The translations under genes and the position numbers were made by a program. Under the pieces are notes generated by a model. It was not told the origin of the DNA. It saw nothing but the letters and a program-made list of their open reading frames with translations, and searched no databases. 64,000 bases of DNA from Chloroflexota bacterium (GTDB taxonomy: Bacteria > Chloroflexota > Anaerolineae > Anaerolineales > Anaerolineaceae): NCBI GenBank assembly GCA_021779955.1, contig JAJXZS010000035.1:1-64000 (forward strand), read 5' to 3'. Position 1 is the stretch's first letter, and each line of letters opens with the position of its first letter. Positions 1-64,000 of the stretch are shown piece by piece.

Positions 1-2
1 CC

Positions 3-338
3 GATCTGCTTGCTCATGCGGTCGAACAGGGGCTGAAGCCCAACCAGCTCATCGCTCTCCTCAAACGCTCGAACGTGACCTCCCTTTCGCCTGCCTTCAT
101 CCGCCTCGTCGAATATTGGGAAAAGTTCGGCACGGCGGTGCAGATGGAAAATACCGTTCTCCTGCGGGTAAATCGTCCCGAAGTCCTCGACAATCTGCGC
201 AAAGACAGCCGATCCGCGCGCTGCCTGGGCGATGAACTCACCCCGCTGATCGTTAAAGTCAATCCGGGCAGCGAAGCGGCGCTTGTCAAAATTTTGGCGG
301 AAAGCGGCTTTCTGACAGACACCCATCTCGATGTATAA
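3..338 (+). CDS. Helicase-associated protein, C-terminal fragment (XPB/Ssl2-like domain)
   Basis: The reading frame is open from the left edge, so the true start lies outside the window; only about 111 C-terminal residues are seen. The pattern fits the XPB/Ssl2-like helicase-associated domain of bacterial proteins: a predicted helix beginning LIALLKRSN, then LVEYWEKFGTAVQMENTVLLRV, then a D(N)LR..SRSARCLGDELTP segment, ending in an LAESGFL motif. The family is poorly characterised and tied to nucleic-acid transactions. An internal GTG at 75 is a possible but unlikely start, because the conserved domain extends upstream of it. The gene ends 64 bases before the next start. The family call rests on motif recognition only. 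Confidence 0.6.
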   Translation, partial: DLLAHAVEQGLKPNQLIALLKRSNVTSLSPAFIRLVEYWEKFGTAVQMENTVLLRVNRPEVLDNLRKDSRSARCLGDELTPLIVKVNPGSEAALVKILAESGFLTDTHLDV

Positions 339-402
339 TCTTATTTGAAGGTTGTCATCCGCGGTTGAATTCGACTGCGGAATTCTTTTCGAAGAGGTGA
401 TT

Positions 403-1587
403 ATGGCCAAGAAACTGGAATGGGTCGATCAGGAAATAGCTGCCTTAAAAGAAAATGGACTTTACAACAACATTCGCACGCTTAGCTCTCCACAGGGTGA
501 CTGGCTGACCGTGGACGGCAAGCAGGTATTGAACTTCTGCTCCAATAACTACCTTGGGCTCGCAAACCACCCCGGCCTTGTCGCTGCCGCCCGTGAAGCC
601 CTGCTCAAATACGGAATCGGGCCCGGCGCAGTGCGCAGTATCGCCGGAACGATGGACATCCATCTCGAACTGGAAAAACGCTTTGCCAAATTCAAGGGCG
701 TCGAATCCGCCATCACCTTCCAGAGCGGTTTCTGCGCCAATCTCGCCACCATCCCTGCCCTGGTGGGCAAGGAAGACATCATCTTCTCTGACGAGCTGAA
801 CCACGCCAGCATCATCGACGGCTGCCGGCTCTCGGGCGCGACCAACGTCAAATTCGTGCATGCCGACCCCGGCGCCCTCGAGCAGACGATCCGTGACAAC
901 GAGGGCAAATACCGCCGCGGACTCATTATCACCGACGGTGTTTTCAGCATGGACGGCGATATCGCTCCGCTCGACAAATACGCCGATGTCGCGGAAAAAC
1001 ACGACCTGATGCTGATGGTGGACGACGCGCACGGTGAAGGCGTGATGGGGCGCGGCGGCCGCGGTATCGTGGACCACTATCACCTGCACGGCAGGGTGGA
1101 CGTCGAGATCGGCACCATGTCGAAGGCATTCGGCGTGATGGGCGGTGTCGTTGCCGGAAACGCCAAGATTGTCGAATGGCTGCGCCAGCGCGGCAGGCCG
1201 TTCCTGTTCTCGTCTGCCGCCACCCCGCCCGATGTTGCAGCGTGCATCGCCGCCATCGACGTGCTCGAGGAAAATAACGATCTGGTGAACCAATTGTGGG
1301 AAAACACGCGCTTCTTCAAGCGTGAGATGGGCGGCCTGGGCTTCGACACGGGTGTCAGCGTGACGCCGATCACCCCCATCATGCTGGGTGAAGCCGAAAT
1401 GGCTCAGCTCTTCTCGAAGCAACTCTTTGACGAAGGCGTCTTCGCCATGCCGCTTGGATTCCCCACGGTACCAAAGGGCAAGGCGCGCATCCGCGTGATG
1501 ATCTCAGCCGCTCACACGCAGGACGATCTCGACAAGGGCCTCGCCGCCTTCGAGAAGGTGGGCAAGGCGCTGGGCGTGATCAAATAA
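403..1587 (+). CDS. kbl: Glycine C-acetyltransferase / 2-amino-3-ketobutyrate CoA ligase (Kbl-like)
   Basis: This is a PLP-dependent alpha-oxoamine synthase of 394 residues, the usual family length. It probably cleaves 2-amino-3-oxobutyrate with CoA to glycine and acetyl-CoA in threonine breakdown. Family landmarks are visible: NNYLGL near residue 47, the PLP-contacting DDAH at 207-210, and the Schiff-base lysine at K241 inside [10 protein letters not shown] chose ATG 403 over the GTG at 352 because GAAGAGGTG sits just upstream and the first 17 codons of the longer form have no family resemblance. A strong terminator follows, so it is likely monocistronic or the last gene of a unit. A relative such as 8-amino-7-oxononanoate synthase cannot be excluded; there are no biotin genes nearby. 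Confidence 0.85.
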
Positions 1588-1604
1588 GGCTGCAGGAATC
1601 AGAT

Positions 1605-1638
1605 ACTCCCGAAATCGTAGAGATTTCGGGAGTTTTTT
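1605..1638 (+). terminator. Intrinsic terminator after kbl
   Basis: A perfect 12-bp stem (1605-1616 pairing with 1622-1633) closes a 5-base loop and runs directly into six T residues. It lies 17 bases after the kbl stop codon. Confidence 0.9.
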
Positions 1639-1668
1639 CCTGCACCAATGCTTTAATCTGGACTCTTT

Positions 1669-1893
1669 TCAGGTTCTGAACGGATCCACAAGCGGATTTC
1701 CGCCCGACCAGACACAGGCAGTCATTCCCTGTGCCATGCACATCTTGCCGTTAGAACAGCGGTGGCTTCCCAGGTGCGCGGGTTGAAACCCGAGCATCTC
1801 GGGAGGATATGTCTTTTGGACTTCCAGCGCCACATCTCGATTGACCCGGTCGCAATGCCGGATCTTGACGACTACCCATGTCTTTTCCACCAT
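1669..1893 (-). CDS. Small cysteine-containing protein of unknown function
   Basis: A 74-residue product that I do not recognise. It carries Cys at 14, 46, 52 and 60; the last three cluster in a C-terminal segment (SHRCSNGKMCMAQGMTAC), which could bind a metal, although spacing alone does not show it. There is no signal peptide or membrane segment. Support for it being real is the clear GGAGG ribosome site 8 bases before the ATG and a non-overlapping position in an otherwise empty gap. It faces the kbl terminator tail-to-tail and lies just downstream of the large glycan operon, apparently as a separate unit. Confidence 0.55.
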   Translation of the reverse strand: MVEKTWVVVKIRHCDRVNRDVALEVQKTYPPEMLGFQPAHLGSHRCSNGKMCMAQGMTACVWSGGNPLVDPFRT

Positions 1894-1923
1894 TATTGCC
1901 TCCGATGAACGTACCTCTAATGA

Positions 1924-1954
1924 TTCAAGCGTATCTTAGCGCGATACGCCTGAA
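1924..1954 (-). terminator. Hairpin at the end of the leftward glycan operon (U-poor)
   Basis: Arms 1924-1935 and 1943-1954 pair over 11 of 12 positions (one A/C mismatch) around a 7-base loop. It lies about 70 bases past the last stop codon of the leftward operon. No T-run follows on either strand, so it may act as an mRNA 3' stabiliser or a factor-dependent stop rather than a classical intrinsic terminator. Confidence 0.4.
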
Positions 1955-2021
1955 GACGTCAATCATGTCATATGTCCTAATTCCGGCAGCCTGAGGTCAT
2001 AGTCGAGCTCAGTCAAACCGG

Positions 2022-2804
2022 TTATTCCTGCCCGAACATCTTTCGCCTGCGCCGGTTGATGAACGGGGCGGCCAGTTTGCGCGCCCAATACTTGGCAACG
2101 ATGATTGAGAAAGGCGATCCGCCGTCGCGGTAATGCACGCGCAGCATCTCTGGCCAGCAGCGCTCGTCGGCTGTGACGGTTTTGCCGCCCGAATGCAAGC
2201 GGAAGTTTGCCCAGATCTCGCCCTTGCGGTAGGCAAACTGCGTTTTCCGGGCCAGGCGCACCCACAAGTCGTAATCCATGGCAAAGAAGAACGAGGGGTC
2301 CAGCGGTCCCACCTGCCGCCACAACGAAGCCCTGAAGAAGGCTGCCGGCTGCGGAACATGGACGTAACCCCTGCGCAGGCGTTTGAGGTCGGTCAGGGCG
2401 GCGTTGAACATGCCGATAGCGCGGTCGTTTTCGTCGATGAAGGCCATGTCGCCGTAGACCAGCCCGACCTCGGGATGCTGCTGCATGAAATCGACGGCTT
2501 TCTGGACGGCTCCCGGGTTATAGGTATCGTCCGAATTAAGCCAGGCAAGGATCTCGCCGCCGGCATGGGAGAATCCCTTGTTGATCGCGTCTGTCTGACC
2601 CCGGTCAGGCTCGGAGCACCAATAAGCCAGGCGGTCGGCATACTTGTGAATGATCTCGGGGCTTCCATCCGTGGAGCCGCCGTCGATGATGATGTACTCC
2701 AGGTTGGGATACCCCTGCCCGAGAACGGACAGTATCGTCCGTTCCAGGAATTTGGCCTGGTTGAATGACGGGGTGATGACGGAAACGCGGATGGGGTTAT
2801 CCAT
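2022..2804 (-). CDS. Glycosyltransferase family 2 (GT-A fold)
   Basis: A 260-residue cytosolic GT2 enzyme expected to add a sugar from a nucleotide donor to a glycan intermediate. The N-terminal nucleotide-binding strand (VSVITPSFNQ) leads to DGGSTDGS at 41-48; the DXD-equivalent is SDD at 91-93 in LAWLNSDDTYNP; a DYDLW acceptor-side motif follows near 175. There are no membrane helices. It is a close paralogue of the GT2 at 7543-8517, with the same DGGSTDGS and LNSDD blocks. It is the last gene of the leftward operon, 5 bases after the GT-C gene. Sugar specificity cannot be read from sequence. Confidence 0.85.
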   Translation of the reverse strand: MDNPIRVSVITPSFNQAKFLERTILSVLGQGYPNLEYIIIDGGSTDGSPEIIHKYADRLAYWCSEPDRGQTDAINKGFSHAGGEILAWLNSDDTYNPGAVQKAVDFMQQHPEVGLVYGDMAFIDENDRAIGMFNAALTDLKRLRRGYVHVPQPAAFFRASLWRQVGPLDPSFFFAMDYDLWVRLARKTQFAYRKGEIWANFRLHSGGKTVTADERCWPEMLRVHYRDGGSPFSIIVAKYWARKLAAPFINRRRRKMFGQE

Positions 2805-2809
2805 GAATT

Positions 2810-4360
2810 TCAGCCTGCCGGCTGGGCCAGCGGGTGCTGCAGATCGAAGAGGACATAACCCTCGCCATCTTCGTGGGGATAATTGGCATACAGATAATCG
2901 TGCAGTTCGGTTTGCGAATTGAAATCATTGATCAGGGTGACCAGGAAGTAATTATACCCCTGGGCTTTTTCCTGGAATTGCTGCATGAAAGGTGCCTGCG
3001 CGGCGCCTGCAATTTCGGCGACGTTGATATCTCCCCAGGTCTCCCAGAGCGTGGGTTGGACGAATCCCCAGTAGCTCAAGCGGTAGCCGTAATCGTGAGT
3101 CAGCGCAACCACCCTGGTGTTGTGCCCGAGCTTGTCGCCCAGGTTCTTCCAGTAGACTTCCTCATAGCGATAATCAGAAGCCAGCATGTCGGTGCGAGCC
3201 TTGAGCAGAGAGAGCGCGGCAGCAAAGCCGAAGAGCCCGACGATCACGATCTTTGCGACCAGGTTGGGCTTCATTTCCGAGATTTTGCCAATGACCAGGT
3301 CGACCCCAATGCCAAAGCCAATGGCCGTGATGGGGACCAGCGGGAGGGAATAGTAGTCGTGCGTGGTGATGTGATAGGCAAACACGATCCCGAACAGGAC
3401 GTAGGCCGCCCAGAGGCTGATGTACCAGATGCGCGTCTTTTTGGCAGGAATGAGGAAGATCGCGAGTACTGCCAGGAACAGCGGGAAGTATCCAACGATC
3501 GATTTGGCAGTCATGAACCAGCTCTGATACCAGTGCGGCTGGATATACAGCGAGGGGAAGAAGCGGTTGCCGAACAGGGCGCCTGCATTTCCTCCCGCGG
3601 TCGCATTCCACACGGTGAACACCAGCGCAGGCAAGATGGACAGCCCGATCATCGCGTACACGCGCGGATCGCGTAAAACTTTGCGAAAGCCGCTTTGAAT
3701 CACCAGCACGGCAAAGGGGATGGCAACAAAGAAGACAGCGGTGGTCTTGACCAGGATCGCAAGGCCTGTGAACACTCCGGCCAGAATGGCGCTCGCCCAA
3801 TTGCCCTTTTCCGTCCAGCGAAATTGCAGGTAAAGCGCCCAGAGGATCAGGCAGACCATCAGAGGGTCGGGTTGGATGGCCCGCCCTGCGATGATGCCGA
3901 ACGGAACGAACTCGTAGAAGGCGAGGGCAGCCAGGGCTCCCGTGGTACCGATCAACTTGCGTCCAAGCAAGAAGAGCGGGAGTCCTCCGATCACCCAGAA
4001 AAGGATGGCGTAGGCACGCGGGATTTCGAAATTCTCGAACCCGAGAGCGGCATAAGTGTAAGCTGCCAGGTGTTCCATGATCGTGGGCTCGATGAGCGCC
4101 TCGGCGCTTCCCGCCTGGATACCGAAGTTACGCTGATCCGCGGGCAGCGCCTGCGTTGAAGGCACGTCCATGGCATAGTAGTAGCCGCGGGCGATGATCA
4201 TCGAGCGGAGCTGGCGCGTAGCGGCAAAGTCCAGCGGCGGGTCGGAAAGGTCGACAAGTCGAATGGCAACGCCAAGCAAAAGTATGATCGAGACGAGGAA
4301 CACGCGCAAGAAACGCTTGTCCTTGAAGAAAAGCACCTTGTCGGTATTGGCTTCTGTCAT
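2810..4360 (-). CDS. GT-C/GT39-like polytopic membrane glycosyltransferase
   Basis: A 516-residue multispanning protein of the ArnT/PMT-like GT-C superfamily, expected to move a sugar from a polyprenyl-phosphate donor on the outer face of the membrane. After the first helix comes an acidic loop (LSDPPLDFAATRQLRS) where GT-C enzymes carry their catalytic Asp, followed by roughly ten hydrophobic segments and a soluble C-terminal domain of about 120 residues. I chose ATG 4360 over TTG 4366 because AGGA sits upstream. It is a tandem paralogue of the next gene (4458-6014), sharing ARGYYY and LDFAATRQ blocks. Substrate unknown. Confidence 0.75.
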   Translation of the reverse strand: MTEANTDKVLFFKDKRFLRVFLVSIILLLGVAIRLVDLSDPPLDFAATRQLRSMIIARGYYYAMDVPSTQALPADQRNFGIQAGSAEALIEPTIMEHLAAYTYAALGFENFEIPRAYAILFWVIGGLPLFLLGRKLIGTTGALAALAFYEFVPFGIIAGRAIQPDPLMVCLILWALYLQFRWTEKGNWASAILAGVFTGLAILVKTTAVFFVAIPFAVLVIQSGFRKVLRDPRVYAMIGLSILPALVFTVWNATAGGNAGALFGNRFFPSLYIQPHWYQSWFMTAKSIVGYFPLFLAVLAIFLIPAKKTRIWYISLWAAYVLFGIVFAYHITTHDYYSLPLVPITAIGFGIGVDLVIGKISEMKPNLVAKIVIVGLFGFAAALSLLKARTDMLASDYRYEEVYWKNLGDKLGHNTRVVALTHDYGYRLSYWGFVQPTLWETWGDINVAEIAGAAQAPFMQQFQEKAQGYNYFLVTLINDFNSQTELHDYLYANYPHEDGEGYVLFDLQHPLAQPAG

Positions 4361-4457
4361 TTTCAAATCCTATATGCAGGTGCGTACATGTCTGCAGTGC
4401 ATTCCCGCCGTTCGCATTACGTCACATACCGGAGGAAGATCGTCCTGCATACCCATC

Positions 4458-6014
4458 CTATGGAGTCGCTTGAACCACAGGGCTGTGAAGGTCGAATATA
4501 TAATAGCCGTCGCCCGATTGGTAGGTATAGGTTTTGAACAGGAATTCCTTCAAAGCCGGCTGCGCGTCGAAGTCGCTCAAATCGGTGACCAGGAAGTAAT
4601 CCATGCCCGCCGTCTTCTCGGCAAAGAGTGAGGCGAACTCAGGCGCGGAGCCGCTGGTCAACTGCGTGAGACGCTGGTCGCCTGTGGACGAGTAAATCTG
4701 GGCGTTGACGGTTCCAAAGAAACTCAGCCGGCCGCCGTAGTCTTCGGTCAATGCCACAACGCGCGAATTATGCCCGACCAGGTTTCCGATATTCTGCCAG
4801 AAAGCCTGCTCGCCGCGGTAGTTTTCTGAATACAACGTTCCTCTCGCCTCATTGATGTTCACAGCCACCAGCAGCAGGAACATCCCCCAGACCAAGACTT
4901 TTGCCACCCGCGAGAGATCGACTTTTGCGAGCCGGTCGACGATCACGCCCGCGACGATCCCCACGCCAATCGAGATGATGGGAAAAAGAGGCAATTCGTA
5001 GTAATTGTGGGTTGAAATATGGTAGGCAACGGTAAAGCCGTAGAGCATATACCCGATCCACATGCTGATGAAGAACACCCTGTGCGAGCGGTTGGCGATC
5101 AGCAAGACAGCGATCAGCGAGAGAATGAACGCGCCAAATCCAACCGCGCCGCGGATGAGCGTCGACCACCCCGCATAAAACTGGATCTGCGTGAACAGGT
5201 TGGGAAAGAAGCGCGTCCCGAGGATGGACGAGCTGTTCCCTCCGACGGTTGCGCTGAGCAGGTTGTAGACCAGCGCCGGCAGCAGTGAAAGGGCTGCCAT
5301 GACATAGATGCGCGGATTTTTAATCCAGTCCTTCCAGCCTTTGTTCAGAACGAGCCCCAGTAATGGGATGCCGACGAAAAACACGGCGATCACTTTGACA
5401 AAAAGGGTCAGGCCGGTGAACAAGCCCGCCAGGATGGCGTTCTTCCAGTTGTCCTCGCGATTCCACCTCAGTTGAAAGTACAGCGCCCAACAGATGGAGC
5501 CGACCATCAGCGGATCCGGTTGGAAGGACCGGCTGGCGATTACTCCGAACGGCATGAACAGGAAGACGGCAAGGGCGACAAACGCGCCGCTCCTGGAGGT
5601 GACCATCCTTGCAGCCAGGTAAAGCCCAGCCCCGCCCAGCACCCAAAACAGGATCGAGAAAAGGCGCGGAACCACGAGGTTCTCGCCGCCCAGCAGGCGG
5701 TAGGTATTGGCGGTGAGCAACTCCATCAGCGGAGGCTCGATCACCGGCTCGCCATGACTGGCATTGATCGCGAAATCGCGAATGTCGGCAGGCAGCGCAT
5801 TCGTCGCAGGCGTATTCATTTCGTAGTAGTAGCCGCGGGCGAGGATGAATGAGTGCAACTGGCGCGTTGCCGCGAAGTCAAAGGGTAGATCGGTGAGATC
5901 GAGCAGGCGGACGCCAATGCCAAGCAGCATCAGCAGCAGAAACAACCCTAGCTCCAATTTTCGGGATGCCTTGATGAGAAAGATGCGGTCGTTTGGTTCG
6001 GCTTGTTCGCTCAT
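4458..6014 (-). CDS. GT-C/GT39-like polytopic membrane glycosyltransferase (paralogue)
   Basis: 518 residues, with the same architecture as the 2810-4360 product: an N-terminal helix, an acidic loop (LTDLPFDFAATRQLHS, then ILARGYYYEMN), many membrane spans and a C-terminal periplasmic-type domain ending in YYIFDLHSP. Alignable blocks along its whole length show an old tandem duplication. Its start overlaps the stop of the upstream GT-C gene by 4 bases (ATGA), so the two are translationally coupled; 97 bases separate it from the downstream paralogue. It probably glycosylates lipid-linked or exported glycans outside the membrane. Confidence 0.75.
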   Translation of the reverse strand: MSEQAEPNDRIFLIKASRKLELGLFLLLMLLGIGVRLLDLTDLPFDFAATRQLHSFILARGYYYEMNTPATNALPADIRDFAINASHGEPVIEPPLMELLTANTYRLLGGENLVVPRLFSILFWVLGGAGLYLAARMVTSRSGAFVALAVFLFMPFGVIASRSFQPDPLMVGSICWALYFQLRWNREDNWKNAILAGLFTGLTLFVKVIAVFFVGIPLLGLVLNKGWKDWIKNPRIYVMAALSLLPALVYNLLSATVGGNSSSILGTRFFPNLFTQIQFYAGWSTLIRGAVGFGAFILSLIAVLLIANRSHRVFFISMWIGYMLYGFTVAYHISTHNYYELPLFPIISIGVGIVAGVIVDRLAKVDLSRVAKVLVWGMFLLLVAVNINEARGTLYSENYRGEQAFWQNIGNLVGHNSRVVALTEDYGGRLSFFGTVNAQIYSSTGDQRLTQLTSGSAPEFASLFAEKTAGMDYFLVTDLSDFDAQPALKEFLFKTYTYQSGDGYYIFDLHSPVVQATP

Positions 6015-7540
6015 GGAGTACTGGTTCCTTTTCCCACAGGGACTTTGCAGAATGAATCCTTATAGGTGATCGGGAACACGGTTATGCCACTTCCGGCATC
6101 ACAGTGGAGCATCTGCGGATCAAAGTAGAAGCTGATCGCGGGGTCCTGCTCAAGAGAATTCTGGAATGTGACAAAGTATACCTGGTAATCTTTCAATTCT
6201 TGCGCCGCCTGGCCTACCGACGCCAGGCATCCGCTCGTTTGCAGGCAGACCGGGCGCACTTTGCCGTAATAGGCCAATGGAAGATTGACCGAATCGGTAT
6301 TCGTGAGAAATACCGAGCTCGGGCCCATCTCCTTGCCCAATGACCGCCAGAAATCCACGGGGATTTGGTCAGGATTGGCCTTGACCAACCGTCTGCCGTC
6401 CAGCATTCCCAGCCCGGCGCCGACAATCAGTACCGCGACCAGGACCGCCGCGCTGACCGCCTGCATTTTTAGCTCGCTGATCCGTTCGAGCAGCGCTTCC
6501 ATGATGCTCACCAGGGATAAGGCGGTGAGGAAGATCAATGGATAAAGCAAATAGATCGAATTTGCGATCGAATTCAGAGAAAGCAGGCAGAAGAGACCGA
6601 AGCCCACCCACATTCCGGTCAGCAGGCTGCGCTTGACGCCCTTCGCAGTCAACAAGATGCCCAAGACTGCAAAACCGATGCCGAGGGCGCCGATGATACT
6701 CTCCGTTCGCAATTCGAGCCGTGAAATCTGCTTGAGCGCAGACAGTTTGAGCGGGATCCCGTCTATGCCGAGCCAGTTGCCGATGAGCCCTGCGTTTGAG
6801 TGCATCGCCAGTTCATAAGCATATCTCGGAACGATCAGGAATGCGCCGATCACCAGGATCTGCATCCATTGCTGATCGCTCGACTTCTTCAGATGGAGGA
6901 TGGCCGCAGGGACGAGTGCACCCCCAAGGATGAACAGCACCTCAGGCTCCAACATCACGGCGACCAGGCCGTATACCCCGCACAGAACCGCCGATTTCCA
7001 ACTCGGTGTTTCCAGCCAACGCCAGAGCATCCATAATCCCAGGATCGTGAAGAACAGCGCCCACGACCCGGGCAGAACGACGCGGCTGAATTCAATGGCA
7101 TAGGGCATAAAGAGCATCAAAGCGAGAGCGGCAACAGCAATCAGCGTGTGGGTGATCTTCCGCAGGAGGAAGAAGACCAACAGGCTCGCCATCACCCACC
7201 CCAGCACTGAGAGGATCCTGGCGGCTTCGGTGAGCCCGACATTCAGCGCGCCGCTCACTCCTGCGGCTGCGATCTGCAGCAGCGGAAAGTCGCGGGAAGC
7301 CGAAATATAGTCTCCGCTCGTGGGTAATCCGGCAGTTTTCAGGCCGGGAGCCGGCTGAAAAGACCGCGCGGTGAGCAGAAAGAAAAGCTGCTGCGGGTGC
7401 GCCACGTCGAGAGGATCTGCCCCCAGGTCGATTGTGCGCACCCAGAGTGCTCCGACAATCATTCCGACGACGAGCACTACCACTAAATATTTGGAAATAT
7501 TCGTCCGTCCTACCGGTTGAACACTTGTGGATTTGGTCAT
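6011..7540 (-). CDS. GT-C-like polytopic membrane protein, divergent third copy
   Basis: 509 residues with an N-terminal helix, an acidic loop (DLGADPLDVAHPQQLF) in the place of the LDFAATRQ motif of its two downstream neighbours, about ten membrane spans, and a soluble tail containing two Cys in the segment VCLQTSGCL. The loop keeps its Asp residues, but the TRQ triplet has become HPQ, so donor or acceptor may differ. It overlaps the next gene by 4 bases and follows the GT2 gene by 2 bases. GT-C membership is inferred from topology and loop position rather than a clear family signature. Confidence 0.65.
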   Translation of the reverse strand: MTKSTSVQPVGRTNISKYLVVVLVVGMIVGALWVRTIDLGADPLDVAHPQQLFFLLTARSFQPAPGLKTAGLPTSGDYISASRDFPLLQIAAAGVSGALNVGLTEAARILSVLGWVMASLLVFFLLRKITHTLIAVAALALMLFMPYAIEFSRVVLPGSWALFFTILGLWMLWRWLETPSWKSAVLCGVYGLVAVMLEPEVLFILGGALVPAAILHLKKSSDQQWMQILVIGAFLIVPRYAYELAMHSNAGLIGNWLGIDGIPLKLSALKQISRLELRTESIIGALGIGFAVLGILLTAKGVKRSLLTGMWVGFGLFCLLSLNSIANSIYLLYPLIFLTALSLVSIMEALLERISELKMQAVSAAVLVAVLIVGAGLGMLDGRRLVKANPDQIPVDFWRSLGKEMGPSSVFLTNTDSVNLPLAYYGKVRPVCLQTSGCLASVGQAAQELKDYQVYFVTFQNSLEQDPAISFYFDPQMLHCDAGSGITVFPITYKDSFCKVPVGKGTSTP

Positions 7541-7542
7541 GG

Positions 7543-8517
7543 TTATCTCTGTGAATCAATATTTTCTGATACGTCAGGATTTAGCTGCCTTGCCCGGCGT
7601 TCAAGACGCCGTTTTTTCAAGCCTTTCAGCCCCAAAGGAGCAGCAAGGCAATAGGCCACGCGGTACCAATCAGGTAAAACTGTCTGCGGGTGGTGAAAGA
7701 ACGCCCGCATGTAAGCGGCAAACGCTTTTTTATACTCTTCAGCGTCCAGCAGATAGAAGCCGTCGAGTCGCTCCGCTCCGGCGATGATCTCGTTCGCATG
7801 CTTGCGGTACGCTGCGTCAAAGTCGGGCGAGTTGCGCATCCACTCTACGATGCGCATGGCTTCAGCACCGAATTTAGCCGCCTGGGCCATGTTTTTCGCG
7901 CCTTCGTGATAATGCGCTTCGGCCCAAAACTGTGGAATATACACAGGCGCAGAGTGCGCGGCTATGCGCAGCCAAAGCTGGTGATCGAGCAGAAAATGAT
8001 AGCCTGTGTCGAGAAATCCATCCGGCGGCAGCGCCGCCCGGCGCATGAAGACTGCCGGCTGACCGATGATATGAAATGACATCAGCTCACGCAGCCCCCA
8101 ATCCCCATAGCGCAGCTCATTCAGCACTCTCCCTGCGGCATCCAGCACGCGTACATTGCCAAAAACAAACCCGGCCTGCGGGTTCTTTTGCAGCGCCTCA
8201 ACCGCAGCGCGCAGCGCTCCCGGCGTGAGCATATCGTCTGAATTTAGCCAGGCGATGATCTCGCCCCTCGCCCTCGCCACACCCTTGTTGATCGCCTCCG
8301 CCTGGCCGTTATCCTTTTCGCTCACCCACCAGGCAAGCCGCCCGGCATGCTTGTGAATGATCTCAACACTGCCGTCTGTCGAGCCTCCGTCGACCACGAT
8401 GTATTCGAGGTTGGGATAATCCTGCGCCAGCACAGACTGCATCGTCTGTTCGATGAACGCAGCCTGCTGGTAACTTGGGGTAATAATACTGACGAGGGGC
8501 AGATCGGGGGAGGTCAT
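7543..8517 (-). CDS. Glycosyltransferase family 2
   Basis: A 324-residue GT2 enzyme. VSIITPSYQQ opens the Rossmann-like half, DGGSTDGS lies at 43-50 and the DXD-equivalent SDD at 93-95; a LDHQLWLRIA block follows. After about residue 240 it has a helical, Arg/Lys-rich C-terminal extension absent from its paralogue at 2022-2804. No transmembrane helix is obvious. The start codon overlaps the stop of the upstream GT42/DUF115-like gene (ATGA), so the two are likely co-translated and may act on the same glycan. Confidence 0.85.
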   Translation of the reverse strand: MTSPDLPLVSIITPSYQQAAFIEQTMQSVLAQDYPNLEYIVVDGGSTDGSVEIIHKHAGRLAWWVSEKDNGQAEAINKGVARARGEIIAWLNSDDMLTPGALRAAVEALQKNPQAGFVFGNVRVLDAAGRVLNELRYGDWGLRELMSFHIIGQPAVFMRRAALPPDGFLDTGYHFLLDHQLWLRIAAHSAPVYIPQFWAEAHYHEGAKNMAQAAKFGAEAMRIVEWMRNSPDFDAAYRKHANEIIAGAERLDGFYLLDAEEYKKAFAAYMRAFFHHPQTVLPDWYRVAYCLAAPLGLKGLKKRRLERRARQLNPDVSENIDSQR

Positions 8518-9320
8518 TTGAAGAGCGATTCGTAATGGACTTTGGGAAAAACCGTGAGCTTGCCTTCCACGGTGGCGTCGATGATCTCGCGCCCGGCCTT
8601 TTTGTAGGCTTCACGCGCCATGGTATACGCGATTTCGGAAGTCTGCAGGTCGGGAAGCTGCCAGCGAAAGCCCTTGCCGAAATAAGCCGGGTTGAAATGG
8701 TTGGGGTCGTCGCCTTCGGAAATGATCGTCGTGTTGGGCTTGCCCTGGGATGCAAAACTGTGGTCGACGCCGATCAGGATCACCTGGGTGAAACCGAGGT
8801 GGAATGCCATCTGCATGGCCACAAAAGTGACCGTTGCGCCTTCCCACAGGCGTCCTGCGGCATTGCCGCTGAAGCGCGGAAGATCGTAAGTGGTGTAAAG
8901 ATAGCTCAAGTTCTCAGCGGGCTGGATCCATTTCCGCCCACGCCATGAAACGAACACGGGGATGGGCAGGCTGCGCAGATCTTCCGCGCACTGCTCGATG
9001 ACAAGGTCGTTCACGGTCAGCAATATCGATGTGGGGAATCCCATGTCGGGAAAGGCGAGATAAAAGCGGTTCATGCCGATGGTGAACTCGCCGCTCAATT
9101 TCTTCAGGTCGGTGTTCTTGAGGCTCGGTCCATTGCCGATGATAAAGCAGCGCTCGCCCTTGTGGGTATCCCGCAGGGCGTTCAGTTTGCGGATTGAATC
9201 GCGCCGCCACGGGTGATAAGTGGCCTCGGGCCATGCGGCAAGCATTTTTGCGCCGTCGCGCGCATCGCGCAGCGTGTTGACGAGCGGTTCAGGCAGAATT
9301 TTGCGGGCTGTCTCGCGCAT
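8514..9320 (-). CDS. DUF115/GT42-like protein, candidate nonulosonic acid transferase
   Basis: 268 residues of the DUF115 (MptE-like) superfamily, which also contains the core of Maf flagellin glycosyltransferases and is related in fold to GT42 sialyltransferases. Seen directly: GNGPSLK at 62-68 with D71, N84 in MNRFYL, N104 in TVND, then GATVTFVAMQMAFHLGFTQV and GVDHSF with H187. This order matches the nucleotide-binding loop, paired Asn residues and G-x-D strand as I recall them from Campylobacter CstII. Set among CMP-NulO genes, the natural role is transferring a NulO from its CMP form. A pterin pyrophosphokinase role, the usual automatic name, fits poorly because no pterin genes are near. 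Confidence 0.65.
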   Translation of the reverse strand: MRETARKILPEPLVNTLRDARDGAKMLAAWPEATYHPWRRDSIRKLNALRDTHKGERCFIIGNGPSLKNTDLKKLSGEFTIGMNRFYLAFPDMGFPTSILLTVNDLVIEQCAEDLRSLPIPVFVSWRGRKWIQPAENLSYLYTTYDLPRFSGNAAGRLWEGATVTFVAMQMAFHLGFTQVILIGVDHSFASQGKPNTTIISEGDDPNHFNPAYFGKGFRWQLPDLQTSEIAYTMAREAYKKAGREIIDATVEGKLTVFPKVHYESLFK

Positions 9321-9323
9321 GGG

Positions 9324-10088
9324 TTACTCCGTGCTCAATCTGGCAGTCGCGCCGCCGTCGACCACGAGCGCCTGGCCGGTCATAAACGAAGACTGCGTCC
9401 CGTCCGCCAGGAAATAGATCGCCTGGGCAATCTCGATTGGGGTGCCGATGCGCCCGTTGACCGTCTTGCGGGCAAGGTTATCGAGGCGCTCGCTCAGGCT
9501 TGGCCCGCTGACGTGACCGCGGTCCATGCCGCCGCGCAGCATGGGAGTATCCACTGCGCCGGGGAGCACGGCGTTGACGCGGATGCCGTCTTTGGCAAAC
9601 TCGATGGCCATGGCCCGGGTCAGCGCCAGGATGCCGCCCTTGCTGGCTGCGTAAGCCGCAATGCTGGTGGAGGTTTGAATGGCATGCACGGAGGAGACAT
9701 TCACGATCGCCGCTCCGTGCGCCTTCACAAGCAGCGGGTGGGCGTACTTTGCGCCGATAAAAGTGGGGCGCAGGTTGGTGGCAATGGTCTTGTCCCATTC
9801 TTCAACGGTCGTCTCGAGGATGGGTTTCGAGATCTGCATCCCTGCGTTATTGACCACTGCGTGCAGCACCGGGGTGAACTCAGCCGCCTTGCGGTAAATC
9901 TCGATCACCTCATCAGGCTGTGAAATATCGTTCTGGATGAATAATCCGTCAGCCGGAAAGCCTTCATCAAACGGATTCTGATCGACCCCGATCACCGTCC
10001 AACCTTTTTCGGCGAAAAGATGAACGACAGCGCGCCCAATTCCGCCTGCGCTGCCGGTTACCAGCACGACCCGTTTCTCTGATGTCAT
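9324..10088 (-). CDS. Short-chain dehydrogenase/reductase (SDR)
   Basis: A 254-residue classical SDR: TGSAGGIG cofactor loop at 11-18, NNAG at 80-83, catalytic S133, Y146 and K150, and a C-terminal TGQALVVDGG motif. It is expected to oxidise or reduce a sugar or acid hydroxyl with NAD(P)H. I placed the start at ATG 10088, which follows GAGGGAG by a few bases; the longer form would run into the upstream gene. It lies 10 bases after the 2-hydroxyacid dehydrogenase and 3 before the GT42-like gene. Together with the dehydrogenase it may make a modified precursor; the substrate is unknown. Confidence 0.85.
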   Translation of the reverse strand: MTSEKRVVLVTGSAGGIGRAVVHLFAEKGWTVIGVDQNPFDEGFPADGLFIQNDISQPDEVIEIYRKAAEFTPVLHAVVNNAGMQISKPILETTVEEWDKTIATNLRPTFIGAKYAHPLLVKAHGAAIVNVSSVHAIQTSTSIAAYAASKGGILALTRAMAIEFAKDGIRVNAVLPGAVDTPMLRGGMDRGHVSGPSLSERLDNLARKTVNGRIGTPIEIAQAIYFLADGTQSSFMTGQALVVDGGATARLSTE

Positions 10089-10098
10089 GGCTCCCTCG

Positions 10099-11070
10099 TC
10101 AAACCTTTGCTTTCCATTCATCGAAGTTGTCGATCGGGATGTTGAGTCCGATCAACAGGTTGCGAAGCGTATTCCAATGCACGCGTTCCCAGGCTGCCGG
10201 GCTCGAATTCGAGTTGTGTGGCGCGAGCATCACGTTATCCATTTTACGCAGGGGGGAATCCGCGGGCAGCGGCTCGACCTCGAATACATCCAGCGCCGCG
10301 CCGGCAAGTTTCTTCTGGTCGAGCGCTTCTACCAGCGCCGCTTCATCCACAATCGGTCCGCGCGCGGTATTGATCAGCACAGCGCAGGGTTTGACAAGCT
10401 CGAGCGTTTTGGTATTGATCATATGCCGGCTACTCGGGTTCAGATCACAGTTGAGGCTAATGAAATCGGAATTCGCAAGCAATTCTGCCAGATCGACCAT
10501 TTTTACGTCGTTCTCGACGATGAAATCGGGCGCGATGGGGATGATATCGTTGCCAAGCAGCGTCATACCGAACCCGCGGGCTCGGCGGATCACGGCCTTG
10601 CCCACGTTTCCAAGTCCGATCACGCCAAGGGTGCATTCCGAAAGCGAGCGCCCAGGGATCTTCTGCCATACTCCCGACTTAAGCGCTTTATCCATCCAGG
10701 GCAGGCGGCGGGCAAAGGCCAGCATATACCCGATGACCGAATCTGAGACGGGCAGCGTAAAAGCGTTTGGCGTGTTCCTGACCTGAATTCCCAAGGCATC
10801 GCAAGCCTTGCGGTCGATCGAATCGATGCCGGTGCCCCACTTCGCGATCACCTTCAGACGCGGCGAGCAGGCTTTGAGCGCCCTTTCAGTGTATCGGTCA
10901 TCGCCGCACATAGTGCCGTCGAATTGACCGGCGTAGCGCAGAATATCTTCCTCTTCGAAACGCTCGTTCACTTTGGGCACAATGATCTGCAAGCCGTAAT
11001 GCTCGAAAACCGGCTTGAAGCGATCCACAAACGGCAGCAAATAAGGTGCAGAGATCAGAACGACGGGCAT
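10099..11070 (-). CDS. D-isomer-specific 2-hydroxyacid dehydrogenase
   Basis: 323 residues. The NAD-binding motif GLGNVG is at 152-157. The catalytic set of the family is present: R237 in NTARG, E266 in FEVEP and H285 in LAPHNS. It is shorter than SerA-type phosphoglycerate dehydrogenases and lacks an ACT domain, so a dedicated pathway role (interconversion of a 2-keto acid and a D-hydroxy acid) is more likely than serine synthesis. It follows the CMP-NulO synthetase gene at a 98-base gap, the largest inside the upstream half of this operon. A second enzyme of this family lies at 29453-30409, again at the end of a NulO gene set. Confidence 0.85.
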   Translation of the reverse strand: MPVVLISAPYLLPFVDRFKPVFEHYGLQIIVPKVNERFEEEDILRYAGQFDGTMCGDDRYTERALKACSPRLKVIAKWGTGIDSIDRKACDALGIQVRNTPNAFTLPVSDSVIGYMLAFARRLPWMDKALKSGVWQKIPGRSLSECTLGVIGLGNVGKAVIRRARGFGMTLLGNDIIPIAPDFIVENDVKMVDLAELLANSDFISLNCDLNPSSRHMINTKTLELVKPCAVLINTARGPIVDEAALVEALDQKKLAGAALDVFEVEPLPADSPLRKMDNVMLAPHNSNSSPAAWERVHWNTLRNLLIGLNIPIDNFDEWKAKV

Positions 11071-11168
11071 ATTTCATTTCCTCGAAACAAGTGGTTATCC
11101 CCTATTATAACGAGTGAATCACAGCGTGACCAATCTCATCTACAAACATGCAGCCTTTCACGCAAGAC

Positions 11169-11837
11169 TTACCCTGCCTTCATTAGCAGTTCCACCAGCT
11201 TGAAATCCACCTCTTCGTCGATGTCCCAGGCTTCGTCGGCATCGATCTCGAACAGGTACGGCCGTTCTCCAATGCGGTGGCGGCGCTCCATCAGGGCTTC
11301 ACGGGTGAACAGATAAATGCACGAATTTTCCTGGTACACCGGGGGCAAATCCTGGGTCTGGATGAGCACCGCAGGGTTGTGGTTGATCGCCCGGCCAAGC
11401 TGGTCATACAGGCGCGTTTGCAGCCGCGTGACCGAAAACAGCGAGTCATAACCGGGATACGCGTCGCTCAGGGTCTGGATGGCGCGCGAGATCGTAGCTG
11501 CCTTGAGCAGCGGATTGGTCGAATGGGTTTGCAGGTAAAGGCCGGCCTTCACCTGACCGGTGTCGTACATCAGGATCTCATTCATCGAGATTTCGTCGCC
11601 GCGCAGTTCTTGCGGCCTGTCGATGACGGTGATCCGCGGATATTTGGCCCGGATGCCGCTGATGATCTCGGGGCTGTCGGTGTCGACCGCGATCTGGTCG
11701 ACCTCGGGCACTTGCATGAGGGTATCGAGGATGTGCTGGTAGAGGGGTTTTCCGCCGAGCATTCGGTAGTTCTTGCCGGGCACCCGTTGAGAATGGTGCC
11801 GCATGGGAACCAAAGCTGCGATTTTGTCCGGTTTCAT
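11169..11837 (-). CDS. Acylneuraminate cytidylyltransferase (CMP-NulO synthetase)
   Basis: 222 residues of the NeuA/KdsB-type nucleotidyltransferase fold, expected to activate a NulO with CTP to its CMP form. The nucleotide loop is a variant: MRHHSQRVPGKN at 12-23 in place of the usual ARGGSKxxPxKN, keeping the Arg and Lys-Asn ends. D-x-D occurs in VDTDSPEI, and the C-terminal DIDEEVDF block is typical. It lies between a GT2 gene (21 bases) and the 2-hydroxyacid dehydrogenase. It is one of three NeuA-type enzymes in the window and diverges from the other two, so a different sugar is likely. Confidence 0.85.
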   Translation of the reverse strand: MKPDKIAALVPMRHHSQRVPGKNYRMLGGKPLYQHILDTLMQVPEVDQIAVDTDSPEIISGIRAKYPRITVIDRPQELRGDEISMNEILMYDTGQVKAGLYLQTHSTNPLLKAATISRAIQTLSDAYPGYDSLFSVTRLQTRLYDQLGRAINHNPAVLIQTQDLPPVYQENSCIYLFTREALMERRHRIGERPYLFEIDADEAWDIDEEVDFKLVELLMKAG

Positions 11838-11858
11838 ATTCCCTCCAGCTATCTGCGC

Positions 11859-12806
11859 CTACTTTTCCTGATATTCGATCGGTGTCACGTTGCGTATCTT
11901 GCTCTGCTTAGCTTTTCCGTTCTCAGGATTCGGGTAGTAGAAAGCTTGCTTGAGCTGCCAGGTCAGCGGCCCCGACTGCTTATAGCCCCGATAGGTTCCC
12001 GAGAACTGGTTCCAGCGAAATTGCACGATCTTTATCCACTGCTTTGCCCACACGCCCTGGCTTGCCGCCTCGCGCCAGTCGCTGAGCACGTTCCGGAAGA
12101 AAAGCCGGTAGAGATCTCTACGCCTGAAATCTTCATGCGGATAGATGCGTTTGAAGGCCATTCCCTCGCGCTTGTAGCGGTTGAAAATGCCGCCGGTCGA
12201 TTCGTTGTGCACGTGAATTACTTCCGCCTCGGGGACATAAGCCAACCGGTAATTCTGACCGAAGGCCCACTGCCCCCAGGCAAGGTCTTCGAGGCCGGGC
12301 AGGGTCTCGTCATAGGCATGCTGTTGCCACTGTTCGCGCCGGATGGCCGCATTGGCATTATTGCAGAAGGGAGTCGCCTGGTGCGGCGCTGGCTGATCAG
12401 GAAACCAGGTTTTGAAGATCTGCTGCTCGGAAAATGCGGTCGTTTCAGCCCCGCGCTGCTTGCCGTAGGTCAGCGCCACTTTGGGGTTGGCAAACGGTTT
12501 GAGCAGTTGGTCCAGCCAATCGGGGTAGACCGGGTAGACGTGAGCGCTGGCGATCACGACGAAATCGGCCTCCGCCTGGGCAATGCCAAGGTTGAGCGAG
12601 CGCCCAAAGGTGAACTCCTGCGGCGGAATATTGACGATCTTCACCCCATAATCTTTGGCAATCTGGACTGTGGCGTCCTGCGAGCCTGAATCCACCAGAA
12701 TCACCTGCACATCGCGGATCGTCTGGTGGCCGATGCCTGTCAGCAGGCGTCCAATGTGCTGCTCTTCGTTATATGCGCGGATGACGATCGAACAAACAGG
12801 TTTCAT
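11859..12806 (-). CDS. Glycosyltransferase family 2 with SAH in place of DXD
   Basis: 315 residues beginning CSIVIRAYNEEQHIGRLL, with VDSGSQDA at 38-45 and FGRSLNLG near 67-74. Where most GT2 enzymes carry the metal-binding DXD, this one has SAH at 87-89 in IASAHVYP, a recurring variant in some rhamnosyltransferase-like GT2 proteins. ATG 12806 is used because it overlaps the upstream stop codon by 4 bases; the 47 extra codons of a longer frame are antisense-like and lie within the neighbouring gene. The C-terminal half is basic and has no strong membrane helix. Confidence 0.8.
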   Translation of the reverse strand: MKPVCSIVIRAYNEEQHIGRLLTGIGHQTIRDVQVILVDSGSQDATVQIAKDYGVKIVNIPPQEFTFGRSLNLGIAQAEADFVVIASAHVYPVYPDWLDQLLKPFANPKVALTYGKQRGAETTAFSEQQIFKTWFPDQPAPHQATPFCNNANAAIRREQWQQHAYDETLPGLEDLAWGQWAFGQNYRLAYVPEAEVIHVHNESTGGIFNRYKREGMAFKRIYPHEDFRRRDLYRLFFRNVLSDWREAASQGVWAKQWIKIVQFRWNQFSGTYRGYKQSGPLTWQLKQAFYYPNPENGKAKQSKIRNVTPIEYQEK

Positions 12807-14416
12807 TGCTCCAGCTCGAAATTGCCCTCGTGCAGAATTCCGTCGACAACGGCTTTCATGGTTGCAGAACGATCTGCCCGCAGCGCCTGCACCGGGAATT
12901 CCTTCAGGCGGACGTAACCCTTCCAAACGCCGTCCTCTTCGATCCACTCTTCGAATGGCAGAGAGGTGATGTAGAGTTGGTAATACAGGAAACGGCGTGC
13001 GTTTTCTTTGAACTCGGGCGGTACTTCGATCTTTTTCTCCGAAAGAAACTGCTCGAGCTTGTGTTCATATTCGTACAATCCCCCGGGAAAGAAGGATGTG
13101 GGCAGTTGGGTGAAACGCGCCTTGCCGCCTGCAAGCACTGCCTTGCCCATGATCGACGCTTCCAGCCCGATGGTCGAGTTGTAGACCATCACAAAATGCG
13201 AGCGCTGGATCAGGTCGTACGAACTGATATATTCCCCGGAATCCACGAATACGACGTTTGGCAGACGGTCGATACTGGTTCGCCTTACCCACTGCGCCAC
13301 GCTCTCGCGGCTCTCCTTGCCAGCGCGTCCCTCGTCTGGATGGGCGCGAATGACGAAGAGCGTCCGCGGGTGAGTCTGGATCGCTTTCTGCACATTCTGC
13401 AGCCACGAGAACATCTCGGGGAAGAGGATATTGGCGTGCACCTGGCTGGTGTCGAAGACGACATTGGTGAACACCGGCACGATATGATCGAACTGCGCGG
13501 CCAGGGCCAGGAAATCGCTGTTCAGGCCCTTGATCTCAGGCCAGAAGCGGATGCCCGCCATGCTGAAGTTGCCCTGCATGCGCTGCGCCAGGTACTCGTC
13601 CAGCCTGGCGTTCATGGCTTCGTCAAGCTTGAAATCAGGAGAAATATGGATCGGGTAGGCTGTGGCTTCGCCGGTAGTAAAGAAGGCGGTGTAGGGGCGC
13701 AGCCCCACTTCGTGCGTGATCACGCGGATGCCCATTTGCGTGCACACGTACCGCGCAGCCGCCTCGGGATAGAACATGCCGTTGAAGAGCACCACCACCT
13801 GCGGTTTCTTCTCCTCAACCAGCGCTTTGAACTGTGTATAGACGTTCCAGGCTGAATGGATGAAATGCCGGTAAAACTTGCGGGTGGGGTCGTCATTCGA
13901 GAGATGATGCTTGCGCAGCACCCAGCGCAGCGAGTTGGTCGCCCATTTGCCGAGCGGAACTCCCTGGTACTCGAACGATTCGGCGCTGCCCACATCCTGG
14001 CCTGCAAGCATGGCGTCCAGTTCAGGGTACGCCTGCTCTTCGAACCAGCGCACATCCGCGTCGTTGAACAGGCGCATCGATTGGGCAACGCATTGTCTGC
14101 ACGGCGGTTCGGCGTCGACATCGTCGCGGTGGCTGCCGAGCACGCAGCGCTGCATTCCCCCGGCGCAAACGTAGTAAATCACAGGCACGCCTTCGAGGTT
14201 CAGCGCCTTGCTGGCCAGGAAGGAATACGCCGCGTTTTGGCTTACCGCCTCGAGGCGGGTGGATGCATTGAAAAAGAGTACAGGCGCCTGATCGGGGTCG
14301 ACCGCCGACGCTTTTGCCGCGTCTGCGCTCAACTGCTGCCACTTTCGGTTGCTGGCGGCGTGCCTGCTCCGCTGCATGACGGCGTTCTTCACCCGTGTAT
14401 AACTCAACCGGCTCAA
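12803..14416 (-). CDS. KpsS/LipB-like capsule glycosyltransferase (GT-B) with Cys motif
   Basis: 537 residues without signal peptide or membrane helices. The C-terminal half carries the pattern of capsule KpsS/LipB and related GT-B transferases: RAHPDE at 357-362 and YNSTIGLEA at 412-420, where the Ser/Thr-rich loop and Glu sit in the donor pocket. The N-terminal half has four cysteines, C84, C91, C106 and C109, the last two as PPCRQC, a possible structural metal site. The gene is coupled by 4-base overlaps both to the NeuB gene upstream and the GT2 downstream. It is therefore a good candidate to transfer the NulO made by that NeuB. Acceptor unknown. Confidence 0.7.
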   Translation of the reverse strand: MSRLSYTRVKNAVMQRSRHAASNRKWQQLSADAAKASAVDPDQAPVLFFNASTRLEAVSQNAAYSFLASKALNLEGVPVIYYVCAGGMQRCVLGSHRDDVDAEPPCRQCVAQSMRLFNDADVRWFEEQAYPELDAMLAGQDVGSAESFEYQGVPLGKWATNSLRWVLRKHHLSNDDPTRKFYRHFIHSAWNVYTQFKALVEEKKPQVVVLFNGMFYPEAAARYVCTQMGIRVITHEVGLRPYTAFFTTGEATAYPIHISPDFKLDEAMNARLDEYLAQRMQGNFSMAGIRFWPEIKGLNSDFLALAAQFDHIVPVFTNVVFDTSQVHANILFPEMFSWLQNVQKAIQTHPRTLFVIRAHPDEGRAGKESRESVAQWVRRTSIDRLPNVVFVDSGEYISSYDLIQRSHFVMVYNSTIGLEASIMGKAVLAGGKARFTQLPTSFFPGGLYEYEHKLEQFLSEKKIEVPPEFKENARRFLYYQLYITSLPFEEWIEEDGVWKGYVRLKEFPVQALRADRSATMKAVVDGILHEGNFELEQ

Positions 14417-15288
14417 TCTTGCACCCTGCGTAATTTCTTCAGGGAGGATCGTTCACTCTCATAGACTTTCTTGACGCCATCACCGACGGCTTGCTCGGTC
14501 ACCCGCACATACTTGACCAGCCTCTCGAAGCCGCCCGGCTCCACCGAAGCGGATTGGTCTGAACCCCATAGCGCGCGATCGAGCGTGATATGGCGTTCCA
14601 CGATGCATGCTCCCAGCCCGACCGCCACGGCTGTGGTGACCAGGCCAACCTCGTGGCCTGAATAACCGATCGGGCAGTGGAATGTGTCGCGCAGCGTTGG
14701 GATCATGCGCAGATTCAACTCGTGCGGATCGCATGGATAGGTGCTTGTGGCATGCGTGATGGCGAGGTTGTCCTCGCCCAAGAGCGCCACGGCTTTCTTG
14801 ATCTGCTCCATGGTGGACATGCCCGTGGAGAGAATGAGCGGCTTTCCGGTCTGGCGCAGCCGCTTCAACAGGGCGGCATCGGTCAGCGAAGCAGATGGGA
14901 TCTTGTACGCCACAGGCTCGAACTTCTCCAGGAAATCCACCGACGGCTCATCCCACACCGAGGCGAACCAGGTAATGCCGATCTCCTTGCAATAGCGCTC
15001 GATCTCGGCATATTCCGCATCGCCAAATTCGACCTTGTACCGGTAATCGAGGTAGCTGATGTAGCCCCAGGGAGTCTCGCGCATTTGGCCGCGCTGCTCT
15101 TCTGGCACGCACAGTTCCGGCGTGCGCTTCTGGAATTTGACGGCATCGACGCCGGCATGTTTGGCTGCCAGGATCAACTCCCTGGCGATTCCGATGTCGC
15201 CGTTGTGGTTGATACCCACTTCAGCAATGATATAGACGGGATGACCATCCCCAACCATGCGATCGCCAAACTTGATTTCTCGCGTCAT
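14413..15288 (-). CDS. NeuB-family nonulosonic acid synthase, SAF domain missing
   Basis: A TIM-barrel synthase that condenses phosphoenolpyruvate with an N-acyl hexosamine to a NulO. Seen: IIAEVGINHNG at 20-30, KFQ at 51-53, LSTGMSTM, and the likely metal-binding histidines in GYSGHEVG and VERHITLD. Start at ATG 15288, directly after GGGAG; the 12 extra N-terminal codons of a longer form would overlap the ribosome site. At 291 residues it stops right after the barrel and lacks the C-terminal antifreeze-like (SAF) domain of about 60 residues that normally reaches into the partner's active site. The other two NeuB genes here keep it. Confidence 0.85.
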   Translation of the reverse strand: MTREIKFGDRMVGDGHPVYIIAEVGINHNGDIGIARELILAAKHAGVDAVKFQKRTPELCVPEEQRGQMRETPWGYISYLDYRYKVEFGDAEYAEIERYCKEIGITWFASVWDEPSVDFLEKFEPVAYKIPSASLTDAALLKRLRQTGKPLILSTGMSTMEQIKKAVALLGEDNLAITHATSTYPCDPHELNLRMIPTLRDTFHCPIGYSGHEVGLVTTAVAVGLGACIVERHITLDRALWGSDQSASVEPGGFERLVKYVRVTEQAVGDGVKKVYESERSSLKKLRRVQD

Positions 15289-15301
15289 TTTTACTCCCAG
15301 C

Positions 15302-16546
15302 TTATGAGATGGATTGTTTGACATATTTCTGCATCAAAATGTCGCATAACTCGCGAACGGCTCCGTGCCCGCCCGGAAGCGTCAGCACCAGTTCGGCATG
15401 CCGCACCACTTCGGGTTGGGCATCTGCCGGGGCAACGCCGAAACCGGCGGTCGTAAAGCCGGGAATGTCGTTGACATCGTTCCCCATGAAAATCACCTGC
15501 GCAGGTTCGATGCCTTTTTCTTCGCACACCTGCTTCAGGGCAATGTCTTTTTCGAGCACACCCTGCCTTGCTTCGACCTTCATCTTCTTGCAGCGCGCTG
15601 CCACGACAGGATTGATCTCGCGCGAGAGGACCAGCACATCCAGGCTGGTGCATTTGCGCAGCAGCGCCAGGCCGAAGCTGTCGCTGCGGTTCGCGGCGAT
15701 CACCTCGCGCCCATCTTCCGCCACCCACACCCGGTTGTCTGTGAGCACGCCGTCGAAATCGAGCACGAGCAGCCGCGGATCGACAGGCCAGGCACGCCTT
15801 TGTTTGGCGGGGTCGACCATCTCAAGCTCTCCGGCGTTGACAAGAACTTCATAGCGCTTCCAGTCCGCCGGCGTGTCGATGTCCACCGTGTAGCTTGGGT
15901 CGATCACCAGCCCGAGGATCGTGTCGCCGCTCATCGAATGCTTTTCCAGGATCGTACCGGTACGAATGGCATCGATGTGCCCTGTTTGCCAGTGCACCAT
16001 CGGAAGCTGCTGCCGCGGCGCGTTGTATGCCTCTTGAATGCCTTCTACGCCAATCAGCGGCCGCATCACACCCGTCACAGGGTCGCGCCGCCACATCTTG
16101 TAAGGATTCTGGCCCGCTTCGACCACTCCGCGTACCGAATCGGCATCGGGATGATCGAGCAGCATGCGAATGGCATCATCCACGCAGGAGGGCGGGCGTA
16201 CGGGCGATGTAGGCCGCAATTGCACGACAATATCGGGGTGATACCGCTCATGCTCTGCCAGCCACTGAAGGGCGTGCTCGAACACGGGGAAATCGGTTGT
16301 GTCGTCTTTTGCGAACCTGGCCGGCCGCCTGAAAGGTGTCTCGGCGCCGTACTCGCGCGCAATGGCGGCGATCTCCTCGTCGTCGGTCGAGACGATGGTG
16401 CGTGTCACCAGCTTGGATTGCAGCCCCGCCAGGATGCTGTAAGCGATCAGCGGATATCCGGCGAAATCTCGAATATTCTTATGGGGAATACCTTTGGAAC
16501 CGCCCCTCGCAGGGATCAACGCCAGCACTTCGAGACCGCTCACCAT
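15302..16546 (-). CDS. Bifunctional CMP-NulO synthetase / KdsC-type HAD phosphatase
   Basis: A 414-residue fusion. Residues 1-240 are a NeuA-type cytidylyltransferase (ARGGSKGIPHKN at 13-24, STDDEE, QLRPTSPVR, VDIDTPAD). Residues 255-414 are a KdsC-like HAD phosphatase with DFDGVLTD at 263-270, S308, GNDVND at 355-360 and GGHGAVRE at 392-399. All catalytic acidic residues are present, so the second domain could remove phosphate from a NulO-9-phosphate, unless the upstream synthase uses unphosphorylated sugar. Animal CMP-sialic acid synthetases have a comparable two-domain layout. It overlaps the upstream SDR gene by 7 bases and lies 13 bases before neuB. Confidence 0.88.
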   Translation of the reverse strand: MVSGLEVLALIPARGGSKGIPHKNIRDFAGYPLIAYSILAGLQSKLVTRTIVSTDDEEIAAIAREYGAETPFRRPARFAKDDTTDFPVFEHALQWLAEHERYHPDIVVQLRPTSPVRPPSCVDDAIRMLLDHPDADSVRGVVEAGQNPYKMWRRDPVTGVMRPLIGVEGIQEAYNAPRQQLPMVHWQTGHIDAIRTGTILEKHSMSGDTILGLVIDPSYTVDIDTPADWKRYEVLVNAGELEMVDPAKQRRAWPVDPRLLVLDFDGVLTDNRVWVAEDGREVIAANRSDSFGLALLRKCTSLDVLVLSREINPVVAARCKKMKVEARQGVLEKDIALKQVCEEKGIEPAQVIFMGNDVNDIPGFTTAGFGVAPADAQPEVVRHAELVLTLPGGHGAVRELCDILMQKYVKQSIS

Positions 16547-17361
16547 GCCGTCCAGCCCCCATCGACCACAAGGTTCGCTCCGGTCATATACGAGGATGCA
16601 TCGGAAGCCAGGAAGAGCACCGCTCCGTTCATTTCGTCTTTTTGAGCCATGCGCCCCATGACCGCGCGGGCGGAATACTGCTTGAGGAAGACCTCATCAT
16701 TATTGTTGAATACGCCGCCGGGAGTAAGCGCGTTGGCGCGGATTTGCGTTCCGGCATAGTAAGTGGCGATGTAGCGTGTCAGCCCAAGGATGCCTGCCTT
16801 GGTCACGGGATAATACACCGGTTTGTAGGTCTTTGCCTGACCGGGTTTCTCGTAAATACGCTGATCGGGCCCGACGAGCCCGTAGGTCGAGCAAATGTTG
16901 ATGATCGATCCCTTGCCCTGCTTCGCCATCTGCCGCGCGGCTGCCTGAGAGACCAGGAACGCGCCGGTGAGGTTGACATCGATCGCTTCCTGCCATGACT
17001 TGAGCGGATAATCTTCGAAGGCATTGCTGCCTGCAAAGGCATGGCTTGGGTCGAATTTCGGATCCAGCGCTGCGCTGTTGACGACGGCATCCAGGTGCCC
17101 GATCTCATCCGAGATCTGCCCGGTCACCCGGCGAACTGCTTCTGGCTGCGTAATATCGACACCGACCGCTTTTGCCTGGTAACCTGCCCGAACCAATTCT
17201 GATGCAATGGGTTCGGAGAGCTCCGCCGTAAGCTCGGCGACATAAACCACCGCCCCGGCTTCCGCCAGGGTGCGGCAAAATTCTTTTCCCAGCAGACCTG
17301 CGCCGCCGGTAACGAGGGCGCTCTTTCCCTGCATCGAAAACTTATCGAAGATCGTGGTCAT
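16540..17361 (-). CDS. SDR oxidoreductase (PtmA-like context)
   Basis: 273 residues with TGGAGLLG at 18-25, VNSAA, catalytic S158, Y184 and K188, and a C-terminal MTGANLVVDGGW. Compared with a classical SDR it has about 20 extra residues between catalytic Ser and Tyr (the PDQRIYEKPGQAKTYK segment), a substrate-lid-like insertion. The order Gfo/Idh-SDR-CMP-NulO synthetase-NeuB recalls the ptmF, ptmA, ptmB and neuB2 genes of the Campylobacter legionaminic acid locus. That supports a role in making the amino-sugar precursor, but this is inference from neighbourhood. Overlaps both neighbours. Confidence 0.82.
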   Translation of the reverse strand: MTTIFDKFSMQGKSALVTGGAGLLGKEFCRTLAEAGAVVYVAELTAELSEPIASELVRAGYQAKAVGVDITQPEAVRRVTGQISDEIGHLDAVVNSAALDPKFDPSHAFAGSNAFEDYPLKSWQEAIDVNLTGAFLVSQAAARQMAKQGKGSIINICSTYGLVGPDQRIYEKPGQAKTYKPVYYPVTKAGILGLTRYIATYYAGTQIRANALTPGGVFNNNDEVFLKQYSARAVMGRMAQKDEMNGAVLFLASDASSYMTGANLVVDGGWTAW

Positions 17362-18365
17362 GCTTCCTCCGGAAACTCATCCAATTTTACCAGACATCCG
17401 GACTTCGCTGAAGTGTGCACCGCGATGGTGAGCTTGAGCGCAGCGATGCCGTCAGCCAGGGTGCAGCTCGGCGCTTCCTCGTGCTTCACCACACGGATGA
17501 AATGCGCCATCTCTGCCAAAAAGAGCTTGTTGCGCTCGAAATCTGCCGGAGGCGCCGCTTCGACCCACTCCCTGGCCCCGGCGCGGAAAAGACGGGTGAC
17601 GCCGGTGCCGTTGTCCCACTCGATCGTGCCCCGCTCTCCCACGATCTCCAGTGTGTGTTTACCAGGCCGCTGCAAATAGTCCAGGTGGACCGTGGCCGTC
17701 GCGCCTTGCTTGAACCGCAGGCCGATCTCCGCCGTATCCTCCACTTCAAGATGCAGCTCGCTCCGGCTGCTCGTGTAAGCCCAAATTGAATCCACGTCGC
17801 CAAGCAGCCAGCGTAGATAGTCCAGCGGGTGGCACAGGGTGTTGACCACTCCGCCGCCAAGGTCTTTGCGCGCAGCATAGCTCTGGCGGTAATCCTCCCA
17901 CGGATGCCAGCCGGGCAGGTACTCGCCCCAGTGCGCCCGTGCTGAAACCGGTTCACCGATCTCTCCCGCAGCAAGCCAATCGTTCACCTGTTTCAACCCC
18001 GGGTGAAAACGGTACTGGAATCCGGTCAGGAATCCTCCACCGCCCATGGCCAATGCCCTTTCGAGAACATCGATCCGCTCGAAAGAATCCGATATCGGCT
18101 TCTCCATCAAAATGGAGCAGCCCGCTTCTGCCGCCGGGATGGCCACGTCCAGGTGCAGAGAAGACGGGTTGGCAACGATCAACGCATCCGGACGGTACGC
18201 CAGGGCGGCCGCGAAATCTGTCTCCACCGGCACATCACGAATATCGGTGTCAGGCAGCGTCGAATGGTGGGTGCGGTAGAGCACCAGATCGGTCTCGCCG
18301 AGCGCGCGCAAATTGTTCAAATGCCGCCTGCCGATGGAACCAAAACCTGCAATGAGGAATTTCAT
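17358..18365 (-). CDS. Gfo/Idh/MocA-family sugar oxidoreductase
   Basis: 335 residues; an N-terminal Rossmann domain with GFGSIGRRH at 7-15 and the family EKP motif at 88-90, followed by a C-terminal alpha/beta domain containing HPLDYLRWLLG. Members oxidise or reduce sugars and sugar nucleotides with NAD(P). It is the first gene of the leftward NulO operon and overlaps the following SDR gene by 4 bases. The position beside SDR, CMP-synthetase and NeuB suggests a job in preparing the hexosamine precursor, as proposed for PtmF. It starts with ATG 18365, with a -10-like box about 40 bases upstream. Confidence 0.82.
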   Translation of the reverse strand: MKFLIAGFGSIGRRHLNNLRALGETDLVLYRTHHSTLPDTDIRDVPVETDFAAALAYRPDALIVANPSSLHLDVAIPAAEAGCSILMEKPISDSFERIDVLERALAMGGGGFLTGFQYRFHPGLKQVNDWLAAGEIGEPVSARAHWGEYLPGWHPWEDYRQSYAARKDLGGGVVNTLCHPLDYLRWLLGDVDSIWAYTSSRSELHLEVEDTAEIGLRFKQGATATVHLDYLQRPGKHTLEIVGERGTIEWDNGTGVTRLFRAGAREWVEAAPPADFERNKLFLAEMAHFIRVVKHEEAPSCTLADGIAALKLTIAVHTSAKSGCLVKLDEFPEEA

Positions 18366-18403
18366 GTGAGGATGTCCGCCAATCTTTTATCGGTTTCGAT
18401 TCA

Positions 18404-18409
18404 ATTATA
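18404..18409 (-). promoter_or_regulatory. -10-like box of the leftward NulO operon
   Basis: A consensus TATAAT on the minus strand, 39 bases before the start codon of the first operon gene. No good -35 at standard spacing: the best nearby hexamer, TTCGAC, is 15 bases away. Tentative. Confidence 0.4.
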
Positions 18410-18675
18410 GCCAAGATTTCAATGGTCGAAATTACGATCCTTACCCTTCGGTCTGAAGTTTGACAGCTTTCGGGATGGTGGATTTCACCGAGGTTGCTCT
18501 TCGACGTCGTCTGTTATTAACAAACACTACACAAAAAAACGAAGGATAAAGAAGAATAATTGCTGGTTGGCGCAGGAGGGAAATAGAGGTCATCCCAGGG
18601 AAAGGCGCTTGAGAAAGAAAGCAATGGTTACTGGATTATCGGGCCAAGATAGTTCTTACGTGGCAGTCTGCGTTT

Positions 18676-18704
18676 TTGATGACCTTATGACCCAATGTTA
18701 TAAT
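18676..18704 (+). promoter_or_regulatory. Sigma70-type promoter for the rightward cassette
   Basis: TTGATG at 18676-18681, a 17-base spacer, and TATAAT at 18699-18704 preceded by TG one base upstream (extended -10, TGTTATAAT). It lies about 60 bases before the first start codon of the plus-strand cassette. Confidence 0.65.
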
Positions 18705-18765
18705 GAATTGCTCAAATCATAAGATTACCCTCACAAAACGATAACAACCGGTAGAATGGTGCGAA

Positions 18766-19767
18766 ATGGAACCGAGCGTTCTTCGTCCAGTCGACAATAA
18801 AAAGGGGAAATTCCGAAAAATCCTTTTTCAAATACTTGGATTGGCAGTCATCATATTCCTGGGCTGGTATCTTTATAAAAACCAGGATTCTTTTCAGGCA
18901 ATTAAGAATATAAGCTGGCAGCAGATCGTGTTGATCGTTCTCCTGGATTTTGCTGCATTCTTCGTCAATGCGGTGATGAACTACTTCATGCTCAAACGGC
19001 TGGAACCCAGGATCAGTTTTATAGACTGCTATGGACTGCAATACGCCAATAGCATGCTCAATAAGATTCTGCCTACCATAGGTGGAGGGGCAACGTTCAA
19101 GGCACTATTCTTGAAGCGTAAATACGATCTGCCATATTCTCAGTTTGTTTCGGTGATTACGGGGTTGTACATCATAAGCTTCATCACGACCTCGCTTCTT
19201 GGCTTAATCTGCATTCTGATCATCTACCTTCAGTTACGGATAATGAATTGGGTTCTTGTTTTGGCGTTCATTCTATTCCTCTTGCCTTCTTTGGGAATCA
19301 TTATCTTTACTCCAAAAATACCAGAGAGCGACAAGCGTATCGTCAAAACGCTGAGCAGGGTGATTACGGGCTGGAATACCATAAAGCAAGACAAAAGATC
19401 GTTACTCTTCTATGCACTTTGCTTTTTGATCCTGCTATTTCTTACCGCCGCCCAGACGATGGTGAGTTACCAGGCTTTGGCTGTAAAAACTAGTTTTGTC
19501 CCGATGCTATTATTATCTTCAACTACAATAATCCTGCAGGTCTTAAGCTTTACTCCAGATGGCATCGGTATAAAAGAAGGTATTTTTGTGTTCACTGGAA
19601 ATCTCGTCCAGATTCCTGATAACATTCTTGTACTCGGTTCTTTAGTCGTGCGGGCTGTCACGATGGTAACAACAGGCATTATTGGAGCGATCTGCTACTT
19701 AATCCTCTTGAGAGAGATCACGAAGATTGAAAAAGAACCGGATCTTTTGCACGCAAGAGGACATTGA
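18766..19767 (+). CDS. Flippase-like membrane protein (LPG-synthase TM domain family, UPF0104)
   Basis: 333 residues with about eight membrane spans and little else. The pattern, with an early loop GLQYANSMLNKILPTIGGGATFKA, a central SVITGLYI helix and the C-terminal TPDGIGIKEGIFVF motif, fits the lysylphosphatidylglycerol synthase transmembrane region family. This family is found both in MprF and as stand-alone proteins beside polyprenyl glycosyltransferases, where a lipid-linked sugar flipping role is often suggested. Here it leads the AT-rich cassette ahead of a polyprenyl-phosphate glycosyltransferase, which fits that idea. The ribosome site before ATG 18766 is weak. Confidence 0.7.
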   Translation: MEPSVLRPVDNKKGKFRKILFQILGLAVIIFLGWYLYKNQDSFQAIKNISWQQIVLIVLLDFAAFFVNAVMNYFMLKRLEPRISFIDCYGLQYANSMLNKILPTIGGGATFKALFLKRKYDLPYSQFVSVITGLYIISFITTSLLGLICILIIYLQLRIMNWVLVLAFILFLLPSLGIIIFTPKIPESDKRIVKTLSRVITGWNTIKQDKRSLLFYALCFLILLFLTAAQTMVSYQALAVKTSFVPMLLLSSTTIILQVLSFTPDGIGIKEGIFVFTGNLVQIPDNILVLGSLVVRAVTMVTTGIIGAICYLILLREITKIEKEPDLLHARGH

Positions 19768-19903
19768 GTTTTCCAAAGCATCTCTTGATTAGTGCGAATA
19801 TCGGGCAAGCTTCATGAATTGTTAAATTAAGGAATCTAGATCACACTGGGATCATTGGTGACCAACATTAATGGATATCTGCGAGATAAGAAAAGGGGTA
19901 CTC

Positions 19904-20878
19904 ATGTCAACAGAAGAAAAGCGAATGAAATGCCTATCCATCGTCGTTCCTGTATATTACAATGAACCGAATTTACCAGAGACGATTCCTCACCTTCTGA
20001 GTATTACAGAAAAGTTGCCAGATTATCGGCTTGAGTTGGTATTTGTTGATGACGGCTCTGGTGATCAATCGTTGCAACTATTAATGGAATTTCAGAGTAT
20101 TTATCCTGGAAACATTAAAATAGCAAAACTAACTCGGAATTTTGGTTCGATGGCGGCTATTCAAGCGGGGTTCACTCTTGCGACTGGCGACTGCGTTGGA
20201 GTCATCGCTGCCGACCTTCAGGATCCCCCTGAGTTGTTCATTGAAATGGTTCATCATTGGGAATGCGGGAACAAAGCCGTTTTTGCGGTTCGCCAAGATA
20301 GAGAAGAATCATTTTATCAAAAAATGTTTTCGAATACCTATTATGCTTTAATCAAGAAATATGCGATTCCCGGCTATCCCAGTGGCGGATTTGATTTTCT
20401 TCTTGCCGATCGCCAGGTCATCGACGAAGTCAATCAAATTCGAGAGAAGAACACCAATATCATGACACTTATCTATTGGTTAGGTTTCAAACCCATTTTG
20501 ATACCTTATCTTCGAAGAAATCGCACAAAAGGGAAATCGCGCTGGACACTGAAAAAGAAGCTCAAGCTCTTTGTTGATACCTTTGTGGCATTTTCTTATT
20601 TTCCAATCCAGTTGCTATCTGTCATTGGATTCATCGTTGCGCTTGGCTCTTTTCTATATGGCTCATTCATATTTTTATATTGGCTGTTCTTTGGAATAAG
20701 TGTTTCAGGCTGGGTTCCTTTAATGATCGTCCTGACATTCACAGCAGGATTACAAATGACCATGCTCGGTATCCTTGGAGAATACTTGTGGCGTACGTTG
20801 GATGAGTCACGCAGCCGACCAAATTATGTTATTGACGAGGTTTTCAATGTGTCAAACCAAACAGGCGGTGGAAAATGA
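19904..20878 (+). CDS. Polyprenyl-phosphate glycosyltransferase (GT2, ArnC/GtrB-like)
   Basis: 324 residues: a GT2 domain (SIVVPVYYNEPNL; VDDGSGD at 48-54; metal site in ADLQDPPE at 103-110) followed by two C-terminal membrane helices near 225-295 and a cytosolic tail. This layout is that of enzymes moving a sugar from a nucleotide donor to undecaprenyl phosphate. Its product could feed the GT-C transferase of the same cassette after flipping by the upstream membrane protein. Start at ATG 19904, supported by AAGGGG a few bases upstream, rather than ATG 19871. It overlaps the next gene by 4 bases. Confidence 0.82.
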   Translation: MSTEEKRMKCLSIVVPVYYNEPNLPETIPHLLSITEKLPDYRLELVFVDDGSGDQSLQLLMEFQSIYPGNIKIAKLTRNFGSMAAIQAGFTLATGDCVGVIAADLQDPPELFIEMVHHWECGNKAVFAVRQDREESFYQKMFSNTYYALIKKYAIPGYPSGGFDFLLADRQVIDEVNQIREKNTNIMTLIYWLGFKPILIPYLRRNRTKGKSRWTLKKKLKLFVDTFVAFSYFPIQLLSVIGFIVALGSFLYGSFIFLYWLFFGISVSGWVPLMIVLTFTAGLQMTMLGILGEYLWRTLDESRSRPNYVIDEVFNVSNQTGGGK

Positions 20879-21807
20879 GTGAATATTTCTGCCATCCCAA
20901 TGCCATCGTTGAATCAGACAATATAGGCAAAGGGACTCGCATCTGGGCTTTTGCGCATGTATTACCACGAGCCATAATTGGTGATGACTGCAATTTGTGC
21001 GATGGAACTTTTATTGAGAATGATGTCCGTTTGGGAAACCGAGTGACTGTAAAATGCGGGGTCCAGATTTGGGACGGAATTACGGTTGAAGATGACGTGT
21101 TTATCGGGCCAAATGCTACTTTCACCAACGATCCCTTCCCACGCAGCAAACATTATCCACAAGCTTATGCCAGGATGCTGATTCGAAAAGGCGCTTCTAT
21201 CGGCGCAAACGCAACAATTTTGCCCGGTCTGACGATTGGTCAGTACGCAATGGTTGGTGCGGGAGCTGTGGTAACCAAGAATATTCCTCCCTACGCAATT
21301 GTCGTTGGAAATCCGGCGCGAATCGTAGGATATGTTCAGACCAGTAAGAGTGCTGTCAAATCGCCTATTACAACCTCAACGCCAGCAGCTTACAGTGAAA
21401 ATAATGTTAATGGCGTTAAGTTGGTTGATCTACCACTGCTTAATGATTTACGGGGAAGCCTTACTTTTGCTGAGATTGAAGCCTTATTGCCTTTTGCCCC
21501 AAAAAGATATTTTATTGTGTTTGACGTGCCAAGCAAAGATGTACGAGGCGAACACGCTCATCGCACTTGCCATCAGTTCCTGATCTGCGTTAAAGGAAGT
21601 TGCTCAGTCGTAATCGATGATGGAACAAATCGGGCAGAAGTCGTATTAAACCGCCCGAATCTCGGCCTGCATATCGGCCCCATGGTCTGGGCTACGGAAT
21701 ACAAGTATTCTCAAGAGGCAGTTCTAATGGTCCTGGCTTCTGAAGTCTACAAAGCAGAAGATTACATTCGTGATTACGACCAATTCCTAAAGGAGCTCGG
21801 AAAATGA
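20875..21807 (+). CDS. Bifunctional sugar N-acetyltransferase / dTDP-sugar 3,4-ketoisomerase (FdtD/WxcM-like)
   Basis: 310 residues in two parts. Residues 1-160 are a left-handed beta-helix acyltransferase: repeated hexapeptides, GVQIWDG, and [11 protein letters not shown] at its end. After a Ser/Thr/Pro linker, residues 183-310 form an FdtA/QdtA cupin with RGEHAHR at 224-230 and HQF at 233-235. In known dTDP-Fuc3NAc and Qui3NAc pathways the cupin isomerises the 4-keto-6-deoxy sugar to the 3-keto form, an aminotransferase acts, and the acetyltransferase finishes. The aminotransferase gene follows with a 4-base overlap, so three steps are encoded by two genes. No rmlA or rmlB is in the window. 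Confidence 0.85.
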
Positions 21808-22919
21808 ACGCTCAAATTCCGCTACTGGATATGAAAACTCCCTATCAGGAGTTGAAAGCTGATCTCGATGCCGCCTATCTACGGGTTATGGAATCCGGCT
21901 GGTACATTCTAGGCGAAGAGGTCGAATCATTTGAGCGAGAATTTGCTGAAAGATGCGGCACTAAATACTGCATTTCTGTAGGCAACGGTCTGGAAGCGCT
22001 TCACCTGATTCTGCGAGGCTATGGAATCGGTGCAGGAGATGAAGTCATTGTCCCGGCAAATACTTACATTGCCAGTTGGTTGGCCGTCACTTACGCAGGA
22101 GCGACTCCAGTTCCTGTAGAGCCGGATGTCCATACATACAATCTCGATTCGTCAAAGATTTGCCAGGCTATTACGTCGAAGACACGGGCCATCATGCCTG
22201 TTCATTTGTACGGCCAAACGGTTGTAATGGATGGCATAAATAAAATTGCGGCTGAGTATGGTTTACAAGTAATCGAAGACTCCGCCCAGACACATGGCGG
22301 CACATACAAAGGAAAAATGGCAGGGAATCTCGGCTGCGCCGCCGGATTTAGTTTTTATCCCGGCAAGAATTTAGGGGCTTTTGGCGATGCAGGCGCAATC
22401 GTCACGAGTGATGATGAGCTCGCCGACAAAGTACAAATTCTAAGGAACTACGGATCGAGAAAGAAATACTATAACGAAATCAAAGGCTACAATTCGCGGT
22501 TGGACCCGTTGCAAGCTGCATTCTTACGAGTAAAGCTGAATCACCTCGACGAATGGAACAAACGCCGCATGGCGGTGGCTGATTTTTACTTTGACAGTCT
22601 GAAAGGGATTCCTGATTTGATCCTGCCTCAGGTCGCACCTGCAACCATACATGTGTGGCATCAATTTGTGATCCGCTATCCGCAAAGAGATCGCCTCCAG
22701 CAGCATCTTACGGCAAATGGTATCGGCACTCTGATTCACTATCCAATTCCACCCCACCTTTCTGAAGCTTATAAAGACTTAGACTACAAGGAGGGTGATT
22801 TTCCGATAACGGAATCAATTGCCAAAACAATACTGAGTATCCCCATGAGCCCTCACCTATCTCAGAATGATGCAGCCTTTGTCACTGAAAAGATCAAGGA
22901 ATTCTGTTCAATGAATTGA
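21804..22919 (+). CDS. DegT/DnrJ/EryC1/StrS sugar aminotransferase (FdtB/QdtB-like)
   Basis: 371 residues of the PLP-dependent sugar aminotransferase family. [11 protein letters not shown] and EDSAQTHGG are family blocks, and K188 in [15 protein letters not shown] is the PLP lysine. It is expected to put an amino group on C3 of dTDP-3-keto-6-deoxyhexose, using Glu, between the two reactions of the fused enzyme encoded just upstream. Translational coupling (ATGA overlap) supports this. A role at C4, as in PseC or LegC, is possible and would link it to NulO synthesis; the adjacent ketoisomerase makes C3 more likely. Confidence 0.85.
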
Positions 22920-23071
22920 TCACGATGATCTCGACCTCATACAGGGAAAATGGCTGAAAAGGGTAAGGAGGGGTATAAAGCCCAGACTGATCCCTAACAG
23001 ATTTCCAGTATCCCAAATAATGGTATTTTAATCATGTCATATCCCTGCGGAGTCATTACTGAACGGACAAG

Positions 23072-24685
23072 ATGCCTGAACCAGCAAATATTTGTGAAGA
23101 GAAAAAACAAAGTTCGAAGTACAATGATGGGATCATTGGTCCGAATTTCATAATTCAAGAGGCTCAACAAATTCTAATGAAGACAAGTATCGATCGACGC
23201 CAGTTATCGAAAATTCTCCAATGGTCCCTGCTGGTGATTGTCATTTGTTTTTCCCTGCTCAGGTTTGTTAACCTTAACGCAGATTTCCCCCCGGGTGTGA
23301 CGGGTTCTGGTGAACTATATACAGACGAAGGTTGGTATACCAATGGAGCAGTCAGGTACATTCTTACGGGCCAATGGTACCTTCATGGAGATGTGAACTT
23401 TACCGCGATCTTCATGCCTGTGGGCCAGTTGCTTCACCTGATAAGCTTCAGCATATTAGGTCCAAGTCTTTCATCCGCGCGTGTAACAATTATCGTTTGC
23501 TTTCTGGCTATTTTAGCGCTGGAAGCCCTGATAATTCGACGAAGATTTGGAAATTTTGCGGCGTTATTCTGTGCTTTGTTGCTTGCCACGAATTTCATTG
23601 CATTTGCCTATAGCCGCCTGGCATTGACCTATTTACAGTCGTCCTTTTTTGTCATCGCAAGCATGTTTATAGCGCTGTCAGGCTGGAAAGCCAGGTACCC
23701 AAGATACATTCTGGCATCCGTCCTAATGGCTGCTGCGATTCTGGCAAACACCACAGCAGTTGTCGCCATCCCTTTACTCATCTACCTGTGCTGGCGAGAG
23801 TCCACGGGCGTTAAAAGCCGAATCTATCTAGCGTTTATTTCAGGAATGACTCTCCTGATCATTGTCGGCGCATACGAAGTGGCAATGGCTAGACTTTTTC
23901 CATCCGATTTCGCCTTTTATAGTTATGCCACTACTGGAAGGCTCTTCACAAGCTTTGGCACATGGGGAAATAATCTGATTCATATCCTCATTCCACGGTT
24001 GCAATCGCTGGGGAAAGGCTTTTTTGAAGTTACAACCGTCCTGACGATAATCGCTTTGATTATCTCGAAACGCTTTCGGGACGATCCCGTGGTGCATATT
24101 TTGATCGGGTATGCCGCTTTTCATATCGGGATGTTATCGATGAACTCATATTCTCCCCCTCGATATTACATTACGTTATTGCTGCCGTTTGCCGGTTTGT
24201 GTGCAATTGCATGTACCATTATTTCGGACTGGTTGACTGAGAGCAATTTGCAGCTGGTTTCAGCCGTACCTGTGTCATTGGTATTGTTGATCTCGCTTTC
24301 CACAAGCATTCAGGTGTTTGGCTATATTACCAAACCAGTGTACTCCTTCTACATTATGACGCACGAAGTTGGGCAAATCATTCAAGCGCGTGAAGGAGTT
24401 GTACGCGGTGTGATGTTGTTCGGAGAAATTCCAGATTCTATTTCTCTTGAAATAGGAACAAACGCGGCCAATAGCGGTCTCAATACAAGCAATACCATCA
24501 TTGTACGAATGGAACGTACCCATCCGAAATACTTGATCACCCATACCTCCAACCTTGACCAGGTGGCGGAAGCCTTGGGGGCGAATGTTACCCAACTCGG
24601 AGTATGGGACGTCTTTGGGAACTACTATGCGAAGGGAGAGCCGATTCGGCTGTTCGGCGTGGATTGGTCAAATGTGGCTCAATAG
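23072..24685 (+). CDS. GT-C/GT39-like polytopic membrane glycosyltransferase
   Basis: 537 residues from the first ATG. Residues 50-66 are the first membrane helix, followed by the acidic loop ELYTDEGWYTNGA with D85-E86, the usual GT39/ArnT catalytic position, then about ten spans and a soluble C-terminal tail. The first 35 residues are polar and unlike family members, so ATG 23177 (residue 36, with GAGG 12-15 bases upstream) may be the real start. It is the last gene of the AT-rich cassette and overlaps the convergent GT2 gene by 7 bases. It probably uses the polyprenyl-linked sugar made by the cassette. Confidence 0.72.
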   Translation: MPEPANICEEKKQSSKYNDGIIGPNFIIQEAQQILMKTSIDRRQLSKILQWSLLVIVICFSLLRFVNLNADFPPGVTGSGELYTDEGWYTNGAVRYILTGQWYLHGDVNFTAIFMPVGQLLHLISFSILGPSLSSARVTIIVCFLAILALEALIIRRRFGNFAALFCALLLATNFIAFAYSRLALTYLQSSFFVIASMFIALSGWKARYPRYILASVLMAAAILANTTAVVAIPLLIYLCWRESTGVKSRIYLAFISGMTLLIIVGAYEVAMARLFPSDFAFYSYATTGRLFTSFGTWGNNLIHILIPRLQSLGKGFFEVTTVLTIIALIISKRFRDDPVVHILIGYAAFHIGMLSMNSYSPPRYYITLLLPFAGLCAIACTIISDWLTESNLQLVSAVPVSLVLLISLSTSIQVFGYITKPVYSFYIMTHEVGQIIQAREGVVRGVMLFGEIPDSISLEIGTNAANSGLNTSNTIIVRMERTHPKYLITHTSNLDQVAEALGANVTQLGVWDVFGNYYAKGEPIRLFGVDWSNVAQ

Positions 24686-25545
24686 ATCCCTGCAGAGGAA
24701 TCGATTCCAAATCCTTCTTTGACTCCTTGAAAATAGCTGCCCATGCGCCCGGTAAGAATCGCCTGGATAAACCCGCGGACAATTGCCATCGTGCTGAACA
24801 AGATCCTGGGCAGGAGTGTCAAATGCTTTTTTGCGAACAGGATCTGATTTCGATTCAATAAATAGCTTTTGTAATCCGAATTTCCCTTCGTCGAATACGA
24901 ATGGAAATGATTTGCGGTTACATCCCATAAGACCTCAAGGCGTATCCCCAGCCTTTTAGCCCTGTAGCAATAATCGACATCTTCCCAATATGAACCGTAG
25001 ATTTCGTCGAAGAATCCGACTTTTTCCACCACCGGCCGTTCCATAAACAGGATACAGCCGCTCAGAAAATCGGGCTTTCTCTTTCGGATTCTTTCTATAG
25101 GTACATTCTTGTTAAGATTCATCGCTCCACCCAACCAAAGGTGAACGGCACCCCCTGTGTTCTGAACCAAAACGGTGTCTCGCAACATCACCACGGGCGA
25201 ATAGATCGTATTGCTATCGTTACCTTCAAGGCTCATTCTTTGAAGGAAGTCTTTGTCAAATTCCACATCATTGTTCATCAATAGGAATTGGCGTACTTCG
25301 GGCTGCTGCATTAGCGTTTTTATCCCCAGGTTGAGCCCGCCGGAATAACCTAGATTTGCGCCAGCATGGATCAGTTGGATCTTGGGATCGTAACATAACG
25401 GGGTTTGGTCGAACGCAGTGTCTTCCTCAGGAGAATTATTCACGATGACCAATGTGAAATTCTGAAGATTATTCTCCAAGAGCTGCTCTGCGAATTTGAC
25501 CGTGATCTCATAAGCGTTCCAATTGACTGTCACTATTCCGATCAT
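24679..25545 (-). CDS. Glycosyltransferase family 2, rhamnosyltransferase-like
   Basis: 288 residues: GIVTVNWNAYEIT, VIVNNSPEED, AGANLGYSGGLNLG near 61-74, and NNDVEF at 91-96 as the metal-binding acidic motif. The block YWEDVDYCYRAKRLG is typical of WbbL/RfbF-type GT2 enzymes, many of which transfer rhamnose; specificity remains open. There are no strong membrane helices. It is the last gene of the leftward four-gene group and converges on the GT-C gene with a 7-base tail overlap, leaving no room for a conventional terminator between them. Confidence 0.8.
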   Translation of the reverse strand: MIGIVTVNWNAYEITVKFAEQLLENNLQNFTLVIVNNSPEEDTAFDQTPLCYDPKIQLIHAGANLGYSGGLNLGIKTLMQQPEVRQFLLMNNDVEFDKDFLQRMSLEGNDSNTIYSPVVMLRDTVLVQNTGGAVHLWLGGAMNLNKNVPIERIRKRKPDFLSGCILFMERPVVEKVGFFDEIYGSYWEDVDYCYRAKRLGIRLEVLWDVTANHFHSYSTKGNSDYKSYLLNRNQILFAKKHLTLLPRILFSTMAIVRGFIQAILTGRMGSYFQGVKEGFGIDSSAGIY

Positions 25546-25621
25546 CCAAAGATCATCCTCTCAAAGCGCTTGGAAACTCAGTTTATGAATAGACGCGGAC
25601 AAAGGTTTGGTGAAATAACGG

Positions 25622-26713
25622 TCATGCCCGGCCGTTCACCAAATGGGCGAATTCATCAGCATATCTTCCGACCATCTGCTTCACATCAAAACTAGATGCG
25701 ATCACATCCTTAATTTCGCTTGTGTTAATTTGGGGATTAAGAATGGCATCGATAAACCCCTGGTGGTCCTTTTCTTCGACCAGCCTCCCCGATTTGCCTT
25801 CGACCACTGCGTCGATGATTCCTTCGATATTGGTGGCTACGACGGGCAGACCATAGCTGCCTGCTTCGATATTGACGATACCAAAGCCTTCCTGATCGTT
25901 GACTACCCGGATGTTGGGCATGACGAAGATGTCGGAGATTTGATACAGGCACTTTATTTCCTCGTCTGCAACCCGCCCAAGCAAATAGACTCTACCAGTT
26001 AAACCCAGATCTTGAATGGCAGAAACGATCGCCTCTTGCCTGGGTCCTGTCCCGGCAATAATATAAATGAAGCTCTCGGGCAGTTTTTTGAATACGTGGT
26101 ATAGAAACCATTCATGCCCCTTCCGCTGGATTAGTCGACCGGTTGTCAACAAGATCGTCTTACCTTCCGTAGATATGTCAAATTTGGCCAACAAATTTGA
26201 CTTATCTTCGTCTGTGCATTGCTCGTATTGATCGATGTCGGTTCCATTCGGAATAACAGTGATTTTTTGATCCGGAATGCCTCGTGTTACACATTGGGCC
26301 TTTGTATAATTGCTCACCGCGATAATTTTATCAGCTCTCTTTAGGAACTTGGGGATAAAAGTTTGATAGCCGAAACGCGTATAGACAATATCCAAACCAT
26401 GGACGGTAAATGAAATCCTGGCTTGCGAAACAAGCCGTATCACAGGAATCAAAGGCGCCAGTATGGCGTCACTAAAATGGATTACATCATATCTGCGGGC
26501 GTTGAAAATCAAGTAAAAAAGCGTTTTGACAAGAAATACAGGAAACGCCTGCTTACCGCTTGGGTTCGCCAACAGCTCGATATTACCAATCCGTTTGTAA
26601 TTTACGTAAAAGTCACTAGCGAATCGTTCCATCCCTCCAACACTGGGAGGGTAAGCTCGGGCAACGAATAAGACTCTCAAGATTCCCTCGAATTCGGGGG
26701 CAAGTTCTGGCAA
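25622..26713 (-). CDS. Glycosyltransferase family 4 (GT-B)
   Basis: 363 residues. The N-terminal half has the glycine-rich VARAYPPSVGGMERF (18-31); the C-terminal half has TTGRLIQRKGHEWF and the retaining-GT4 motif E-x7-E from E275 to E283 (EGFGIVNIE), which contacts the nucleotide sugar. Most such enzymes use GDP- or UDP-hexoses to extend lipid-linked chains at the cytosolic face. There are 76 bases to the next gene and 79 to the previous one; all four genes of this group share orientation and AT-rich composition. Confidence 0.85.
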   Translation of the reverse strand: MPELAPEFEGILRVLFVARAYPPSVGGMERFASDFYVNYKRIGNIELLANPSGKQAFPVFLVKTLFYLIFNARRYDVIHFSDAILAPLIPVIRLVSQARISFTVHGLDIVYTRFGYQTFIPKFLKRADKIIAVSNYTKAQCVTRGIPDQKITVIPNGTDIDQYEQCTDEDKSNLLAKFDISTEGKTILLTTGRLIQRKGHEWFLYHVFKKLPESFIYIIAGTGPRQEAIVSAIQDLGLTGRVYLLGRVADEEIKCLYQISDIFVMPNIRVVNDQEGFGIVNIEAGSYGLPVVATNIEGIIDAVVEGKSGRLVEEKDHQGFIDAILNPQINTSEIKDVIASSFDVKQMVGRYADEFAHLVNGRA

Positions 26714-26792
26714 TTGCCATTATCTCCTGGGCGAGTTCGCATCTGACTGATCGTTCCGCATCGCAGAAAGAATAAGGTAAATGCTTGCTGCT

Positions 26793-27740
26793 TCATTTAT
26801 GATATCTCAGCTTTTTGATCTCGTACAACACGATATCCTGGTTCATCCGTATCCGGTTCATCATGTTAGCAATCAAGGCCAGGATTAATATCAACATTCC
26901 AAACAAAATAAGACCCAATCCGATAAAACCAAAGGATTTATACGGTGAGAAGCTGCCAATGAACACGTAAAATCCCATCAAGAATAACTCAAAACCCATC
27001 CCAATGATTATAAAGATGGCTCCGATCGTTCCAAATACCCGCATCGGACGGTAGTCAAGCACCATCTTAAGGACGGTCTTGCTCGTTTGGACCGCATAAT
27101 TGAGGATCGATTTGGCGACCCGTGATTTTCGCTCGGGATCGTACTTTACATGAATGGATCGTTCAGCTACCCTGAGGCCCTGGTAAACCAACGACAAGAT
27201 TGATTCGTGGGTATATGTAAAATTAGAGAACAAGTTCAAATGCAGCAAAGCTTCATGGTTGTACGCTCTGAATCCGCATGAAACGTCGTGAAATTTCCTT
27301 CCGGTGAACGAGTTCACCAGGTTCGTCATTTTTTGGTTTCCCCAGAATCTTATGCCGGGCATAGATTCAGGCCTTCCTTCAACGAACCGATTGCCGATTA
27401 CCATGTCGGCTTTGTCGTCAAAAAGCGGCTGTAGTAGAGTAGGGATTTCTGAAGGGTCAAACTGCCCGTCTGCATCGATCCCAATCAAAATATCTGCCCC
27501 GTTTTCCAAAGAATATTGGATAGCAGAACGAAATGCGGCTCCCACTCCGCGATTCTTTCCATGTGAGACAATCTCCGCTCCTGCATTCTTCGCTACAACA
27601 GTAGTTTGGTCGGTGCTGCCGTCATCGACAACGAGAGTTTCGATTTCATCTATTCCCGGTAATTCTCGAGGAAGGCGCGAGATGACTTTGGCAATTCCTT
27701 CTCCTTCATTTAAGGCTGGCAAATAAATAATGATCTTCAT
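26793..27740 (-). CDS. Polyprenyl-phosphate glycosyltransferase (GT2, DPM1/GtrB-like)
   Basis: 315 residues. GT2 domain: VDDGSTDQT at 38-46 and DADGQFDP at 89-96, then DVSCGFRAY. Two membrane helices follow near 235-260 and 272-297, with a charged tail. This type loads a sugar onto undecaprenyl phosphate. It is the second such enzyme in the AT-rich region (the other at 19904-20878) and lies 16 bases after a GT-C gene that could use its product. The two GT2 domains differ enough (DADGQFDP versus ADLQDPPE) to suggest different sugars. Confidence 0.83.
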   Translation of the reverse strand: MKIIIYLPALNEGEGIAKVISRLPRELPGIDEIETLVVDDGSTDQTTVVAKNAGAEIVSHGKNRGVGAAFRSAIQYSLENGADILIGIDADGQFDPSEIPTLLQPLFDDKADMVIGNRFVEGRPESMPGIRFWGNQKMTNLVNSFTGRKFHDVSCGFRAYNHEALLHLNLFSNFTYTHESILSLVYQGLRVAERSIHVKYDPERKSRVAKSILNYAVQTSKTVLKMVLDYRPMRVFGTIGAIFIIIGMGFELFLMGFYVFIGSFSPYKSFGFIGLGLILFGMLILILALIANMMNRIRMNQDIVLYEIKKLRYHK

Positions 27741-27756
27741 TCGATCCCCTTCAAAA

Positions 27757-29133
27757 TCAAAAAAACCAAGATGTGAAAACCGTGGCGTAATTTGTCAAAA
27801 TCAAAACAGGCCCGGTAATCAAAAAGAGGGTGGCTGTTGCCCAAAATGCTGAATTTCGAACGATCCGGTTTCTTAGGCGCGACAAGTAGAATGCGACAAG
27901 TGTATAACCGGTTCCAATAATGGGAAAGATATATCTCCCTTGAATGGCGACATGTTGAAATCCATTGATCAATTCTGTATTGTAATTGAAAACAAACAAT
28001 ATCGAGATATACCCGATTGTAACTACAAGCATCGAACCTACTTCAAATGGAGTCTTCCAAAAATTTCCTGCAATAACAAAGGCTAAGGCAAGATAAAACA
28101 GCATATATATAGATGCTACCAAAGCCGGAATGAACGATTGATGACCAAGAATACCGTGGATCCGCGATATCATCGTGGGTATCCAAAATGTTAATGCATA
28201 TTCAACGGGATCAGGATAGCTGCCCTTCAGGATATCACTTGCAGTTACCCTACCGGGAGACTGGATCTGCGCATTTCTACGTTCAACCGGGTTAAGATTA
28301 CATTGATCGGAGGTGAGAATTTGCGTGCATTGGGGGGTAATCGTGTGATACATCAATAAGTTCATGCCATAAATGCTTTCGTCGAAACCAATAAATACCA
28401 ATAACACGATCAACAGAATCAAATGTCGGTAAGTGAGAGCTAAGCTCGCAAATACTTCCTTATGATTCTTCAAAATATAGAATACCCATATCCCGAACTC
28501 AAGTACCGCCAACGGAACGGTCGTGAATTTGACCAGAGTTCCCAGGCATGCAAAGATCAGCCATAGCAGGCTGTTGAGGTAAAAGTCTTTGTGGTTCAAA
28601 ACCTTGACCAGAAAGAAAATGCTGACAATGCTGCACAAGTTTGCCAGATTGTCGTAGCTCACACCGCTCGACAAAAAGGTGAACATGAGCGTGTTTGCCA
28701 GCATAAAGACCACAAGAAGCGACCACCAACGATCCTTAAGTATCTCTCTCGCAAGCAGGTAACTGAATATCAAGGTCAAAAGCGAATAGATCACGTTTAC
28801 GAATCTCAAGGCAATCAGTTTTGCTAATTCTCCATAAGTCGAAAAGAAGCGACCAACCAGATTTAGCACTCTGCCGTTGATCCAATAATAAAAGTAAGGG
28901 TGCTCACTGATAGGCCCATACGCATAGGTGGAAGGCGAATCTGCTGGTATGCCCCATGTAGTGGCGAAGGCTTCCGATAGACCGAAATGCGCCTTCTCGT
29001 CTGGTATGATTCCCGGTTTCAGATTGGCGGCGATCAATATACTAACAACTGTAAACTCCGCCAGAATGACCAGCAGCAGTTTCACAGTGAGGGGTGTGTT
29101 CTTAATGCGAAGAATGATCGATGGCATATTCAA
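27757..29133 (-). CDS. GT-C-like polytopic membrane protein (possibly DUF2142)
   Basis: 458 residues with about eleven hydrophobic spans. After the first helix (19-38) is a short loop GIIPDEKAHF with D45-E46, the place of the catalytic acid in GT-C enzymes; the style is close to DUF2142 and other GT39-like families. Four Cys-containing or polar extracytoplasmic stretches follow near 265-290. It is the first gene of the leftward four-gene group, with an extended -10 promoter about 120 bases upstream, and is followed by a polyprenyl-phosphate glycosyltransferase. Donor and acceptor unknown. Confidence 0.65.
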   Translation of the reverse strand: MNMPSIILRIKNTPLTVKLLLVILAEFTVVSILIAANLKPGIIPDEKAHFGLSEAFATTWGIPADSPSTYAYGPISEHPYFYYWINGRVLNLVGRFFSTYGELAKLIALRFVNVIYSLLTLIFSYLLAREILKDRWWSLLVVFMLANTLMFTFLSSGVSYDNLANLCSIVSIFFLVKVLNHKDFYLNSLLWLIFACLGTLVKFTTVPLAVLEFGIWVFYILKNHKEVFASLALTYRHLILLIVLLVFIGFDESIYGMNLLMYHTITPQCTQILTSDQCNLNPVERRNAQIQSPGRVTASDILKGSYPDPVEYALTFWIPTMISRIHGILGHQSFIPALVASIYMLFYLALAFVIAGNFWKTPFEVGSMLVVTIGYISILFVFNYNTELINGFQHVAIQGRYIFPIIGTGYTLVAFYLSRLRNRIVRNSAFWATATLFLITGPVLILTNYATVFTSWFF

Positions 29134-29452
29134 TCCATGTTGTTTTGTATGCGCGCAAAAGTACCGCGGTCCAATTCATCCCACCTGCGCTCAACAACAA
29201 GAATGATTTCCCATGATTGGGTATGGCGGCATGGAAGCTATCCTTGTAGCCGAATTATAACAACAAAATGACCTGGCCGCCGACTGCATGACTTAACTGA
29301 ATTGTCGATGGTTATTTGACTTTTCATCTTGACTTCCCATATTTAGCCTACATTATGCGCTTAAGCAAATGGGAAGACTGTCTACATTCACTTTCCCCCA
29401 TCGGAAATGTGGCCGAAGAGATCTCTTTATGGATAGATGTTACTCTGTCGTT
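29134..29452. other. Intergenic region between operons
   Basis: It holds the likely promoter of the leftward four-gene group, and between about 29333 and 29373 an imperfect hairpin (about ten pairs with a two-base bulge) that could help end the 19-gene operon arriving from the right. No gene or repeat seen. Confidence 0.5.
29254..29262 (-). promoter_or_regulatory. Extended -10 promoter for the four-gene group
   Basis: Minus strand reads TGTTATAAT, an extended -10 with full TATAAT, 120 bases before the first start codon. There is no recognisable -35, as is usual for extended -10 promoters. The same nine bases form the -10 at 18696-18704. Confidence 0.5.
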
Positions 29453-30409
29453 TCACGTAAGTGATTTTAAGAAACTGCTCAGCTTTTCTGCCATAAATAT
29501 CTCGGTCGCTTCCATCGATTCGCAGGTTGCGCCGCCGATGTGGGGCGTCAGGATCAGATTGGAGTGAGTTCGGGCGTAGCGAATCAACGGCGATTCCTTC
29601 AGTTCGCTGCTTCGCTCGTGCGGCAACACGTCCAATGCCGCCCCTGCCAGGTGCCCGCTCTCCAACGCCGCAAGAAGGGCTGCTTCATCCACAACATCCC
29701 CGCGCGAAGTGTTGACCAGTAAGCCGCCGCCAGGCATCTGCCCCAACTCCAGCCTGCCTACAAGCCCCGCGGTGCTCGCATTCAACGGCACGTGGATGGA
29801 GACAATGTCTGCCTTCCCCAGCAATTCCCCCATGTTCGAGCACTTCTCGACTCCGCCCTCCCACTCAAGCGGAGCCGGATCGTAAGCCAGCACTTTCATC
29901 CCGAATGCGATTCCATAGCGGGCCACAATGTGCCCGATTCGCCCCAATCCCAGGATGCCCAGGCTTTTTCCTGCCAGATCGTGACCCTTGAATCTGTCGC
30001 GATCCCACTTGCCGTGAAGCACCGCATCGAACGCGGAAGGGATCTTGCGGGTCAACGCCAGCAGCAGACCCCAGGTGAGTTCGGCAGTTGCCGGGACACT
30101 GCGTAAAAACTCGACCTCGCCCCGCAGCGAAAGCACGATCACGCCGTGATGCTCCGCGGCCTTCAGGTCGATATGGTCGAGCCCTGTGGTCGCGCTCACG
30201 ACTGCCTTCAGCTTCGGCGCTGCGGCGAACACCTCTTCATCGATCTGGTTGGCAAGGCGCACGATCAGCACGTCCACCTGGCCCAACGATTCGAGCAGAC
30301 CCTTCCGGTCGAGCTGGAGCATGCGCACGTCGCCCAGCCGGCGCAGGATTTCCTCTGCCGCTGGCGAGTAATTCCCTGGTTCAGCGTTGAGAATTTGCCA
30401 GCGTGTCAT
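29453..30409 (-). CDS. D-isomer-specific 2-hydroxyacid dehydrogenase
   Basis: 318 residues. GLGRIG at 154-159 binds NAD; R236 (NTSRG), E265 (LPHER) and H290 (TPHIGG) are the family's catalytic set. Start placed at ATG 30409, which overlaps the asnB stop by 4 bases and follows GGAG; the longer form would lie inside asnB. It is the last gene of the 19-gene operon. A second family member lies at 10099-11070, also in a NulO setting. Coupling to asnB hints that the two act in sequence on a carboxyl-bearing substrate, but nothing in the sequence names it. Confidence 0.83.
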   Translation of the reverse strand: MTRWQILNAEPGNYSPAAEEILRRLGDVRMLQLDRKGLLESLGQVDVLIVRLANQIDEEVFAAAPKLKAVVSATTGLDHIDLKAAEHHGVIVLSLRGEVEFLRSVPATAELTWGLLLALTRKIPSAFDAVLHGKWDRDRFKGHDLAGKSLGILGLGRIGHIVARYGIAFGMKVLAYDPAPLEWEGGVEKCSNMGELLGKADIVSIHVPLNASTAGLVGRLELGQMPGGGLLVNTSRGDVVDEAALLAALESGHLAGAALDVLPHERSSELKESPLIRYARTHSNLILTPHIGGATCESMEATEIFMAEKLSSFLKSLT

Positions 30410-32130
30410 TTCCCGATCTCCATCATTGCCAGGCTGATCCACTGCCAGACGTAGAAACTGTTCTCATGCTCTCCGGCGCAGAACTTCTGCCAGGCGCTGC
30501 GCACCGCCGCGCCGTCCAGCCAGGTCCCATTCAGCCTGGTGATGGCGGTTTCAATCTGACCGGTAGCCCAATCCTTGAGCGGACCTCCCAGCCATTCACG
30601 TTGAGGCGTCTGCAAAGGCCGCTTGAATGCCCCTACGACGCGATCAGGCGCGAGCCTCTTTGCGATTTTCCTCAGCATCCATTTGTGCGTTCCTTCGCGA
30701 ATCTTGCGGTCGGCAGGCTGGCGTAAAGCCAGTTCGAAAAGCCGGTGATCGAGGAACGGATCACGCAGCTCACAACCCACGCGCATCGAAATCCGGTCGT
30801 TGAAGCGGATTGCCCGTGGAATCTTTGTGAAAATTGCATCGCGGTATTGCAGGTTGCGCAGCCTGTCATCGAAAGGATGTGGCGATTCGAAGGTCTCGGC
30901 GAGCGCGCCAAATTCGCGAACGAGGCAATCCGCGCGGAATGGAAGGCTCTTCGAAGCCTGGAAGCTGCCATTTTGGTCGCTATGTGACGATTCGGCATAA
31001 TAATCGTACCCTGCCCATTGTTCGTCCATCCCGTTGCCGTCAAGCAACACGATGATCCCCTGCTCGCGCGCCACCTCGAACAGGCGGGCGTAAGCCAGGG
31101 TGGGCAAACCGGAATATGGTTCGTCCTGAGCTGCCTGGATGGATTGCGCGAGATCGGGAACTTCGGCTGCGGTGACGAGGCACTTGACCGATGGGTGTCG
31201 CGTGCGCGCAAGCATCCTCCTGGCCCAAACAAGCTCGTCATAGGCAGGGTCACCGGTAATGAAAGTAAATGCCTTGATATCGTTTTCAGCGCCCTTCACT
31301 TCATGCACCAGGCCCAAAAGCACTGACGAGTCAAGTCCACCGCTCAAATTGATCCCTACGGGCACATCGGATCGGAACCGCAAACGCACGCTGTCGGTCA
31401 TCAGCGCTTCGTATTCCTGCTCGATGACGCCCTCAGGCCGCTCATCGAAGTCGCGGACGCGTTCCGCCAGATCATACCAGCGTCTGATGCTCAGTTGGCC
31501 ATCACGCCAAGTGAGCGCATTTCCACCCCGAAGAGCTTGAATGCCCTTCCAAAAAGTCCGCTCGCTGTAGTCGGTCAATCCCCTGCCCAGGTAACTTGCC
31601 CACGTGACCGCATCCGGTTCGGCAGGGACGCCGGAGGCGAACAACGCCTTGATCTCGCTGGCGAACGTCAATTCGCCGTTTTGACCCAGGTGGTAATAAA
31701 AGGGCTTCACCCCAAGCCGGTCGCGCGCGGCAAAGAGCGTTTGGCTTTGCTCATCCCAAATGGCAAACGCGAACATGCCGATGAAGCGATCCAGGCAGGC
31801 AGCGCCCCACTTGATATACGCCGCAAGCACGACTTCGGTATCTGTTTGACTCTTGAAAGGGTACCCTACGAGTTCTCTGCGCAGTTCGAGATAGTTATAT
31901 ACTTCGCCATTGAACACGATCCAATAGCGGCCGCCTGCGTCAGGCATGGGTTGGTGACCAGCCTCCGACAGGTCGATGATACTCAACCGGTCGTGACCCA
32001 GCCCTGCTTTGCCGCCTGGGCTGACCCAGGTTCCCTCATCGTCAGGACCTCGGTGGCGCAGGATCTCCACCATGGCATTCAGCCGTTCTGCCGAACAACT
32101 CTCTCCAACGATGCCGGAAATTCCGCACAT
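30406..32130 (-). CDS. asnB: Glutamine-hydrolysing asparagine synthetase-type amidotransferase (AsnB)
   Basis: 574 residues; an N-terminal class II glutaminase domain with the nucleophile Cys2 in MCGISGIVG and the RHRGPDD and FNGEVYN blocks, then an ATP-pyrophosphatase domain with SGGLDSS at 263-269. Both active sites look intact. AsnB-type enzymes in surface-glycan loci often amidate sugar acids rather than aspartate; here it sits between CMP-NulO synthetase (22 bases) and a 2-hydroxyacid dehydrogenase (4-base overlap), which favours such a role. Length is within the AsnB range. General asparagine synthesis is the alternative. Confidence 0.85.
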   Translation of the reverse strand: MCGISGIVGESCSAERLNAMVEILRHRGPDDEGTWVSPGGKAGLGHDRLSIIDLSEAGHQPMPDAGGRYWIVFNGEVYNYLELRRELVGYPFKSQTDTEVVLAAYIKWGAACLDRFIGMFAFAIWDEQSQTLFAARDRLGVKPFYYHLGQNGELTFASEIKALFASGVPAEPDAVTWASYLGRGLTDYSERTFWKGIQALRGGNALTWRDGQLSIRRWYDLAERVRDFDERPEGVIEQEYEALMTDSVRLRFRSDVPVGINLSGGLDSSVLLGLVHEVKGAENDIKAFTFITGDPAYDELVWARRMLARTRHPSVKCLVTAAEVPDLAQSIQAAQDEPYSGLPTLAYARLFEVAREQGIIVLLDGNGMDEQWAGYDYYAESSHSDQNGSFQASKSLPFRADCLVREFGALAETFESPHPFDDRLRNLQYRDAIFTKIPRAIRFNDRISMRVGCELRDPFLDHRLFELALRQPADRKIREGTHKWMLRKIAKRLAPDRVVGAFKRPLQTPQREWLGGPLKDWATGQIETAITRLNGTWLDGAAVRSAWQKFCAGEHENSFYVWQWISLAMMEIGK

Positions 32131-32152
32131 ACCTGCCCCTTGAACGATGTTG

Positions 32153-32866
32153 TTAATGACGTTCTTGCAGCATGAACTTCACCAGTTTCAAATCCAATTC
32201 GCTGTCCACGTTCACCGAACGCTCTTCGGGCATGACATAGGGACGGATCAACTCGCCCCAAATCGAATTGGCGCTCATCAAATTATCGCGGTTTGTCAGA
32301 TAAATGCAACCGTTGCGCATGTAGGCCGGAGGAGCATAATCCTGCCTGCGCGTACCCTCGATCTCCTCGATCATAAACGGCACGAGGCGGTCGTTTTCGA
32401 TCTTCTTCATCAAAATGGGATGTTGAGCCAGCACACGTACGACCGAAATGACCGAATCGCAACCTCCTTTGGCGGCCAGATCGAGCGCCGCCAGGATGTC
32501 TTCGGGCGAGCGAAACGGGCAGGTGGGCTGCAGGAGGAGTACCCAATCGAGTTTGACACCGTCCATCTCCTCGATGGTCTTCACGGCATGCTGAAGCACC
32601 GGAACCATGGGGATCTTGTCGCCGCCCAGGTCTGCAGGGCGCATGAATGGCACCTCGGCGCCCAACTCCCTGGCGATGGAAGCAATCTCCTCATCATCCG
32701 TGCTGACGATCAGCCTGTGCAGCCGGCCGCGTACTGCCAGCGCCGGTTCGATGGTGTATGCGATGAGAGGCTTCCCTGCCACACTGCGGATATTCTTGCG
32801 CGGCACGCCCTTCGATCCCCCGCGTGCAGGGATGACCGCCAGTACTTTCGGTTGTTCTTCGCTCAT
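32153..32866 (-). CDS. CMP-nonulosonic acid synthetase (NeuA/LegF-type)
   Basis: 237 residues, the usual single-domain size. ARGGSKGVPRKN at 14-25 is the CTP-binding loop; STDDEEIASIA, LLQPTCPFR and VDSELDLK follow, as in NeuA, LegF and PseF. It activates a NulO with CTP. The gene comes right after NeuC-like and NeuB genes (9-base gap), completing a minimal epimerase-synthase-CMP transferase set. It lacks the phosphatase domain that its counterpart at 15302-16546 carries. Which NulO it activates cannot be told from the sequence. Confidence 0.9.
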   Translation of the reverse strand: MSEEQPKVLAVIPARGGSKGVPRKNIRSVAGKPLIAYTIEPALAVRGRLHRLIVSTDDEEIASIARELGAEVPFMRPADLGGDKIPMVPVLQHAVKTIEEMDGVKLDWVLLLQPTCPFRSPEDILAALDLAAKGGCDSVISVVRVLAQHPILMKKIENDRLVPFMIEEIEGTRRQDYAPPAYMRNGCIYLTNRDNLMSANSIWGELIRPYVMPEERSVNVDSELDLKLVKFMLQERH

Positions 32867-32875
32867 AAGAGCACC

Positions 32876-34033
32876 CTAATAGGTCAGACGCTTGGTAAAT
32901 GTAAGTTCGGTATTCGAGAGCACATCCGCGATTCGTTCACCGGCATGCCCGTCGCCGTAAAGAGTTACCCTTTCAGGACGCGGGCCGTTCAAATGCTTCT
33001 CGATCGCCGTAGTGATCTCTTTCCGGTCGTAGTCGACGTCGATGACGTTGGGTCCGCGTTCGCGTCCCGCTTCGCGACTCCCGATATTGACCGCTGGCAC
33101 GCCAAGATACGAGCACTCGCGAATCGCAACGCTCGAGTTACCGATGATGCAGCGGCTGCGGTTGATCATGCGCAAAAAGTCGATGGGGGGAATGTCCTTG
33201 AAGAAGTGAATATTCGTCGGCTGTTCGGTCTCGCGGAAAGAGCGAATGCCCTTGGACACGCTGTCCGAGCCAGCGTCAACGTTCGGCCAGAACCAGAGCG
33301 TTGGCATGCCCAGGTCGCGGATGGCATGCAGCGTTTCAGTGATTTCGTTCCGGCCGCTGGCGTACTCGGTGGTTACAGGATGCTGCATCACCACCAGATA
33401 CCCGTTGGAGAGGTTCACTTCGGCGCCCACACCGCCATACTTGACGAATGGGTCGGTCTTTTCCCCTGGGTTCTGGAGCACCTCATCGGCAATATCGATG
33501 GAGGGGCAGCCCGTCACAAACACACGGCTGGGGTCCTCACCCATACGGACGACCCGCTCGCGGGCCATTTGTGTGGTCACAAGGTGAATGTCGGCCAGCT
33601 TGGTGATGGCGTGGCGCACCTTCTCGTCGATACTGCCTGTCACTTCGCCGCCCTGCATGTGCACCAGGGGGATGTTCATGTAGGCAGCAGCGATGGCAGT
33701 CGCCATCGTTTCGTAGCGGTCGGCGATCGTCACCACCATATCCGGGCGCAAATTGTCGAACGTGGTGGCCAGTTCGATCAGACCCAGGCCCGTCGTTTTT
33801 GCCGAGGTGACCAGGTTCTCGCCTTCGAGCACCATGAACACCCTGGCATCCGCTTTGAAACCGTCCTGCGCCAGGTGAGTTTCAGCCTGACCGTAGCGGT
33901 CGAGCAGCATCGATGCCGCAGAAACGATCTGCAGTTCAAGTTCGGGATGGTTGCGGATGGCGAAAAGCGCCGATCGAATGCGCGAATAGGATGGCCGCGC
34001 AGTGATGACCACACAAACTTTACGTTTACTCAT
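32876..34033 (-). CDS. Hydrolysing UDP-N-acetylglucosamine 2-epimerase (NeuC/LegG-type)
   Basis: 385 residues. TARPSYSRI near the N-terminus, IADRYETMATAIAA, HMQGGEVTGSIDE and RHAITKLADIH are hallmarks of the hydrolysing epimerases NeuC and LegG, which release ManNAc or a 6-deoxy di-N-acetyl analogue from the UDP sugar. The adjacent NeuB (4-base overlap) and NeuA genes would convert the released sugar to CMP-NulO. It is the only 2-epimerase in the window, so the other two NeuB enzymes must obtain substrate elsewhere or share this one. A role in UDP-sugar epimerisation with the PseB/RmlD-like pair is less likely. Confidence 0.87.
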   Translation of the reverse strand: MSKRKVCVVITARPSYSRIRSALFAIRNHPELELQIVSAASMLLDRYGQAETHLAQDGFKADARVFMVLEGENLVTSAKTTGLGLIELATTFDNLRPDMVVTIADRYETMATAIAAAYMNIPLVHMQGGEVTGSIDEKVRHAITKLADIHLVTTQMARERVVRMGEDPSRVFVTGCPSIDIADEVLQNPGEKTDPFVKYGGVGAEVNLSNGYLVVMQHPVTTEYASGRNEITETLHAIRDLGMPTLWFWPNVDAGSDSVSKGIRSFRETEQPTNIHFFKDIPPIDFLRMINRSRCIIGNSSVAIRECSYLGVPAVNIGSREAGRERGPNVIDVDYDRKEITTAIEKHLNGPRPERVTLYGDGHAGERIADVLSNTELTFTKRLTY

Positions 34034-35097
34034 GCTTTATCCTCAAAATCGTCGGGCGAAAGGAATGTGTTGGCTGCAATATCCCGCCGCAGATTTCGTC
34101 CAAGAAAGTCATCGATTTGAGCCGCAGGGATGCCTGTGCCCGGTTTCCGAGCGGTCAGGTCTTCCCGCTGCAGCGTTCGACCGGATAACAGATCGCGTTT
34201 GGCCACCAGGCTCTTGCCGAACAAGCCGCGCATCTCGCGCATGGCCGAAGCATTCTCCTCTTTCTGCATGGGATGAGCCTGGGCCCGCTGAATGTAGCGA
34301 ACGCCTTCGACCAGCTGGCGCAGTTCGTCAGGGGTGAGCGAGGCCGGAACATCGGGTCCGAACGCCTGGCGCGAAAGCGTCACGTGCACTTCGATCATCT
34401 CCGCGCCCAGCGTTGCAGCCGCGAGGCCGGGATAAATCTTCCCCGAATGGTCTGAAAGTCCAACCGGCGTGGCGTAGCGTTGGCGAAAGAAATCCAGCAT
34501 GTTCAGCCCAACATCCTCGGGCATGGATGGGTACCTGGATGTGCATTGGAACACCAGCAGCGGCAGCTTGCGGCCCTGGATTTGCGCCACGACGCCGTCG
34601 AGTTCGGCGATCGAGCTCATCCCGCTCGAAAGCAGCACCGGTTTACCGGTCGCAGCGATTCGCTCGAGCAGCAGGGGGTTTCCCACTTCCCCCGAAGCCA
34701 CCTTCCACGCGGGCATGCCGATCTTGTCCAACAGATCGACCGCCTCCTCCGAAAATGGAGAAGAGAGAAAGATCAGACCGCGTTTTCTCGCGTGCTCGGC
34801 CAGGCCGGCCCAGCCTTCGGTTGTAAACTCCATGCGCTTCCAGTAATCATAGCGCGTGGCATCCTGGAAGCTGAACTTGACCCGAAACGGCTCGAGGACA
34901 GAGCTTTCAGCAGCTGCAATATGCGTCTGAAATTTGACAGCGTCGGCGCCGGCGTCGGCAATCGCATCGATGAACGCATGCGCCGTGCCAAGGCTGCCGT
35001 CATGCGCCTGGGCAACTTCGCCAACGATCATGGCCGGGAAACCCGGCCCAACCTGCCTGTCGGCGATCTTGAAAGGGTGAAGGGTTTTGTTCGTCAT
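34030..35097 (-). CDS. NeuB-family nonulosonic acid synthase with SAF domain
   Basis: 355 residues. The TIM-barrel domain starts MIVGEVAQAHDG (23-34), a variant of the AEIGxNHxG motif, with KFQ, SSGMSS, GLSDHSG and EVHVTL carrying the active-site and metal residues. From about 288 on is a complete antifreeze-like SAF domain (SLVAKRDLLSGRTL, PGTGIPA, FLGRNLRRD). It condenses PEP with a hexosamine, most likely the product of the downstream 2-epimerase, to which it is coupled by an ATGA overlap. It is also coupled by a 4-base overlap to the GT-B gene upstream. The exact NulO is undetermined. Confidence 0.88.
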   Translation of the reverse strand: MTNKTLHPFKIADRQVGPGFPAMIVGEVAQAHDGSLGTAHAFIDAIADAGADAVKFQTHIAAAESSVLEPFRVKFSFQDATRYDYWKRMEFTTEGWAGLAEHARKRGLIFLSSPFSEEAVDLLDKIGMPAWKVASGEVGNPLLLERIAATGKPVLLSSGMSSIAELDGVVAQIQGRKLPLLVFQCTSRYPSMPEDVGLNMLDFFRQRYATPVGLSDHSGKIYPGLAAATLGAEMIEVHVTLSRQAFGPDVPASLTPDELRQLVEGVRYIQRAQAHPMQKEENASAMREMRGLFGKSLVAKRDLLSGRTLQREDLTARKPGTGIPAAQIDDFLGRNLRRDIAANTFLSPDDFEDKA

Positions 35098-36527
35098 TCC
35101 TCTCCTACCAATTGAAGCAGGAACTTCGCAGTTACAGGGGTAGACTGCCCATCCAGGAAGGTCAATTCGTCTTCCACGAATTTGCGCCGGTTTTCACGCT
35201 GTAATTCGGGATGGGTCAGGGAAGTGTTCAGTTCGTCCACGAGCTCTTCAGGCGTAAAGGCGTTCACGCCCACGCCTGCCTGGTTGACCCTTGCCGCTGT
35301 TGGCCACGAGGGTACATCGTGCAGGGGGATCCAGAAGTTGTTCGGCCAGCCTGTCGGCGAATCGATGCACACGCTGATCGTCGGCTTGTCGTGCAAAGAT
35401 GCCTCCACCACCATGGTGGAATAGATCGAGACGAGCACGTCGCAATGCGCCAGCATCGATGCCTTTTCGGGGAAATCCTCGCCTGAATATCGCGGCAGTC
35501 CGCCTGAAAGCGCCTTTGGAGCCACCACGTGCACATCAGGGCAGTTGGCCGTGACCTCGTAAATCTTTTTGCATTCCTCCTGGTAATTCGCCTGCGGCTT
35601 GAAGTGATTGGGATGCAGCCGCAGCAGCAATTGAGCGGGTTCGGCGAGTTTTTGCTCGCTGATGATGCGCGTCAACTCTTCGACGATATGCAAGTTCGGC
35701 GAAATGCTCAAAGCCGTTGCTGCATAAGCGATCAGCTTCTTGTTGGGGTCGAGATGATGCTCGGCAAAGTATTCTTCCCGCGACATCTGCCAGGTCTTGT
35801 GGATATAGCCGTCGTAGAGCGGCATTCCGCCGACATGAATCGTGTTTTTCGGCCAATCCAGGCCTTCGCTCAGTTCCCTGACGTGGATCTGCGACCAGAC
35901 GTTGGCATAATCGACATCTGCGCCCGGCAGACCGAACGCGCTCGGGTTGTCCCAGCCGATGACGGTCATTGCGGTCTTCAAACCGCGGCGGGTGGCTTCA
36001 CGCAAGAGATACCGGTCGAGCCGCCAGCCTGCGGTCGAAGAAACCACCAGGTCCGGCTGGTACCTGTCGAAAAGATCGCCGAAAATGGCCGGCGTAAAAC
36101 GCGATGTTTGCCAGCGGCGAAATATGTTGCGCGCGATTTTCGAATACCGCAGGGCGTAGATAGCCGGGCGCATCATCTTGAGCGCGAGCTTGCGCTTACC
36201 CTTTGCTTCATACTCCTTGCGCTGCCTGTGTGTATCCACATAAGTCAACGGGATGCGTGGTGACATGCTCGCCCCGCGGACGTATTCCATCATGTCCTGC
36301 AGCGTACCGCGATAATTTTTCTGGTAGTCTTTGGTCTGTTTTTCGCGTGAAGACTCGAAAATGAGCAGGTCGTTGCCTGCATATTGGCTGCGCATCTGCC
36401 CGATCAGTTCGTCCTCGACCAGGAATACCAGCCGTATTCCCCTGGCAGTGAGCAGATCAGCCAGGCCGGTATACAGATAATAACCAAGCATCAAGCCGTG
36501 GTCGACGTAGATCAAAATGGTTTTCAA
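35094..36527 (-). CDS. Large cytosolic GT-B-like transferase, distant KpsS-like
   Basis: 477 residues without signal peptide or membrane helices. The N-terminal part starts ILIYVDHGLMLGYYLY; the C-terminal part shows RLHPNHF at 303-309 and a Ser/Thr loop with Glu, YSTMVVEAS, at 369-377. These correspond in order and spacing to RAHPDE/YNSTIGLEA and RIHPGE/YTTTVGLE in the KpsS-like proteins at 12803-14416 and 44939-46561. No named family is certain; CDP-glycerol glycerophosphotransferase-like folds share this style. The 4-base overlap with the NeuB gene makes a NulO transferase role attractive. Confidence 0.55.
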   Translation of the reverse strand: MKTILIYVDHGLMLGYYLYTGLADLLTARGIRLVFLVEDELIGQMRSQYAGNDLLIFESSREKQTKDYQKNYRGTLQDMMEYVRGASMSPRIPLTYVDTHRQRKEYEAKGKRKLALKMMRPAIYALRYSKIARNIFRRWQTSRFTPAIFGDLFDRYQPDLVVSSTAGWRLDRYLLREATRRGLKTAMTVIGWDNPSAFGLPGADVDYANVWSQIHVRELSEGLDWPKNTIHVGGMPLYDGYIHKTWQMSREEYFAEHHLDPNKKLIAYAATALSISPNLHIVEELTRIISEQKLAEPAQLLLRLHPNHFKPQANYQEECKKIYEVTANCPDVHVVAPKALSGGLPRYSGEDFPEKASMLAHCDVLVSIYSTMVVEASLHDKPTISVCIDSPTGWPNNFWIPLHDVPSWPTAARVNQAGVGVNAFTPEELVDELNTSLTHPELQRENRRKFVEDELTFLDGQSTPVTAKFLLQLVGEE

Positions 36528-36563
36528 AAGAACTCCTGCGATTGGGCCGCTATAAACGCGGCC

Positions 36564-37520
36564 TCAAAAATTATACCAGTGAAAGATTTTGTTATAGATG
36601 CCCATCAAGCCTGCCCGAATGAACGGCAGGTTCAGGATGCGTTTGCCTAATCCTGCAGGCGGCCTGCCTGGCAGACTCGAACCCTGTTTCCGCAACTCTG
36701 CCGGCACAGTATTGCTCATGTTCATGGCATACGGTTCGGCAGTCATCAGCCGCAGCAAGCCTGCACTGTTCATGGCTTCGTCCAGTTTCAGCACCTGCCC
36801 CATCGGGCGGTCCATCTGGAAAGGCGTGAATTGAAGCAGCTCCTTCTTGTATGCCACGAACTGCCAGTGCGAAGCGCCGACCTGCGCCGTCAGCCCCTTG
36901 TATGTCAGCCGGATATCCCTGGTTTCTTCGTACTTCTGGCGGATTTCGCTCTCTTCCGCGCCGAGGCTGAGATTGAACTCGAGGAAAGTCTGCCATGGGA
37001 TCAACTGGCCTTCGCTCACTTCGACCTCGGGATTGCCCTTCGCCCACTTGAGGGTGCCTTCCATCAGCTCTTCGCGCGTGCGGAAGGGACGGCTGGTCAC
37101 CATGCCCGCGTTGGGGTAAGTCTCAAGGATCTGCAGGGATGCCTCGAGCCAGCCTTTGCTGAACAGCGCGTCGCTGTCGGTATAGGCCACGATTTCGCCT
37201 GGCGCGGCCGGAAAGAGGATATCCCACGCGCCGCCTTTGCCCAGGTTCTTCTCCGAAAGGATCAAAAACTGGATCCTGCCCGCCAGGTGTTCGTCGAGCA
37301 AATATTGCTGGACTTCCTTGCATGAGCCATTGTCGAATACGAGCAGGTCGTGCTCAGGACCGGTATTCTCGTACAGGCTGCCCAGGCATACCTTGAGCAC
37401 GTCCAGGGCTTCTTCGTAGAAACCGCTCAGGAATGGGATGAAGTTCAGGACTGCAACCGTCACCCGTTTCGGTTTCTCGACAGTTTTCGCAGCTTTGGCA
37501 GGATTTTGGCCGATACGCAT
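36564..37520 (-). CDS. Glycosyltransferase, GT2-like (GT-A)
   Basis: 318 residues. After a short Lys-rich N-terminus comes VAVLNFIPF, FDNGS at 62-66, SEKNLGKGGAWD and the DXD motif DSD at 115-117 in AYTDSDALFSKGW. A DXD flanked this way indicates metal-dependent nucleotide-sugar transfer. The C-terminal third has basic and hydrophobic residues near 295-318 that may touch the membrane. It sits between a hypothetical transferase (2 bases) and the GT-B gene (36 bases) in the 19-gene operon. Sugar unknown. Confidence 0.75.
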   Translation of the reverse strand: MRIGQNPAKAAKTVEKPKRVTVAVLNFIPFLSGFYEEALDVLKVCLGSLYENTGPEHDLLVFDNGSCKEVQQYLLDEHLAGRIQFLILSEKNLGKGGAWDILFPAAPGEIVAYTDSDALFSKGWLEASLQILETYPNAGMVTSRPFRTREELMEGTLKWAKGNPEVEVSEGQLIPWQTFLEFNLSLGAEESEIRQKYEETRDIRLTYKGLTAQVGASHWQFVAYKKELLQFTPFQMDRPMGQVLKLDEAMNSAGLLRLMTAEPYAMNMSNTVPAELRKQGSSLPGRPPAGLGKRILNLPFIRAGLMGIYNKIFHWYNF

Positions 37521-37522
37521 GG

Positions 37523-38470
37523 TCAGTTCACAAGCTCCTCTGCTGAAGATTTTTCTCTCTTGGATTTCCTGAACTCGTCATAGGCTTTACGCGGATGGAA
37601 CACGGTGTGGAACAATTCGGCAAGCCCCGTGGAGCGCATGTGAATGGCGGGGAACAGCTCGAATTCGCGCCAGAATTGTTGCCACGTCATGCGCTTGCGC
37701 TTCAGTTTGCCGCCTGAGAGCGCCCAATTCGCCTCTGAGAGCAGGAAGATGTGACGTTTCCCACCCGCCAGGCGGATGTTCTCGCCGGTTTCGGGCAAGC
37801 GGTAGTGCGGCTGGCCGTTCGGCAAATGAGAATAGTCGTGCGCCTGATGAATGATCATCACGTCGGCCGTGGCATCCACGGTCTTCCAGCCGCGCCGCCG
37901 CGCCTCGTAGATCATCCAGTTGTCCCACCCCGCCCGCCCGATGGCAAAGTCGGGAATGCGCTCGAAGCAGGCGCGCGGATAGACGAAATAGTCGCTGCCC
38001 ATGGGCTTGTGCAGTGCGCCGTGCTGCCTGCACTCCTCCCGCAGCCGCCCGCTCCAGCCCGCCGAAAAGTCAAGCAGGCCGGTAATCTCCATGTCCCAGC
38101 GCTGCCCGACCATCAGGAACTCGCCGGCCTGGCGCAGCAGCTCATTTGCAGCTTCGAGGAAATCAGGCAGGAGCAGGATATCAGCGTTGACGTAAGCCAG
38201 CAGCGGGCTGTGGTTCTCCCCTCGCGCGAGATCGAAAAGCGAGCTGATCAAAGGCGTACCCAGCGCATTCCGCTTGACCTCTGCAATTTGCCTAACGCCG
38301 AGCTCTGCCGCCGCTTCTGCCATACCCGCTTCATCGCCAAGCAGCACCACCTCCACATTCCCGCCAAGTTCCACCCACGAACGGATGGCATTCCTCTGGA
38401 TGGTGGCAATGTGCGGGTTGGTGAAGGGTTTCGGTGCGGAAAATAGGGTGATGAGCGGATTTTCAGACAT
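37523..38470 (-). CDS. Putative glycosyltransferase (GT-A-like), unknown specificity
   Basis: 315 residues. LITLFSAPKPFTNPHIATIQRNAIRSW at the N-terminus and LAYVNADILLLPDF (91-104), with NAD in the DXD position, are typical of a little-studied bacterial GT-A group found in polysaccharide loci. GRAGWDNWMIYEARRRG later resembles acceptor-binding segments. No membrane helix; the C-terminus is basic. It is 2 bases upstream of a GT2 gene and 14 bases downstream of the SpsF-like gene. I recognise the style but not a characterised relative. Confidence 0.6.
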   Translation of the reverse strand: MSENPLITLFSAPKPFTNPHIATIQRNAIRSWVELGGNVEVVLLGDEAGMAEAAAELGVRQIAEVKRNALGTPLISSLFDLARGENHSPLLAYVNADILLLPDFLEAANELLRQAGEFLMVGQRWDMEITGLLDFSAGWSGRLREECRQHGALHKPMGSDYFVYPRACFERIPDFAIGRAGWDNWMIYEARRRGWKTVDATADVMIIHQAHDYSHLPNGQPHYRLPETGENIRLAGGKRHIFLLSEANWALSGGKLKRKRMTWQQFWREFELFPAIHMRSTGLAELFHTVFHPRKAYDEFRKSKREKSSAEELVN

Positions 38471-38484
38471 GGCAGCTCTCGAGC

Positions 38485-39273
38485 TTAGTGCTTCCCTTCC
38501 GTATCGCTTCGCTTTTCATAGTCGAACATCGTCTTATGCACGACACCCGAATTGAGCGAGATCAATTCGGGATGATTTCTCACCAATCTGAGCACTTCCA
38601 GCCAGGTGAAGTCGTTCCGGTTGTCCAGCTTTTCATACACGGCATGCAGGAAATCGAGGTCTTCGGGGGTATCCAGCGTCCAGCGCAGCGCGCCAAGATC
38701 TTCGCTGTAGTTCAACTGGATCACCTTGAACCGCCCTGCCACCTCGTATAGATAAGGCATCACATGTTCGCGCTCGTGCTTTTCTTTCGCTTCCTTCCAT
38801 GCCGTTTCTAGTGCCGCAAAAGTCGCCGCTTCAACGTCGAGCCCGATCGGGAAGGTGCGGGAAAACGGCGGGGGGAGACGGTTACAGGCAAAATCCGCAT
38901 TATTCTGCACAAGCGCCCGCACCACGTCATCGATCAGGGCGGGATCCACCAGGGGGCAATCGCCCGTCAGGCGTACGACGATCTGCGCTTTGTACTGTTT
39001 TGCGGCTTGATAATAGCGGTCGAGTACATCATGCAGGCTGCCGCGGGTGACCTCAATGCCGTACACCTTGCAGAAATGCTCGATCTCGTCATCCGATGGG
39101 TCGACCGTGGTCGCCACGACCACGCGGTTCACCAGTTTTGCTTTTGACACGCGTTCCACCATGCGCTCGAGCATGCTCCGCCCCCCAGCTTCCTTGAGAA
39201 CTTTGCCGGGTAACCGCGTTGAGCTCATGCGCGCCTGGATGATCGCTACGGTTCGCTTCGATGATTCTGCCAT
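38485..39273 (-). CDS. spsF: SpsF-like cytidylyltransferase-family protein
   Basis: 262 residues of the SpsF branch of the CMP-sugar nucleotidyltransferase fold: IIQARMSSTRLPGKVL at 11-26, LTGDCPLVDP near 103-112 and a C-terminal RWTLDTPEDLDFL. In Bacillus sps operons SpsF sits beside the NeuB homologue SpsE, and here a NeuB gene lies two genes upstream, so it probably activates a NulO or related sugar with a nucleoside triphosphate. Its loop differs from the ARGGSK of the two canonical NeuA-type enzymes in the window. Whether it uses CTP cannot be seen. Confidence 0.75.
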   Translation of the reverse strand: MAESSKRTVAIIQARMSSTRLPGKVLKEAGGRSMLERMVERVSKAKLVNRVVVATTVDPSDDEIEHFCKVYGIEVTRGSLHDVLDRYYQAAKQYKAQIVVRLTGDCPLVDPALIDDVVRALVQNNADFACNRLPPPFSRTFPIGLDVEAATFAALETAWKEAKEKHEREHVMPYLYEVAGRFKVIQLNYSEDLGALRWTLDTPEDLDFLHAVYEKLDNRNDFTWLEVLRLVRNHPELISLNSGVVHKTMFDYEKRSDTEGKH

Positions 39274-39282
39274 GTGACCTGA

Positions 39283-40377
39283 CTAAACGCTCCTCGCTGC
39301 CTGATCGTAGGCGTCCAACAATACCTGAAAATTCTTGCGCCAATCGGCGCGCGCCGCTGCCAGCGCACGCGCCCGCGCGCCGAACTCCGCGTCGACACCG
39401 GTCTCGCAGATGGCGGCCATTTCTCGCGCAAGATCGTCAGCGTCTCCGTCCTTGAACGTCCAACCCTGGATGCCTGGCTGGATCCATTCTAGATTGCCCG
39501 CAATGTTCGAGACCAGCGCCGGTTTGCCGCACGCCAGCGCTTCCATCAGGCTCACCGAGGAACCGTCGCAGCGGCTGGCGCTGATGTACACATCCGCGCT
39601 GCGGTATACGTCAGGCAGTTCGCTCAACCCGATGTAACCGCCAAAATGAACCCGGTCGCTGAGGCCTGCCTCGTCGATCATCCGCCGCAGCATTTCCTCC
39701 TGCGATCCCTTGCCCATCAAAAGCAGACGCGCATCTGGACGCCGCGGCGCAATCGAAATAAACGCTTTGACAATGACATCCACGCCATAGAGCGGTTCCA
39801 TTTTGCGGCTGGAGAGGAACACGCGCTTCTTCGCCCATTTCAGCTTTCGCCGCAGACTTCCGGCTTCGCCAGGGGTAAAGTGCTCCAGGTCGACGCCCCA
39901 TGGGAAAATGCGGATGGCGTCGCGTTTGAAGCCGTACGATACCGCCTTTTGTGCCACAGCTTCGCAATCGGCAAGGAGAAGGGTGGTTTTCGCCAGAACG
40001 TACGCTGTTCGCCAGTGCATCAGCCACGAACTATCAGAGTCTTTGAGCAGATCCGAGCCCCACGACATGCTGACCAGCGGTTTGAAGCTCGTCCGCGCCG
40101 CCAGGTACGCCGGGCCATGCAAAGGACCCGCATGCACCAGTTCGGGGTTCAGCGCCTTCAGCAGTGACGACAACTGGCGCGTGATCTCGTAGACCCTGCC
40201 TTTGGCAAGCGCCTGCTTGACGCCGGGCAGGATGACTTCCTTGATCCCTTCAGGCAGACTGACCGGCTTCTCGGGATCGAGCCGCAGGAAAAAGACTTCG
40301 TGCTCGCTCTGTGCCAGTGCGGTCAGGAAGCGTTCGTCGTGCGGAGAATAACCTTGTGAAAAGTAAAGGATACGCAT
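39283..40377 (-). CDS. Glycosyltransferase family 4 (GT-B)
   Basis: 364 residues. ILYFSQGYSPHDERFLTAL at the N-terminus, SSRKMEPLYGVDVIVKAF and GGYIGLSELPDVYRSADVYISAS in the donor half. The usual E-x7-E motif appears as D-x7-E (CDGSSVSLME), with Asp replacing the first Glu, a change seen in some GT4 groups. It stands 3 bases after the NeuB gene and 9 before spsF, so it may build the chain that receives the NulO or transfer a related sugar. Cytosolic; no membrane helices. Confidence 0.82.
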   Translation of the reverse strand: MRILYFSQGYSPHDERFLTALAQSEHEVFFLRLDPEKPVSLPEGIKEVILPGVKQALAKGRVYEITRQLSSLLKALNPELVHAGPLHGPAYLAARTSFKPLVSMSWGSDLLKDSDSSWLMHWRTAYVLAKTTLLLADCEAVAQKAVSYGFKRDAIRIFPWGVDLEHFTPGEAGSLRRKLKWAKKRVFLSSRKMEPLYGVDVIVKAFISIAPRRPDARLLLMGKGSQEEMLRRMIDEAGLSDRVHFGGYIGLSELPDVYRSADVYISASRCDGSSVSLMEALACGKPALVSNIAGNLEWIQPGIQGWTFKDGDADDLAREMAAICETGVDAEFGARARALAAARADWRKNFQVLLDAYDQAARSV

Positions 40378-40380
40378 GGC

Positions 40381-41448
40381 TCACTCGCCCAAATCGGTCC
40401 AACGCAGTTCTTTTCCCGCAGGCAGATCCTTGAGCGCGCGGGTACCCAGCACCTCGCCAAGGTGATCCGGTTTGATCGCTCCAGGCGTTGCCGGGCGCAG
40501 CACGTCGATCATATCGCGGGTGAATGTTTCGCCTGCACGGATATCCCGGGCAGCCCGCAGGCAGCGCCGTTGAACAACGGCGGTGTCCTTCTCATTCGCG
40601 CCGATCTGTTTGTCCGCGGAGCCCATTGCCCGCTCAAGTTCGCGCGTGCGGTCGACCATGTCGCGCCAGCTTTCCGGCGTCATCGAGAACGGATGATCCG
40701 GTCCTACCCGGGTGGTATCGTCTGTGAAGTGCTTCTCGATCACCCGCGCGCCAAGCGCTACAGCGCCGAGCACCGTGGCATGGCCAAGTGTATGATCCGA
40801 GAGGCCGATCACGAGTTCGGGGAACATGACCTTGTACGTTTCCAGAACCCGCAGGTTGATATCTTTGAAGGCGGCGGGGCTCGCCTCGTAATTGGTGTTG
40901 CACTGCAGGAGCACAAGCTGCTTGTTGATCGCGAGGATGGTATGCACCGCCCGCTGCACGTCGCTGATGTCAGCGGCGCCGCTGGAGATGATCACCGTTT
41001 TGCCTTTACGCGCAATGTACTCGAGCATCTCCAGCCAATCGATGTCGCCTGACCCGATCTTGTGCGCTTCGACGTATGGATCGACAGAATCCACAGCTTC
41101 GAAGTCGTAAGGAGACGAAAAATAATCGAGTCCAACCTTATCGCATTCCTCTTTCAGGATTGGCGTCCAATCGAAGGGGATCGAAGCATTTGAGTAAACC
41201 TCGAACACGCTCTTTTTCCAACCCGCCTGGTGGCTCACCTGCCCCTTCATCGCCTTGAATCCGTAATCTGAGACGATTTGAGGTGCCCTGAAATTCTGGA
41301 ACTTCGCCGCATCCGCTCCGGCGTCTTTTGCCATGTGAATGAGCGTCTTCGCCCGTTCCAGTTCGCCATCGTGGTTGGCGGAGATTTCCGCGATGAAATA
41401 GGTGGGAAAATCCGGTCCGATCACATGTTCGCCAATTTTGACATCCAT
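40381..41448 (-). CDS. NeuB-family synthase (SpsE/PseI-like) with SAF domain
   Basis: 355 residues from ATG 41448, which follows a GAGGAG site; the 43 extra codons of a longer form lack family resemblance and run back toward the upstream gene. The barrel begins YFIAEISANHDG, with KFQNF, SSPYDFEAV, ISSGAAD, GLSDHTLG and IEKHFTDD. The SAF domain spans about 293-355 (CLRAARDIRAGETF ... LGTRALKDLPAG). Sequence style differs clearly from the NeuB at 34030-35097, so a different NulO is likely, with pseudaminic acid-type a reasonable guess given PseB nearby. PseC, PseH and PseG are not in the window. Confidence 0.87.
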   Translation of the reverse strand: MDVKIGEHVIGPDFPTYFIAEISANHDGELERAKTLIHMAKDAGADAAKFQNFRAPQIVSDYGFKAMKGQVSHQAGWKKSVFEVYSNASIPFDWTPILKEECDKVGLDYFSSPYDFEAVDSVDPYVEAHKIGSGDIDWLEMLEYIARKGKTVIISSGAADISDVQRAVHTILAINKQLVLLQCNTNYEASPAAFKDINLRVLETYKVMFPELVIGLSDHTLGHATVLGAVALGARVIEKHFTDDTTRVGPDHPFSMTPESWRDMVDRTRELERAMGSADKQIGANEKDTAVVQRRCLRAARDIRAGETFTRDMIDVLRPATPGAIKPDHLGEVLGTRALKDLPAGKELRWTDLGE

Positions 41449-41488
41449 TTTTGCTCCTCTCCCCTTCTGAACTGAACCAACCGGTTGT

Positions 41489-42406
41489 CTATGCCAGGGA
41501 CCGGATGTACTCCGGGAACCCGTGGCGGTATTGAGCGTGGAACTTGTCGAGCCCCCGCTCGAAATCGGGCAGCTCATGACCCAGTGCCTTGACGATCTTG
41601 CCCGTGTCCAGGCTCAGGTTCGGCGAGCGCGCGGCGGTCAGCCCGCCGTCCGCCACCGAAGCAGGCGCGATCAGCCTCTCGTCGAAACCAAACTTGCGCG
41701 CGATCGCCAGCCCAAAGTCGTACTTGCTCATCGGCTGCGCGCCCACAAGGTGATACAACCCCTGCAGATTCTTGTGCCCGGCTTCCTCCAGCATTTCGGC
41801 AAGGTCGAGCACCATCATCGGGCAGAAGAACACATCGGTGAATCCCTTCACATTCTTGCCTGCCGAGAATGCGTTGACGAAGAACTCCGCCAGGCTGCGG
41901 TTGCCTGCAACGCTCCAACCGTAGAAATTGACCCTGGTCACCAGCGCCTGCGGGAACACCTCGAGCACCGCGTTCTCGCCTTCCCACTTGGTGCGGGCAT
42001 AGACGCTCAACGGATTCGGCGTGTCGTTCTCGGTGTAATTGCCCTTTGACCCGTCGAAAACCGCGTCAGTGGAAATCTGGATCATCTGTATATCGTGTTT
42101 GCGGGCGGCAGCAGCAATCCTGCCTGGCAAAATGGCATTCACCTCGGTCGCCAGCTTAGGGTTGGCTTCGCAGGCTTCCATATTGGCGATCGCCGCGCAG
42201 TGCACGATGATCTCCGGCTTTTCGTCTTCGATGAGTTTCTCGATCGTTTCCGGTTCGGTGAGTTCAGCCTGAAGGCACTTGAAATCCACCCAGGTGAGGG
42301 GTGTGGTATTCGCCACGCCGGTAACCTGATTCTTCTTGCCGCCCACGGCCATGGCAAAGTTCAGGCCAAGCAGTCCGCTGACGCCCGTCACCAGGAAACG
42401 CGTCAT
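41489..42406 (-). CDS. RmlD-like sugar-nucleotide reductase (extended SDR)
   Basis: 305 residues from the ATG that overlaps the pseB stop by 4 bases. TGVSGLLGLNFA near the N-terminus binds NADP; AAIANMEACE, STDAVFDGSKG, YARTKWEGE (Y-x3-K) and the C-terminal SLDTGKI place it with dTDP-4-dehydrorhamnose reductases and relatives. Directly behind a PseB-type 4,6-dehydratase, it could reduce the 4-keto-6-deoxy UDP sugar, as reductases do in the L-FucNAc and L-QuiNAc/L-RhaNAc pathways. Classical dTDP-rhamnose synthesis is less likely, as RmlA, B and C are absent. It precedes a NeuB gene by 40 bases. Confidence 0.8.
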   Translation of the reverse strand: MTRFLVTGVSGLLGLNFAMAVGGKKNQVTGVANTTPLTWVDFKCLQAELTEPETIEKLIEDEKPEIIVHCAAIANMEACEANPKLATEVNAILPGRIAAAARKHDIQMIQISTDAVFDGSKGNYTENDTPNPLSVYARTKWEGENAVLEVFPQALVTRVNFYGWSVAGNRSLAEFFVNAFSAGKNVKGFTDVFFCPMMVLDLAEMLEEAGHKNLQGLYHLVGAQPMSKYDFGLAIARKFGFDERLIAPASVADGGLTAARSPNLSLDTGKIVKALGHELPDFERGLDKFHAQYRHGFPEYIRSLA

Positions 42407-43410
42407 ACCAATCTCCCTGCCAAATAATCGGCTTCGATGGGCGCGATGATCTTGCGGATCTCGGCGACATTCAGCCATTCGGTGTTGGTGTTGCTCGCGT
42501 AGCGGAAATCGTCGTTCAGATGCTTTCCGCGCTTTTCCCAATCGTGACCAAACCAGAGAGTCTCTGCCGGCTGGACGACGAACATATCCTCCAACTCAAC
42601 CGCCTGGCGCGCCTCGTCTTCAGAAATCAGCACTTCATGCAGCTTTTCGCCCGGCCGGATGCCGATCACGTTCAGTTTCGCTTCAGGGGCAACCGCCCTG
42701 GCCAGGTCGGCCACGGTCATCGACGGGATCTTGGGCACGAACACTTCACCGCCCGACATGTTCTCTACCGCGCGGATGACAAAGCGCACTCCCTGTTCCA
42801 GGCTGATCCAGAAACGGGTCATCCGCTCATCGGTGATGGTCAGCGTCCCGCTTTCACGCTGCTTGAGGAACATGGGCACAACCGATCCGCGGCTGCCGAC
42901 CACATTCCCGTAGCGCACGCAGGCGAACCTGGCGTTCTTGCCGGCGGCATACGCGTTCGACTGGATGATCAGTTTCTCGGCGGCAAGCTTGGTCGCGCCG
43001 TATAGATTGATGGGGTTGACCGCCTTATCGGTACTCAACGCCACCACCCGCTTGACGCCCGTGTCGATGGCAGCGTCGATCACATTACTCGAACCGAGAA
43101 TATTCGTCTTGATCGCCTCGCTCGGGTTGTACTCGCACGCCGGCACCTGCTTCAATGCCGCAGCATGGATCACGACATCCACCCCGTCGAAAGCGCGGCG
43201 CAGGCGGGCCTCATCGCGCACGTCGCCGATGAAATAGCGCAGGCTCGGGTCGTCATAGCCTGCCGCGCGCATCTCGTGCTGCTTGAGCTCGTCCCTGCTG
43301 AAGACGATGATCTTGGCAGGATGATACTCATCCAGCATCATCTTGATGAATTTCTTGCCGAATGACCCGGTCCCGCCGGTCACCAGTACGACACTTTTTG
43401 TCCAATCCAT
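42403..43410 (-). CDS. pseB: UDP-N-acetylglucosamine 4,6-dehydratase, inverting (PseB/FlaA1-like)
   Basis: 335 residues, normal for the family. TGGTGSFG at 11-18, HAAALKQVPACEYNP at 82-96, the catalytic T127-D128-K129 and Y137-x3-K141 are all present. It makes UDP-2-acetamido-2,6-dideoxy-L-arabino-4-hexulose, the entry point to pseudaminic acid or to L-FucNAc-type sugars. Start at ATG 43410; a 120-codon N-terminal extension of the same frame is antisense-like sequence within the neighbouring gene. It is coupled to the RmlD-like gene. The classic partner PseC is not seen. Confidence 0.9.
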   Translation of the reverse strand: MDWTKSVVLVTGGTGSFGKKFIKMMLDEYHPAKIIVFSRDELKQHEMRAAGYDDPSLRYFIGDVRDEARLRRAFDGVDVVIHAAALKQVPACEYNPSEAIKTNILGSSNVIDAAIDTGVKRVVALSTDKAVNPINLYGATKLAAEKLIIQSNAYAAGKNARFACVRYGNVVGSRGSVVPMFLKQRESGTLTITDERMTRFWISLEQGVRFVIRAVENMSGGEVFVPKIPSMTVADLARAVAPEAKLNVIGIRPGEKLHEVLISEDEARQAVELEDMFVVQPAETLWFGHDWEKRGKHLNDDFRYASNTNTEWLNVAEIRKIIAPIEADYLAGRLV

Positions 43411-43411
43411 A

Positions 43412-44908
43412 TTAGAACCCCGCCTTTTTCTTGACTGAACGCAGCATATCAAAGAATGCTCCGTCTGTGAACTTTTTCTTGGGTAGTACACGGCTCGGCG
43501 TGTATGGGAATTTCGATAGTTCAGGCCACAGGATGTTGACGAGTTCGCGCTGCGCAACGTGCATGGGGTAGCTGCGGTACTTCGGATCGATCCCGAGCAT
43601 GATGTTGTAGAATTTGCGGTTGACGAAGGGGGTGAAATCTTCGCGCGCGATGTCGAACACCGTGCAGCCAAGCGCGTACCACTTGCCCACCTCGATCTCC
43701 CAGGAGAGAAAATCGAGCAGCTTATAGCCGTAGTTCTCCACGACCTGGGCATCGGGCAGCCACGCTCCAAGCGAATCGGTGACCAGACTGGTGTTCCCGC
43801 CGACGTAACCCATCAGCTTGACGATGTAGTCGAGGTCCACCTTACGCGGGTAGACTCCCAGGCTCCAATAGCGGCAGCGCATGATCTCTGAGATGGATCC
43901 CTTCAGCACCACCACATCCTCGGGCAGGTTGGCATCGCGGCATTCGGCAATATTCGCCCAGTCCGTTTTCAGCCCCTGTACATTCTTATCGAAGACCTGC
44001 TTGAACGCCTCGCTTTGATACGGCGCGCAGTCGAACACGTGATGCTCGAGCATCAAAGATTGGGTCATTTCGCGCGGAATGCGGATATCGTCGCTCTCGT
44101 CATTGAGATGGCGGTACTTCATCGAGAAAATGAACACCTCATCGGCAAAATCCCTGCAGGCGGCGAAGATTGCCCGGCTGTCGAGGCCGGATGAGAGAGA
44201 TAAAGCCATTGGGAAACGGGTGTGGGCTGCCGCCAGCACACCCTTGAGAATTGCCGCAGCCTGTTGTGCGCCTTCGTTGAGCGGAACGGCCGCGAGCGGC
44301 TTGTTCGGCCAGAAACGCTTCACTTCCCGCGTGCGCAGGTTCAGATAATGGTTCGGCAGCAATATTCTGATCTCTTTGAATGGAGTTGCATCGCCCGGCC
44401 ACCAGATCTCGGTGCGTTTTTGGAACTCCGGCGAAGCTCTGAACTCTTTCGACTCCTCGGACTCGGTAAATCCGAACACGTCCGCCAGCAGGCCCGGCTG
44501 CGAGGCCAGCCATGGGCGCCCGGCATCGTCGAAATGGTGGAATACCGTGCGCGTTCCTGCAGGGTCGTTGAATATTACGAATGAACCCCCGCCTGAAACG
44601 ATCATTGCCCATCTTCCGCCATAAGGCTCGGTGGCTTCGATGAGCTCATCGACCGAATGCGCCGAACCGATCAACGACTCGAGAATCGCCTGGTCGCTGT
44701 CCGCGGGACTGTCGGGGTTGAGGATGAAGCCGATCAAGGTGACTTCGATGCCGTTGCCCTTGGCCTGGGTTACGGTAAGCGTCGGATGCGTGGAAAGCCA
44801 GTTTCCCCAGGGCATCTGCAAGGATTTCCAACCCGGATATTCGAGTTTCTGCGGGCCGAAAAAGAATTGCTTTCGATAGATGATTTGATCATAATTCTCG
44901 GTCGTCAT
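43412..44908 (-). CDS. Asparagine synthetase-like protein without glutaminase nucleophile
   Basis: 498 residues. The C-terminal half has an ATP-pyrophosphatase PP-loop, SSGLDSR at 239-245, as in AsnB. The N-terminal half follows the class II amidotransferase layout loosely (YGGRWAMIV, FNDPAGTRTVFHH) but begins MTTENYD, with no Cys at position 2, so it cannot hydrolyse glutamine in the usual way. It may use free ammonia, a donor amine or a partner enzyme to activate a carboxylate through an adenylate, as beta-lactam synthetase-like relatives do. The adjacent PseB and KpsS-like genes suggest a sugar substrate. Confidence 0.7.
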   Translation of the reverse strand: MTTENYDQIIYRKQFFFGPQKLEYPGWKSLQMPWGNWLSTHPTLTVTQAKGNGIEVTLIGFILNPDSPADSDQAILESLIGSAHSVDELIEATEPYGGRWAMIVSGGGSFVIFNDPAGTRTVFHHFDDAGRPWLASQPGLLADVFGFTESEESKEFRASPEFQKRTEIWWPGDATPFKEIRILLPNHYLNLRTREVKRFWPNKPLAAVPLNEGAQQAAAILKGVLAAAHTRFPMALSLSSGLDSRAIFAACRDFADEVFIFSMKYRHLNDESDDIRIPREMTQSLMLEHHVFDCAPYQSEAFKQVFDKNVQGLKTDWANIAECRDANLPEDVVVLKGSISEIMRCRYWSLGVYPRKVDLDYIVKLMGYVGGNTSLVTDSLGAWLPDAQVVENYGYKLLDFLSWEIEVGKWYALGCTVFDIAREDFTPFVNRKFYNIMLGIDPKYRSYPMHVAQRELVNILWPELSKFPYTPSRVLPKKKFTDGAFFDMLRSVKKKAGF

Positions 44909-44938
44909 GGTGCAACTCCTTATATCAAGGCAATCCCT

Positions 44939-46561
44939 TTACAGCGGTCTTCTATGATTATTGATTGCGGTCCAATCCAGCGTCTCTCCGGTCAGATATT
45001 TGAATGCCGGTTCGAAACGCTTCCTGTTCGCGGGATTCATCACCTGCGAAATCCTGTGCGTTTCATACTCGGGCCAGAATTTCATATGCCATGGGAAAGG
45101 CACCGGGAAGGTATAGAAGAAATGATATGCATACTTCCATGCCAGGTCGATCTTCGACTTCTCCAGGCGGAAGCTCTTCGGGTTTTCAAGGATCCTGCCC
45201 AGTATTTTGAAATAATCCACCCAGGATGCCGGATCGTATGTGAATCCCCTGCCCCGATAATGTGTTTGACCCGCCACGACCACCGGAATGCCGTTGAGAG
45301 CCATCTCGAGCCCCACGGTCGTCGTGTAGACCAGGCCGACATCCGCCATTTCGACAAGATCGTAAGTGTTGACGTTTTCGCCCGGCTGGATCACGTGAAT
45401 GTATTCGGGCAATTCGGGCAGCGTCTGGCGCACGACATCCATCATCGAATACTTGCGCGTGAGAATCTCGCCGGGATGGATGCGGATGATCAGCTGCACG
45501 TCGGGCCTGCCGATGAAGTAGAGGATCGTGCGGCTCACCCAATCGGCCATCGTCTTCGAGAAGACCTGGCGGCCGAGGGTCAGGCTGTCGCCAAGGACGT
45601 TGGTTGCGAGCAGCACGATCGGGCGGCTGTCCAGCTTCAGTTCTTCCCGCACTGACTGCGATCCCTGCGCCGGCTGGTTCTGCCACTGCCTGGTGAAATT
45701 CTCCGTCGTGCGGGCGGTGCGGCGGGCTTCGAACATGTCTTTGATGCGTTTGTATTGAGTATCGGTCAGCGGCTCGTCATGCTTGGCTTGCCACATCAGG
45801 GTGGTGTCCTGGCGCATGATCTCAACGTTCTGCCCCACCCAGAAGGCGTCCTTCTGATCGCTGAACTCGTACGTGGAGGTCGGGATCTTCAAAAAACGCG
45901 CCACCCGGTAGGCAATGCCGAATTCGAGGATTGTGCCGTTGGGCACGATCACCACATCCGGCTTCGAGACCCGCAGATAACTGTACAACGCCTGCGCGGC
46001 ATCCGTGTTGCGCTTGAGCCTGAATCGGTAGGTGGGGTTGTCTTCGGTGATCTCTTCTATTTGAAGGGTGTATTGGGTATCGTAAGCCGACACCTCTTTC
46101 ACCGCAGTCTGCAAGGCGGGTGGAAGGGGCGTATAAGGCGCACGCAGTGTGAGGAATGACACGGGCTTGATCAGGTCAGCAGCGGGTTGGAGCACCTTGC
46201 GGGTGTAGATATTCTGCCGCCGCAGATCGAACTTGGGTTGATCGGTGAACCAGTCGCTGTAGGGCAGGTACCCCAGCGTCACATCATTCCCTTCCGCTGC
46301 AAGCCCCAATGCCGTTGGCACGCCCTGCTCGATCCAGTAATGCAGAGTGGCAAACAGAAAGATCTTCTTTCCGGTGTGTTCCGCCTTTTGCCTGATCTTC
46401 CTGGCTTCTTCGGCCATCTCCGGAAGCTTCTCCTGCAAATGGTGCAGAGCGAAACGAGTATGAATCGGATTCTTTTGTTGGCGCACCAGCCAATAAAGCT
46501 CCGCAGTAAGTGGAATCTCCCCTAAAACGCGTTTTAGAGCATCTTTCTTTCCGGTAGGCAT
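44939..46561 (-). CDS. KpsS/LipB-like capsule glycosyltransferase (GT-B)
   Basis: 540 residues from ATG 46561, which follows GAGGAAAA and starts just after the wzt stop codon. No signal peptide or membrane segment. KKIFLFATLHYW opens the N-terminal domain; VIVPNGTILEFGIAYRVARF is mid-protein; RIHPGE (360-365), NTYDLVEMADVGLV and YTTTVGLE (412-419) form the donor site typical of capsule transferases. Its place next to the ABC exporter genes suggests it builds or caps the exported chain, perhaps with a NulO. It shares the R-x-H-P and Ser/Thr-Glu blocks with the proteins at 12803-14416 and 35094-36527. Confidence 0.68.
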   Translation of the reverse strand: MPTGKKDALKRVLGEIPLTAELYWLVRQQKNPIHTRFALHHLQEKLPEMAEEARKIRQKAEHTGKKIFLFATLHYWIEQGVPTALGLAAEGNDVTLGYLPYSDWFTDQPKFDLRRQNIYTRKVLQPAADLIKPVSFLTLRAPYTPLPPALQTAVKEVSAYDTQYTLQIEEITEDNPTYRFRLKRNTDAAQALYSYLRVSKPDVVIVPNGTILEFGIAYRVARFLKIPTSTYEFSDQKDAFWVGQNVEIMRQDTTLMWQAKHDEPLTDTQYKRIKDMFEARRTARTTENFTRQWQNQPAQGSQSVREELKLDSRPIVLLATNVLGDSLTLGRQVFSKTMADWVSRTILYFIGRPDVQLIIRIHPGEILTRKYSMMDVVRQTLPELPEYIHVIQPGENVNTYDLVEMADVGLVYTTTVGLEMALNGIPVVVAGQTHYRGRGFTYDPASWVDYFKILGRILENPKSFRLEKSKIDLAWKYAYHFFYTFPVPFPWHMKFWPEYETHRISQVMNPANRKRFEPAFKYLTGETLDWTAINNHRRPL

Positions 46562-46562
46562 A

Positions 46563-47825
46563 CTATTTTTCCTCGATTGTCCATCCAAGGCGCGGGCGCG
46601 TTGGACCCTGTCGAACTTCAGGCCATTGCGTTCCTGGAGCGCCTGTGGAATTTACATCGAAATTGATGGCTCGTTCATCGGCGAAATATCGCCGCACTTT
46701 GTACGAACTGGCATTGAACCCGATCACAAATCGGCCTTCGTTCAACGAATCGGGGGGGATGGTGCAACTGCTGATGTAGCGACCCGGTCCCCGTGTAGCA
46801 TACTTCTCGAATTTCTCCGGATCGTCCGTGTCGAATGAGGTAAACACGTACTCCCCGCGCGTGGTCATCAGGTAGACACCCACCCGCAGGCCTTTTGCTG
46901 GCGCAGTCAGTTTGTACTCGACTTCGATCTTGATCGGTTCGACCGAGCGCAGCGAATCGGCCGCCTTGCCGCTGCCGTCCGTCACCCTCACTGCAAGCGG
47001 CACGAACGGATCGGCGCTCGTTGGGATTTCATCGGCCGAGTAGGTCCGCACCCCGCCGCGCTCGAAATCGTGCGCGAGGTAGAAATCGACGGCTTCGGCT
47101 GTCGGCGCGCGCAGGAGCATCTTGCCGTGATCGAGAATGATGCATTCCTGCGTGAGCCGCTGTATCGCCGACATGTTGTGGCTGACGAAGATCACCGTCC
47201 GCCCCTCTGACGCCACGTCGCTCATCTTGCCAAGGCATTTGCGCTGGAATTCCGCATCGCCAACCGCCAGCACCTCGTCCACAATCAGGATTTCGGGCTC
47301 GAGATGCGCCGAAACGGCAAAAGCGAGGCGCATGTACATGCCGCTCGAATACCGCTTGACCGGGGTATCCAGGAACTTGTCGATCTCCGAAAAGGCGACG
47401 ATCTCGTCGAATTTGCGGTCGATCTCGGCCCTGCGCATCCCCAGGATGGCGCCGTTGAGGTAGATGTTCTCCCGCCCGGTCAGCTCAGGGTGGAACCCCG
47501 TGCCCACTTCAAGCAGCGAGCCAACCCTGCCTGTGATCTCGGCGTACCCCTCGGTGGGTTCGACGACGCGCGAAAGCACTTTGAGCAGCGTGCTCTTGCC
47601 CGCCCCGTTCTTGCCGATGATGCCAAGCACTTTGCCGTGCTCGAGCGTGAACGAAATGTCGCGCAAAGCCCAAAAGGATTCGGAGCCGGTGGGGTTCAAA
47701 AGCGTCTTGAAGGGCGAACGCACCGTCTCCACGATCACATCCCGCAGGGTCTGATAGCGGTTGACCTCTTCGAAGATCTTGTATTGTTTGCCGATGCCTT
47801 CAACTTTTACAGCCAGGTTACTCAT
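46563..47825 (-). CDS. wzt: Polysaccharide ABC exporter ATPase with C-terminal carbohydrate-binding domain (Wzt)
   Basis: 420 residues. The nucleotide-binding domain has Walker A GKNGAGKST (71-79), signature YSSGM (159-163), Walker B ILIVDE (179-184) and H216. Residues about 255-420 are a beta-rich Wzt C-terminal domain of the kind that, in O9a-type systems, recognises the modified end of the glycan before export. It works with the permease encoded 16 bases upstream to move a finished lipid-linked polysaccharide across the membrane. The presence of this domain implies that a chain-end modification is the export signal here. Confidence 0.92.
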   Translation of the reverse strand: MSNLAVKVEGIGKQYKIFEEVNRYQTLRDVIVETVRSPFKTLLNPTGSESFWALRDISFTLEHGKVLGIIGKNGAGKSTLLKVLSRVVEPTEGYAEITGRVGSLLEVGTGFHPELTGRENIYLNGAILGMRRAEIDRKFDEIVAFSEIDKFLDTPVKRYSSGMYMRLAFAVSAHLEPEILIVDEVLAVGDAEFQRKCLGKMSDVASEGRTVIFVSHNMSAIQRLTQECIILDHGKMLLRAPTAEAVDFYLAHDFERGGVRTYSADEIPTSADPFVPLAVRVTDGSGKAADSLRSVEPIKIEVEYKLTAPAKGLRVGVYLMTTRGEYVFTSFDTDDPEKFEKYATRGPGRYISSCTIPPDSLNEGRFVIGFNASSYKVRRYFADERAINFDVNSTGAPGTQWPEVRQGPTRPRLGWTIEEK

Positions 47826-47841
47826 GCGAACCCTTCAACCA

Positions 47842-48696
47842 TCAAATCATGTCTGCGAATTCTTTTTCCATGCGCCGGAAGTAGAACAGTCCGCTGATCA
47901 GGATCAAGATTGCGATACCGGCGGATGCAAGCACGCCGTAAAGCGGAATCCCGAAGGGAATTCTCAGTAGCGAATAACGGAACCCGATGATCACGCCCGC
48001 CATCGGATTGAGCGAATAGAGCAGCCGCCACTTCTCGGGGATGGTGGTGACCGAAATGATCACAGGCGTGACGTAAAACCACAGCGTGGTCAGGAAGGTG
48101 GTGATGTAGGCGATGTCTCTGTAGCGCACCATCAACGCCGCCAGCCATAGCCCGACTCCCAGGGCCGTGATCATGGCGAGCAGGATAAACGGGATCAGCC
48201 AGAACACATTCCACGTCAACGGAATCTTGTAGAAGATCAGCATGCCGATCAGGATGAGGAACCCGAATCCGAAATCGACCAGGTTCGATAGCACAGACGA
48301 GATCGGCAGGATAACCCGCGGGAAGTAGATCTTCGAGATCATGTTGCCGCTTGCCACCATCGAACCGCTGATCGCCATCAGCGACGCGGCGAACAACTCC
48401 CATGGCAGGTTTGCAGCGTACGAGAAAATCGGGTAAGGCAAACCTTCAGAGGAGACCTGCAGCAGGTTGCCGAAGATGACCGAAAAGACCACCGTGATCA
48501 CAAATGGCTTGATGATCGCCCACAAAATGCCGAGAACCGATTGCTTGTAGCGCACCTTGACGTTGCGCCAGGTGAGGAAATACGCCAGTTCGCGGTAGAA
48601 CCACAGGTCCTTAAGGTTCAACGCAACCCAGCCCTTGCTCGGCTTGATGATCACCGTGCTCGCTTGCTTCGGCAGTCCGATCTCTTTAGTCGTCAT
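47842..48696 (-). CDS. wzm: Polysaccharide ABC exporter permease (Wzm)
   Basis: 284 residues of the ABC-2 permease type: an N-terminal amphipathic stretch, FLTWRNVKVRYKQSVLG ahead of the first span, about six membrane helices and a short C-terminal tail. It forms the channel for the Wzt ATPase encoded next. ATG 48696 is preferred, with AGGAAG 13-18 bases upstream and no overlap with fcl; ATG 48726 is an alternative adding ten residues but would overlap fcl by 20 bases and lacks a clear ribosome site. Downstream gap to wzt is 16 bases. Confidence 0.9.
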   Translation of the reverse strand: MTTKEIGLPKQASTVIIKPSKGWVALNLKDLWFYRELAYFLTWRNVKVRYKQSVLGILWAIIKPFVITVVFSVIFGNLLQVSSEGLPYPIFSYAANLPWELFAASLMAISGSMVASGNMISKIYFPRVILPISSVLSNLVDFGFGFLILIGMLIFYKIPLTWNVFWLIPFILLAMITALGVGLWLAALMVRYRDIAYITTFLTTLWFYVTPVIISVTTIPEKWRLLYSLNPMAGVIIGFRYSLLRIPFGIPLYGVLASAGIAILILISGLFYFRRMEKEFADMI

Positions 48697-48706
48697 CTCG
48701 GCAGGA

Positions 48707-50130
<1,424 letters not shown>

Positions 50131-50141
50131 TGGGCTCCAAT

Positions 50142-50156
50142 ATTCAACTGTTGAAT
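50142..50156. promoter_or_regulatory. Palindromic operator candidate
   Basis: ATTCAACTGTTGAAT: two perfect 7-base arms around one base. It overlaps the downstream end of the -10 box and the expected transcription start of the regulator-led operon, an ideal place for repression by a dimeric winged-helix protein. Confidence 0.6.
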
Positions 50157-50183
50157 TATAAACTACAGAGGGGCGGCGGTCAA
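50155..50183 (-). promoter_or_regulatory. Promoter of the 19-gene glycan operon
   Basis: On the minus strand, TTGACC (50183-50178), a 17-base spacer and TATAAT (50160-50155), close to the sigma70 consensus. The expected start near 50148 leaves a leader of about 18 bases before the regulator's ATG at 50130, with GGAG as ribosome site. Confidence 0.75.
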
Positions 50184-50205
50184 GGGCGCGAATACGCAGA
50201 CATGA

Positions 50206-50211
50206 TATAAT
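50206..50211 (+). promoter_or_regulatory. -10 box of tRNA-Ile2
   Basis: TATAAT on the plus strand, 11 bases between it and the mature tRNA 5' end. No clear -35; the position for one overlaps the -35 of the divergent glycan operon promoter. Confidence 0.5.
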
Positions 50212-50222
50212 TTTGGTTTGAA

Positions 50223-50295
50223 GGACCCGTGGCGCAGCGGTTAGCGCAGGCGACTCATAATCGCTTGGTCGTAGGTTCGAATCCTACCGGGTCCA
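50223..50295 (+). tRNA. ileX: tRNA-Ile2 (anticodon CAT, read as lysidine-AU)
   Basis: 73 bases with a full cloverleaf: acceptor GGACCCG/CGGGTCC, D arm GCGC/GCGC, anticodon stem GGCGA/TCGCT with loop CTCATAA, T arm GTAGG-TTCGAAT-CCTAC, discriminator A, CCA not encoded. A CAT anticodon could mean Met or Ile2. The stretch from the D arm through the variable loop resembles the E. coli tRNA-Ile2 as I recall it, and lacks initiator features, so lysidine-modified Ile2 is the better call. Confidence 0.88.
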
Positions 50296-50307
50296 CTCCC
50301 AAAGAAC

Positions 50308-50335
50308 GAGAATCGAGATTCGAGAATAGAGAACC
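50308..50335. repeat. 28-base dispersed repeat, copy 1
   Basis: Matches the reverse complement of 60077-60104 at 23 of 28 positions. Lies 12 bases after the tRNA. Rich in GAGAATCGA-like words. Confidence 0.5.
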
Positions 50336-50377
50336 GTCAAAACCGGTTCGTGAATAGCGAGCCGCACCTACTTTGCC

Positions 50378-50494
50378 TGTCATCCTGAGCCTGCGAAGGA
50401 TCTTCGACCAGCACGGACAACCATCGTGATCTTTAAAAAGAGTGGTAGATCAAAGAGTCAGTTGAAGATGCTTCACTTCGTTCAGCATGACAAG
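50378..50494. repeat. Palindromic REP/MITE-like element, short form
   Basis: Begins TGTCATCCTGAGCCTGCGAA and ends CGTTCAGCATGACAAG; the ends are imperfect inverted repeats (TGTCATcCTGAg against TGTCATgCTGAa). About 117 bases. Two longer copies lie at 51815-51971 and 51998-52154, which contain an extra block of roughly 40 bases in the right half. A broken left end of a further copy is at 50521-50541. Confidence 0.75.
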
Positions 50495-50520
50495 CGGACT
50501 GTCTCCTGAGTGGGGTAATC

Positions 50521-50541
50521 TGTCATCCTGAGCCTGCGAAG
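50521..50541. repeat. Truncated REP/MITE-like left end
   Basis: Starts TGTCATCCTGAGCCTGCGAA like the full copies, then diverges. The spacer before it (CTCCTGAGTGGGG) is also repeated before the copy at 51998, so copies arose by duplication of element plus spacer. The rest of the gap to the GNAT gene shows no gene. Confidence 0.6.
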
Positions 50542-50694
50542 GCGAGCGAAAGCGGCAAAGGTGAAATGGCTTAAACAAAGAGAAAGCCAGCGACGAAAGA
50601 CGCTGGCCGGTAAAAGAGTCTTAGTGCCTCAAATCAAATAACCCGTTATACGGACGGTTTTGATTTCTCCAAGGGTCTGAAAAAGAATGCTGGC

Positions 50695-51645
50695 TCACAC
50701 ATCCAGCACGTACAATCTGGTCTCATCCACCTTCACATAACCCAGGCGGTAATACACGCTCAAAGCCTTTTCATTGGCAGCTTTCACCTCCAGGGATGCC
50801 GCCTCTCGGCCGTGTTCTTTCAAATATTTCATCGCTTGGGTGATCATGAATGCGGCGATCCCTTGTTTGCGCCACTTCTCCCTCACGAAAATATATTCCG
50901 TGAACCCGACCTTTTGTCCAACTCTCTGGCTGATGGCTTCGTCCCAATAGGCGCTCACGCAGCCGCAGATTTCCTGCCCTTCAAAAGCGGTGATGGTCGT
51001 TCCTTCATTCGTGCTGTCGGAATGAAGGAAGGATTGCCAGTCCTCCGGGGTGATGGGTGCTTCAGGGAAGGCTTCATTTCTCGCCCGCACATACGCCTGC
51101 AGATCCGCTTCGCTCTCGATCTTCCAGGGCCGCACCTCGATCATATTCGGTGGCTGCGGCGCATCCATTAATTCTTTTGACAGATCCCGCACCAGCCGGA
51201 AAACGCTCTCACTATGCGCACAGCCGTGGGATTGCGCGAATTTGATGCTGGCCATCTCAGTGGGGTGATATTGGAAGGTAAGCCGGCATTTGTTCTTCGG
51301 ATGGGCTTGTTGGATTTCCCTGGCTCTCTTGATCACCTGGTCGAACAACGCCTCTTTGATTTCTTTGGATTCTTTGAATAGGGGATGGGCCTTCACTTCC
51401 GTCCATACGATGTGAGGATACCGGTTATCTTCGCTGAGGTTTGGGAAAACCGGAGCATATCCCTGTACCTGTCCTTTTTCATCGAAGGCGCAGAAAATGT
51501 TCTTCCCTTTCTCGAAACCCGGGGAAAGGTATACCTCGCCCGGTACAATGGATGCGTGCGGATATACCTGCTGGTATGCCTGCTGCAGAGCCGTGATCTG
51601 GGGAATATCCCTGGCCGTGAAGGATCGGATCTGATAATTGCCCAT
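50695..51645 (-). CDS. Two-domain GNAT acetyltransferase
   Basis: 316 residues from ATG 51645 (GGGAAAGAG upstream; the longer form adds 22 unrelated residues). Residues 1-145 and 160-316 each follow the GNAT fold: IRSFTARDIPQITALQQ and QGYAPVFP in the first, EVRPWKIESEADLQAYVRARNEAF then IFVREKWRKQGIAAFMI (acetyl-CoA loop) and ALSVYYRLGYVKV in the second. The first domain lacks an evident acetyl-CoA loop and may be structural. The target is unknown; it could be an amine, protein N-terminus or antibiotic-like compound. It is flanked on both sides by palindromic repeats and is a single-gene unit. Confidence 0.8.
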   Translation of the reverse strand: MGNYQIRSFTARDIPQITALQQAYQQVYPHASIVPGEVYLSPGFEKGKNIFCAFDEKGQVQGYAPVFPNLSEDNRYPHIVWTEVKAHPLFKESKEIKEALFDQVIKRAREIQQAHPKNKCRLTFQYHPTEMASIKFAQSHGCAHSESVFRLVRDLSKELMDAPQPPNMIEVRPWKIESEADLQAYVRARNEAFPEAPITPEDWQSFLHSDSTNEGTTITAFEGQEICGCVSAYWDEAISQRVGQKVGFTEYIFVREKWRKQGIAAFMITQAMKYLKEHGREAASLEVKAANEKALSVYYRLGYVKVDETRLYVLDV

Positions 51646-51814
51646 TTTCTCTTTCCCGTCTGATTGCAGGTTGGAATGGCTTGATTTTACCCTCTTTGAC
51701 CAGGATCCCACTACAAATCGCAGGTTGGGTTGAGAGTGAATGGAAAAGCCTGCGCGCTATTCAACCTCCACCCAAAACTCAGCTGCGCCTCTTGTATCCT
51801 GTCCGCACGTAGCC

Positions 51815-51971
51815 TGTCATCCTGAGTGCAACGAAGGATCTTCAAATAGCATGGACAACCAACGCGATCCGTAAAACGAGTGTTGGTCAAAGAGTCAGGT
51901 GAAGATGCTTCGCTCCCCTCTCGCTGAAAACGCTCGGGGGCGCATAGATCGCAGCCGTTCAGCATGACAAG
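51815..51971. repeat. Palindromic REP/MITE-like element, long form copy 1
   Basis: 157 bases. Left end TGTCATCCTGAGTGCAACGA; right end CCGTTCAGCATGACAAG. Internal hairpin-forming block CGCTCGGGGGCGC is shared with the next copy and missing from 50378-50494. Confidence 0.75.
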
Positions 51972-51997
51972 CGGCTTTTCTCCTGAGTGGGGCAGCC

Positions 51998-52154
51998 TGT
52001 CATCCTGAGCCTGCGAAGGATCTTCAAATAGCATGGACAACCAACGCGATCCGTAAAGTGTGTTTTGGCCGTAAGAGTCAGTTGAAGATGCTTCACTCCC
52101 CTCTCGCTAAAAACGCTCGGGGGCGCATAGATCGCAGCCGTTCAGCATGACAAG
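51998..52154. repeat. Palindromic REP/MITE-like element, long form copy 2
   Basis: Starts 183 bases after copy 1 and is nearly identical to it through most of its length, including the CGCTCGGGGGCGC block. The pair is a tandem duplication with its spacer. It lies about 370 bases before the OLD-family gene. Confidence 0.75.
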
Positions 52155-52413
52155 TCATTTACCATCCTATGCGAAATGAATGGGGGGGGAAGAAGATAAC
52201 ATTGGAATCCCATCGTGTGAACCTTCGGTAGAATAGCAAAACATGAGGTGCTAGAATCAACCAGCATTGGTTTATCTCGCGGTCATAACCCATAAAGAAG
52301 AAATAAAGCTGAACGAATTATGCCCTGCAGATGGATAGTTTAAAAAAGTTATCACGAATTCAGCATTCTAGGAGAAAAAAATGATTACATATATCAAATC
52401 GGAACCCTATTTT

Positions 52414-52441
52414 TTGTTATCCTACTATAATTCTATAGTGC
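52414..52441 (+). promoter_or_regulatory. Promoter of the OLD-family gene
   Basis: TTGTTA at 52414-52419, 16-base spacer, TATAAT at 52436-52441. A short inverted repeat (CTATA-attc-TATAG, 52435-52448) overlaps the -10 and could bind a regulator. Leader of about 77 bases. Confidence 0.5.
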
Positions 52442-52525
52442 GAATAAAGAGTCAAATAATGTAATATTAATTTTTGGCCAATTATTGGCCATGAGATTGT
52501 TTAGAAGGCTTTTGTAGGGAGGACT

Positions 52526-54403
52526 ATGATAAAAAGCATACACCTTGAAAGATTTAAGAAGTTTTTGAATACTGAAATTGTCCTTAACCCATTTACGGTT
52601 CTTATGGGAGAAAACAGTTCAGGAAAAACAACTGTTCTTCAAGCAATAAACTTTTCCTTAAGTGTATTGGCTACCCATGATTTTATTTCTACAGAAAACG
52701 GACACGTTCGGATAAGAAAAAAGGGCGTAGGACTCACTACGCTGCCCGGAATAAATATTGCTGATTATAAAGAGCTATATTATGGGAAAATCCATAGAGG
52801 TGGCACAGCTAAAGGTGCTGAAGGTTCTAGAATAGAAGTAGTTGATACCGATGACAATATTTACCGATTAAGAATTACATCCTTATTTGGCAGCTATAAT
52901 GTCAAATGTCTGTCAACGAATACTGACCTGAATCATTCTCCCTCTCTGCAAAATAAAGCGCCGCTATTCATTTCGGGATTTGTCGGATTAAGGCTAACCG
53001 AGGAGAGAGCCTTTCCAAGGACATTGCAGGATAGACTACGGTCAGGTCAAGTTAGCACCATAATTAGGAACATTATCCTTGATACCAAAAAGAAATCAAA
53101 TGAAGGCTACTCAAGATTAAAGGCAAGATTGGCTAAAGATTTCGATTTTTATCTTGAAGATGTTAATTTTGATGATGAGAATGATTTGTTTGTTACTGCA
53201 CATTATCGAGATACCTGTGGGAAGAACAGTATTTCTCTAGATTTCAATTCTTCTGGTAGTGGTTTCATGCAGATACTTCAGATTATTGCTCCAATTTACT
53301 TGTATTGCCCTCACGATGTACAGATTGTATTGCTTGATGAGCCGGATGCACATTTGCATCCGAATTTACAGCACAACCTCGCAAATACATTAAGGGAAGT
53401 CCAACAAGAATTGGGGATACAGATCATAATATCGACACATTCAACGTCGATAATCAGAGCAGCTGATTCATCCGAAATAATTCCAATCACTTCCAATTCA
53501 AAGATTAACGTCCCATTGACGTCCAGGCAAGACGTAGAGAATCAAATTGAAGCTAGGATCGATGCCTATGATCTAGGGAAATCAATAATTAGTGGCAAGT
53601 TGTTATTTGTTGAGGATCACGATACTTCGATCTTGGAAGAATTTGATAAAGTGCTTGGAACTAAATGCTTTCATGGACCAAATACCATTCCAGTCATTGC
53701 AGGCAAAGGAAAGGATGACAAGGCACCCTTTCAATTGCACGATATACTTTTAAACTATATACATAAATCAATTGATCTTTATGTATTGCGGGATAGTGAT
53801 GGCTTGACTAAAGACTGGAAAACTAAATTAATCGGTTATGGGGATAAGAATCATGTCAATTTGAAAATCCTTGATTATTATGAAATTGAGAATTATTTAC
53901 TTGTTCCTCAATTGTTAAGAAAAGCATTAGTGATGTTGGTTGGTGATTCTCAATCACCTTCAACAACAGAAATACTAAATAAGTTGACCGAGTTGTTGCG
54001 TGATTCAATCAGGCTTGCCAAAGCCAATTATTCTGGAAATTTGGAGGAAAATCTATACAAATCCGGAATACTCATAGGAGATGATTCCTATCGGAATTTT
54101 GCAACCTGCAAAAGTGAAGCAAGCTTAATTCGAGATTCTTATGAGTTGTGTTCGAGTTGGGAGGATTTGATTATCGTTGGGATGGGAAAAGAAACACTCA
54201 GAGGATTCATGAAATGGGTAAATGAAGATTTGAAAATTAAGTTCTCAATAAGAGATATATTCAAAGTTATTGAACCAGAAGATATCCCAGAAGAGATGAA
54301 AGTGTTCTTAAGATCATTGGTATCCAACGAAGCACATTCTTCTCCTTCAGAATTGCCATTATTTGATATCGTAGATGAAGAGGATGAGAAAATAAAAGAG
54401 TAA
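52526..54403 (+). CDS. OLD-family ATPase/TOPRIM nuclease-like protein (candidate defence gene)
   Basis: 625 residues. An ABC/SMC-type ATPase spans 1-320: Walker A GENSSGKT at 28-35, LDFNSSGSGFMQ as signature-like loop, Walker B VLLDEPDAHLHP at 267-278 with E272, and ISTHST switch. A TOPRIM-like domain follows: FVEDHD around E363-D366 and DSD at 423-425, then a helical C-terminus. This is the layout of class 1 OLD nucleases such as phage P2 Old and of GajA, many of which act in phage defence. No UvrD-like partner is adjacent. GGGAGG is 4 bases before ATG. Codons are AT-rich, unlike the flanks, consistent with recent transfer. Confidence 0.78.
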   Translation: MIKSIHLERFKKFLNTEIVLNPFTVLMGENSSGKTTVLQAINFSLSVLATHDFISTENGHVRIRKKGVGLTTLPGINIADYKELYYGKIHRGGTAKGAEGSRIEVVDTDDNIYRLRITSLFGSYNVKCLSTNTDLNHSPSLQNKAPLFISGFVGLRLTEERAFPRTLQDRLRSGQVSTIIRNIILDTKKKSNEGYSRLKARLAKDFDFYLEDVNFDDENDLFVTAHYRDTCGKNSISLDFNSSGSGFMQILQIIAPIYLYCPHDVQIVLLDEPDAHLHPNLQHNLANTLREVQQELGIQIIISTHSTSIIRAADSSEIIPITSNSKINVPLTSRQDVENQIEARIDAYDLGKSIISGKLLFVEDHDTSILEEFDKVLGTKCFHGPNTIPVIAGKGKDDKAPFQLHDILLNYIHKSIDLYVLRDSDGLTKDWKTKLIGYGDKNHVNLKILDYYEIENYLLVPQLLRKALVMLVGDSQSPSTTEILNKLTELLRDSIRLAKANYSGNLEENLYKSGILIGDDSYRNFATCKSEASLIRDSYELCSSWEDLIIVGMGKETLRGFMKWVNEDLKIKFSIRDIFKVIEPEDIPEEMKVFLRSLVSNEAHSSPSELPLFDIVDEEDEKIKE

Positions 54404-54716
54404 GCAATAGAATCAATTGGTTGTTTAGCAGCTTTCTTAAATATGCTGAGGTATTTATACTCCCCGGGTGATTACGGAAAAATAATGATCCAAAATTCTA
54501 ATCCTAAATATCAAAGATTTACTAATCGGAGATAAAGTAAAGCCTTCACAGACACTTTTTTTACCAAACGACTTACAAATAAGCGGAGAAGACAGATAGA
54601 ACGGATGTTACCCAAGGGGTATTCGGACTTGAGCTTTTTTGTCAAAAACTGCTATTATCGAATAATAACTATCCAAGCATAGACGTATAGTCCGAAAAGG
54701 GGAATTTTTAGCGATT
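54404..54716. other. AT-rich intergenic region
   Basis: 313 bases with no credible gene. A weak promoter-like pair (TTGTCA at 54639-54644 and ATAATA 17 bases later) precedes the following gene. No terminator with a T-run seen after the OLD-family gene. Confidence 0.4.
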
Positions 54717-55418
54717 ATGTCTGCCAAAAAAGGGGTCGAAGGGAGTCAAAAAGCTACATTCCTGATCTTTGGCATAATTATTGTTTGTGGTCTTTGCTTC
54801 GCATGTATATTAATCTTCATACCTTGTATTTCTAGCAGACTTTCAGCCACCCAGATCCCATTGAGTGATATTGATCTCAGTCCATATCTGGTCAATCCTG
54901 ATGAGGATTTTACTTCAGACGTTGTGCCAAGTATAAACAGAAACGTTTTCAGTACTGGGATTACATCTGATGGCTTCCCGTACAACAGCCAAATCTTGGC
55001 TTATTTTAGTATGCTAAACTCTGTAGCTGAAAAATTACCAACACCTGTTAAATCCTCGTATACTGAGGTAGTTTCGGTTTTTGACAGAATAGGCATCTAT
55101 CATGGAATCAATTTGCCTAAATATGTCGTGGGTTTTTCATACATTGGTCTTTATGAATCCGTAGATGATGCAAAAAATGCATTTGCCGAAGTAAAATTCC
55201 ATGATTCTTGGTCAACTTCGCCAGTAGATAAGAGTTGGGATGAAGCTACTAGTTATTTTTCCACTGAAGAGGAATGCGGAATATATTTAGTTAGAAAGTG
55301 TTCAGTTATTGCTTTTTTTACATTATGTTGGGACAATGATGGCGCCGCATTAGATCGAATTGAGTCTATTGCAAGATTTGACTTGATTGACAAACTAGAC
55401 TCTTCCTTATGCCGATAG
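54717..55418 (+). CDS. Membrane-anchored protein of unknown function
   Basis: 233 residues. One hydrophobic segment at about 12-35 after a Lys-rich start (KKGVEGSQK) points to a signal anchor with the rest outside; a Cys in LCFACIL is not in a convincing lipobox. The outer part has no motif I know; two Cys near the C-terminus (ECGIYLVRKC) could pair. It shares the AT-rich composition of the OLD-family gene 313 bases upstream, so both may have come in together, but spacing argues against an operon. No functional call is justified. Confidence 0.55.
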   Translation: MSAKKGVEGSQKATFLIFGIIIVCGLCFACILIFIPCISSRLSATQIPLSDIDLSPYLVNPDEDFTSDVVPSINRNVFSTGITSDGFPYNSQILAYFSMLNSVAEKLPTPVKSSYTEVVSVFDRIGIYHGINLPKYVVGFSYIGLYESVDDAKNAFAEVKFHDSWSTSPVDKSWDEATSYFSTEEECGIYLVRKCSVIAFFTLCWDNDGAALDRIESIARFDLIDKLDSSLCR

Positions 55419-55662
55419 AATCTATGAAGTATCTACCTCCAAGACTTCGAAATTATTACGATAGGTTTGAGATTCAAATCCGCGAAGGAAAAATCATAAT
55501 TTGTCTCCGATGAGTAAGCTTGCCATTATCGGTTGGCTTTAGGCTTGAATAAAAATGCGTCACAAAAAGCTCACTACTCTTCCCGAATTTTCAAAACAGG
55601 ATTCCGGAATTTGTTGGAAAAGGACATTCCCCACCCTCCATTCTCTTCTCCCTTTTAATCAA

Positions 55663-55692
55663 GAGTGCCCGCTTTGAAAAAAGCGGGCGCTC
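55663..55692 (-). terminator. Hairpin terminator after the aldo/keto reductase gene
   Basis: A 13-base stem (55663-55675 with 55680-55692, one G-T pair) and GAAA loop, 13 bases past the stop codon. The trailing T-run is weak on the minus strand. Confidence 0.55.
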
Positions 55693-55704
55693 ATCATTCA
55701 CCTT

Positions 55705-56670
55705 CTACACCCCCCTCGACGCCTCGTCCAACCTCGCCAGCTCCTCCGCGGACAGCGCAAAATTCATCGTGGCTGCGCTCTCCGCAGCCTGGCTGGCTTT
55801 GGTCGCGCCGGGGATCGCCACCACGATCTCGCCGTTGAAATGGATCAGCCAGTTCAGGGCCACTTGCCCGGGGGTTACAGTGTGCTTCGCGGCGATCTCG
55901 TCCATCACCGCCATCAGCCCGCGCGTTCGCTCGACGTCCCTTTTGAGCGCGCGTCCTCGCATGCCCGTCCGCTTGGCCAGCATGTCGGGATTCTTGTGAT
56001 ACTTCCCGGTCAGCACGCCTTTTTCCAGGGGGGTGTAGGCAACGATCGTCACGCCCAATTCCTTCGCCGCCTCGAGAACACCATTTCGCTCGATCTCGCG
56101 GTGCAGCAGGCTGTAGTGCACCTGGTTCAACGCCAGCGGCAAGCCTCGTTTGGCCAACGCTGCGTGCGCCCGCCGCATCATCGCGGCGCCGAAATTGCTC
56201 ACACCAACCGTGTGGATCTTCCCCGCCTCGACCAGGTCCGCCATGGCATTCATCTCGGCCTCTGGCGAAGAAAAACTCACCGGACTGTGGATCATGTAGT
56301 TGGAAATCGTGTACCCGTCCAGGTAATGCTGGCGGTCATCGATCGTACGGCCGATGTTGCGCGCAGTGCGCAGAAGCGGCTGCCACTTCGTTTCGATAAC
56401 GACGTCCTGGTCAGAGACTCCGGCCGCCTTCAATCCTGTCGCCAGCGATTGTTCCGATACCCCCGCGCCGTAGATTTCCGCGGTATCGAAGAAGTTGATC
56501 CCGCCGTCAATCGCAGCCTTGATGATGGCGTTCTTGTCCTCCTGTGCGATCACCGGAAAAACGCGGCCGAGCATCCCGCCTCCGCCCGCCAATTCCATCA
56601 CGCCCAAACCGATTGGGGATACCCGTAAATCGGTTTTTCCCAATCGCCTTAATGAACTCGAATTCACCAT
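55705..56670 (-). CDS. Aldo/keto reductase
   Basis: 321 residues of the AKR superfamily, an NADPH-dependent carbonyl reductase. The catalytic tetrad is complete: D62 and Y67 in NFFDTAEIYG, K95 in ETKW and H128 in YMIHSP. The C-terminal AIPGATKASQ is the NADPH-binding segment. GGGAGGA precedes ATG 56670. It returns to the GC-rich composition of the core genome. Its promoter lies against the 23-bp tandem repeat. Substrate cannot be told; the neighbours give no clue. Confidence 0.88.
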   Translation of the reverse strand: MVNSSSLRRLGKTDLRVSPIGLGVMELAGGGGMLGRVFPVIAQEDKNAIIKAAIDGGINFFDTAEIYGAGVSEQSLATGLKAAGVSDQDVVIETKWQPLLRTARNIGRTIDDRQHYLDGYTISNYMIHSPVSFSSPEAEMNAMADLVEAGKIHTVGVSNFGAAMMRRAHAALAKRGLPLALNQVHYSLLHREIERNGVLEAAKELGVTIVAYTPLEKGVLTGKYHKNPDMLAKRTGMRGRALKRDVERTRGLMAVMDEIAAKHTVTPGQVALNWLIHFNGEIVVAIPGATKASQAAESAATMNFALSAEELARLDEASRGV

Positions 56671-56718
56671 TAAATTCTTCCTCCCGGTGAAAAGCCGGAG
56701 TAAACTGGATAAGCGTTT

Positions 56719-56724
56719 ATTATA
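56719..56724 (-). promoter_or_regulatory. -10 box of the aldo/keto reductase gene
   Basis: TATAAT on the minus strand, 49 bases before the start codon. The usual -35 position falls inside the first unit of the 23-bp tandem repeat. Confidence 0.45.
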
Positions 56725-56726
56725 CT

Positions 56727-56824
56727 CCCCGGGCTTTTCGGGGACGTATCCCCGGGCTTTTCGGGGACGTATCCCCGGGCTTTTCGGGGACGTATCCCCG
56801 GGCTTTTCGGGGACGTATCCCCGG
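56727..56824. repeat. 23-bp tandem repeat, 4.3 copies, in a divergent promoter region
   Basis: Units start at 56727, 56750, 56773 and 56796, each CCCCGGGCTTTTCGGGGACG plus TAT, with a partial fifth at 56819. All copies are identical. Each unit contains two nested inverted repeats (CCCCG/CGGGG). It lies between the aldo/keto reductase and PH-domain genes, which point away from each other. There are no spacers, so it is not a CRISPR. Confidence 0.92.
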
Positions 56825-56930
56825 ATACTCCCTGGAACTTATTCTCAAGAGAATTCGCTGTCGATCTCCCAATAATCTGCTACACTTCTATTGAATTCAC
56901 TTTATCCATTCCCACCCCGGAGGTGACCCC

Positions 56931-57470
56931 ATGACGCTCGATCAGTACCGCTCGCGTATTAACAGCAGCATCTGGAAAGGCTTCGCCCAGAGCGGCGTCG
57001 ACCTCTCTCAATTTCCGGCCGAAAAACAATCCCTGCTCGCCAACGCCATCTCCGACCAGGTGCTCCTGGCCATCAACGACCTGATGGATGATATGCCCGG
57101 CCAGGCAGCTTCTCAAGCTTCAATCCCCGACATGCAGGATAAAGAGACCATTCTCTGGAAGGGCAAACCTTTCCTATCGCTCGTTGAGTCCTACATCATC
57201 ACAAACGAACGCATCCGCATCACCACCGGGCTGCTCGGCAAGGAGATCGAGAACTACGAACTCATCCGCATTCAAGACATGGAAGTGTCGCAGAACCTGT
57301 CAGAGCGCGTGATCAAGATCGGCGACGTCCACATCACCGGCGCCGACCCATCCAGCCCGCAGGTCACCCTGCGCAATGTTCCCGATCCCAATGGGGTCTA
57401 TGAGCTTTTACGCAAGGCCTGGCTCGCCGCTCGTAAGAAATATGGGCTGCTCTTCAGGGAAGAGATGTAA
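56931..57470 (+). CDS. Bacterial PH-domain protein
   Basis: 179 residues. The N-terminal 75 residues are helical and polar; the C-terminal part (KPFLSLVESYIITNERIRITTGLLGKEIENYELIRIQDMEV) has the strand pattern of a bacterial PH domain (bPH, YdbS/YdbT-like), ending in GVYELLRKAW. Unlike YdbS it has no membrane helices. GGAGGTG precedes the ATG by 5 bases. Such domains in other bacteria are linked to membrane or stress roles, but none is proven for this form. Followed by a terminator, so a single-gene unit. Confidence 0.75.
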   Translation: MTLDQYRSRINSSIWKGFAQSGVDLSQFPAEKQSLLANAISDQVLLAINDLMDDMPGQAASQASIPDMQDKETILWKGKPFLSLVESYIITNERIRITTGLLGKEIENYELIRIQDMEVSQNLSERVIKIGDVHITGADPSSPQVTLRNVPDPNGVYELLRKAWLAARKKYGLLFREEM

Positions 57471-57489
57471 CTCATTTTTGCCGCCCATT

Positions 57490-57530
57490 CCCCCGATTTC
57501 AAGAAACAGAAATCGGGGGTTACTTTATTT
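57490..57530 (+). terminator. Intrinsic terminator after the PH-domain gene
   Basis: Perfect 11-base stem (57490-57500 with 57509-57519), 8-base loop, then the T-rich TTACTTTATTT. 20 bases past the stop. The following 320 bases to the next gene contain no convincing gene. Confidence 0.8.
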
Positions 57531-57849
57531 ATGTCACCCTTTCCCGACCGTTGCGCCATCCTGCGAGCAAGCGGAACTTGCTCGCAGCTAAAGTCGTTTA
57601 TAATCCAAGCAGAATCTCCATCTCACTTTTTCTTGTTCCCTTCTGCAAAAGAGAAGTCGCTTTTGAAACAATCATATAAAAACATGGGGCTATCCTCTAC
57701 AATCTATTCGCATAAAGTCCATGGAATATCCTGTTGTCCAGGTGCGCAATTGAATCGCACTGATTGCCCTACGTTTGCTTGTTTGAATTCGCAGTCATGT
57801 TCCGTCGATCAATAACCTTGCCTGCATCGTTGGAGAGGAGGAGAATTCT

Positions 57850-59838
57850 GTGAAAGGACTCTTAGCAATGCTGCCATTAATTCCATGGGCATTGTGCTGG
57901 ATATTGGGGGGGATGTGGCTGGTGCGCGCGGCTTTTAAACTTCATCCCGAGGAAGAAGGGTTTATCGGCCTGGTCGTCGGACTGGCAGCCGAAGTGGGTT
58001 TGGTCAACTTCCTCGCCAGGGTCTTGCCGCTGCAGTGGGCATCCTGGATTTCAGCCTTGATAGTTCTTTTGGTGGGTTTCATCCTTGCTTTCACTCATGG
58101 CGGTCTGCCTGCATTGAAAGTGAAAACCCCGCCGGGTCAATGGATTGCTTTTCTGGTAATCACCTATATCGCGTTTCTTCTTTCGCGAGGCCTTGCTCTT
58201 TATGATGATTATGCCCATCTACCCACCCTCTCGCTCATGGCTGCTGGAGCAATCCCTCCTCATTTTGCGCTCAATCCTCAAATCGCATACGGCTATCATT
58301 ACTTCGTTCTCCTGTTTGGCGCTCAAATTATGCGGCTCTCAGGTTCCATGCCCTGGACCGCCTGGGACATTGCACGCTCATTTACACTCGCGCCCGCGGT
58401 CTTTCTCGCCGCCTTGTGGGCAGTTCGTGTTGCCAAAAACAAGTTGGCAGATATCGTGGGCGGCCTGGGCGTTCTATTTATTTCTGGTACCCGCTGGCTG
58501 TTACTTCTCATCCCCGATTCTTTGCTATCCAGGTTGAGTTCACAGCTGCAACTCATTGGTGCAGGCGCTGCGGCAGGTCCTACCCTTGTGACTTCGCTTC
58601 CAAATCCATGGCCTGTAGATGGGCAGGGTACTTTTCCATTCCCTTACGCCTTCTTAAATGGCATATTCTCGCCTGGCATCGAGCTATTGCACAGTGTCTT
58701 TGGGTTGATGCTTGTCGCGGTTTTCTTTACCCTGCTGCTTACAGCTTCGCGCTGGAAGAACCCATGGATCGCCGGATTCGCGTCAATCATCTTGATCTCC
58801 AGCCTGGGTCTGCTTACCGAGCTCGAGCTTCTCCTGATCGCTTCAGCATTCATACTCTTGACAATCTACTGGATCATCCGGCATCGTACCTTTAAACTCC
58901 CTCCCTCGCTGAAAATGTGGCTGGGTGTTTGGCTGATCAGCGCTCTGATCATCGCAGTGCAGGGCGGTGCCTGGACAGATATACTGAATTCCCTGATTGC
59001 CCGACTTCAGGGTCTACCCACTCCTCAATCCTATCAGGTGACCGGGTTGGTCCTGGCTGCCCCGTCAATCGTTTCGAATCAACTTGGAATCATGAGCCTG
59101 ACCGATCTCAGGTCGATATTCATCGCATCGTTGGAGATCGGTCCAATATTGCTGGTGCTGCCCTTATTGATCATCTGGGGATGGAAAGCAGCAAGAGCTG
59201 AACGTTGGTTTGATGCTGCGCTGATGCTGGCAGCCTTCTTGAGCCTGGGAATGATTTTTGTGCATTTTTCGGGCTCGGTAAGAAACACCTCAAGATTGTA
59301 CATTTTTGTTCCGGTAAGCGTGCTCATGGCCGTACCGCTCACCTGGAACTGGGCATCCCATCGAAAACAGATCGTCAAACGAGCTGCTGGCTTCCTCGGC
59401 GGTGTGGTGATGCTTGGCGGAATTGTACTGCTTGGCGCCCAAATGCCGAACATCAAAAATCATCAATACTCATTTTTCATTTCGCCGTACGATGCCAAGA
59501 TGACAGAGATGTATTGGGATAAACTTGATCCAGGCGCCCTCGTTTTCGACTCATATCCAAACCGGGCAGTCACTATCTTCGGACGCTACACCAACGCCGG
59601 AAATAGCTGGGCTGAGTATTCGGCACAATTCGACGAATTGGTTGCCCTTCCAGACGTGATGAATCTGCGCAAGGCGGGGTATTCGTACGCCTACATTACC
59701 CAGCAGTATTGGGACGGGTTGACTCCTACTCAGCAACAGGTGTTTACACAACCCTGCATTTCATTGGTGCAGCAGATATATGATCCCAATAATGGTGAGG
59801 GCTGGAGAAAACTCTACGACATTAAAGCCTGTCAATAA
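57850..59838 (+). CDS. Large GT-C-like polytopic membrane protein
   Basis: 662 residues from a GTG start, chosen because GGAGAGGAGG lies just upstream. About 13 hydrophobic segments, with an acidic loop LALYDDYAHLPT (DD at 119-120) in the position of the GT-C catalytic acid, and a soluble C-terminal domain of about 130 residues (SYPNRAVTIFGRYTNAG, VMNLRKAGYSYAYI). Most likely a lipid-linked sugar transferase acting outside the membrane. It starts a plus-strand group of surface-glycan type genes, each separated by 80-350 bases. No close named family. Confidence 0.6.
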   Translation: MKGLLAMLPLIPWALCWILGGMWLVRAAFKLHPEEEGFIGLVVGLAAEVGLVNFLARVLPLQWASWISALIVLLVGFILAFTHGGLPALKVKTPPGQWIAFLVITYIAFLLSRGLALYDDYAHLPTLSLMAAGAIPPHFALNPQIAYGYHYFVLLFGAQIMRLSGSMPWTAWDIARSFTLAPAVFLAALWAVRVAKNKLADIVGGLGVLFISGTRWLLLLIPDSLLSRLSSQLQLIGAGAAAGPTLVTSLPNPWPVDGQGTFPFPYAFLNGIFSPGIELLHSVFGLMLVAVFFTLLLTASRWKNPWIAGFASIILISSLGLLTELELLLIASAFILLTIYWIIRHRTFKLPPSLKMWLGVWLISALIIAVQGGAWTDILNSLIARLQGLPTPQSYQVTGLVLAAPSIVSNQLGIMSLTDLRSIFIASLEIGPILLVLPLLIIWGWKAARAERWFDAALMLAAFLSLGMIFVHFSGSVRNTSRLYIFVPVSVLMAVPLTWNWASHRKQIVKRAAGFLGGVVMLGGIVLLGAQMPNIKNHQYSFFISPYDAKMTEMYWDKLDPGALVFDSYPNRAVTIFGRYTNAGNSWAEYSAQFDELVALPDVMNLRKAGYSYAYITQQYWDGLTPTQQQVFTQPCISLVQQIYDPNNGEGWRKLYDIKACQ

Positions 59839-60184
59839 TGAAGGTCTTCATGCATTGTCGCGAAAAAGCCTGGAAATTCTGGGTTGCACAAGGGGTGCAC
59901 TTTCCATGTCCTCTTGGGCAAAGCCCGGTGCGAATACTGATTCACGAAGACTTGCTGTTTTAGCGTGTACTTGCCAGCCCTCACCCTCCCCATTACCAAT
60001 CTTTGGAGAGGGAAAACCTCTGAGGATTCTCGTTCTTTACCAATCTCCGCTCGCCATCCTCAATTCTCGTACTTCCGGTTCTCGGCTCTCGATTATCGAT
60101 TCTCGAGCTCCTAATCATCCGCATGCTGCCTTATGCGGTAAAATAGCATTTCATCTCTCACATTGACCGAGGCGGCAGCATCGC
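59839..60184. other. Intergenic region with degenerate repeats
   Basis: 346 bases. The part 60030-60115 is dense in TTCTCG/CGATTCTCG words and includes a 28-base match, in reverse, to 50308-50335. No gene or clear promoter. Confidence 0.5.
60077..60104. repeat. 28-base dispersed repeat, copy 2
   Basis: Reverse-complement match (23 of 28) to 50308-50335, next to other TCTCG-rich words. Confidence 0.5.
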
Positions 60185-61750
60185 ATGCTCAAAAAAATCG
60201 CTCGCTTCCCCACATATGGAATGCTCATTGGTATCCTCCCCTTCCTGATCCTGTGGAACAATAATAAAACCCAGATCTATACCAGGGATGTCGTCCTTTC
60301 TTTTCTGCTCACCCTTGCGTTTGTGGTCGCCTCCTGGGCGCTGTTCCTCTTGATTACCCATTCAGCCGCACGAGCCAGCCTCGCGTCAGCGTTATTTTTC
60401 CTGCTCTTCTTTTCATTTGGCCATGTCTACAACCTGGTGCAGAACAAAGTATTCCTGGGAGTCTCGATTGGGTTTGTCAAGTTATTGGCAGCCTATCTGG
60501 TTCTGGCAATCGTCTTTACGCTTCTCATGATTCGAGTGAAAAAGATCCCCGGCGACGTGACCCTCTGGCTCAACGCCATCCTGGATGTGTTGATCCTCTT
60601 CAACCTCTTCCAGATCATCCAGTTTGAACTCATCCATTCCCGGCAGGCGGCTGCGGCCGACGCCGAAAACCCTCGCGCGAGCGCATCCGCCACCAGGGCT
60701 TCCTCAGCCGCGCTCCCTGACATCTACTACATCATCCTCGATTCATATTCCCGCCAGGATGTCCTCAAAGGCGTGATGAACTACGACAATTCCGAGTTCA
60801 TTCAGGCTCTGCGCGACCGCGGTTTTTATGTTGCCGATTGCGCAAACTCGAATTATGACGGCACGGTTGCCTCGGTTACGTCCTCGTTGAACTATTCATA
60901 TCTTACGCAGAGCGCCACTTTGAGTAACATCGAAGAGAAAGACCTCTCACTCGAATTGGTGAACAATCAAATTCGAGCTGATCTCGCTCAGCGTGGCTAC
61001 CAGTTTGTTACCTCCAAAGGTTTTTCTTCGGCTAACGATATCCCCAATTCGGATATCTATCTCAATTACCTCACTGACACAGGCATACCGGATACCGTCG
61101 CGCAGGCTCAATTTACACGCATGTACTCCGAGACGACCCTGCTTCGGATTCCCTTCGAGCTTCATAACATGAACCCGCTAAGATTTTCGTTCTTACCGGA
61201 CTGGCTCTTTATGTCCGATGATCAGGACTCGGCGATTGGCTATGACAGCTTTTGGTATAACCAGACAAAATACGTTTTTGATTCCCTTGAAAGATTTCCT
61301 TCCCGCGACGGCAACTTCTTCATTTATGCCCATATCAATGCACCTCACGGACCGTACGTCTTCGATGCCAATGGCAACTTTCGCTACACCTATGATTCTG
61401 ATGAGAACCTCCCTTACTATACAGACGCCATTGACTGGCTGGATAAACGTGTGCCAAAGTTGATCGACGCCTTGATCGCTGATTCCAAAGTGCCGCCTAT
61501 CATCATCCTACAGGGGGATCACGGCGCTCATGTGCTCACCAGCGGTCTCAATAAGAACAAGATCCTGAGCGCGTATTATTTCCCTGGCAACGCCAAATCC
61601 GATCTTTATCCCACCATCACGCCGGTCAATACCTTCAGGCTCGTCTTGCGCGACTATTTCGGCCGGCAGATCGATTTGCTTCCGGATACTGTCTACGCCA
61701 AGATTACCAACGACTACGAGCCCATCCCTTCATCCTGTAACGCGCCCTGA
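60185..61750 (+). CDS. Membrane alkaline-phosphatase-fold enzyme (sulfatase/LtaS-like)
   Basis: 521 residues. Five or so membrane helices in 1-150, then an extracytoplasmic domain of the alkaline phosphatase superfamily: metal site ILDSYSR with D186, likely nucleophile T227 in DGTVASVTSSLN, and QGDHGAH with D445-H446. A Thr rather than a Cys/Ser-x-Pro sulfatase motif argues for a phospho-group transferase (LtaS, EptA or OpgB style) instead of a sulfatase. It may add or remove phospholipid-derived groups on surface glycans. 82 bases before the next GT-C gene. Confidence 0.72.
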   Translation: MLKKIARFPTYGMLIGILPFLILWNNNKTQIYTRDVVLSFLLTLAFVVASWALFLLITHSAARASLASALFFLLFFSFGHVYNLVQNKVFLGVSIGFVKLLAAYLVLAIVFTLLMIRVKKIPGDVTLWLNAILDVLILFNLFQIIQFELIHSRQAAAADAENPRASASATRASSAALPDIYYIILDSYSRQDVLKGVMNYDNSEFIQALRDRGFYVADCANSNYDGTVASVTSSLNYSYLTQSATLSNIEEKDLSLELVNNQIRADLAQRGYQFVTSKGFSSANDIPNSDIYLNYLTDTGIPDTVAQAQFTRMYSETTLLRIPFELHNMNPLRFSFLPDWLFMSDDQDSAIGYDSFWYNQTKYVFDSLERFPSRDGNFFIYAHINAPHGPYVFDANGNFRYTYDSDENLPYYTDAIDWLDKRVPKLIDALIADSKVPPIIILQGDHGAHVLTSGLNKNKILSAYYFPGNAKSDLYPTITPVNTFRLVLRDYFGRQIDLLPDTVYAKITNDYEPIPSSCNAP

Positions 61751-61832
61751 CCCCCGTAGCGGATTTGCAGCCTTTCATGTATAACAAATTTCAGACTGGT
61801 TGCTCGTGAATCCCCGATGAGGCACCCTGTTT

Positions 61833-63458
61833 ATGACTATGGCCAGACCCCGCATATTTGACACCAACCAGAAACGCCATTTCAGGATCCTCCTGCTTAT
61901 GGCGCTGCTCGTTTTCGTTCTGTTTGCCTTCCCAAACGCCGCCGCATCCAAGAATCTCGCCATGGTCCAGGTCTTTTCGGCAGACGAATCGTCCCCTTTA
62001 CCCTACGTCTTCCGCATGATCGCCCCTTCGAGCAGCCTGTACGACACGATCCGCCATTTTATCGATTACGGGTACTACCCGTACGGCTTCATCTACTTTG
62101 CCTATTCTGCCGTACTGATGCTTCCCTTGCAGTGGCTTGGACTCCTCGGGAACACCACGCTGGTGATGCTCGTCTTGCGACAGATGGTCAGTGTGCTGCC
62201 CATGCTGGCCGCGCTGCTCATCCTTGTCTACATGCAGGACGGGTTCGGTACCTACCGCTCGTACCTGCTTTTTATCTTCCTCGCCGGTATCGCCGCGGTG
62301 GTCGAGAACAACCTGTGGTGGCACCCCGACGGGATGGTCACACTCTTCGCCGCGCTCACCCTCTTCTTCCTCGCGCGTGACAGGCTGCGTTTTGGTCGCA
62401 ATTTCCTTCTGGCAGGAGTAGCTTGTGGTTTGGCGACCGCGACGAAACTGGTGGGCGTCTACTTTTTCCTGGCCGTGGCGCTGGTGCTGGCGCTTGGGCT
62501 CATACAGAAGAAGATCTCCTGGCTGCGCACGTTGGGAATGGGAGCCGCTTTCCTCGGCATTATGGCAGGCACCTACCTTCTCATGAGTCCCTTCCTGTTC
62601 TCATCCGGCGACCGGCTTGATTTCATCTATACCATGCGCGGTCAGAGCGCAGCCATCTCCAGCGGCTACGGCATCGTCTATGCCAAAGGGTTGCTCGCTT
62701 CCTGGCCGCTTGTTCATCAGTACTTCGGCGAGCTCATCTTCCTCATTGTGGCGATTGCCTGTGCGATCCGGGGAATTTTCCGCGGCTCCAAACGCCTGCT
62801 CTTCGCCCTCATCCTGGCCTGGCTGATTCCGCTCAGCGTTTACGTGTTCAGCTTCTCGCATTTCAAATTTCAATATTGGATGCCCGCCATACTGCCCGTG
62901 CTCTCCTGCGTTGTGGTGCTGTTGCCGGAGAAGTTGAATTTCAACCTCAAAAGTCCCTCGATTCGCTGGATTGGGCTTGCCGGCCTCCTGGTGGTGGTTG
63001 CTCAATTTGGACTTTTCACGGAAGCCAATCTCCAGAATTACTTCTCCATGCTTCACCGCGAGCAGGGCAATGCCGCCATCGCTTTCTACACCCAGGCGCT
63101 GGATGCAACCCGCCCTCTCGTGGACCAATCCCTCTCCGTCTACTACGACCCAAACATGTACATGCCGCCCACCGGTCAGTGGACCTTCACCACCAGTTTT
63201 GACTTGCTCACCTACGATTACATTCAACAAAACAGTTTTGCTGTGGTGTTCATCCAGCAATCGAGGATTCGAGACTATCTCAACCCAAATGCCGAAGGCA
63301 TCGATGCTGCCATTTTCGCCGCAGCCCAAATCTTCTATCACGCGGTCGACGCCGGTGAAATGACCGGCTACCATCTCGTGTATCAGAACGATTATGGCAA
63401 GGTTTTCGTCCGCGAAGATGTGTACAGGCAATTTCTCGAACCTGCCATCGTAAAGTAA
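61833..63458 (+). CDS. GT39/ArnT-like polytopic membrane glycosyltransferase
   Basis: 541 residues. The first helix (18-35) leads to FPNAAASKNLAMVQVFSADES, whose Asp-Glu is the likely catalytic acid in the first outer loop; about ten spans follow (ENNLWWHPDGMVTLFAALTLFF is a family-like block), then a C-terminal outer domain. It would transfer a sugar from a polyprenyl-phosphate donor. ATG 61833 has no strong ribosome site; ATG 61839 is close by. A near copy starts 130 bases after it, with a terminator between, so the two are transcribed separately. Confidence 0.72.
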   Translation: MTMARPRIFDTNQKRHFRILLLMALLVFVLFAFPNAAASKNLAMVQVFSADESSPLPYVFRMIAPSSSLYDTIRHFIDYGYYPYGFIYFAYSAVLMLPLQWLGLLGNTTLVMLVLRQMVSVLPMLAALLILVYMQDGFGTYRSYLLFIFLAGIAAVVENNLWWHPDGMVTLFAALTLFFLARDRLRFGRNFLLAGVACGLATATKLVGVYFFLAVALVLALGLIQKKISWLRTLGMGAAFLGIMAGTYLLMSPFLFSSGDRLDFIYTMRGQSAAISSGYGIVYAKGLLASWPLVHQYFGELIFLIVAIACAIRGIFRGSKRLLFALILAWLIPLSVYVFSFSHFKFQYWMPAILPVLSCVVVLLPEKLNFNLKSPSIRWIGLAGLLVVVAQFGLFTEANLQNYFSMLHREQGNAAIAFYTQALDATRPLVDQSLSVYYDPNMYMPPTGQWTFTTSFDLLTYDYIQQNSFAVVFIQQSRIRDYLNPNAEGIDAAIFAAAQIFYHAVDAGEMTGYHLVYQNDYGKVFVREDVYRQFLEPAIVK

Positions 63459-63479
63459 GATGGATTTTTCTTCCAGTTG

Positions 63480-63514
63480 ACCGGTCGCTCGTGTAATCTT
63501 TGCGGCCGGTTTTT
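63480..63514 (+). terminator. Intrinsic terminator between tandem GT-C genes
   Basis: Stem 63480-63488 with 63502-63510 (nine pairs, one G-T), 13-base loop, followed by TTTTT. Confidence 0.65.
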
Positions 63515-63587
63515 AGTGCGTTTTCTTCAGAAATCATCGATAATATCGGTGTAGTTGCGCTTAGTGGAAAAGGGGCTCTCCAGGCAG

Positions 63588-64000
63588 ATGGACGCCAATC
63601 AGCGCAAGCATTTTGGCTTCCTGGTTTTGATTGCCATAGCGCTTTTTACCCTTTACGCCCTTCCCAATGCCGCTGCATCGAAGAACCTCGCTATGGTGCA
63701 GGTCTTTTCGGCCGACGAATCGCTACCTTTGCCGACCGTTTTGCGTATGGTCGCTCCATCTGGTTCGCTCGAACAGACTGCCAAGAACTTCATTTTCTAC
63801 GGGTACTACCCATACGGACTGGTCTACTTCGCCTGGTCGGCAGCGGTAGTGTATCCGCTGCAATGGCTTGGGCTTTCAGGCAACACCGCATGGGTGATGC
63901 TGGTGCTCAGACAGATGGTCAGCGTACTGCCCATGCTGGCCGCGCTGATGTTTTTGGTCTTTCTGCAGGACGGCTTTCGCACCTACCGCTCGTATATTCT
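63588..64000 (+). CDS. GT39/ArnT-like membrane protein, tandem paralogue, cut by window end
   Basis: Begins at ATG 63588 (MDANQRKHFGFLVLIAIALF) and stays open to the right edge, so about 137 residues are seen and the C-terminus is outside the window. It repeats the previous gene's blocks with few changes: LPNAAASKNLAMVQVFSADE, YYPYG, YPLQWLGL.GNT, VMLVLRQMVSVLPMLAAL, QDGF.TYRSY. This near-identity at the N-terminus marks a recent tandem duplication. Expected role as for its neighbour. Confidence 0.75.
   Translation, partial: MDANQRKHFGFLVLIAIALFTLYALPNAAASKNLAMVQVFSADESLPLPTVLRMVAPSGSLEQTAKNFIFYGYYPYGLVYFAWSAAVVYPLQWLGLSGNTAWVMLVLRQMVSVLPMLAALMFLVFLQDGFRTYRSYI

Follow-up and report, generated by a model that had tools for sequence, protein, structure and literature searches.

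Putative CMP-NulO transferases and possibly exchanged donor cassettes in a three-NeuB glycan locus of Anaerolineales

Bacterial transferases of sialic-acid-like sugars are hard to recognize from sequence. In a 64,000-nucleotide stretch of a Chloroflexota bacterium of the Anaerolineaceae (GCA_021779955.1, contig JAJXZS010000035.1; hereafter the window), each of three NeuB genes lies in an operon-like run that also encodes a large GT-B protein; we call these proteins GT1, GT2B, and GT3. A preliminary description of the window had suggested that each synthase travels with its own dedicated transferase. Does each NeuB indeed have such a partner, and what would these proteins transfer? A literature search found no study of such a locus for the phylum. 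We find that the term "dedicated partner" holds unevenly across the three pairs, and our main reading, to which we assign a probability of about 0.58, is that the locus encodes putative CMP-NulO transferases for a glycan that leaves the cell through an ABC exporter, and that its donor cassettes are exchanged.

The three NeuB genes, correctly counted in the preliminary description, all lie on the minus strand, as do all features discussed below, and are the only PF03102 matches of the assembly (E 0.001). NeuB precedes the transferase gene in the first pair and follows it in the second; GT3 and NeuB3 lie, as had been described, in one gene run, with three genes between them. For the first two pairs, 4-base overlaps had been taken as translational coupling. 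The GT2B/NeuB2 overlap is a clean ATGA, but that of GT1 and NeuB1 exists only if GT1 starts at TTG (TTGA). An overlap of exactly 4 bases occurs at 10 of the 40 codirectional junctions in the window, counted with gene starts set by hand, three of them approximate, and NeuB2–NeuC is among the ten. In related genomes, three of six GT2B*–NeuB2 pairs offer a start at −4 (the window's own included; the asterisk denotes a subtype discussed below), and none of the 12 other NeuB1–GT1 pairs of family f1 does; in 19 of 21 NeuB1–GT1 pairs of family f2 at least 650 bases separate the two genes (family and genus labels, f and g, as assigned by the search tool). Because such overlaps are common in the window and are not kept in relatives, we reject coupling as functional evidence. 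The same numbers would suit dense operon packing without functional meaning; that explanation, however, leaves both the genome-level co-occurrence and a NeuB2-linked GT2B clade unaccounted for, and we consider it very improbable.

The three GT-B proteins do share the motifs noted earlier. RxHP is found at residues 357 (GT1), 303 (GT2B), and 360 (GT3) and is followed 57, 67, and 54 residues later by a Ser/Thr loop ending in Glu, [ST][ST]xxxE; together these match a published CMP-binding site (PMC12887879). Of 113 ORFs that scored as relatives of the three, 112 carry the motif pair; these ORFs are homologues and hence non-independent, and some of the fetched stretches overlap. Among the 1602 remaining ORFs with 300 or more amino acids, 7 carry it, and after shuffling it is left in 0.3 of 113. 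In its strict form it does not capture every GT2B relative, failing, for example, on those close to NeuB in loci L016, L056, and L065. Profile comparison identifies GT1, GT2B, and GT3 as remote homologues, so that their folds are not unrelated. They nevertheless fall into two groups: GT1 and GT3 are similar to the retaining KpsC/WbbB-type Kdo transferases, and GT2B is a canonical GT-B protein. The earlier label "KpsS-like" is thus apt for GT1 and GT3 but not for GT2B, which has no match at E 0.001 to PF05159 (Capsule_synth, which we take to be the KpsS/KpsC/LipB family) and no conserved acid at the place of the nucleophile. Against NF046086, named for the BFO_1060 glycosyltransferase, the three proteins score 50.9, 49.0, and 29.8 bits, far below the cut-off of 200. 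A literature search for BFO_1060 found nothing; we presume that GtfS and TFUB4_00887 of Tannerella may be kin of this family.

The most regular pairing is that of NeuB1 and GT1. NeuB1 (14413–15324, starting at 15324 or 15288; PF03102 1.4e-77) is a NulO synthase without a SAF domain match. Upstream lie a fusion of a CMP-ulosonate synthetase with a KdsC/KDN-9-phosphatase-like HAD domain (15302–16546; PF02348 and PF08282, with the TIGR03584 and KdsC models below cut-off) and SDR and Gfo/Idh oxidoreductases (16540–18365; Pfam matches and synteny). GT1 (12803–14416; PF05159 32.2 bits, cut-off 20) was modeled with a pLDDT of 90.4 and a pTM of 0.89. In a fold comparison with VIA-align, the five best rows are KpsC entries, led by 8fuw (Z 15.8, 274 residues, 3.8 Å), and WbbB reaches Z 12.4 over 304 residues at 5.2 Å. 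Counting against a KpsC/WbbB-type fold, a 2-epimerase ranks between the two, with Z 12.9 but at 9.0 Å. Foldseek alone placed UDP-GlcNAc 2-epimerases first, with TM-scores near 0.25, and KpsC at rank 34 (0.31/0.49); it was the VIA-align comparison that put KpsC first. KpsC is also the only, weak match of the GT1 profile among solved sequences at E up to 1 (E 0.005). Alignment A1 comprised the window's GT1 and 27 of 30 GT1 rows. In a separate comparison of active-site residues, E236, N318, D322, R357, H359, P360, and S414 are kept in 40 of 40 rows, and E419 in 39, the remaining row having a gap.

In a sample of 400 genomes, GT1 scores at least 460 bits in 32 of the 33 with NeuB1 and is absent at that score from the remaining 367; the two genes lie within 6 kb of each other in 30 of the 33. 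Since related genomes are non-independent, Fisher values for NeuB/GT co-occurrence overstate the association. The NeuB set excluded weaker DAHP-synthase-like matches and, among matches above about 80 bits, fragments (G161, G363) and a low-scoring class (G026, G246, G329); G363, with only fragments of NeuB and GT1 (58 bits), enters neither co-occurrence count. More distant SAF-less NeuB genes in three genomes (G200, G368, G380) have no GT1 match, and in family f97 a NeuB of another kind (NeuB+SAF+TIM barrel) stands beside GT1. A scan of named genomes returned five GT1 loci, all from Anaerolineaceae or Anaerolineales MAGs, none from a cultured strain. NeuB1 and GT1 appear to form a stable pair, for which reason the donor of GT1 would be the product of NeuB1.

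For GT2B (35094–36527) the picture is different at the level of the family and of the subtype. Its neighbors form a cassette of NeuB2 (34030–35097), a NulO synthase with SAF whose closest solved relative is N. meningitidis SiaC/NeuB; NeuC (32876–34033), a hydrolyzing UDP-GlcNAc 2-epimerase (TIGR03568, 364 bits, cut-off 235.9); and NeuA2 (32153–32866; PF02348, best NCBIfam model TIGR03584, below cut-off), a CMP-NulO synthetase. The best PDB matches of NeuB2 are SiaC entries, and it scores 288.7 bits against TIGR03569 (N-acetylneuraminate synthase), below the cut-off of 399.65. A GT2 glycosyltransferase and an unlabeled gene (36564–38470; Pfam, synteny) mark the upstream edge of the slot, and a 2-hydroxyacid dehydrogenase and an AsnB-like gene (29453–32130; Pfam, neighborhood comparison) lie behind the cassette. 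Among the contexts of 29 of the 30 NeuB2 genomes (G466 left out), both of the latter genes are present in G604 and G691, and the dehydrogenase without AsnB in G672, G393, G598, and G563.

In the fold list of the GT2B model (pLDDT 92.3), 2-epimerases lead with Z 23.4, and the 50 best rows contain no bacterial sialyltransferase. We read this lead as the common GT-B fold; an epimerase-like role would be compatible with the fold alone, and we take GT2B for a transferase because of its RxHP site and its operon. PDB sequence matches of its profile, to PrsA and an oxysterol-binding protein, were read as spurious. W192, D193, N194, and the CMP-site residues are invariant in 38 of 38 rows of the residue comparison, and at position 273 a Glu occurs in three of the 38. 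Alignment A2 comprised the window's GT2B and 14 of 16 relatives.

The GT2B family is present in 187 of 350 genomes of the order, 162 of them without a NeuB2 match, so that it cannot simply be the private enzyme of NeuB2. One subtype, GT2B*, to which the window's protein belongs (clade support 99/99), is found in seven of the 350, all with NeuB2, which lies directly downstream in six; in G598 GT2B* is on another contig, and G672 carries GT2B* beside NeuB2 plus a resident GT2B. NeuB2 itself occurs in 30 of the 350, in 23 of them without GT2B*. Twelve positions separate the subtype from resident GT2B, and there are fixed changes beside the donor site (T271 and A272 against S and F). An alternative is that GT2B is a transferase for CDP-polyols or other CMP/CDP donors, of the TagF/TarL type, next to which the NeuB2 cassette merely landed. 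Such a role would agree with the spread of the family beyond NeuB2, with a PF04464 (Glyphos_transf) score of 23.6 bits for the whole protein, just over the cut-off of 22.1 although no single stretch passes, and with TarL (CDP-ribitol) among the fold matches at Z 21.3 and 16% identity, the highest of the 50 rows. It fits poorly with a subtype split that follows NeuB2 in seven of seven genomes with fixed changes beside the donor site, and no CDP-polyol gene was labeled among the 50 window proteins, a subset of its ORFs, put to Pfam. We regard this alternative as unlikely, though deserving of some weight. Under our main reading, the donor of GT2B* would be the sialic-acid-type sugar of NeuB2–NeuC–NeuA, which may have entered the slot of a resident GT2B as one cassette. 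The slot, holding either the resident transferase or the NeuB2-linked subtype, offers a natural experiment on donor choice, and the 12 positions point to residues that may set it.

The partnership of NeuB3 and GT3 is weak. GT3 (44939–46561; PF05159 27.4 bits, cut-off 20; profile match of 99.5% to GT1) adjoins the ABC glycan exporter, Wzt with a C-terminal Wzt_C domain and Wzm (46563–48726; PF00005, PF14524 at 31.3 bits with a cut-off of 30.4, PF01061). The NeuB3 cluster comprises an RmlD-like reductase and PseB, an inverting UDP-GlcNAc 4,6-dehydratase (41489–43410; PF04321; TIGR03589 498 bits, cut-off 407.75), NeuB3 with SAF (40381–41448; closest solved relatives SpsE and PseI), and a cytidylyltransferase (38485–39273; PF02348 1.3e-35) that we take to be SpsF-like. 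Conserved in GT3 are Y/F231-E232, N321xxxD325, RxHP, and TTxxxE, the active-site residues being invariant in 34 of 34 rows of the residue comparison. Alignment A3 comprised the window's GT3 and 17 of 25 GT3 rows; the only match of its profile among solved sequences at E up to 1 is again KpsC, weakly (E 0.019).

GT3 and Wzt are neighbors in all 26 loci where the two were paired, and the Wzm–Wzt–GT3 run is present in relatives. At the usual place of PseB–RmlD–NeuB3, genomes G549 and G479 have NeuB2–NeuC and G363 has unrelated genes. GT3 is kept in three g286 genomes with NeuB2 in which no NeuB3 was found, two of them 80% complete; these come from a survey of 27 genomes chosen for having NeuB2. 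Near the NeuB3-class genes of G220 and G358, the stretch fetched contains no GT3. Because GT3 sits with Wzt, its neighborhood favors a transferase that acts at the chain end or on a linker and is recognized by the exporter over an enzyme reserved for NeuB3. The O12 system offers a parallel: according to the excerpts of PMC11231755, WbbB there ends the chain with a Kdo residue, and this cap is read by a module carried on the transporter. A more specific proposal gives GT3 a WbbB-like role as terminator or linker, taking whichever CMP-ulosonate the cell offers. The Wzm–Wzt–GT3 run, the differing genes behind GT3 in G549, G479, and G363, and the Wzt_C domain would be in keeping with this. To be weighed against it are the coiled-coil ruler of the known terminators in those excerpts and the PseB–RmlD–NeuB3 genes kept behind GT3 in most loci seen; we hold this proposal to be a serious possibility at somewhat less than even odds.

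These results bear on whether every NeuB has one dedicated paralogous transferase, the pairs traveling as units. The first two pairs recur in other genomes as such modules would, and a precedent exists in the two strain-specific NulO transferases of Tannerella forsythia, which, in the excerpts of PMC6388019, do not complement each other. Opposed to this are GT3 without NeuB3, the many GT2B genomes without NeuB2, and the other NeuB beside GT1 in f97. A motif-bearing ORF, moreover, lies within 6.5 kb of 6 of 37 NeuB genes of other classes in the phylum sample (five of the 37 in f2 genomes). Strict modules are therefore improbable. For NeuB3-class genes, such an ORF is near at least 25 of 34, distances being cut by contig and locus ends; in one locus comparison the choice of ORFs left the NeuB of some relatives unlabeled.

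In the explanation that we favor, a large surface-glycan locus would make up to three CMP-activated ulosonic acids, which would be attached to the glycan before export by Wzm/Wzt. Sequence and, for GT1, also the model show that the Asp of NxxxD in GT1 and GT3 stands at a distance from the HP motif similar to that of the KrkA nucleophile, with an invariant Glu 86–93 residues before this Asp; the two proteins may transfer by double displacement with retention. GT2B, with its canonical fold, no conserved acid, and an invariant W-D-N, would be inverting. A bolder joint reading strikes us as rather doubtful in its entirety: two new N-xxx-D-nucleophile ulosonate transferase families in Anaerolineales, that of GT1 bound to a SAF-less NeuB with a phosphatase-fused CMP-synthetase (for a phosphorylated, perhaps undescribed ulosonic acid), a NulO cap added by GT3 as the export signal read by Wzt, and neighboring donor pathways swapped as cassettes, with the GT2B slot changing transferase together with sugar.

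How do these proteins compare with known transferases? Like the sialyltransferases of GT38, GT52, and GT80, as described in the excerpts of PMC2169525 and PMC5517516, GT2B has an HP motif in a GT-B fold, in 38 of 38 rows; unlike them, it has no D/E-D/E-G motif within 190 residues before RxHP (0 of 29 rows). The Tannerella enzymes GtfS and TFUB4_00887, each matching the NulO made by its strain, have about 440 amino acids, are 81% identical to each other, and serve protein O-glycosylation, as far as the excerpts of PMC6388019 report.

With KpsC (GT107) and WbbB (GT99), which are retaining β-Kdo transferases, GT1 has the fold in common at 10–15% identity in structural alignments, and GT3 resembles their modified GT-B fold by its profile match to GT1. 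GT1 also has the Asp that in KpsC, WbbB, and KrkA follows the first strand of the C-terminal domain, along with RxHP and the [ST][ST]xxxE spacing of KrkA (GT140; S271, S272, E276). The published CMP site, (K/R)xHP with a Ser/Thr pair and Glu (PMC12887879), is complete in 34 of 34 GT3 rows and, save the one gap at E419, in all 40 of GT1. The donor of GT1 is presumed to be a nine-carbon sugar, in contrast to those of KpsC and WbbB; its gene adjoins NeuB, and no gene in the vicinity was labeled as a Kdo gene. Because the Gln of the QxxxD that is invariant in the known retaining Kdo enzymes is Asn in all rows of both proteins (N318xxxD322 and N321xxxD325), we do not file them in GT99, GT107, or GT140. 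KpsS1 of A. baumannii (GT118), a KpsS-related retaining pseudaminic acid transferase, has a Glu in a YE motif as its likely base (PMC12887879), and Y/F-E at 231–232 of GT3 resembles this motif as described, a likeness of motif rather than one from sequence comparison. GT1 and GT3 may extend to Chloroflexota the double-displacement, covalent-adduct transferases described, in the literature consulted, for Kdo enzymes.

The three NulO synthase genes NeuB1 (14413-15288/15324), NeuB2 (34030-35097) and NeuB3 (40381-41448) all lie on the minus strand, and nothing else in the 2.83-Mb assembly matches PF03102 at E 0.001. A SAF domain was matched in NeuB2 and NeuB3; a search for one in NeuB1 gave no match. 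On the same strand lie three large GT-B proteins: GT1 (12803-14416), the neighbor of NeuB1; GT2B (35094-36527), the neighbor of NeuB2; and GT3 (44939-46561), which belongs to the NeuB3 gene run. Profile comparison relates all pairs of these at 95-99.5% (GT1-GT3, 99.5%, E 5e-23; GT2B-GT3, 97%, E 6e-11; GT1-GT2B, 95%, E 4e-8). The claim of the preliminary description that all three share R-x-H-P and a Ser/Thr loop ending in Glu was borne out: RxHP and [ST][ST]xxxE are 54-67 residues apart (GT1, 57; GT2B, 67; GT3, 54), and the pair occurs in 112/113 family ORFs versus 7 of the 1602 remaining ORFs that are 300 aa or longer. Judged from sequence, the motif pair points to CMP-type donors and is not diagnostic of KpsS in particular.

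Invariant residues are E236, N318, D322, R357, H359, P360 and S414 in GT1 (40/40 alignment rows); E232, N321, D325, R360, H362, P363, T414, T415 and E419 in GT3 (34/34); and W192, D193, N194, R303, H305, P306, S370, T371 and E375 in GT2B (38/38). A conserved acid was sought at GT2B residues 268-274 in the 38 rows and is absent, Glu occurring at 273 in three rows. When the GT1 model (pLDDT 90.4) was aligned with candidates preselected by Foldseek, the best five rows were KpsC entries (Z 14.2-15.8; 274 residues at 3.8 Å for 8fuw), followed by a 2-epimerase (Z 12.9, 9.0 Å) and WbbB (Z 12.4, 5.2 Å). The GT2B model (pLDDT 92.3) is a canonical GT-B, with 2-epimerases (Z 23) and TarL (Z 21.3) as fold matches.

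The preliminary description had read 4-base overlaps as a sign of coupling between synthase and transferase. Such overlaps are present at two NeuB-GT pairs, as ATGA between GT2B and NeuB2 and as TTGA between NeuB1 and GT1, the latter requiring a TTG start; they say little, because 10 of the 40 codirectional junctions in the window overlap by exactly 4 bases. Among relatives, a -4 start is possible in 3/6 pairs of NeuB2 with its linked GT2B subtype (GT2B*) and in 0/12 other NeuB1-GT1 pairs of family f1. Elsewhere in the window, the locus is collinear except for a plus-strand block (18766-24685), which holds DegT, FdtA/hexapeptide, LPG-synthase-like and PMT-like genes and lies in a lower-GC stretch (about 0.45 from 20 kb on). 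Beyond the glycan locus, an AAA/SMC-type ATPase gene (52526-54403) is found where GC content is low (0.395 over 52-56 kb).

In a phylum sample of 400 genomes at least 70% complete, own genome included, a close NeuB1 (at least 440 bits) was found in 33 and GT1 (at least 460 bits) in 32, all within those 33, counts that are not independent observations since the genomes are related. Fisher values computed for this association assume independence and a total of 401 genomes in place of 400, and are not to be taken as probabilities. The sole exception, G383, has its NeuB1 at a contig end. Thirty pairs lie no more than 6 kb apart; the genes touch in 13 f1 pairs and in G549, G070 and G672, and are separated by at least 650 bases in 19/21 pairs of family f2. 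Of another 27 genomes, 24 carry a gene at the NeuB1 position and 21 a GT1-like match within about 5 kb, counted from the coordinates of runner-up hits to the GT3 query, of which nine were confirmed as GT1; no such match was found within that distance in G474, G517 and G707. The NeuB beside GT1 in G512 of family f97 (L157:4107-6062) is 651 aa long and combines SAF with a xylose-isomerase-like TIM barrel; reading frames of 630-670 aa suggest that other f96/f97 genomes share this arrangement, so that GT1 stays while the kind of synthase changes. In G200, G368 and G380, which have a more distant SAF-less NeuB (333-395 bits), a search for GT1 gave no match. Beside the SAF-less NeuB1, a CMP-ulosonate synthetase is fused to a KdsC/KDN-9-phosphatase-like HAD domain (15302-16546), a hint that the ulosonate may be made through a phosphorylated form. 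An MptE-like (DUF115) protein is encoded close to where the NeuB1 run ends (8514-9320) and also in several f1 relatives; DUF115 is the domain of Maf flagellin NulO transferases.

In 350 genomes of the order, GT2B relatives (E 1e-100 or better) occur in 187, NeuB2 (E 1e-70) in 30 and both in 25. Scores above 540 bits are reached by seven GT2B genes, those of G000 (the window's own genome), G604, G691, G672, G393, G598 and G563; the next scores 478. These form GT2B*, a clade with 99/99 support, outgroups included, in a tree with a long-branch warning. All seven genomes carry NeuB2, directly downstream of GT2B* in six; G598 has GT2B* on contig C74. NeuB2 without GT2B* is commoner (23/30 genomes). 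The usual locus order is GT2_36k, resident GT2B, Gfo/Idh; in G604, G691, G563, G598 and the window, a cassette of NeuB2, NeuC, NeuA2 and a 2-hydroxyacid dehydrogenase lies between GT2_36k and Gfo/Idh, without GT2B* in G598 and with further genes in the window. G672 has both GT2B* and resident GT2B. Twelve positions separate 7/7 GT2B* from at least 21/22 resident GT2B, two of which (271 and 272) fall in the loop that follows the donor domain's first strand. A sialic-acid-type NeuB2 product is likely, because SiaC/NeuB is nearest among solved proteins and NeuC scores above the cut-off of its model; NeuB2 itself falls below the NeuB equivalog cut-off.

The NeuB3 run encodes PseB, scoring over its cut-off, and an RmlD-like reductase (41489-43410); no gene in the run was labeled as a PLP aminotransferase. 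The NeuB3 product may thus carry a 7-hydroxyl in place of a 7-amino group, fusaminic acid being a parallel. Between PseB and GT3 lies an asparagine-synthase-like protein (43412-44908, weak PF00733 match), a label absent from the relatives' loci examined. GT3 adjoins Wzt in 26/26 loci (26 genomes) where both were paired. In genus g286 (G479, G534 and G549; completeness 80, 80 and 91%), GT3 is present in all three (488-518 bits), and a PF03102 search at E 1e-25 found one NeuB2 each and no further NeuB except in G534 and G549, which also have a gene of the NeuB1 type (assigned from its 296-297 aa frame and adjacent GT1, with locus L150 confirming G549). NeuB2-NeuC follows GT3 in G549 and G479; in G534, GT3 lies behind Wzt with no NeuB near. 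In G363, GT3 is present and the NeuB3 slot is taken by other genes, among them two adjacent DUF3800 genes (L105:8720-10426). The opposite case is seen in G220 and G358, where NeuB3-class genes occur with no GT3 within the stretch examined. A chain-ending or linking role for GT3 is plausible, because Wzt carries a Wzt_C domain and WbbB (PMC11231755) is a precedent for a chain-ending role tied to an exporter.

NeuB-GT pairing characterizes these Anaerolineales families and not the phylum as a whole. In a survey of the Chloroflexota sample with the window excluded, a motif-bearing ORF lies within 6.5 kb of 30/32 NeuB1 and 25/34 NeuB3 genes, compared with 6/37 NeuB genes of other classes (5 of these 37 in f2 genomes). 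Among the open-licence papers listed for NulOs together with Chloroflexi or Anaerolinea, none deals with a locus of this kind; within the reach of those searches, three things are new: the Anaerolineales locus, the NxxxD variant and a cassette exchange switching transferase together with sugar. NulO transferases can be donor-strict and vary with pathway, as known from Tannerella (PMC6388019), and the KpsS relative KpsS1 is reported to transfer pseudaminic acid (PMC12887879). The Asp of GT1 (D322) and GT3 (D325) lies 37 residues before the His, compared with 34 in KrkA (193 and 227), and the Glu-to-Asp distance is 86 in GT1 and 93 in GT3, compared with 91 in KrkA (102 and 193). According to PMC12887879 (2026), the CMP site of the K13 Kdo transferase comprises (K/R)XHP, the HP part of which is common to sialyltransferases and retaining Kdo transferases, Ser271-Ser272 and Glu276, and QXXXD carries the nucleophile; the [ST][ST]xxxE of GT1, GT2B and GT3 has the same S-S-x-x-x-E spacing as that site.
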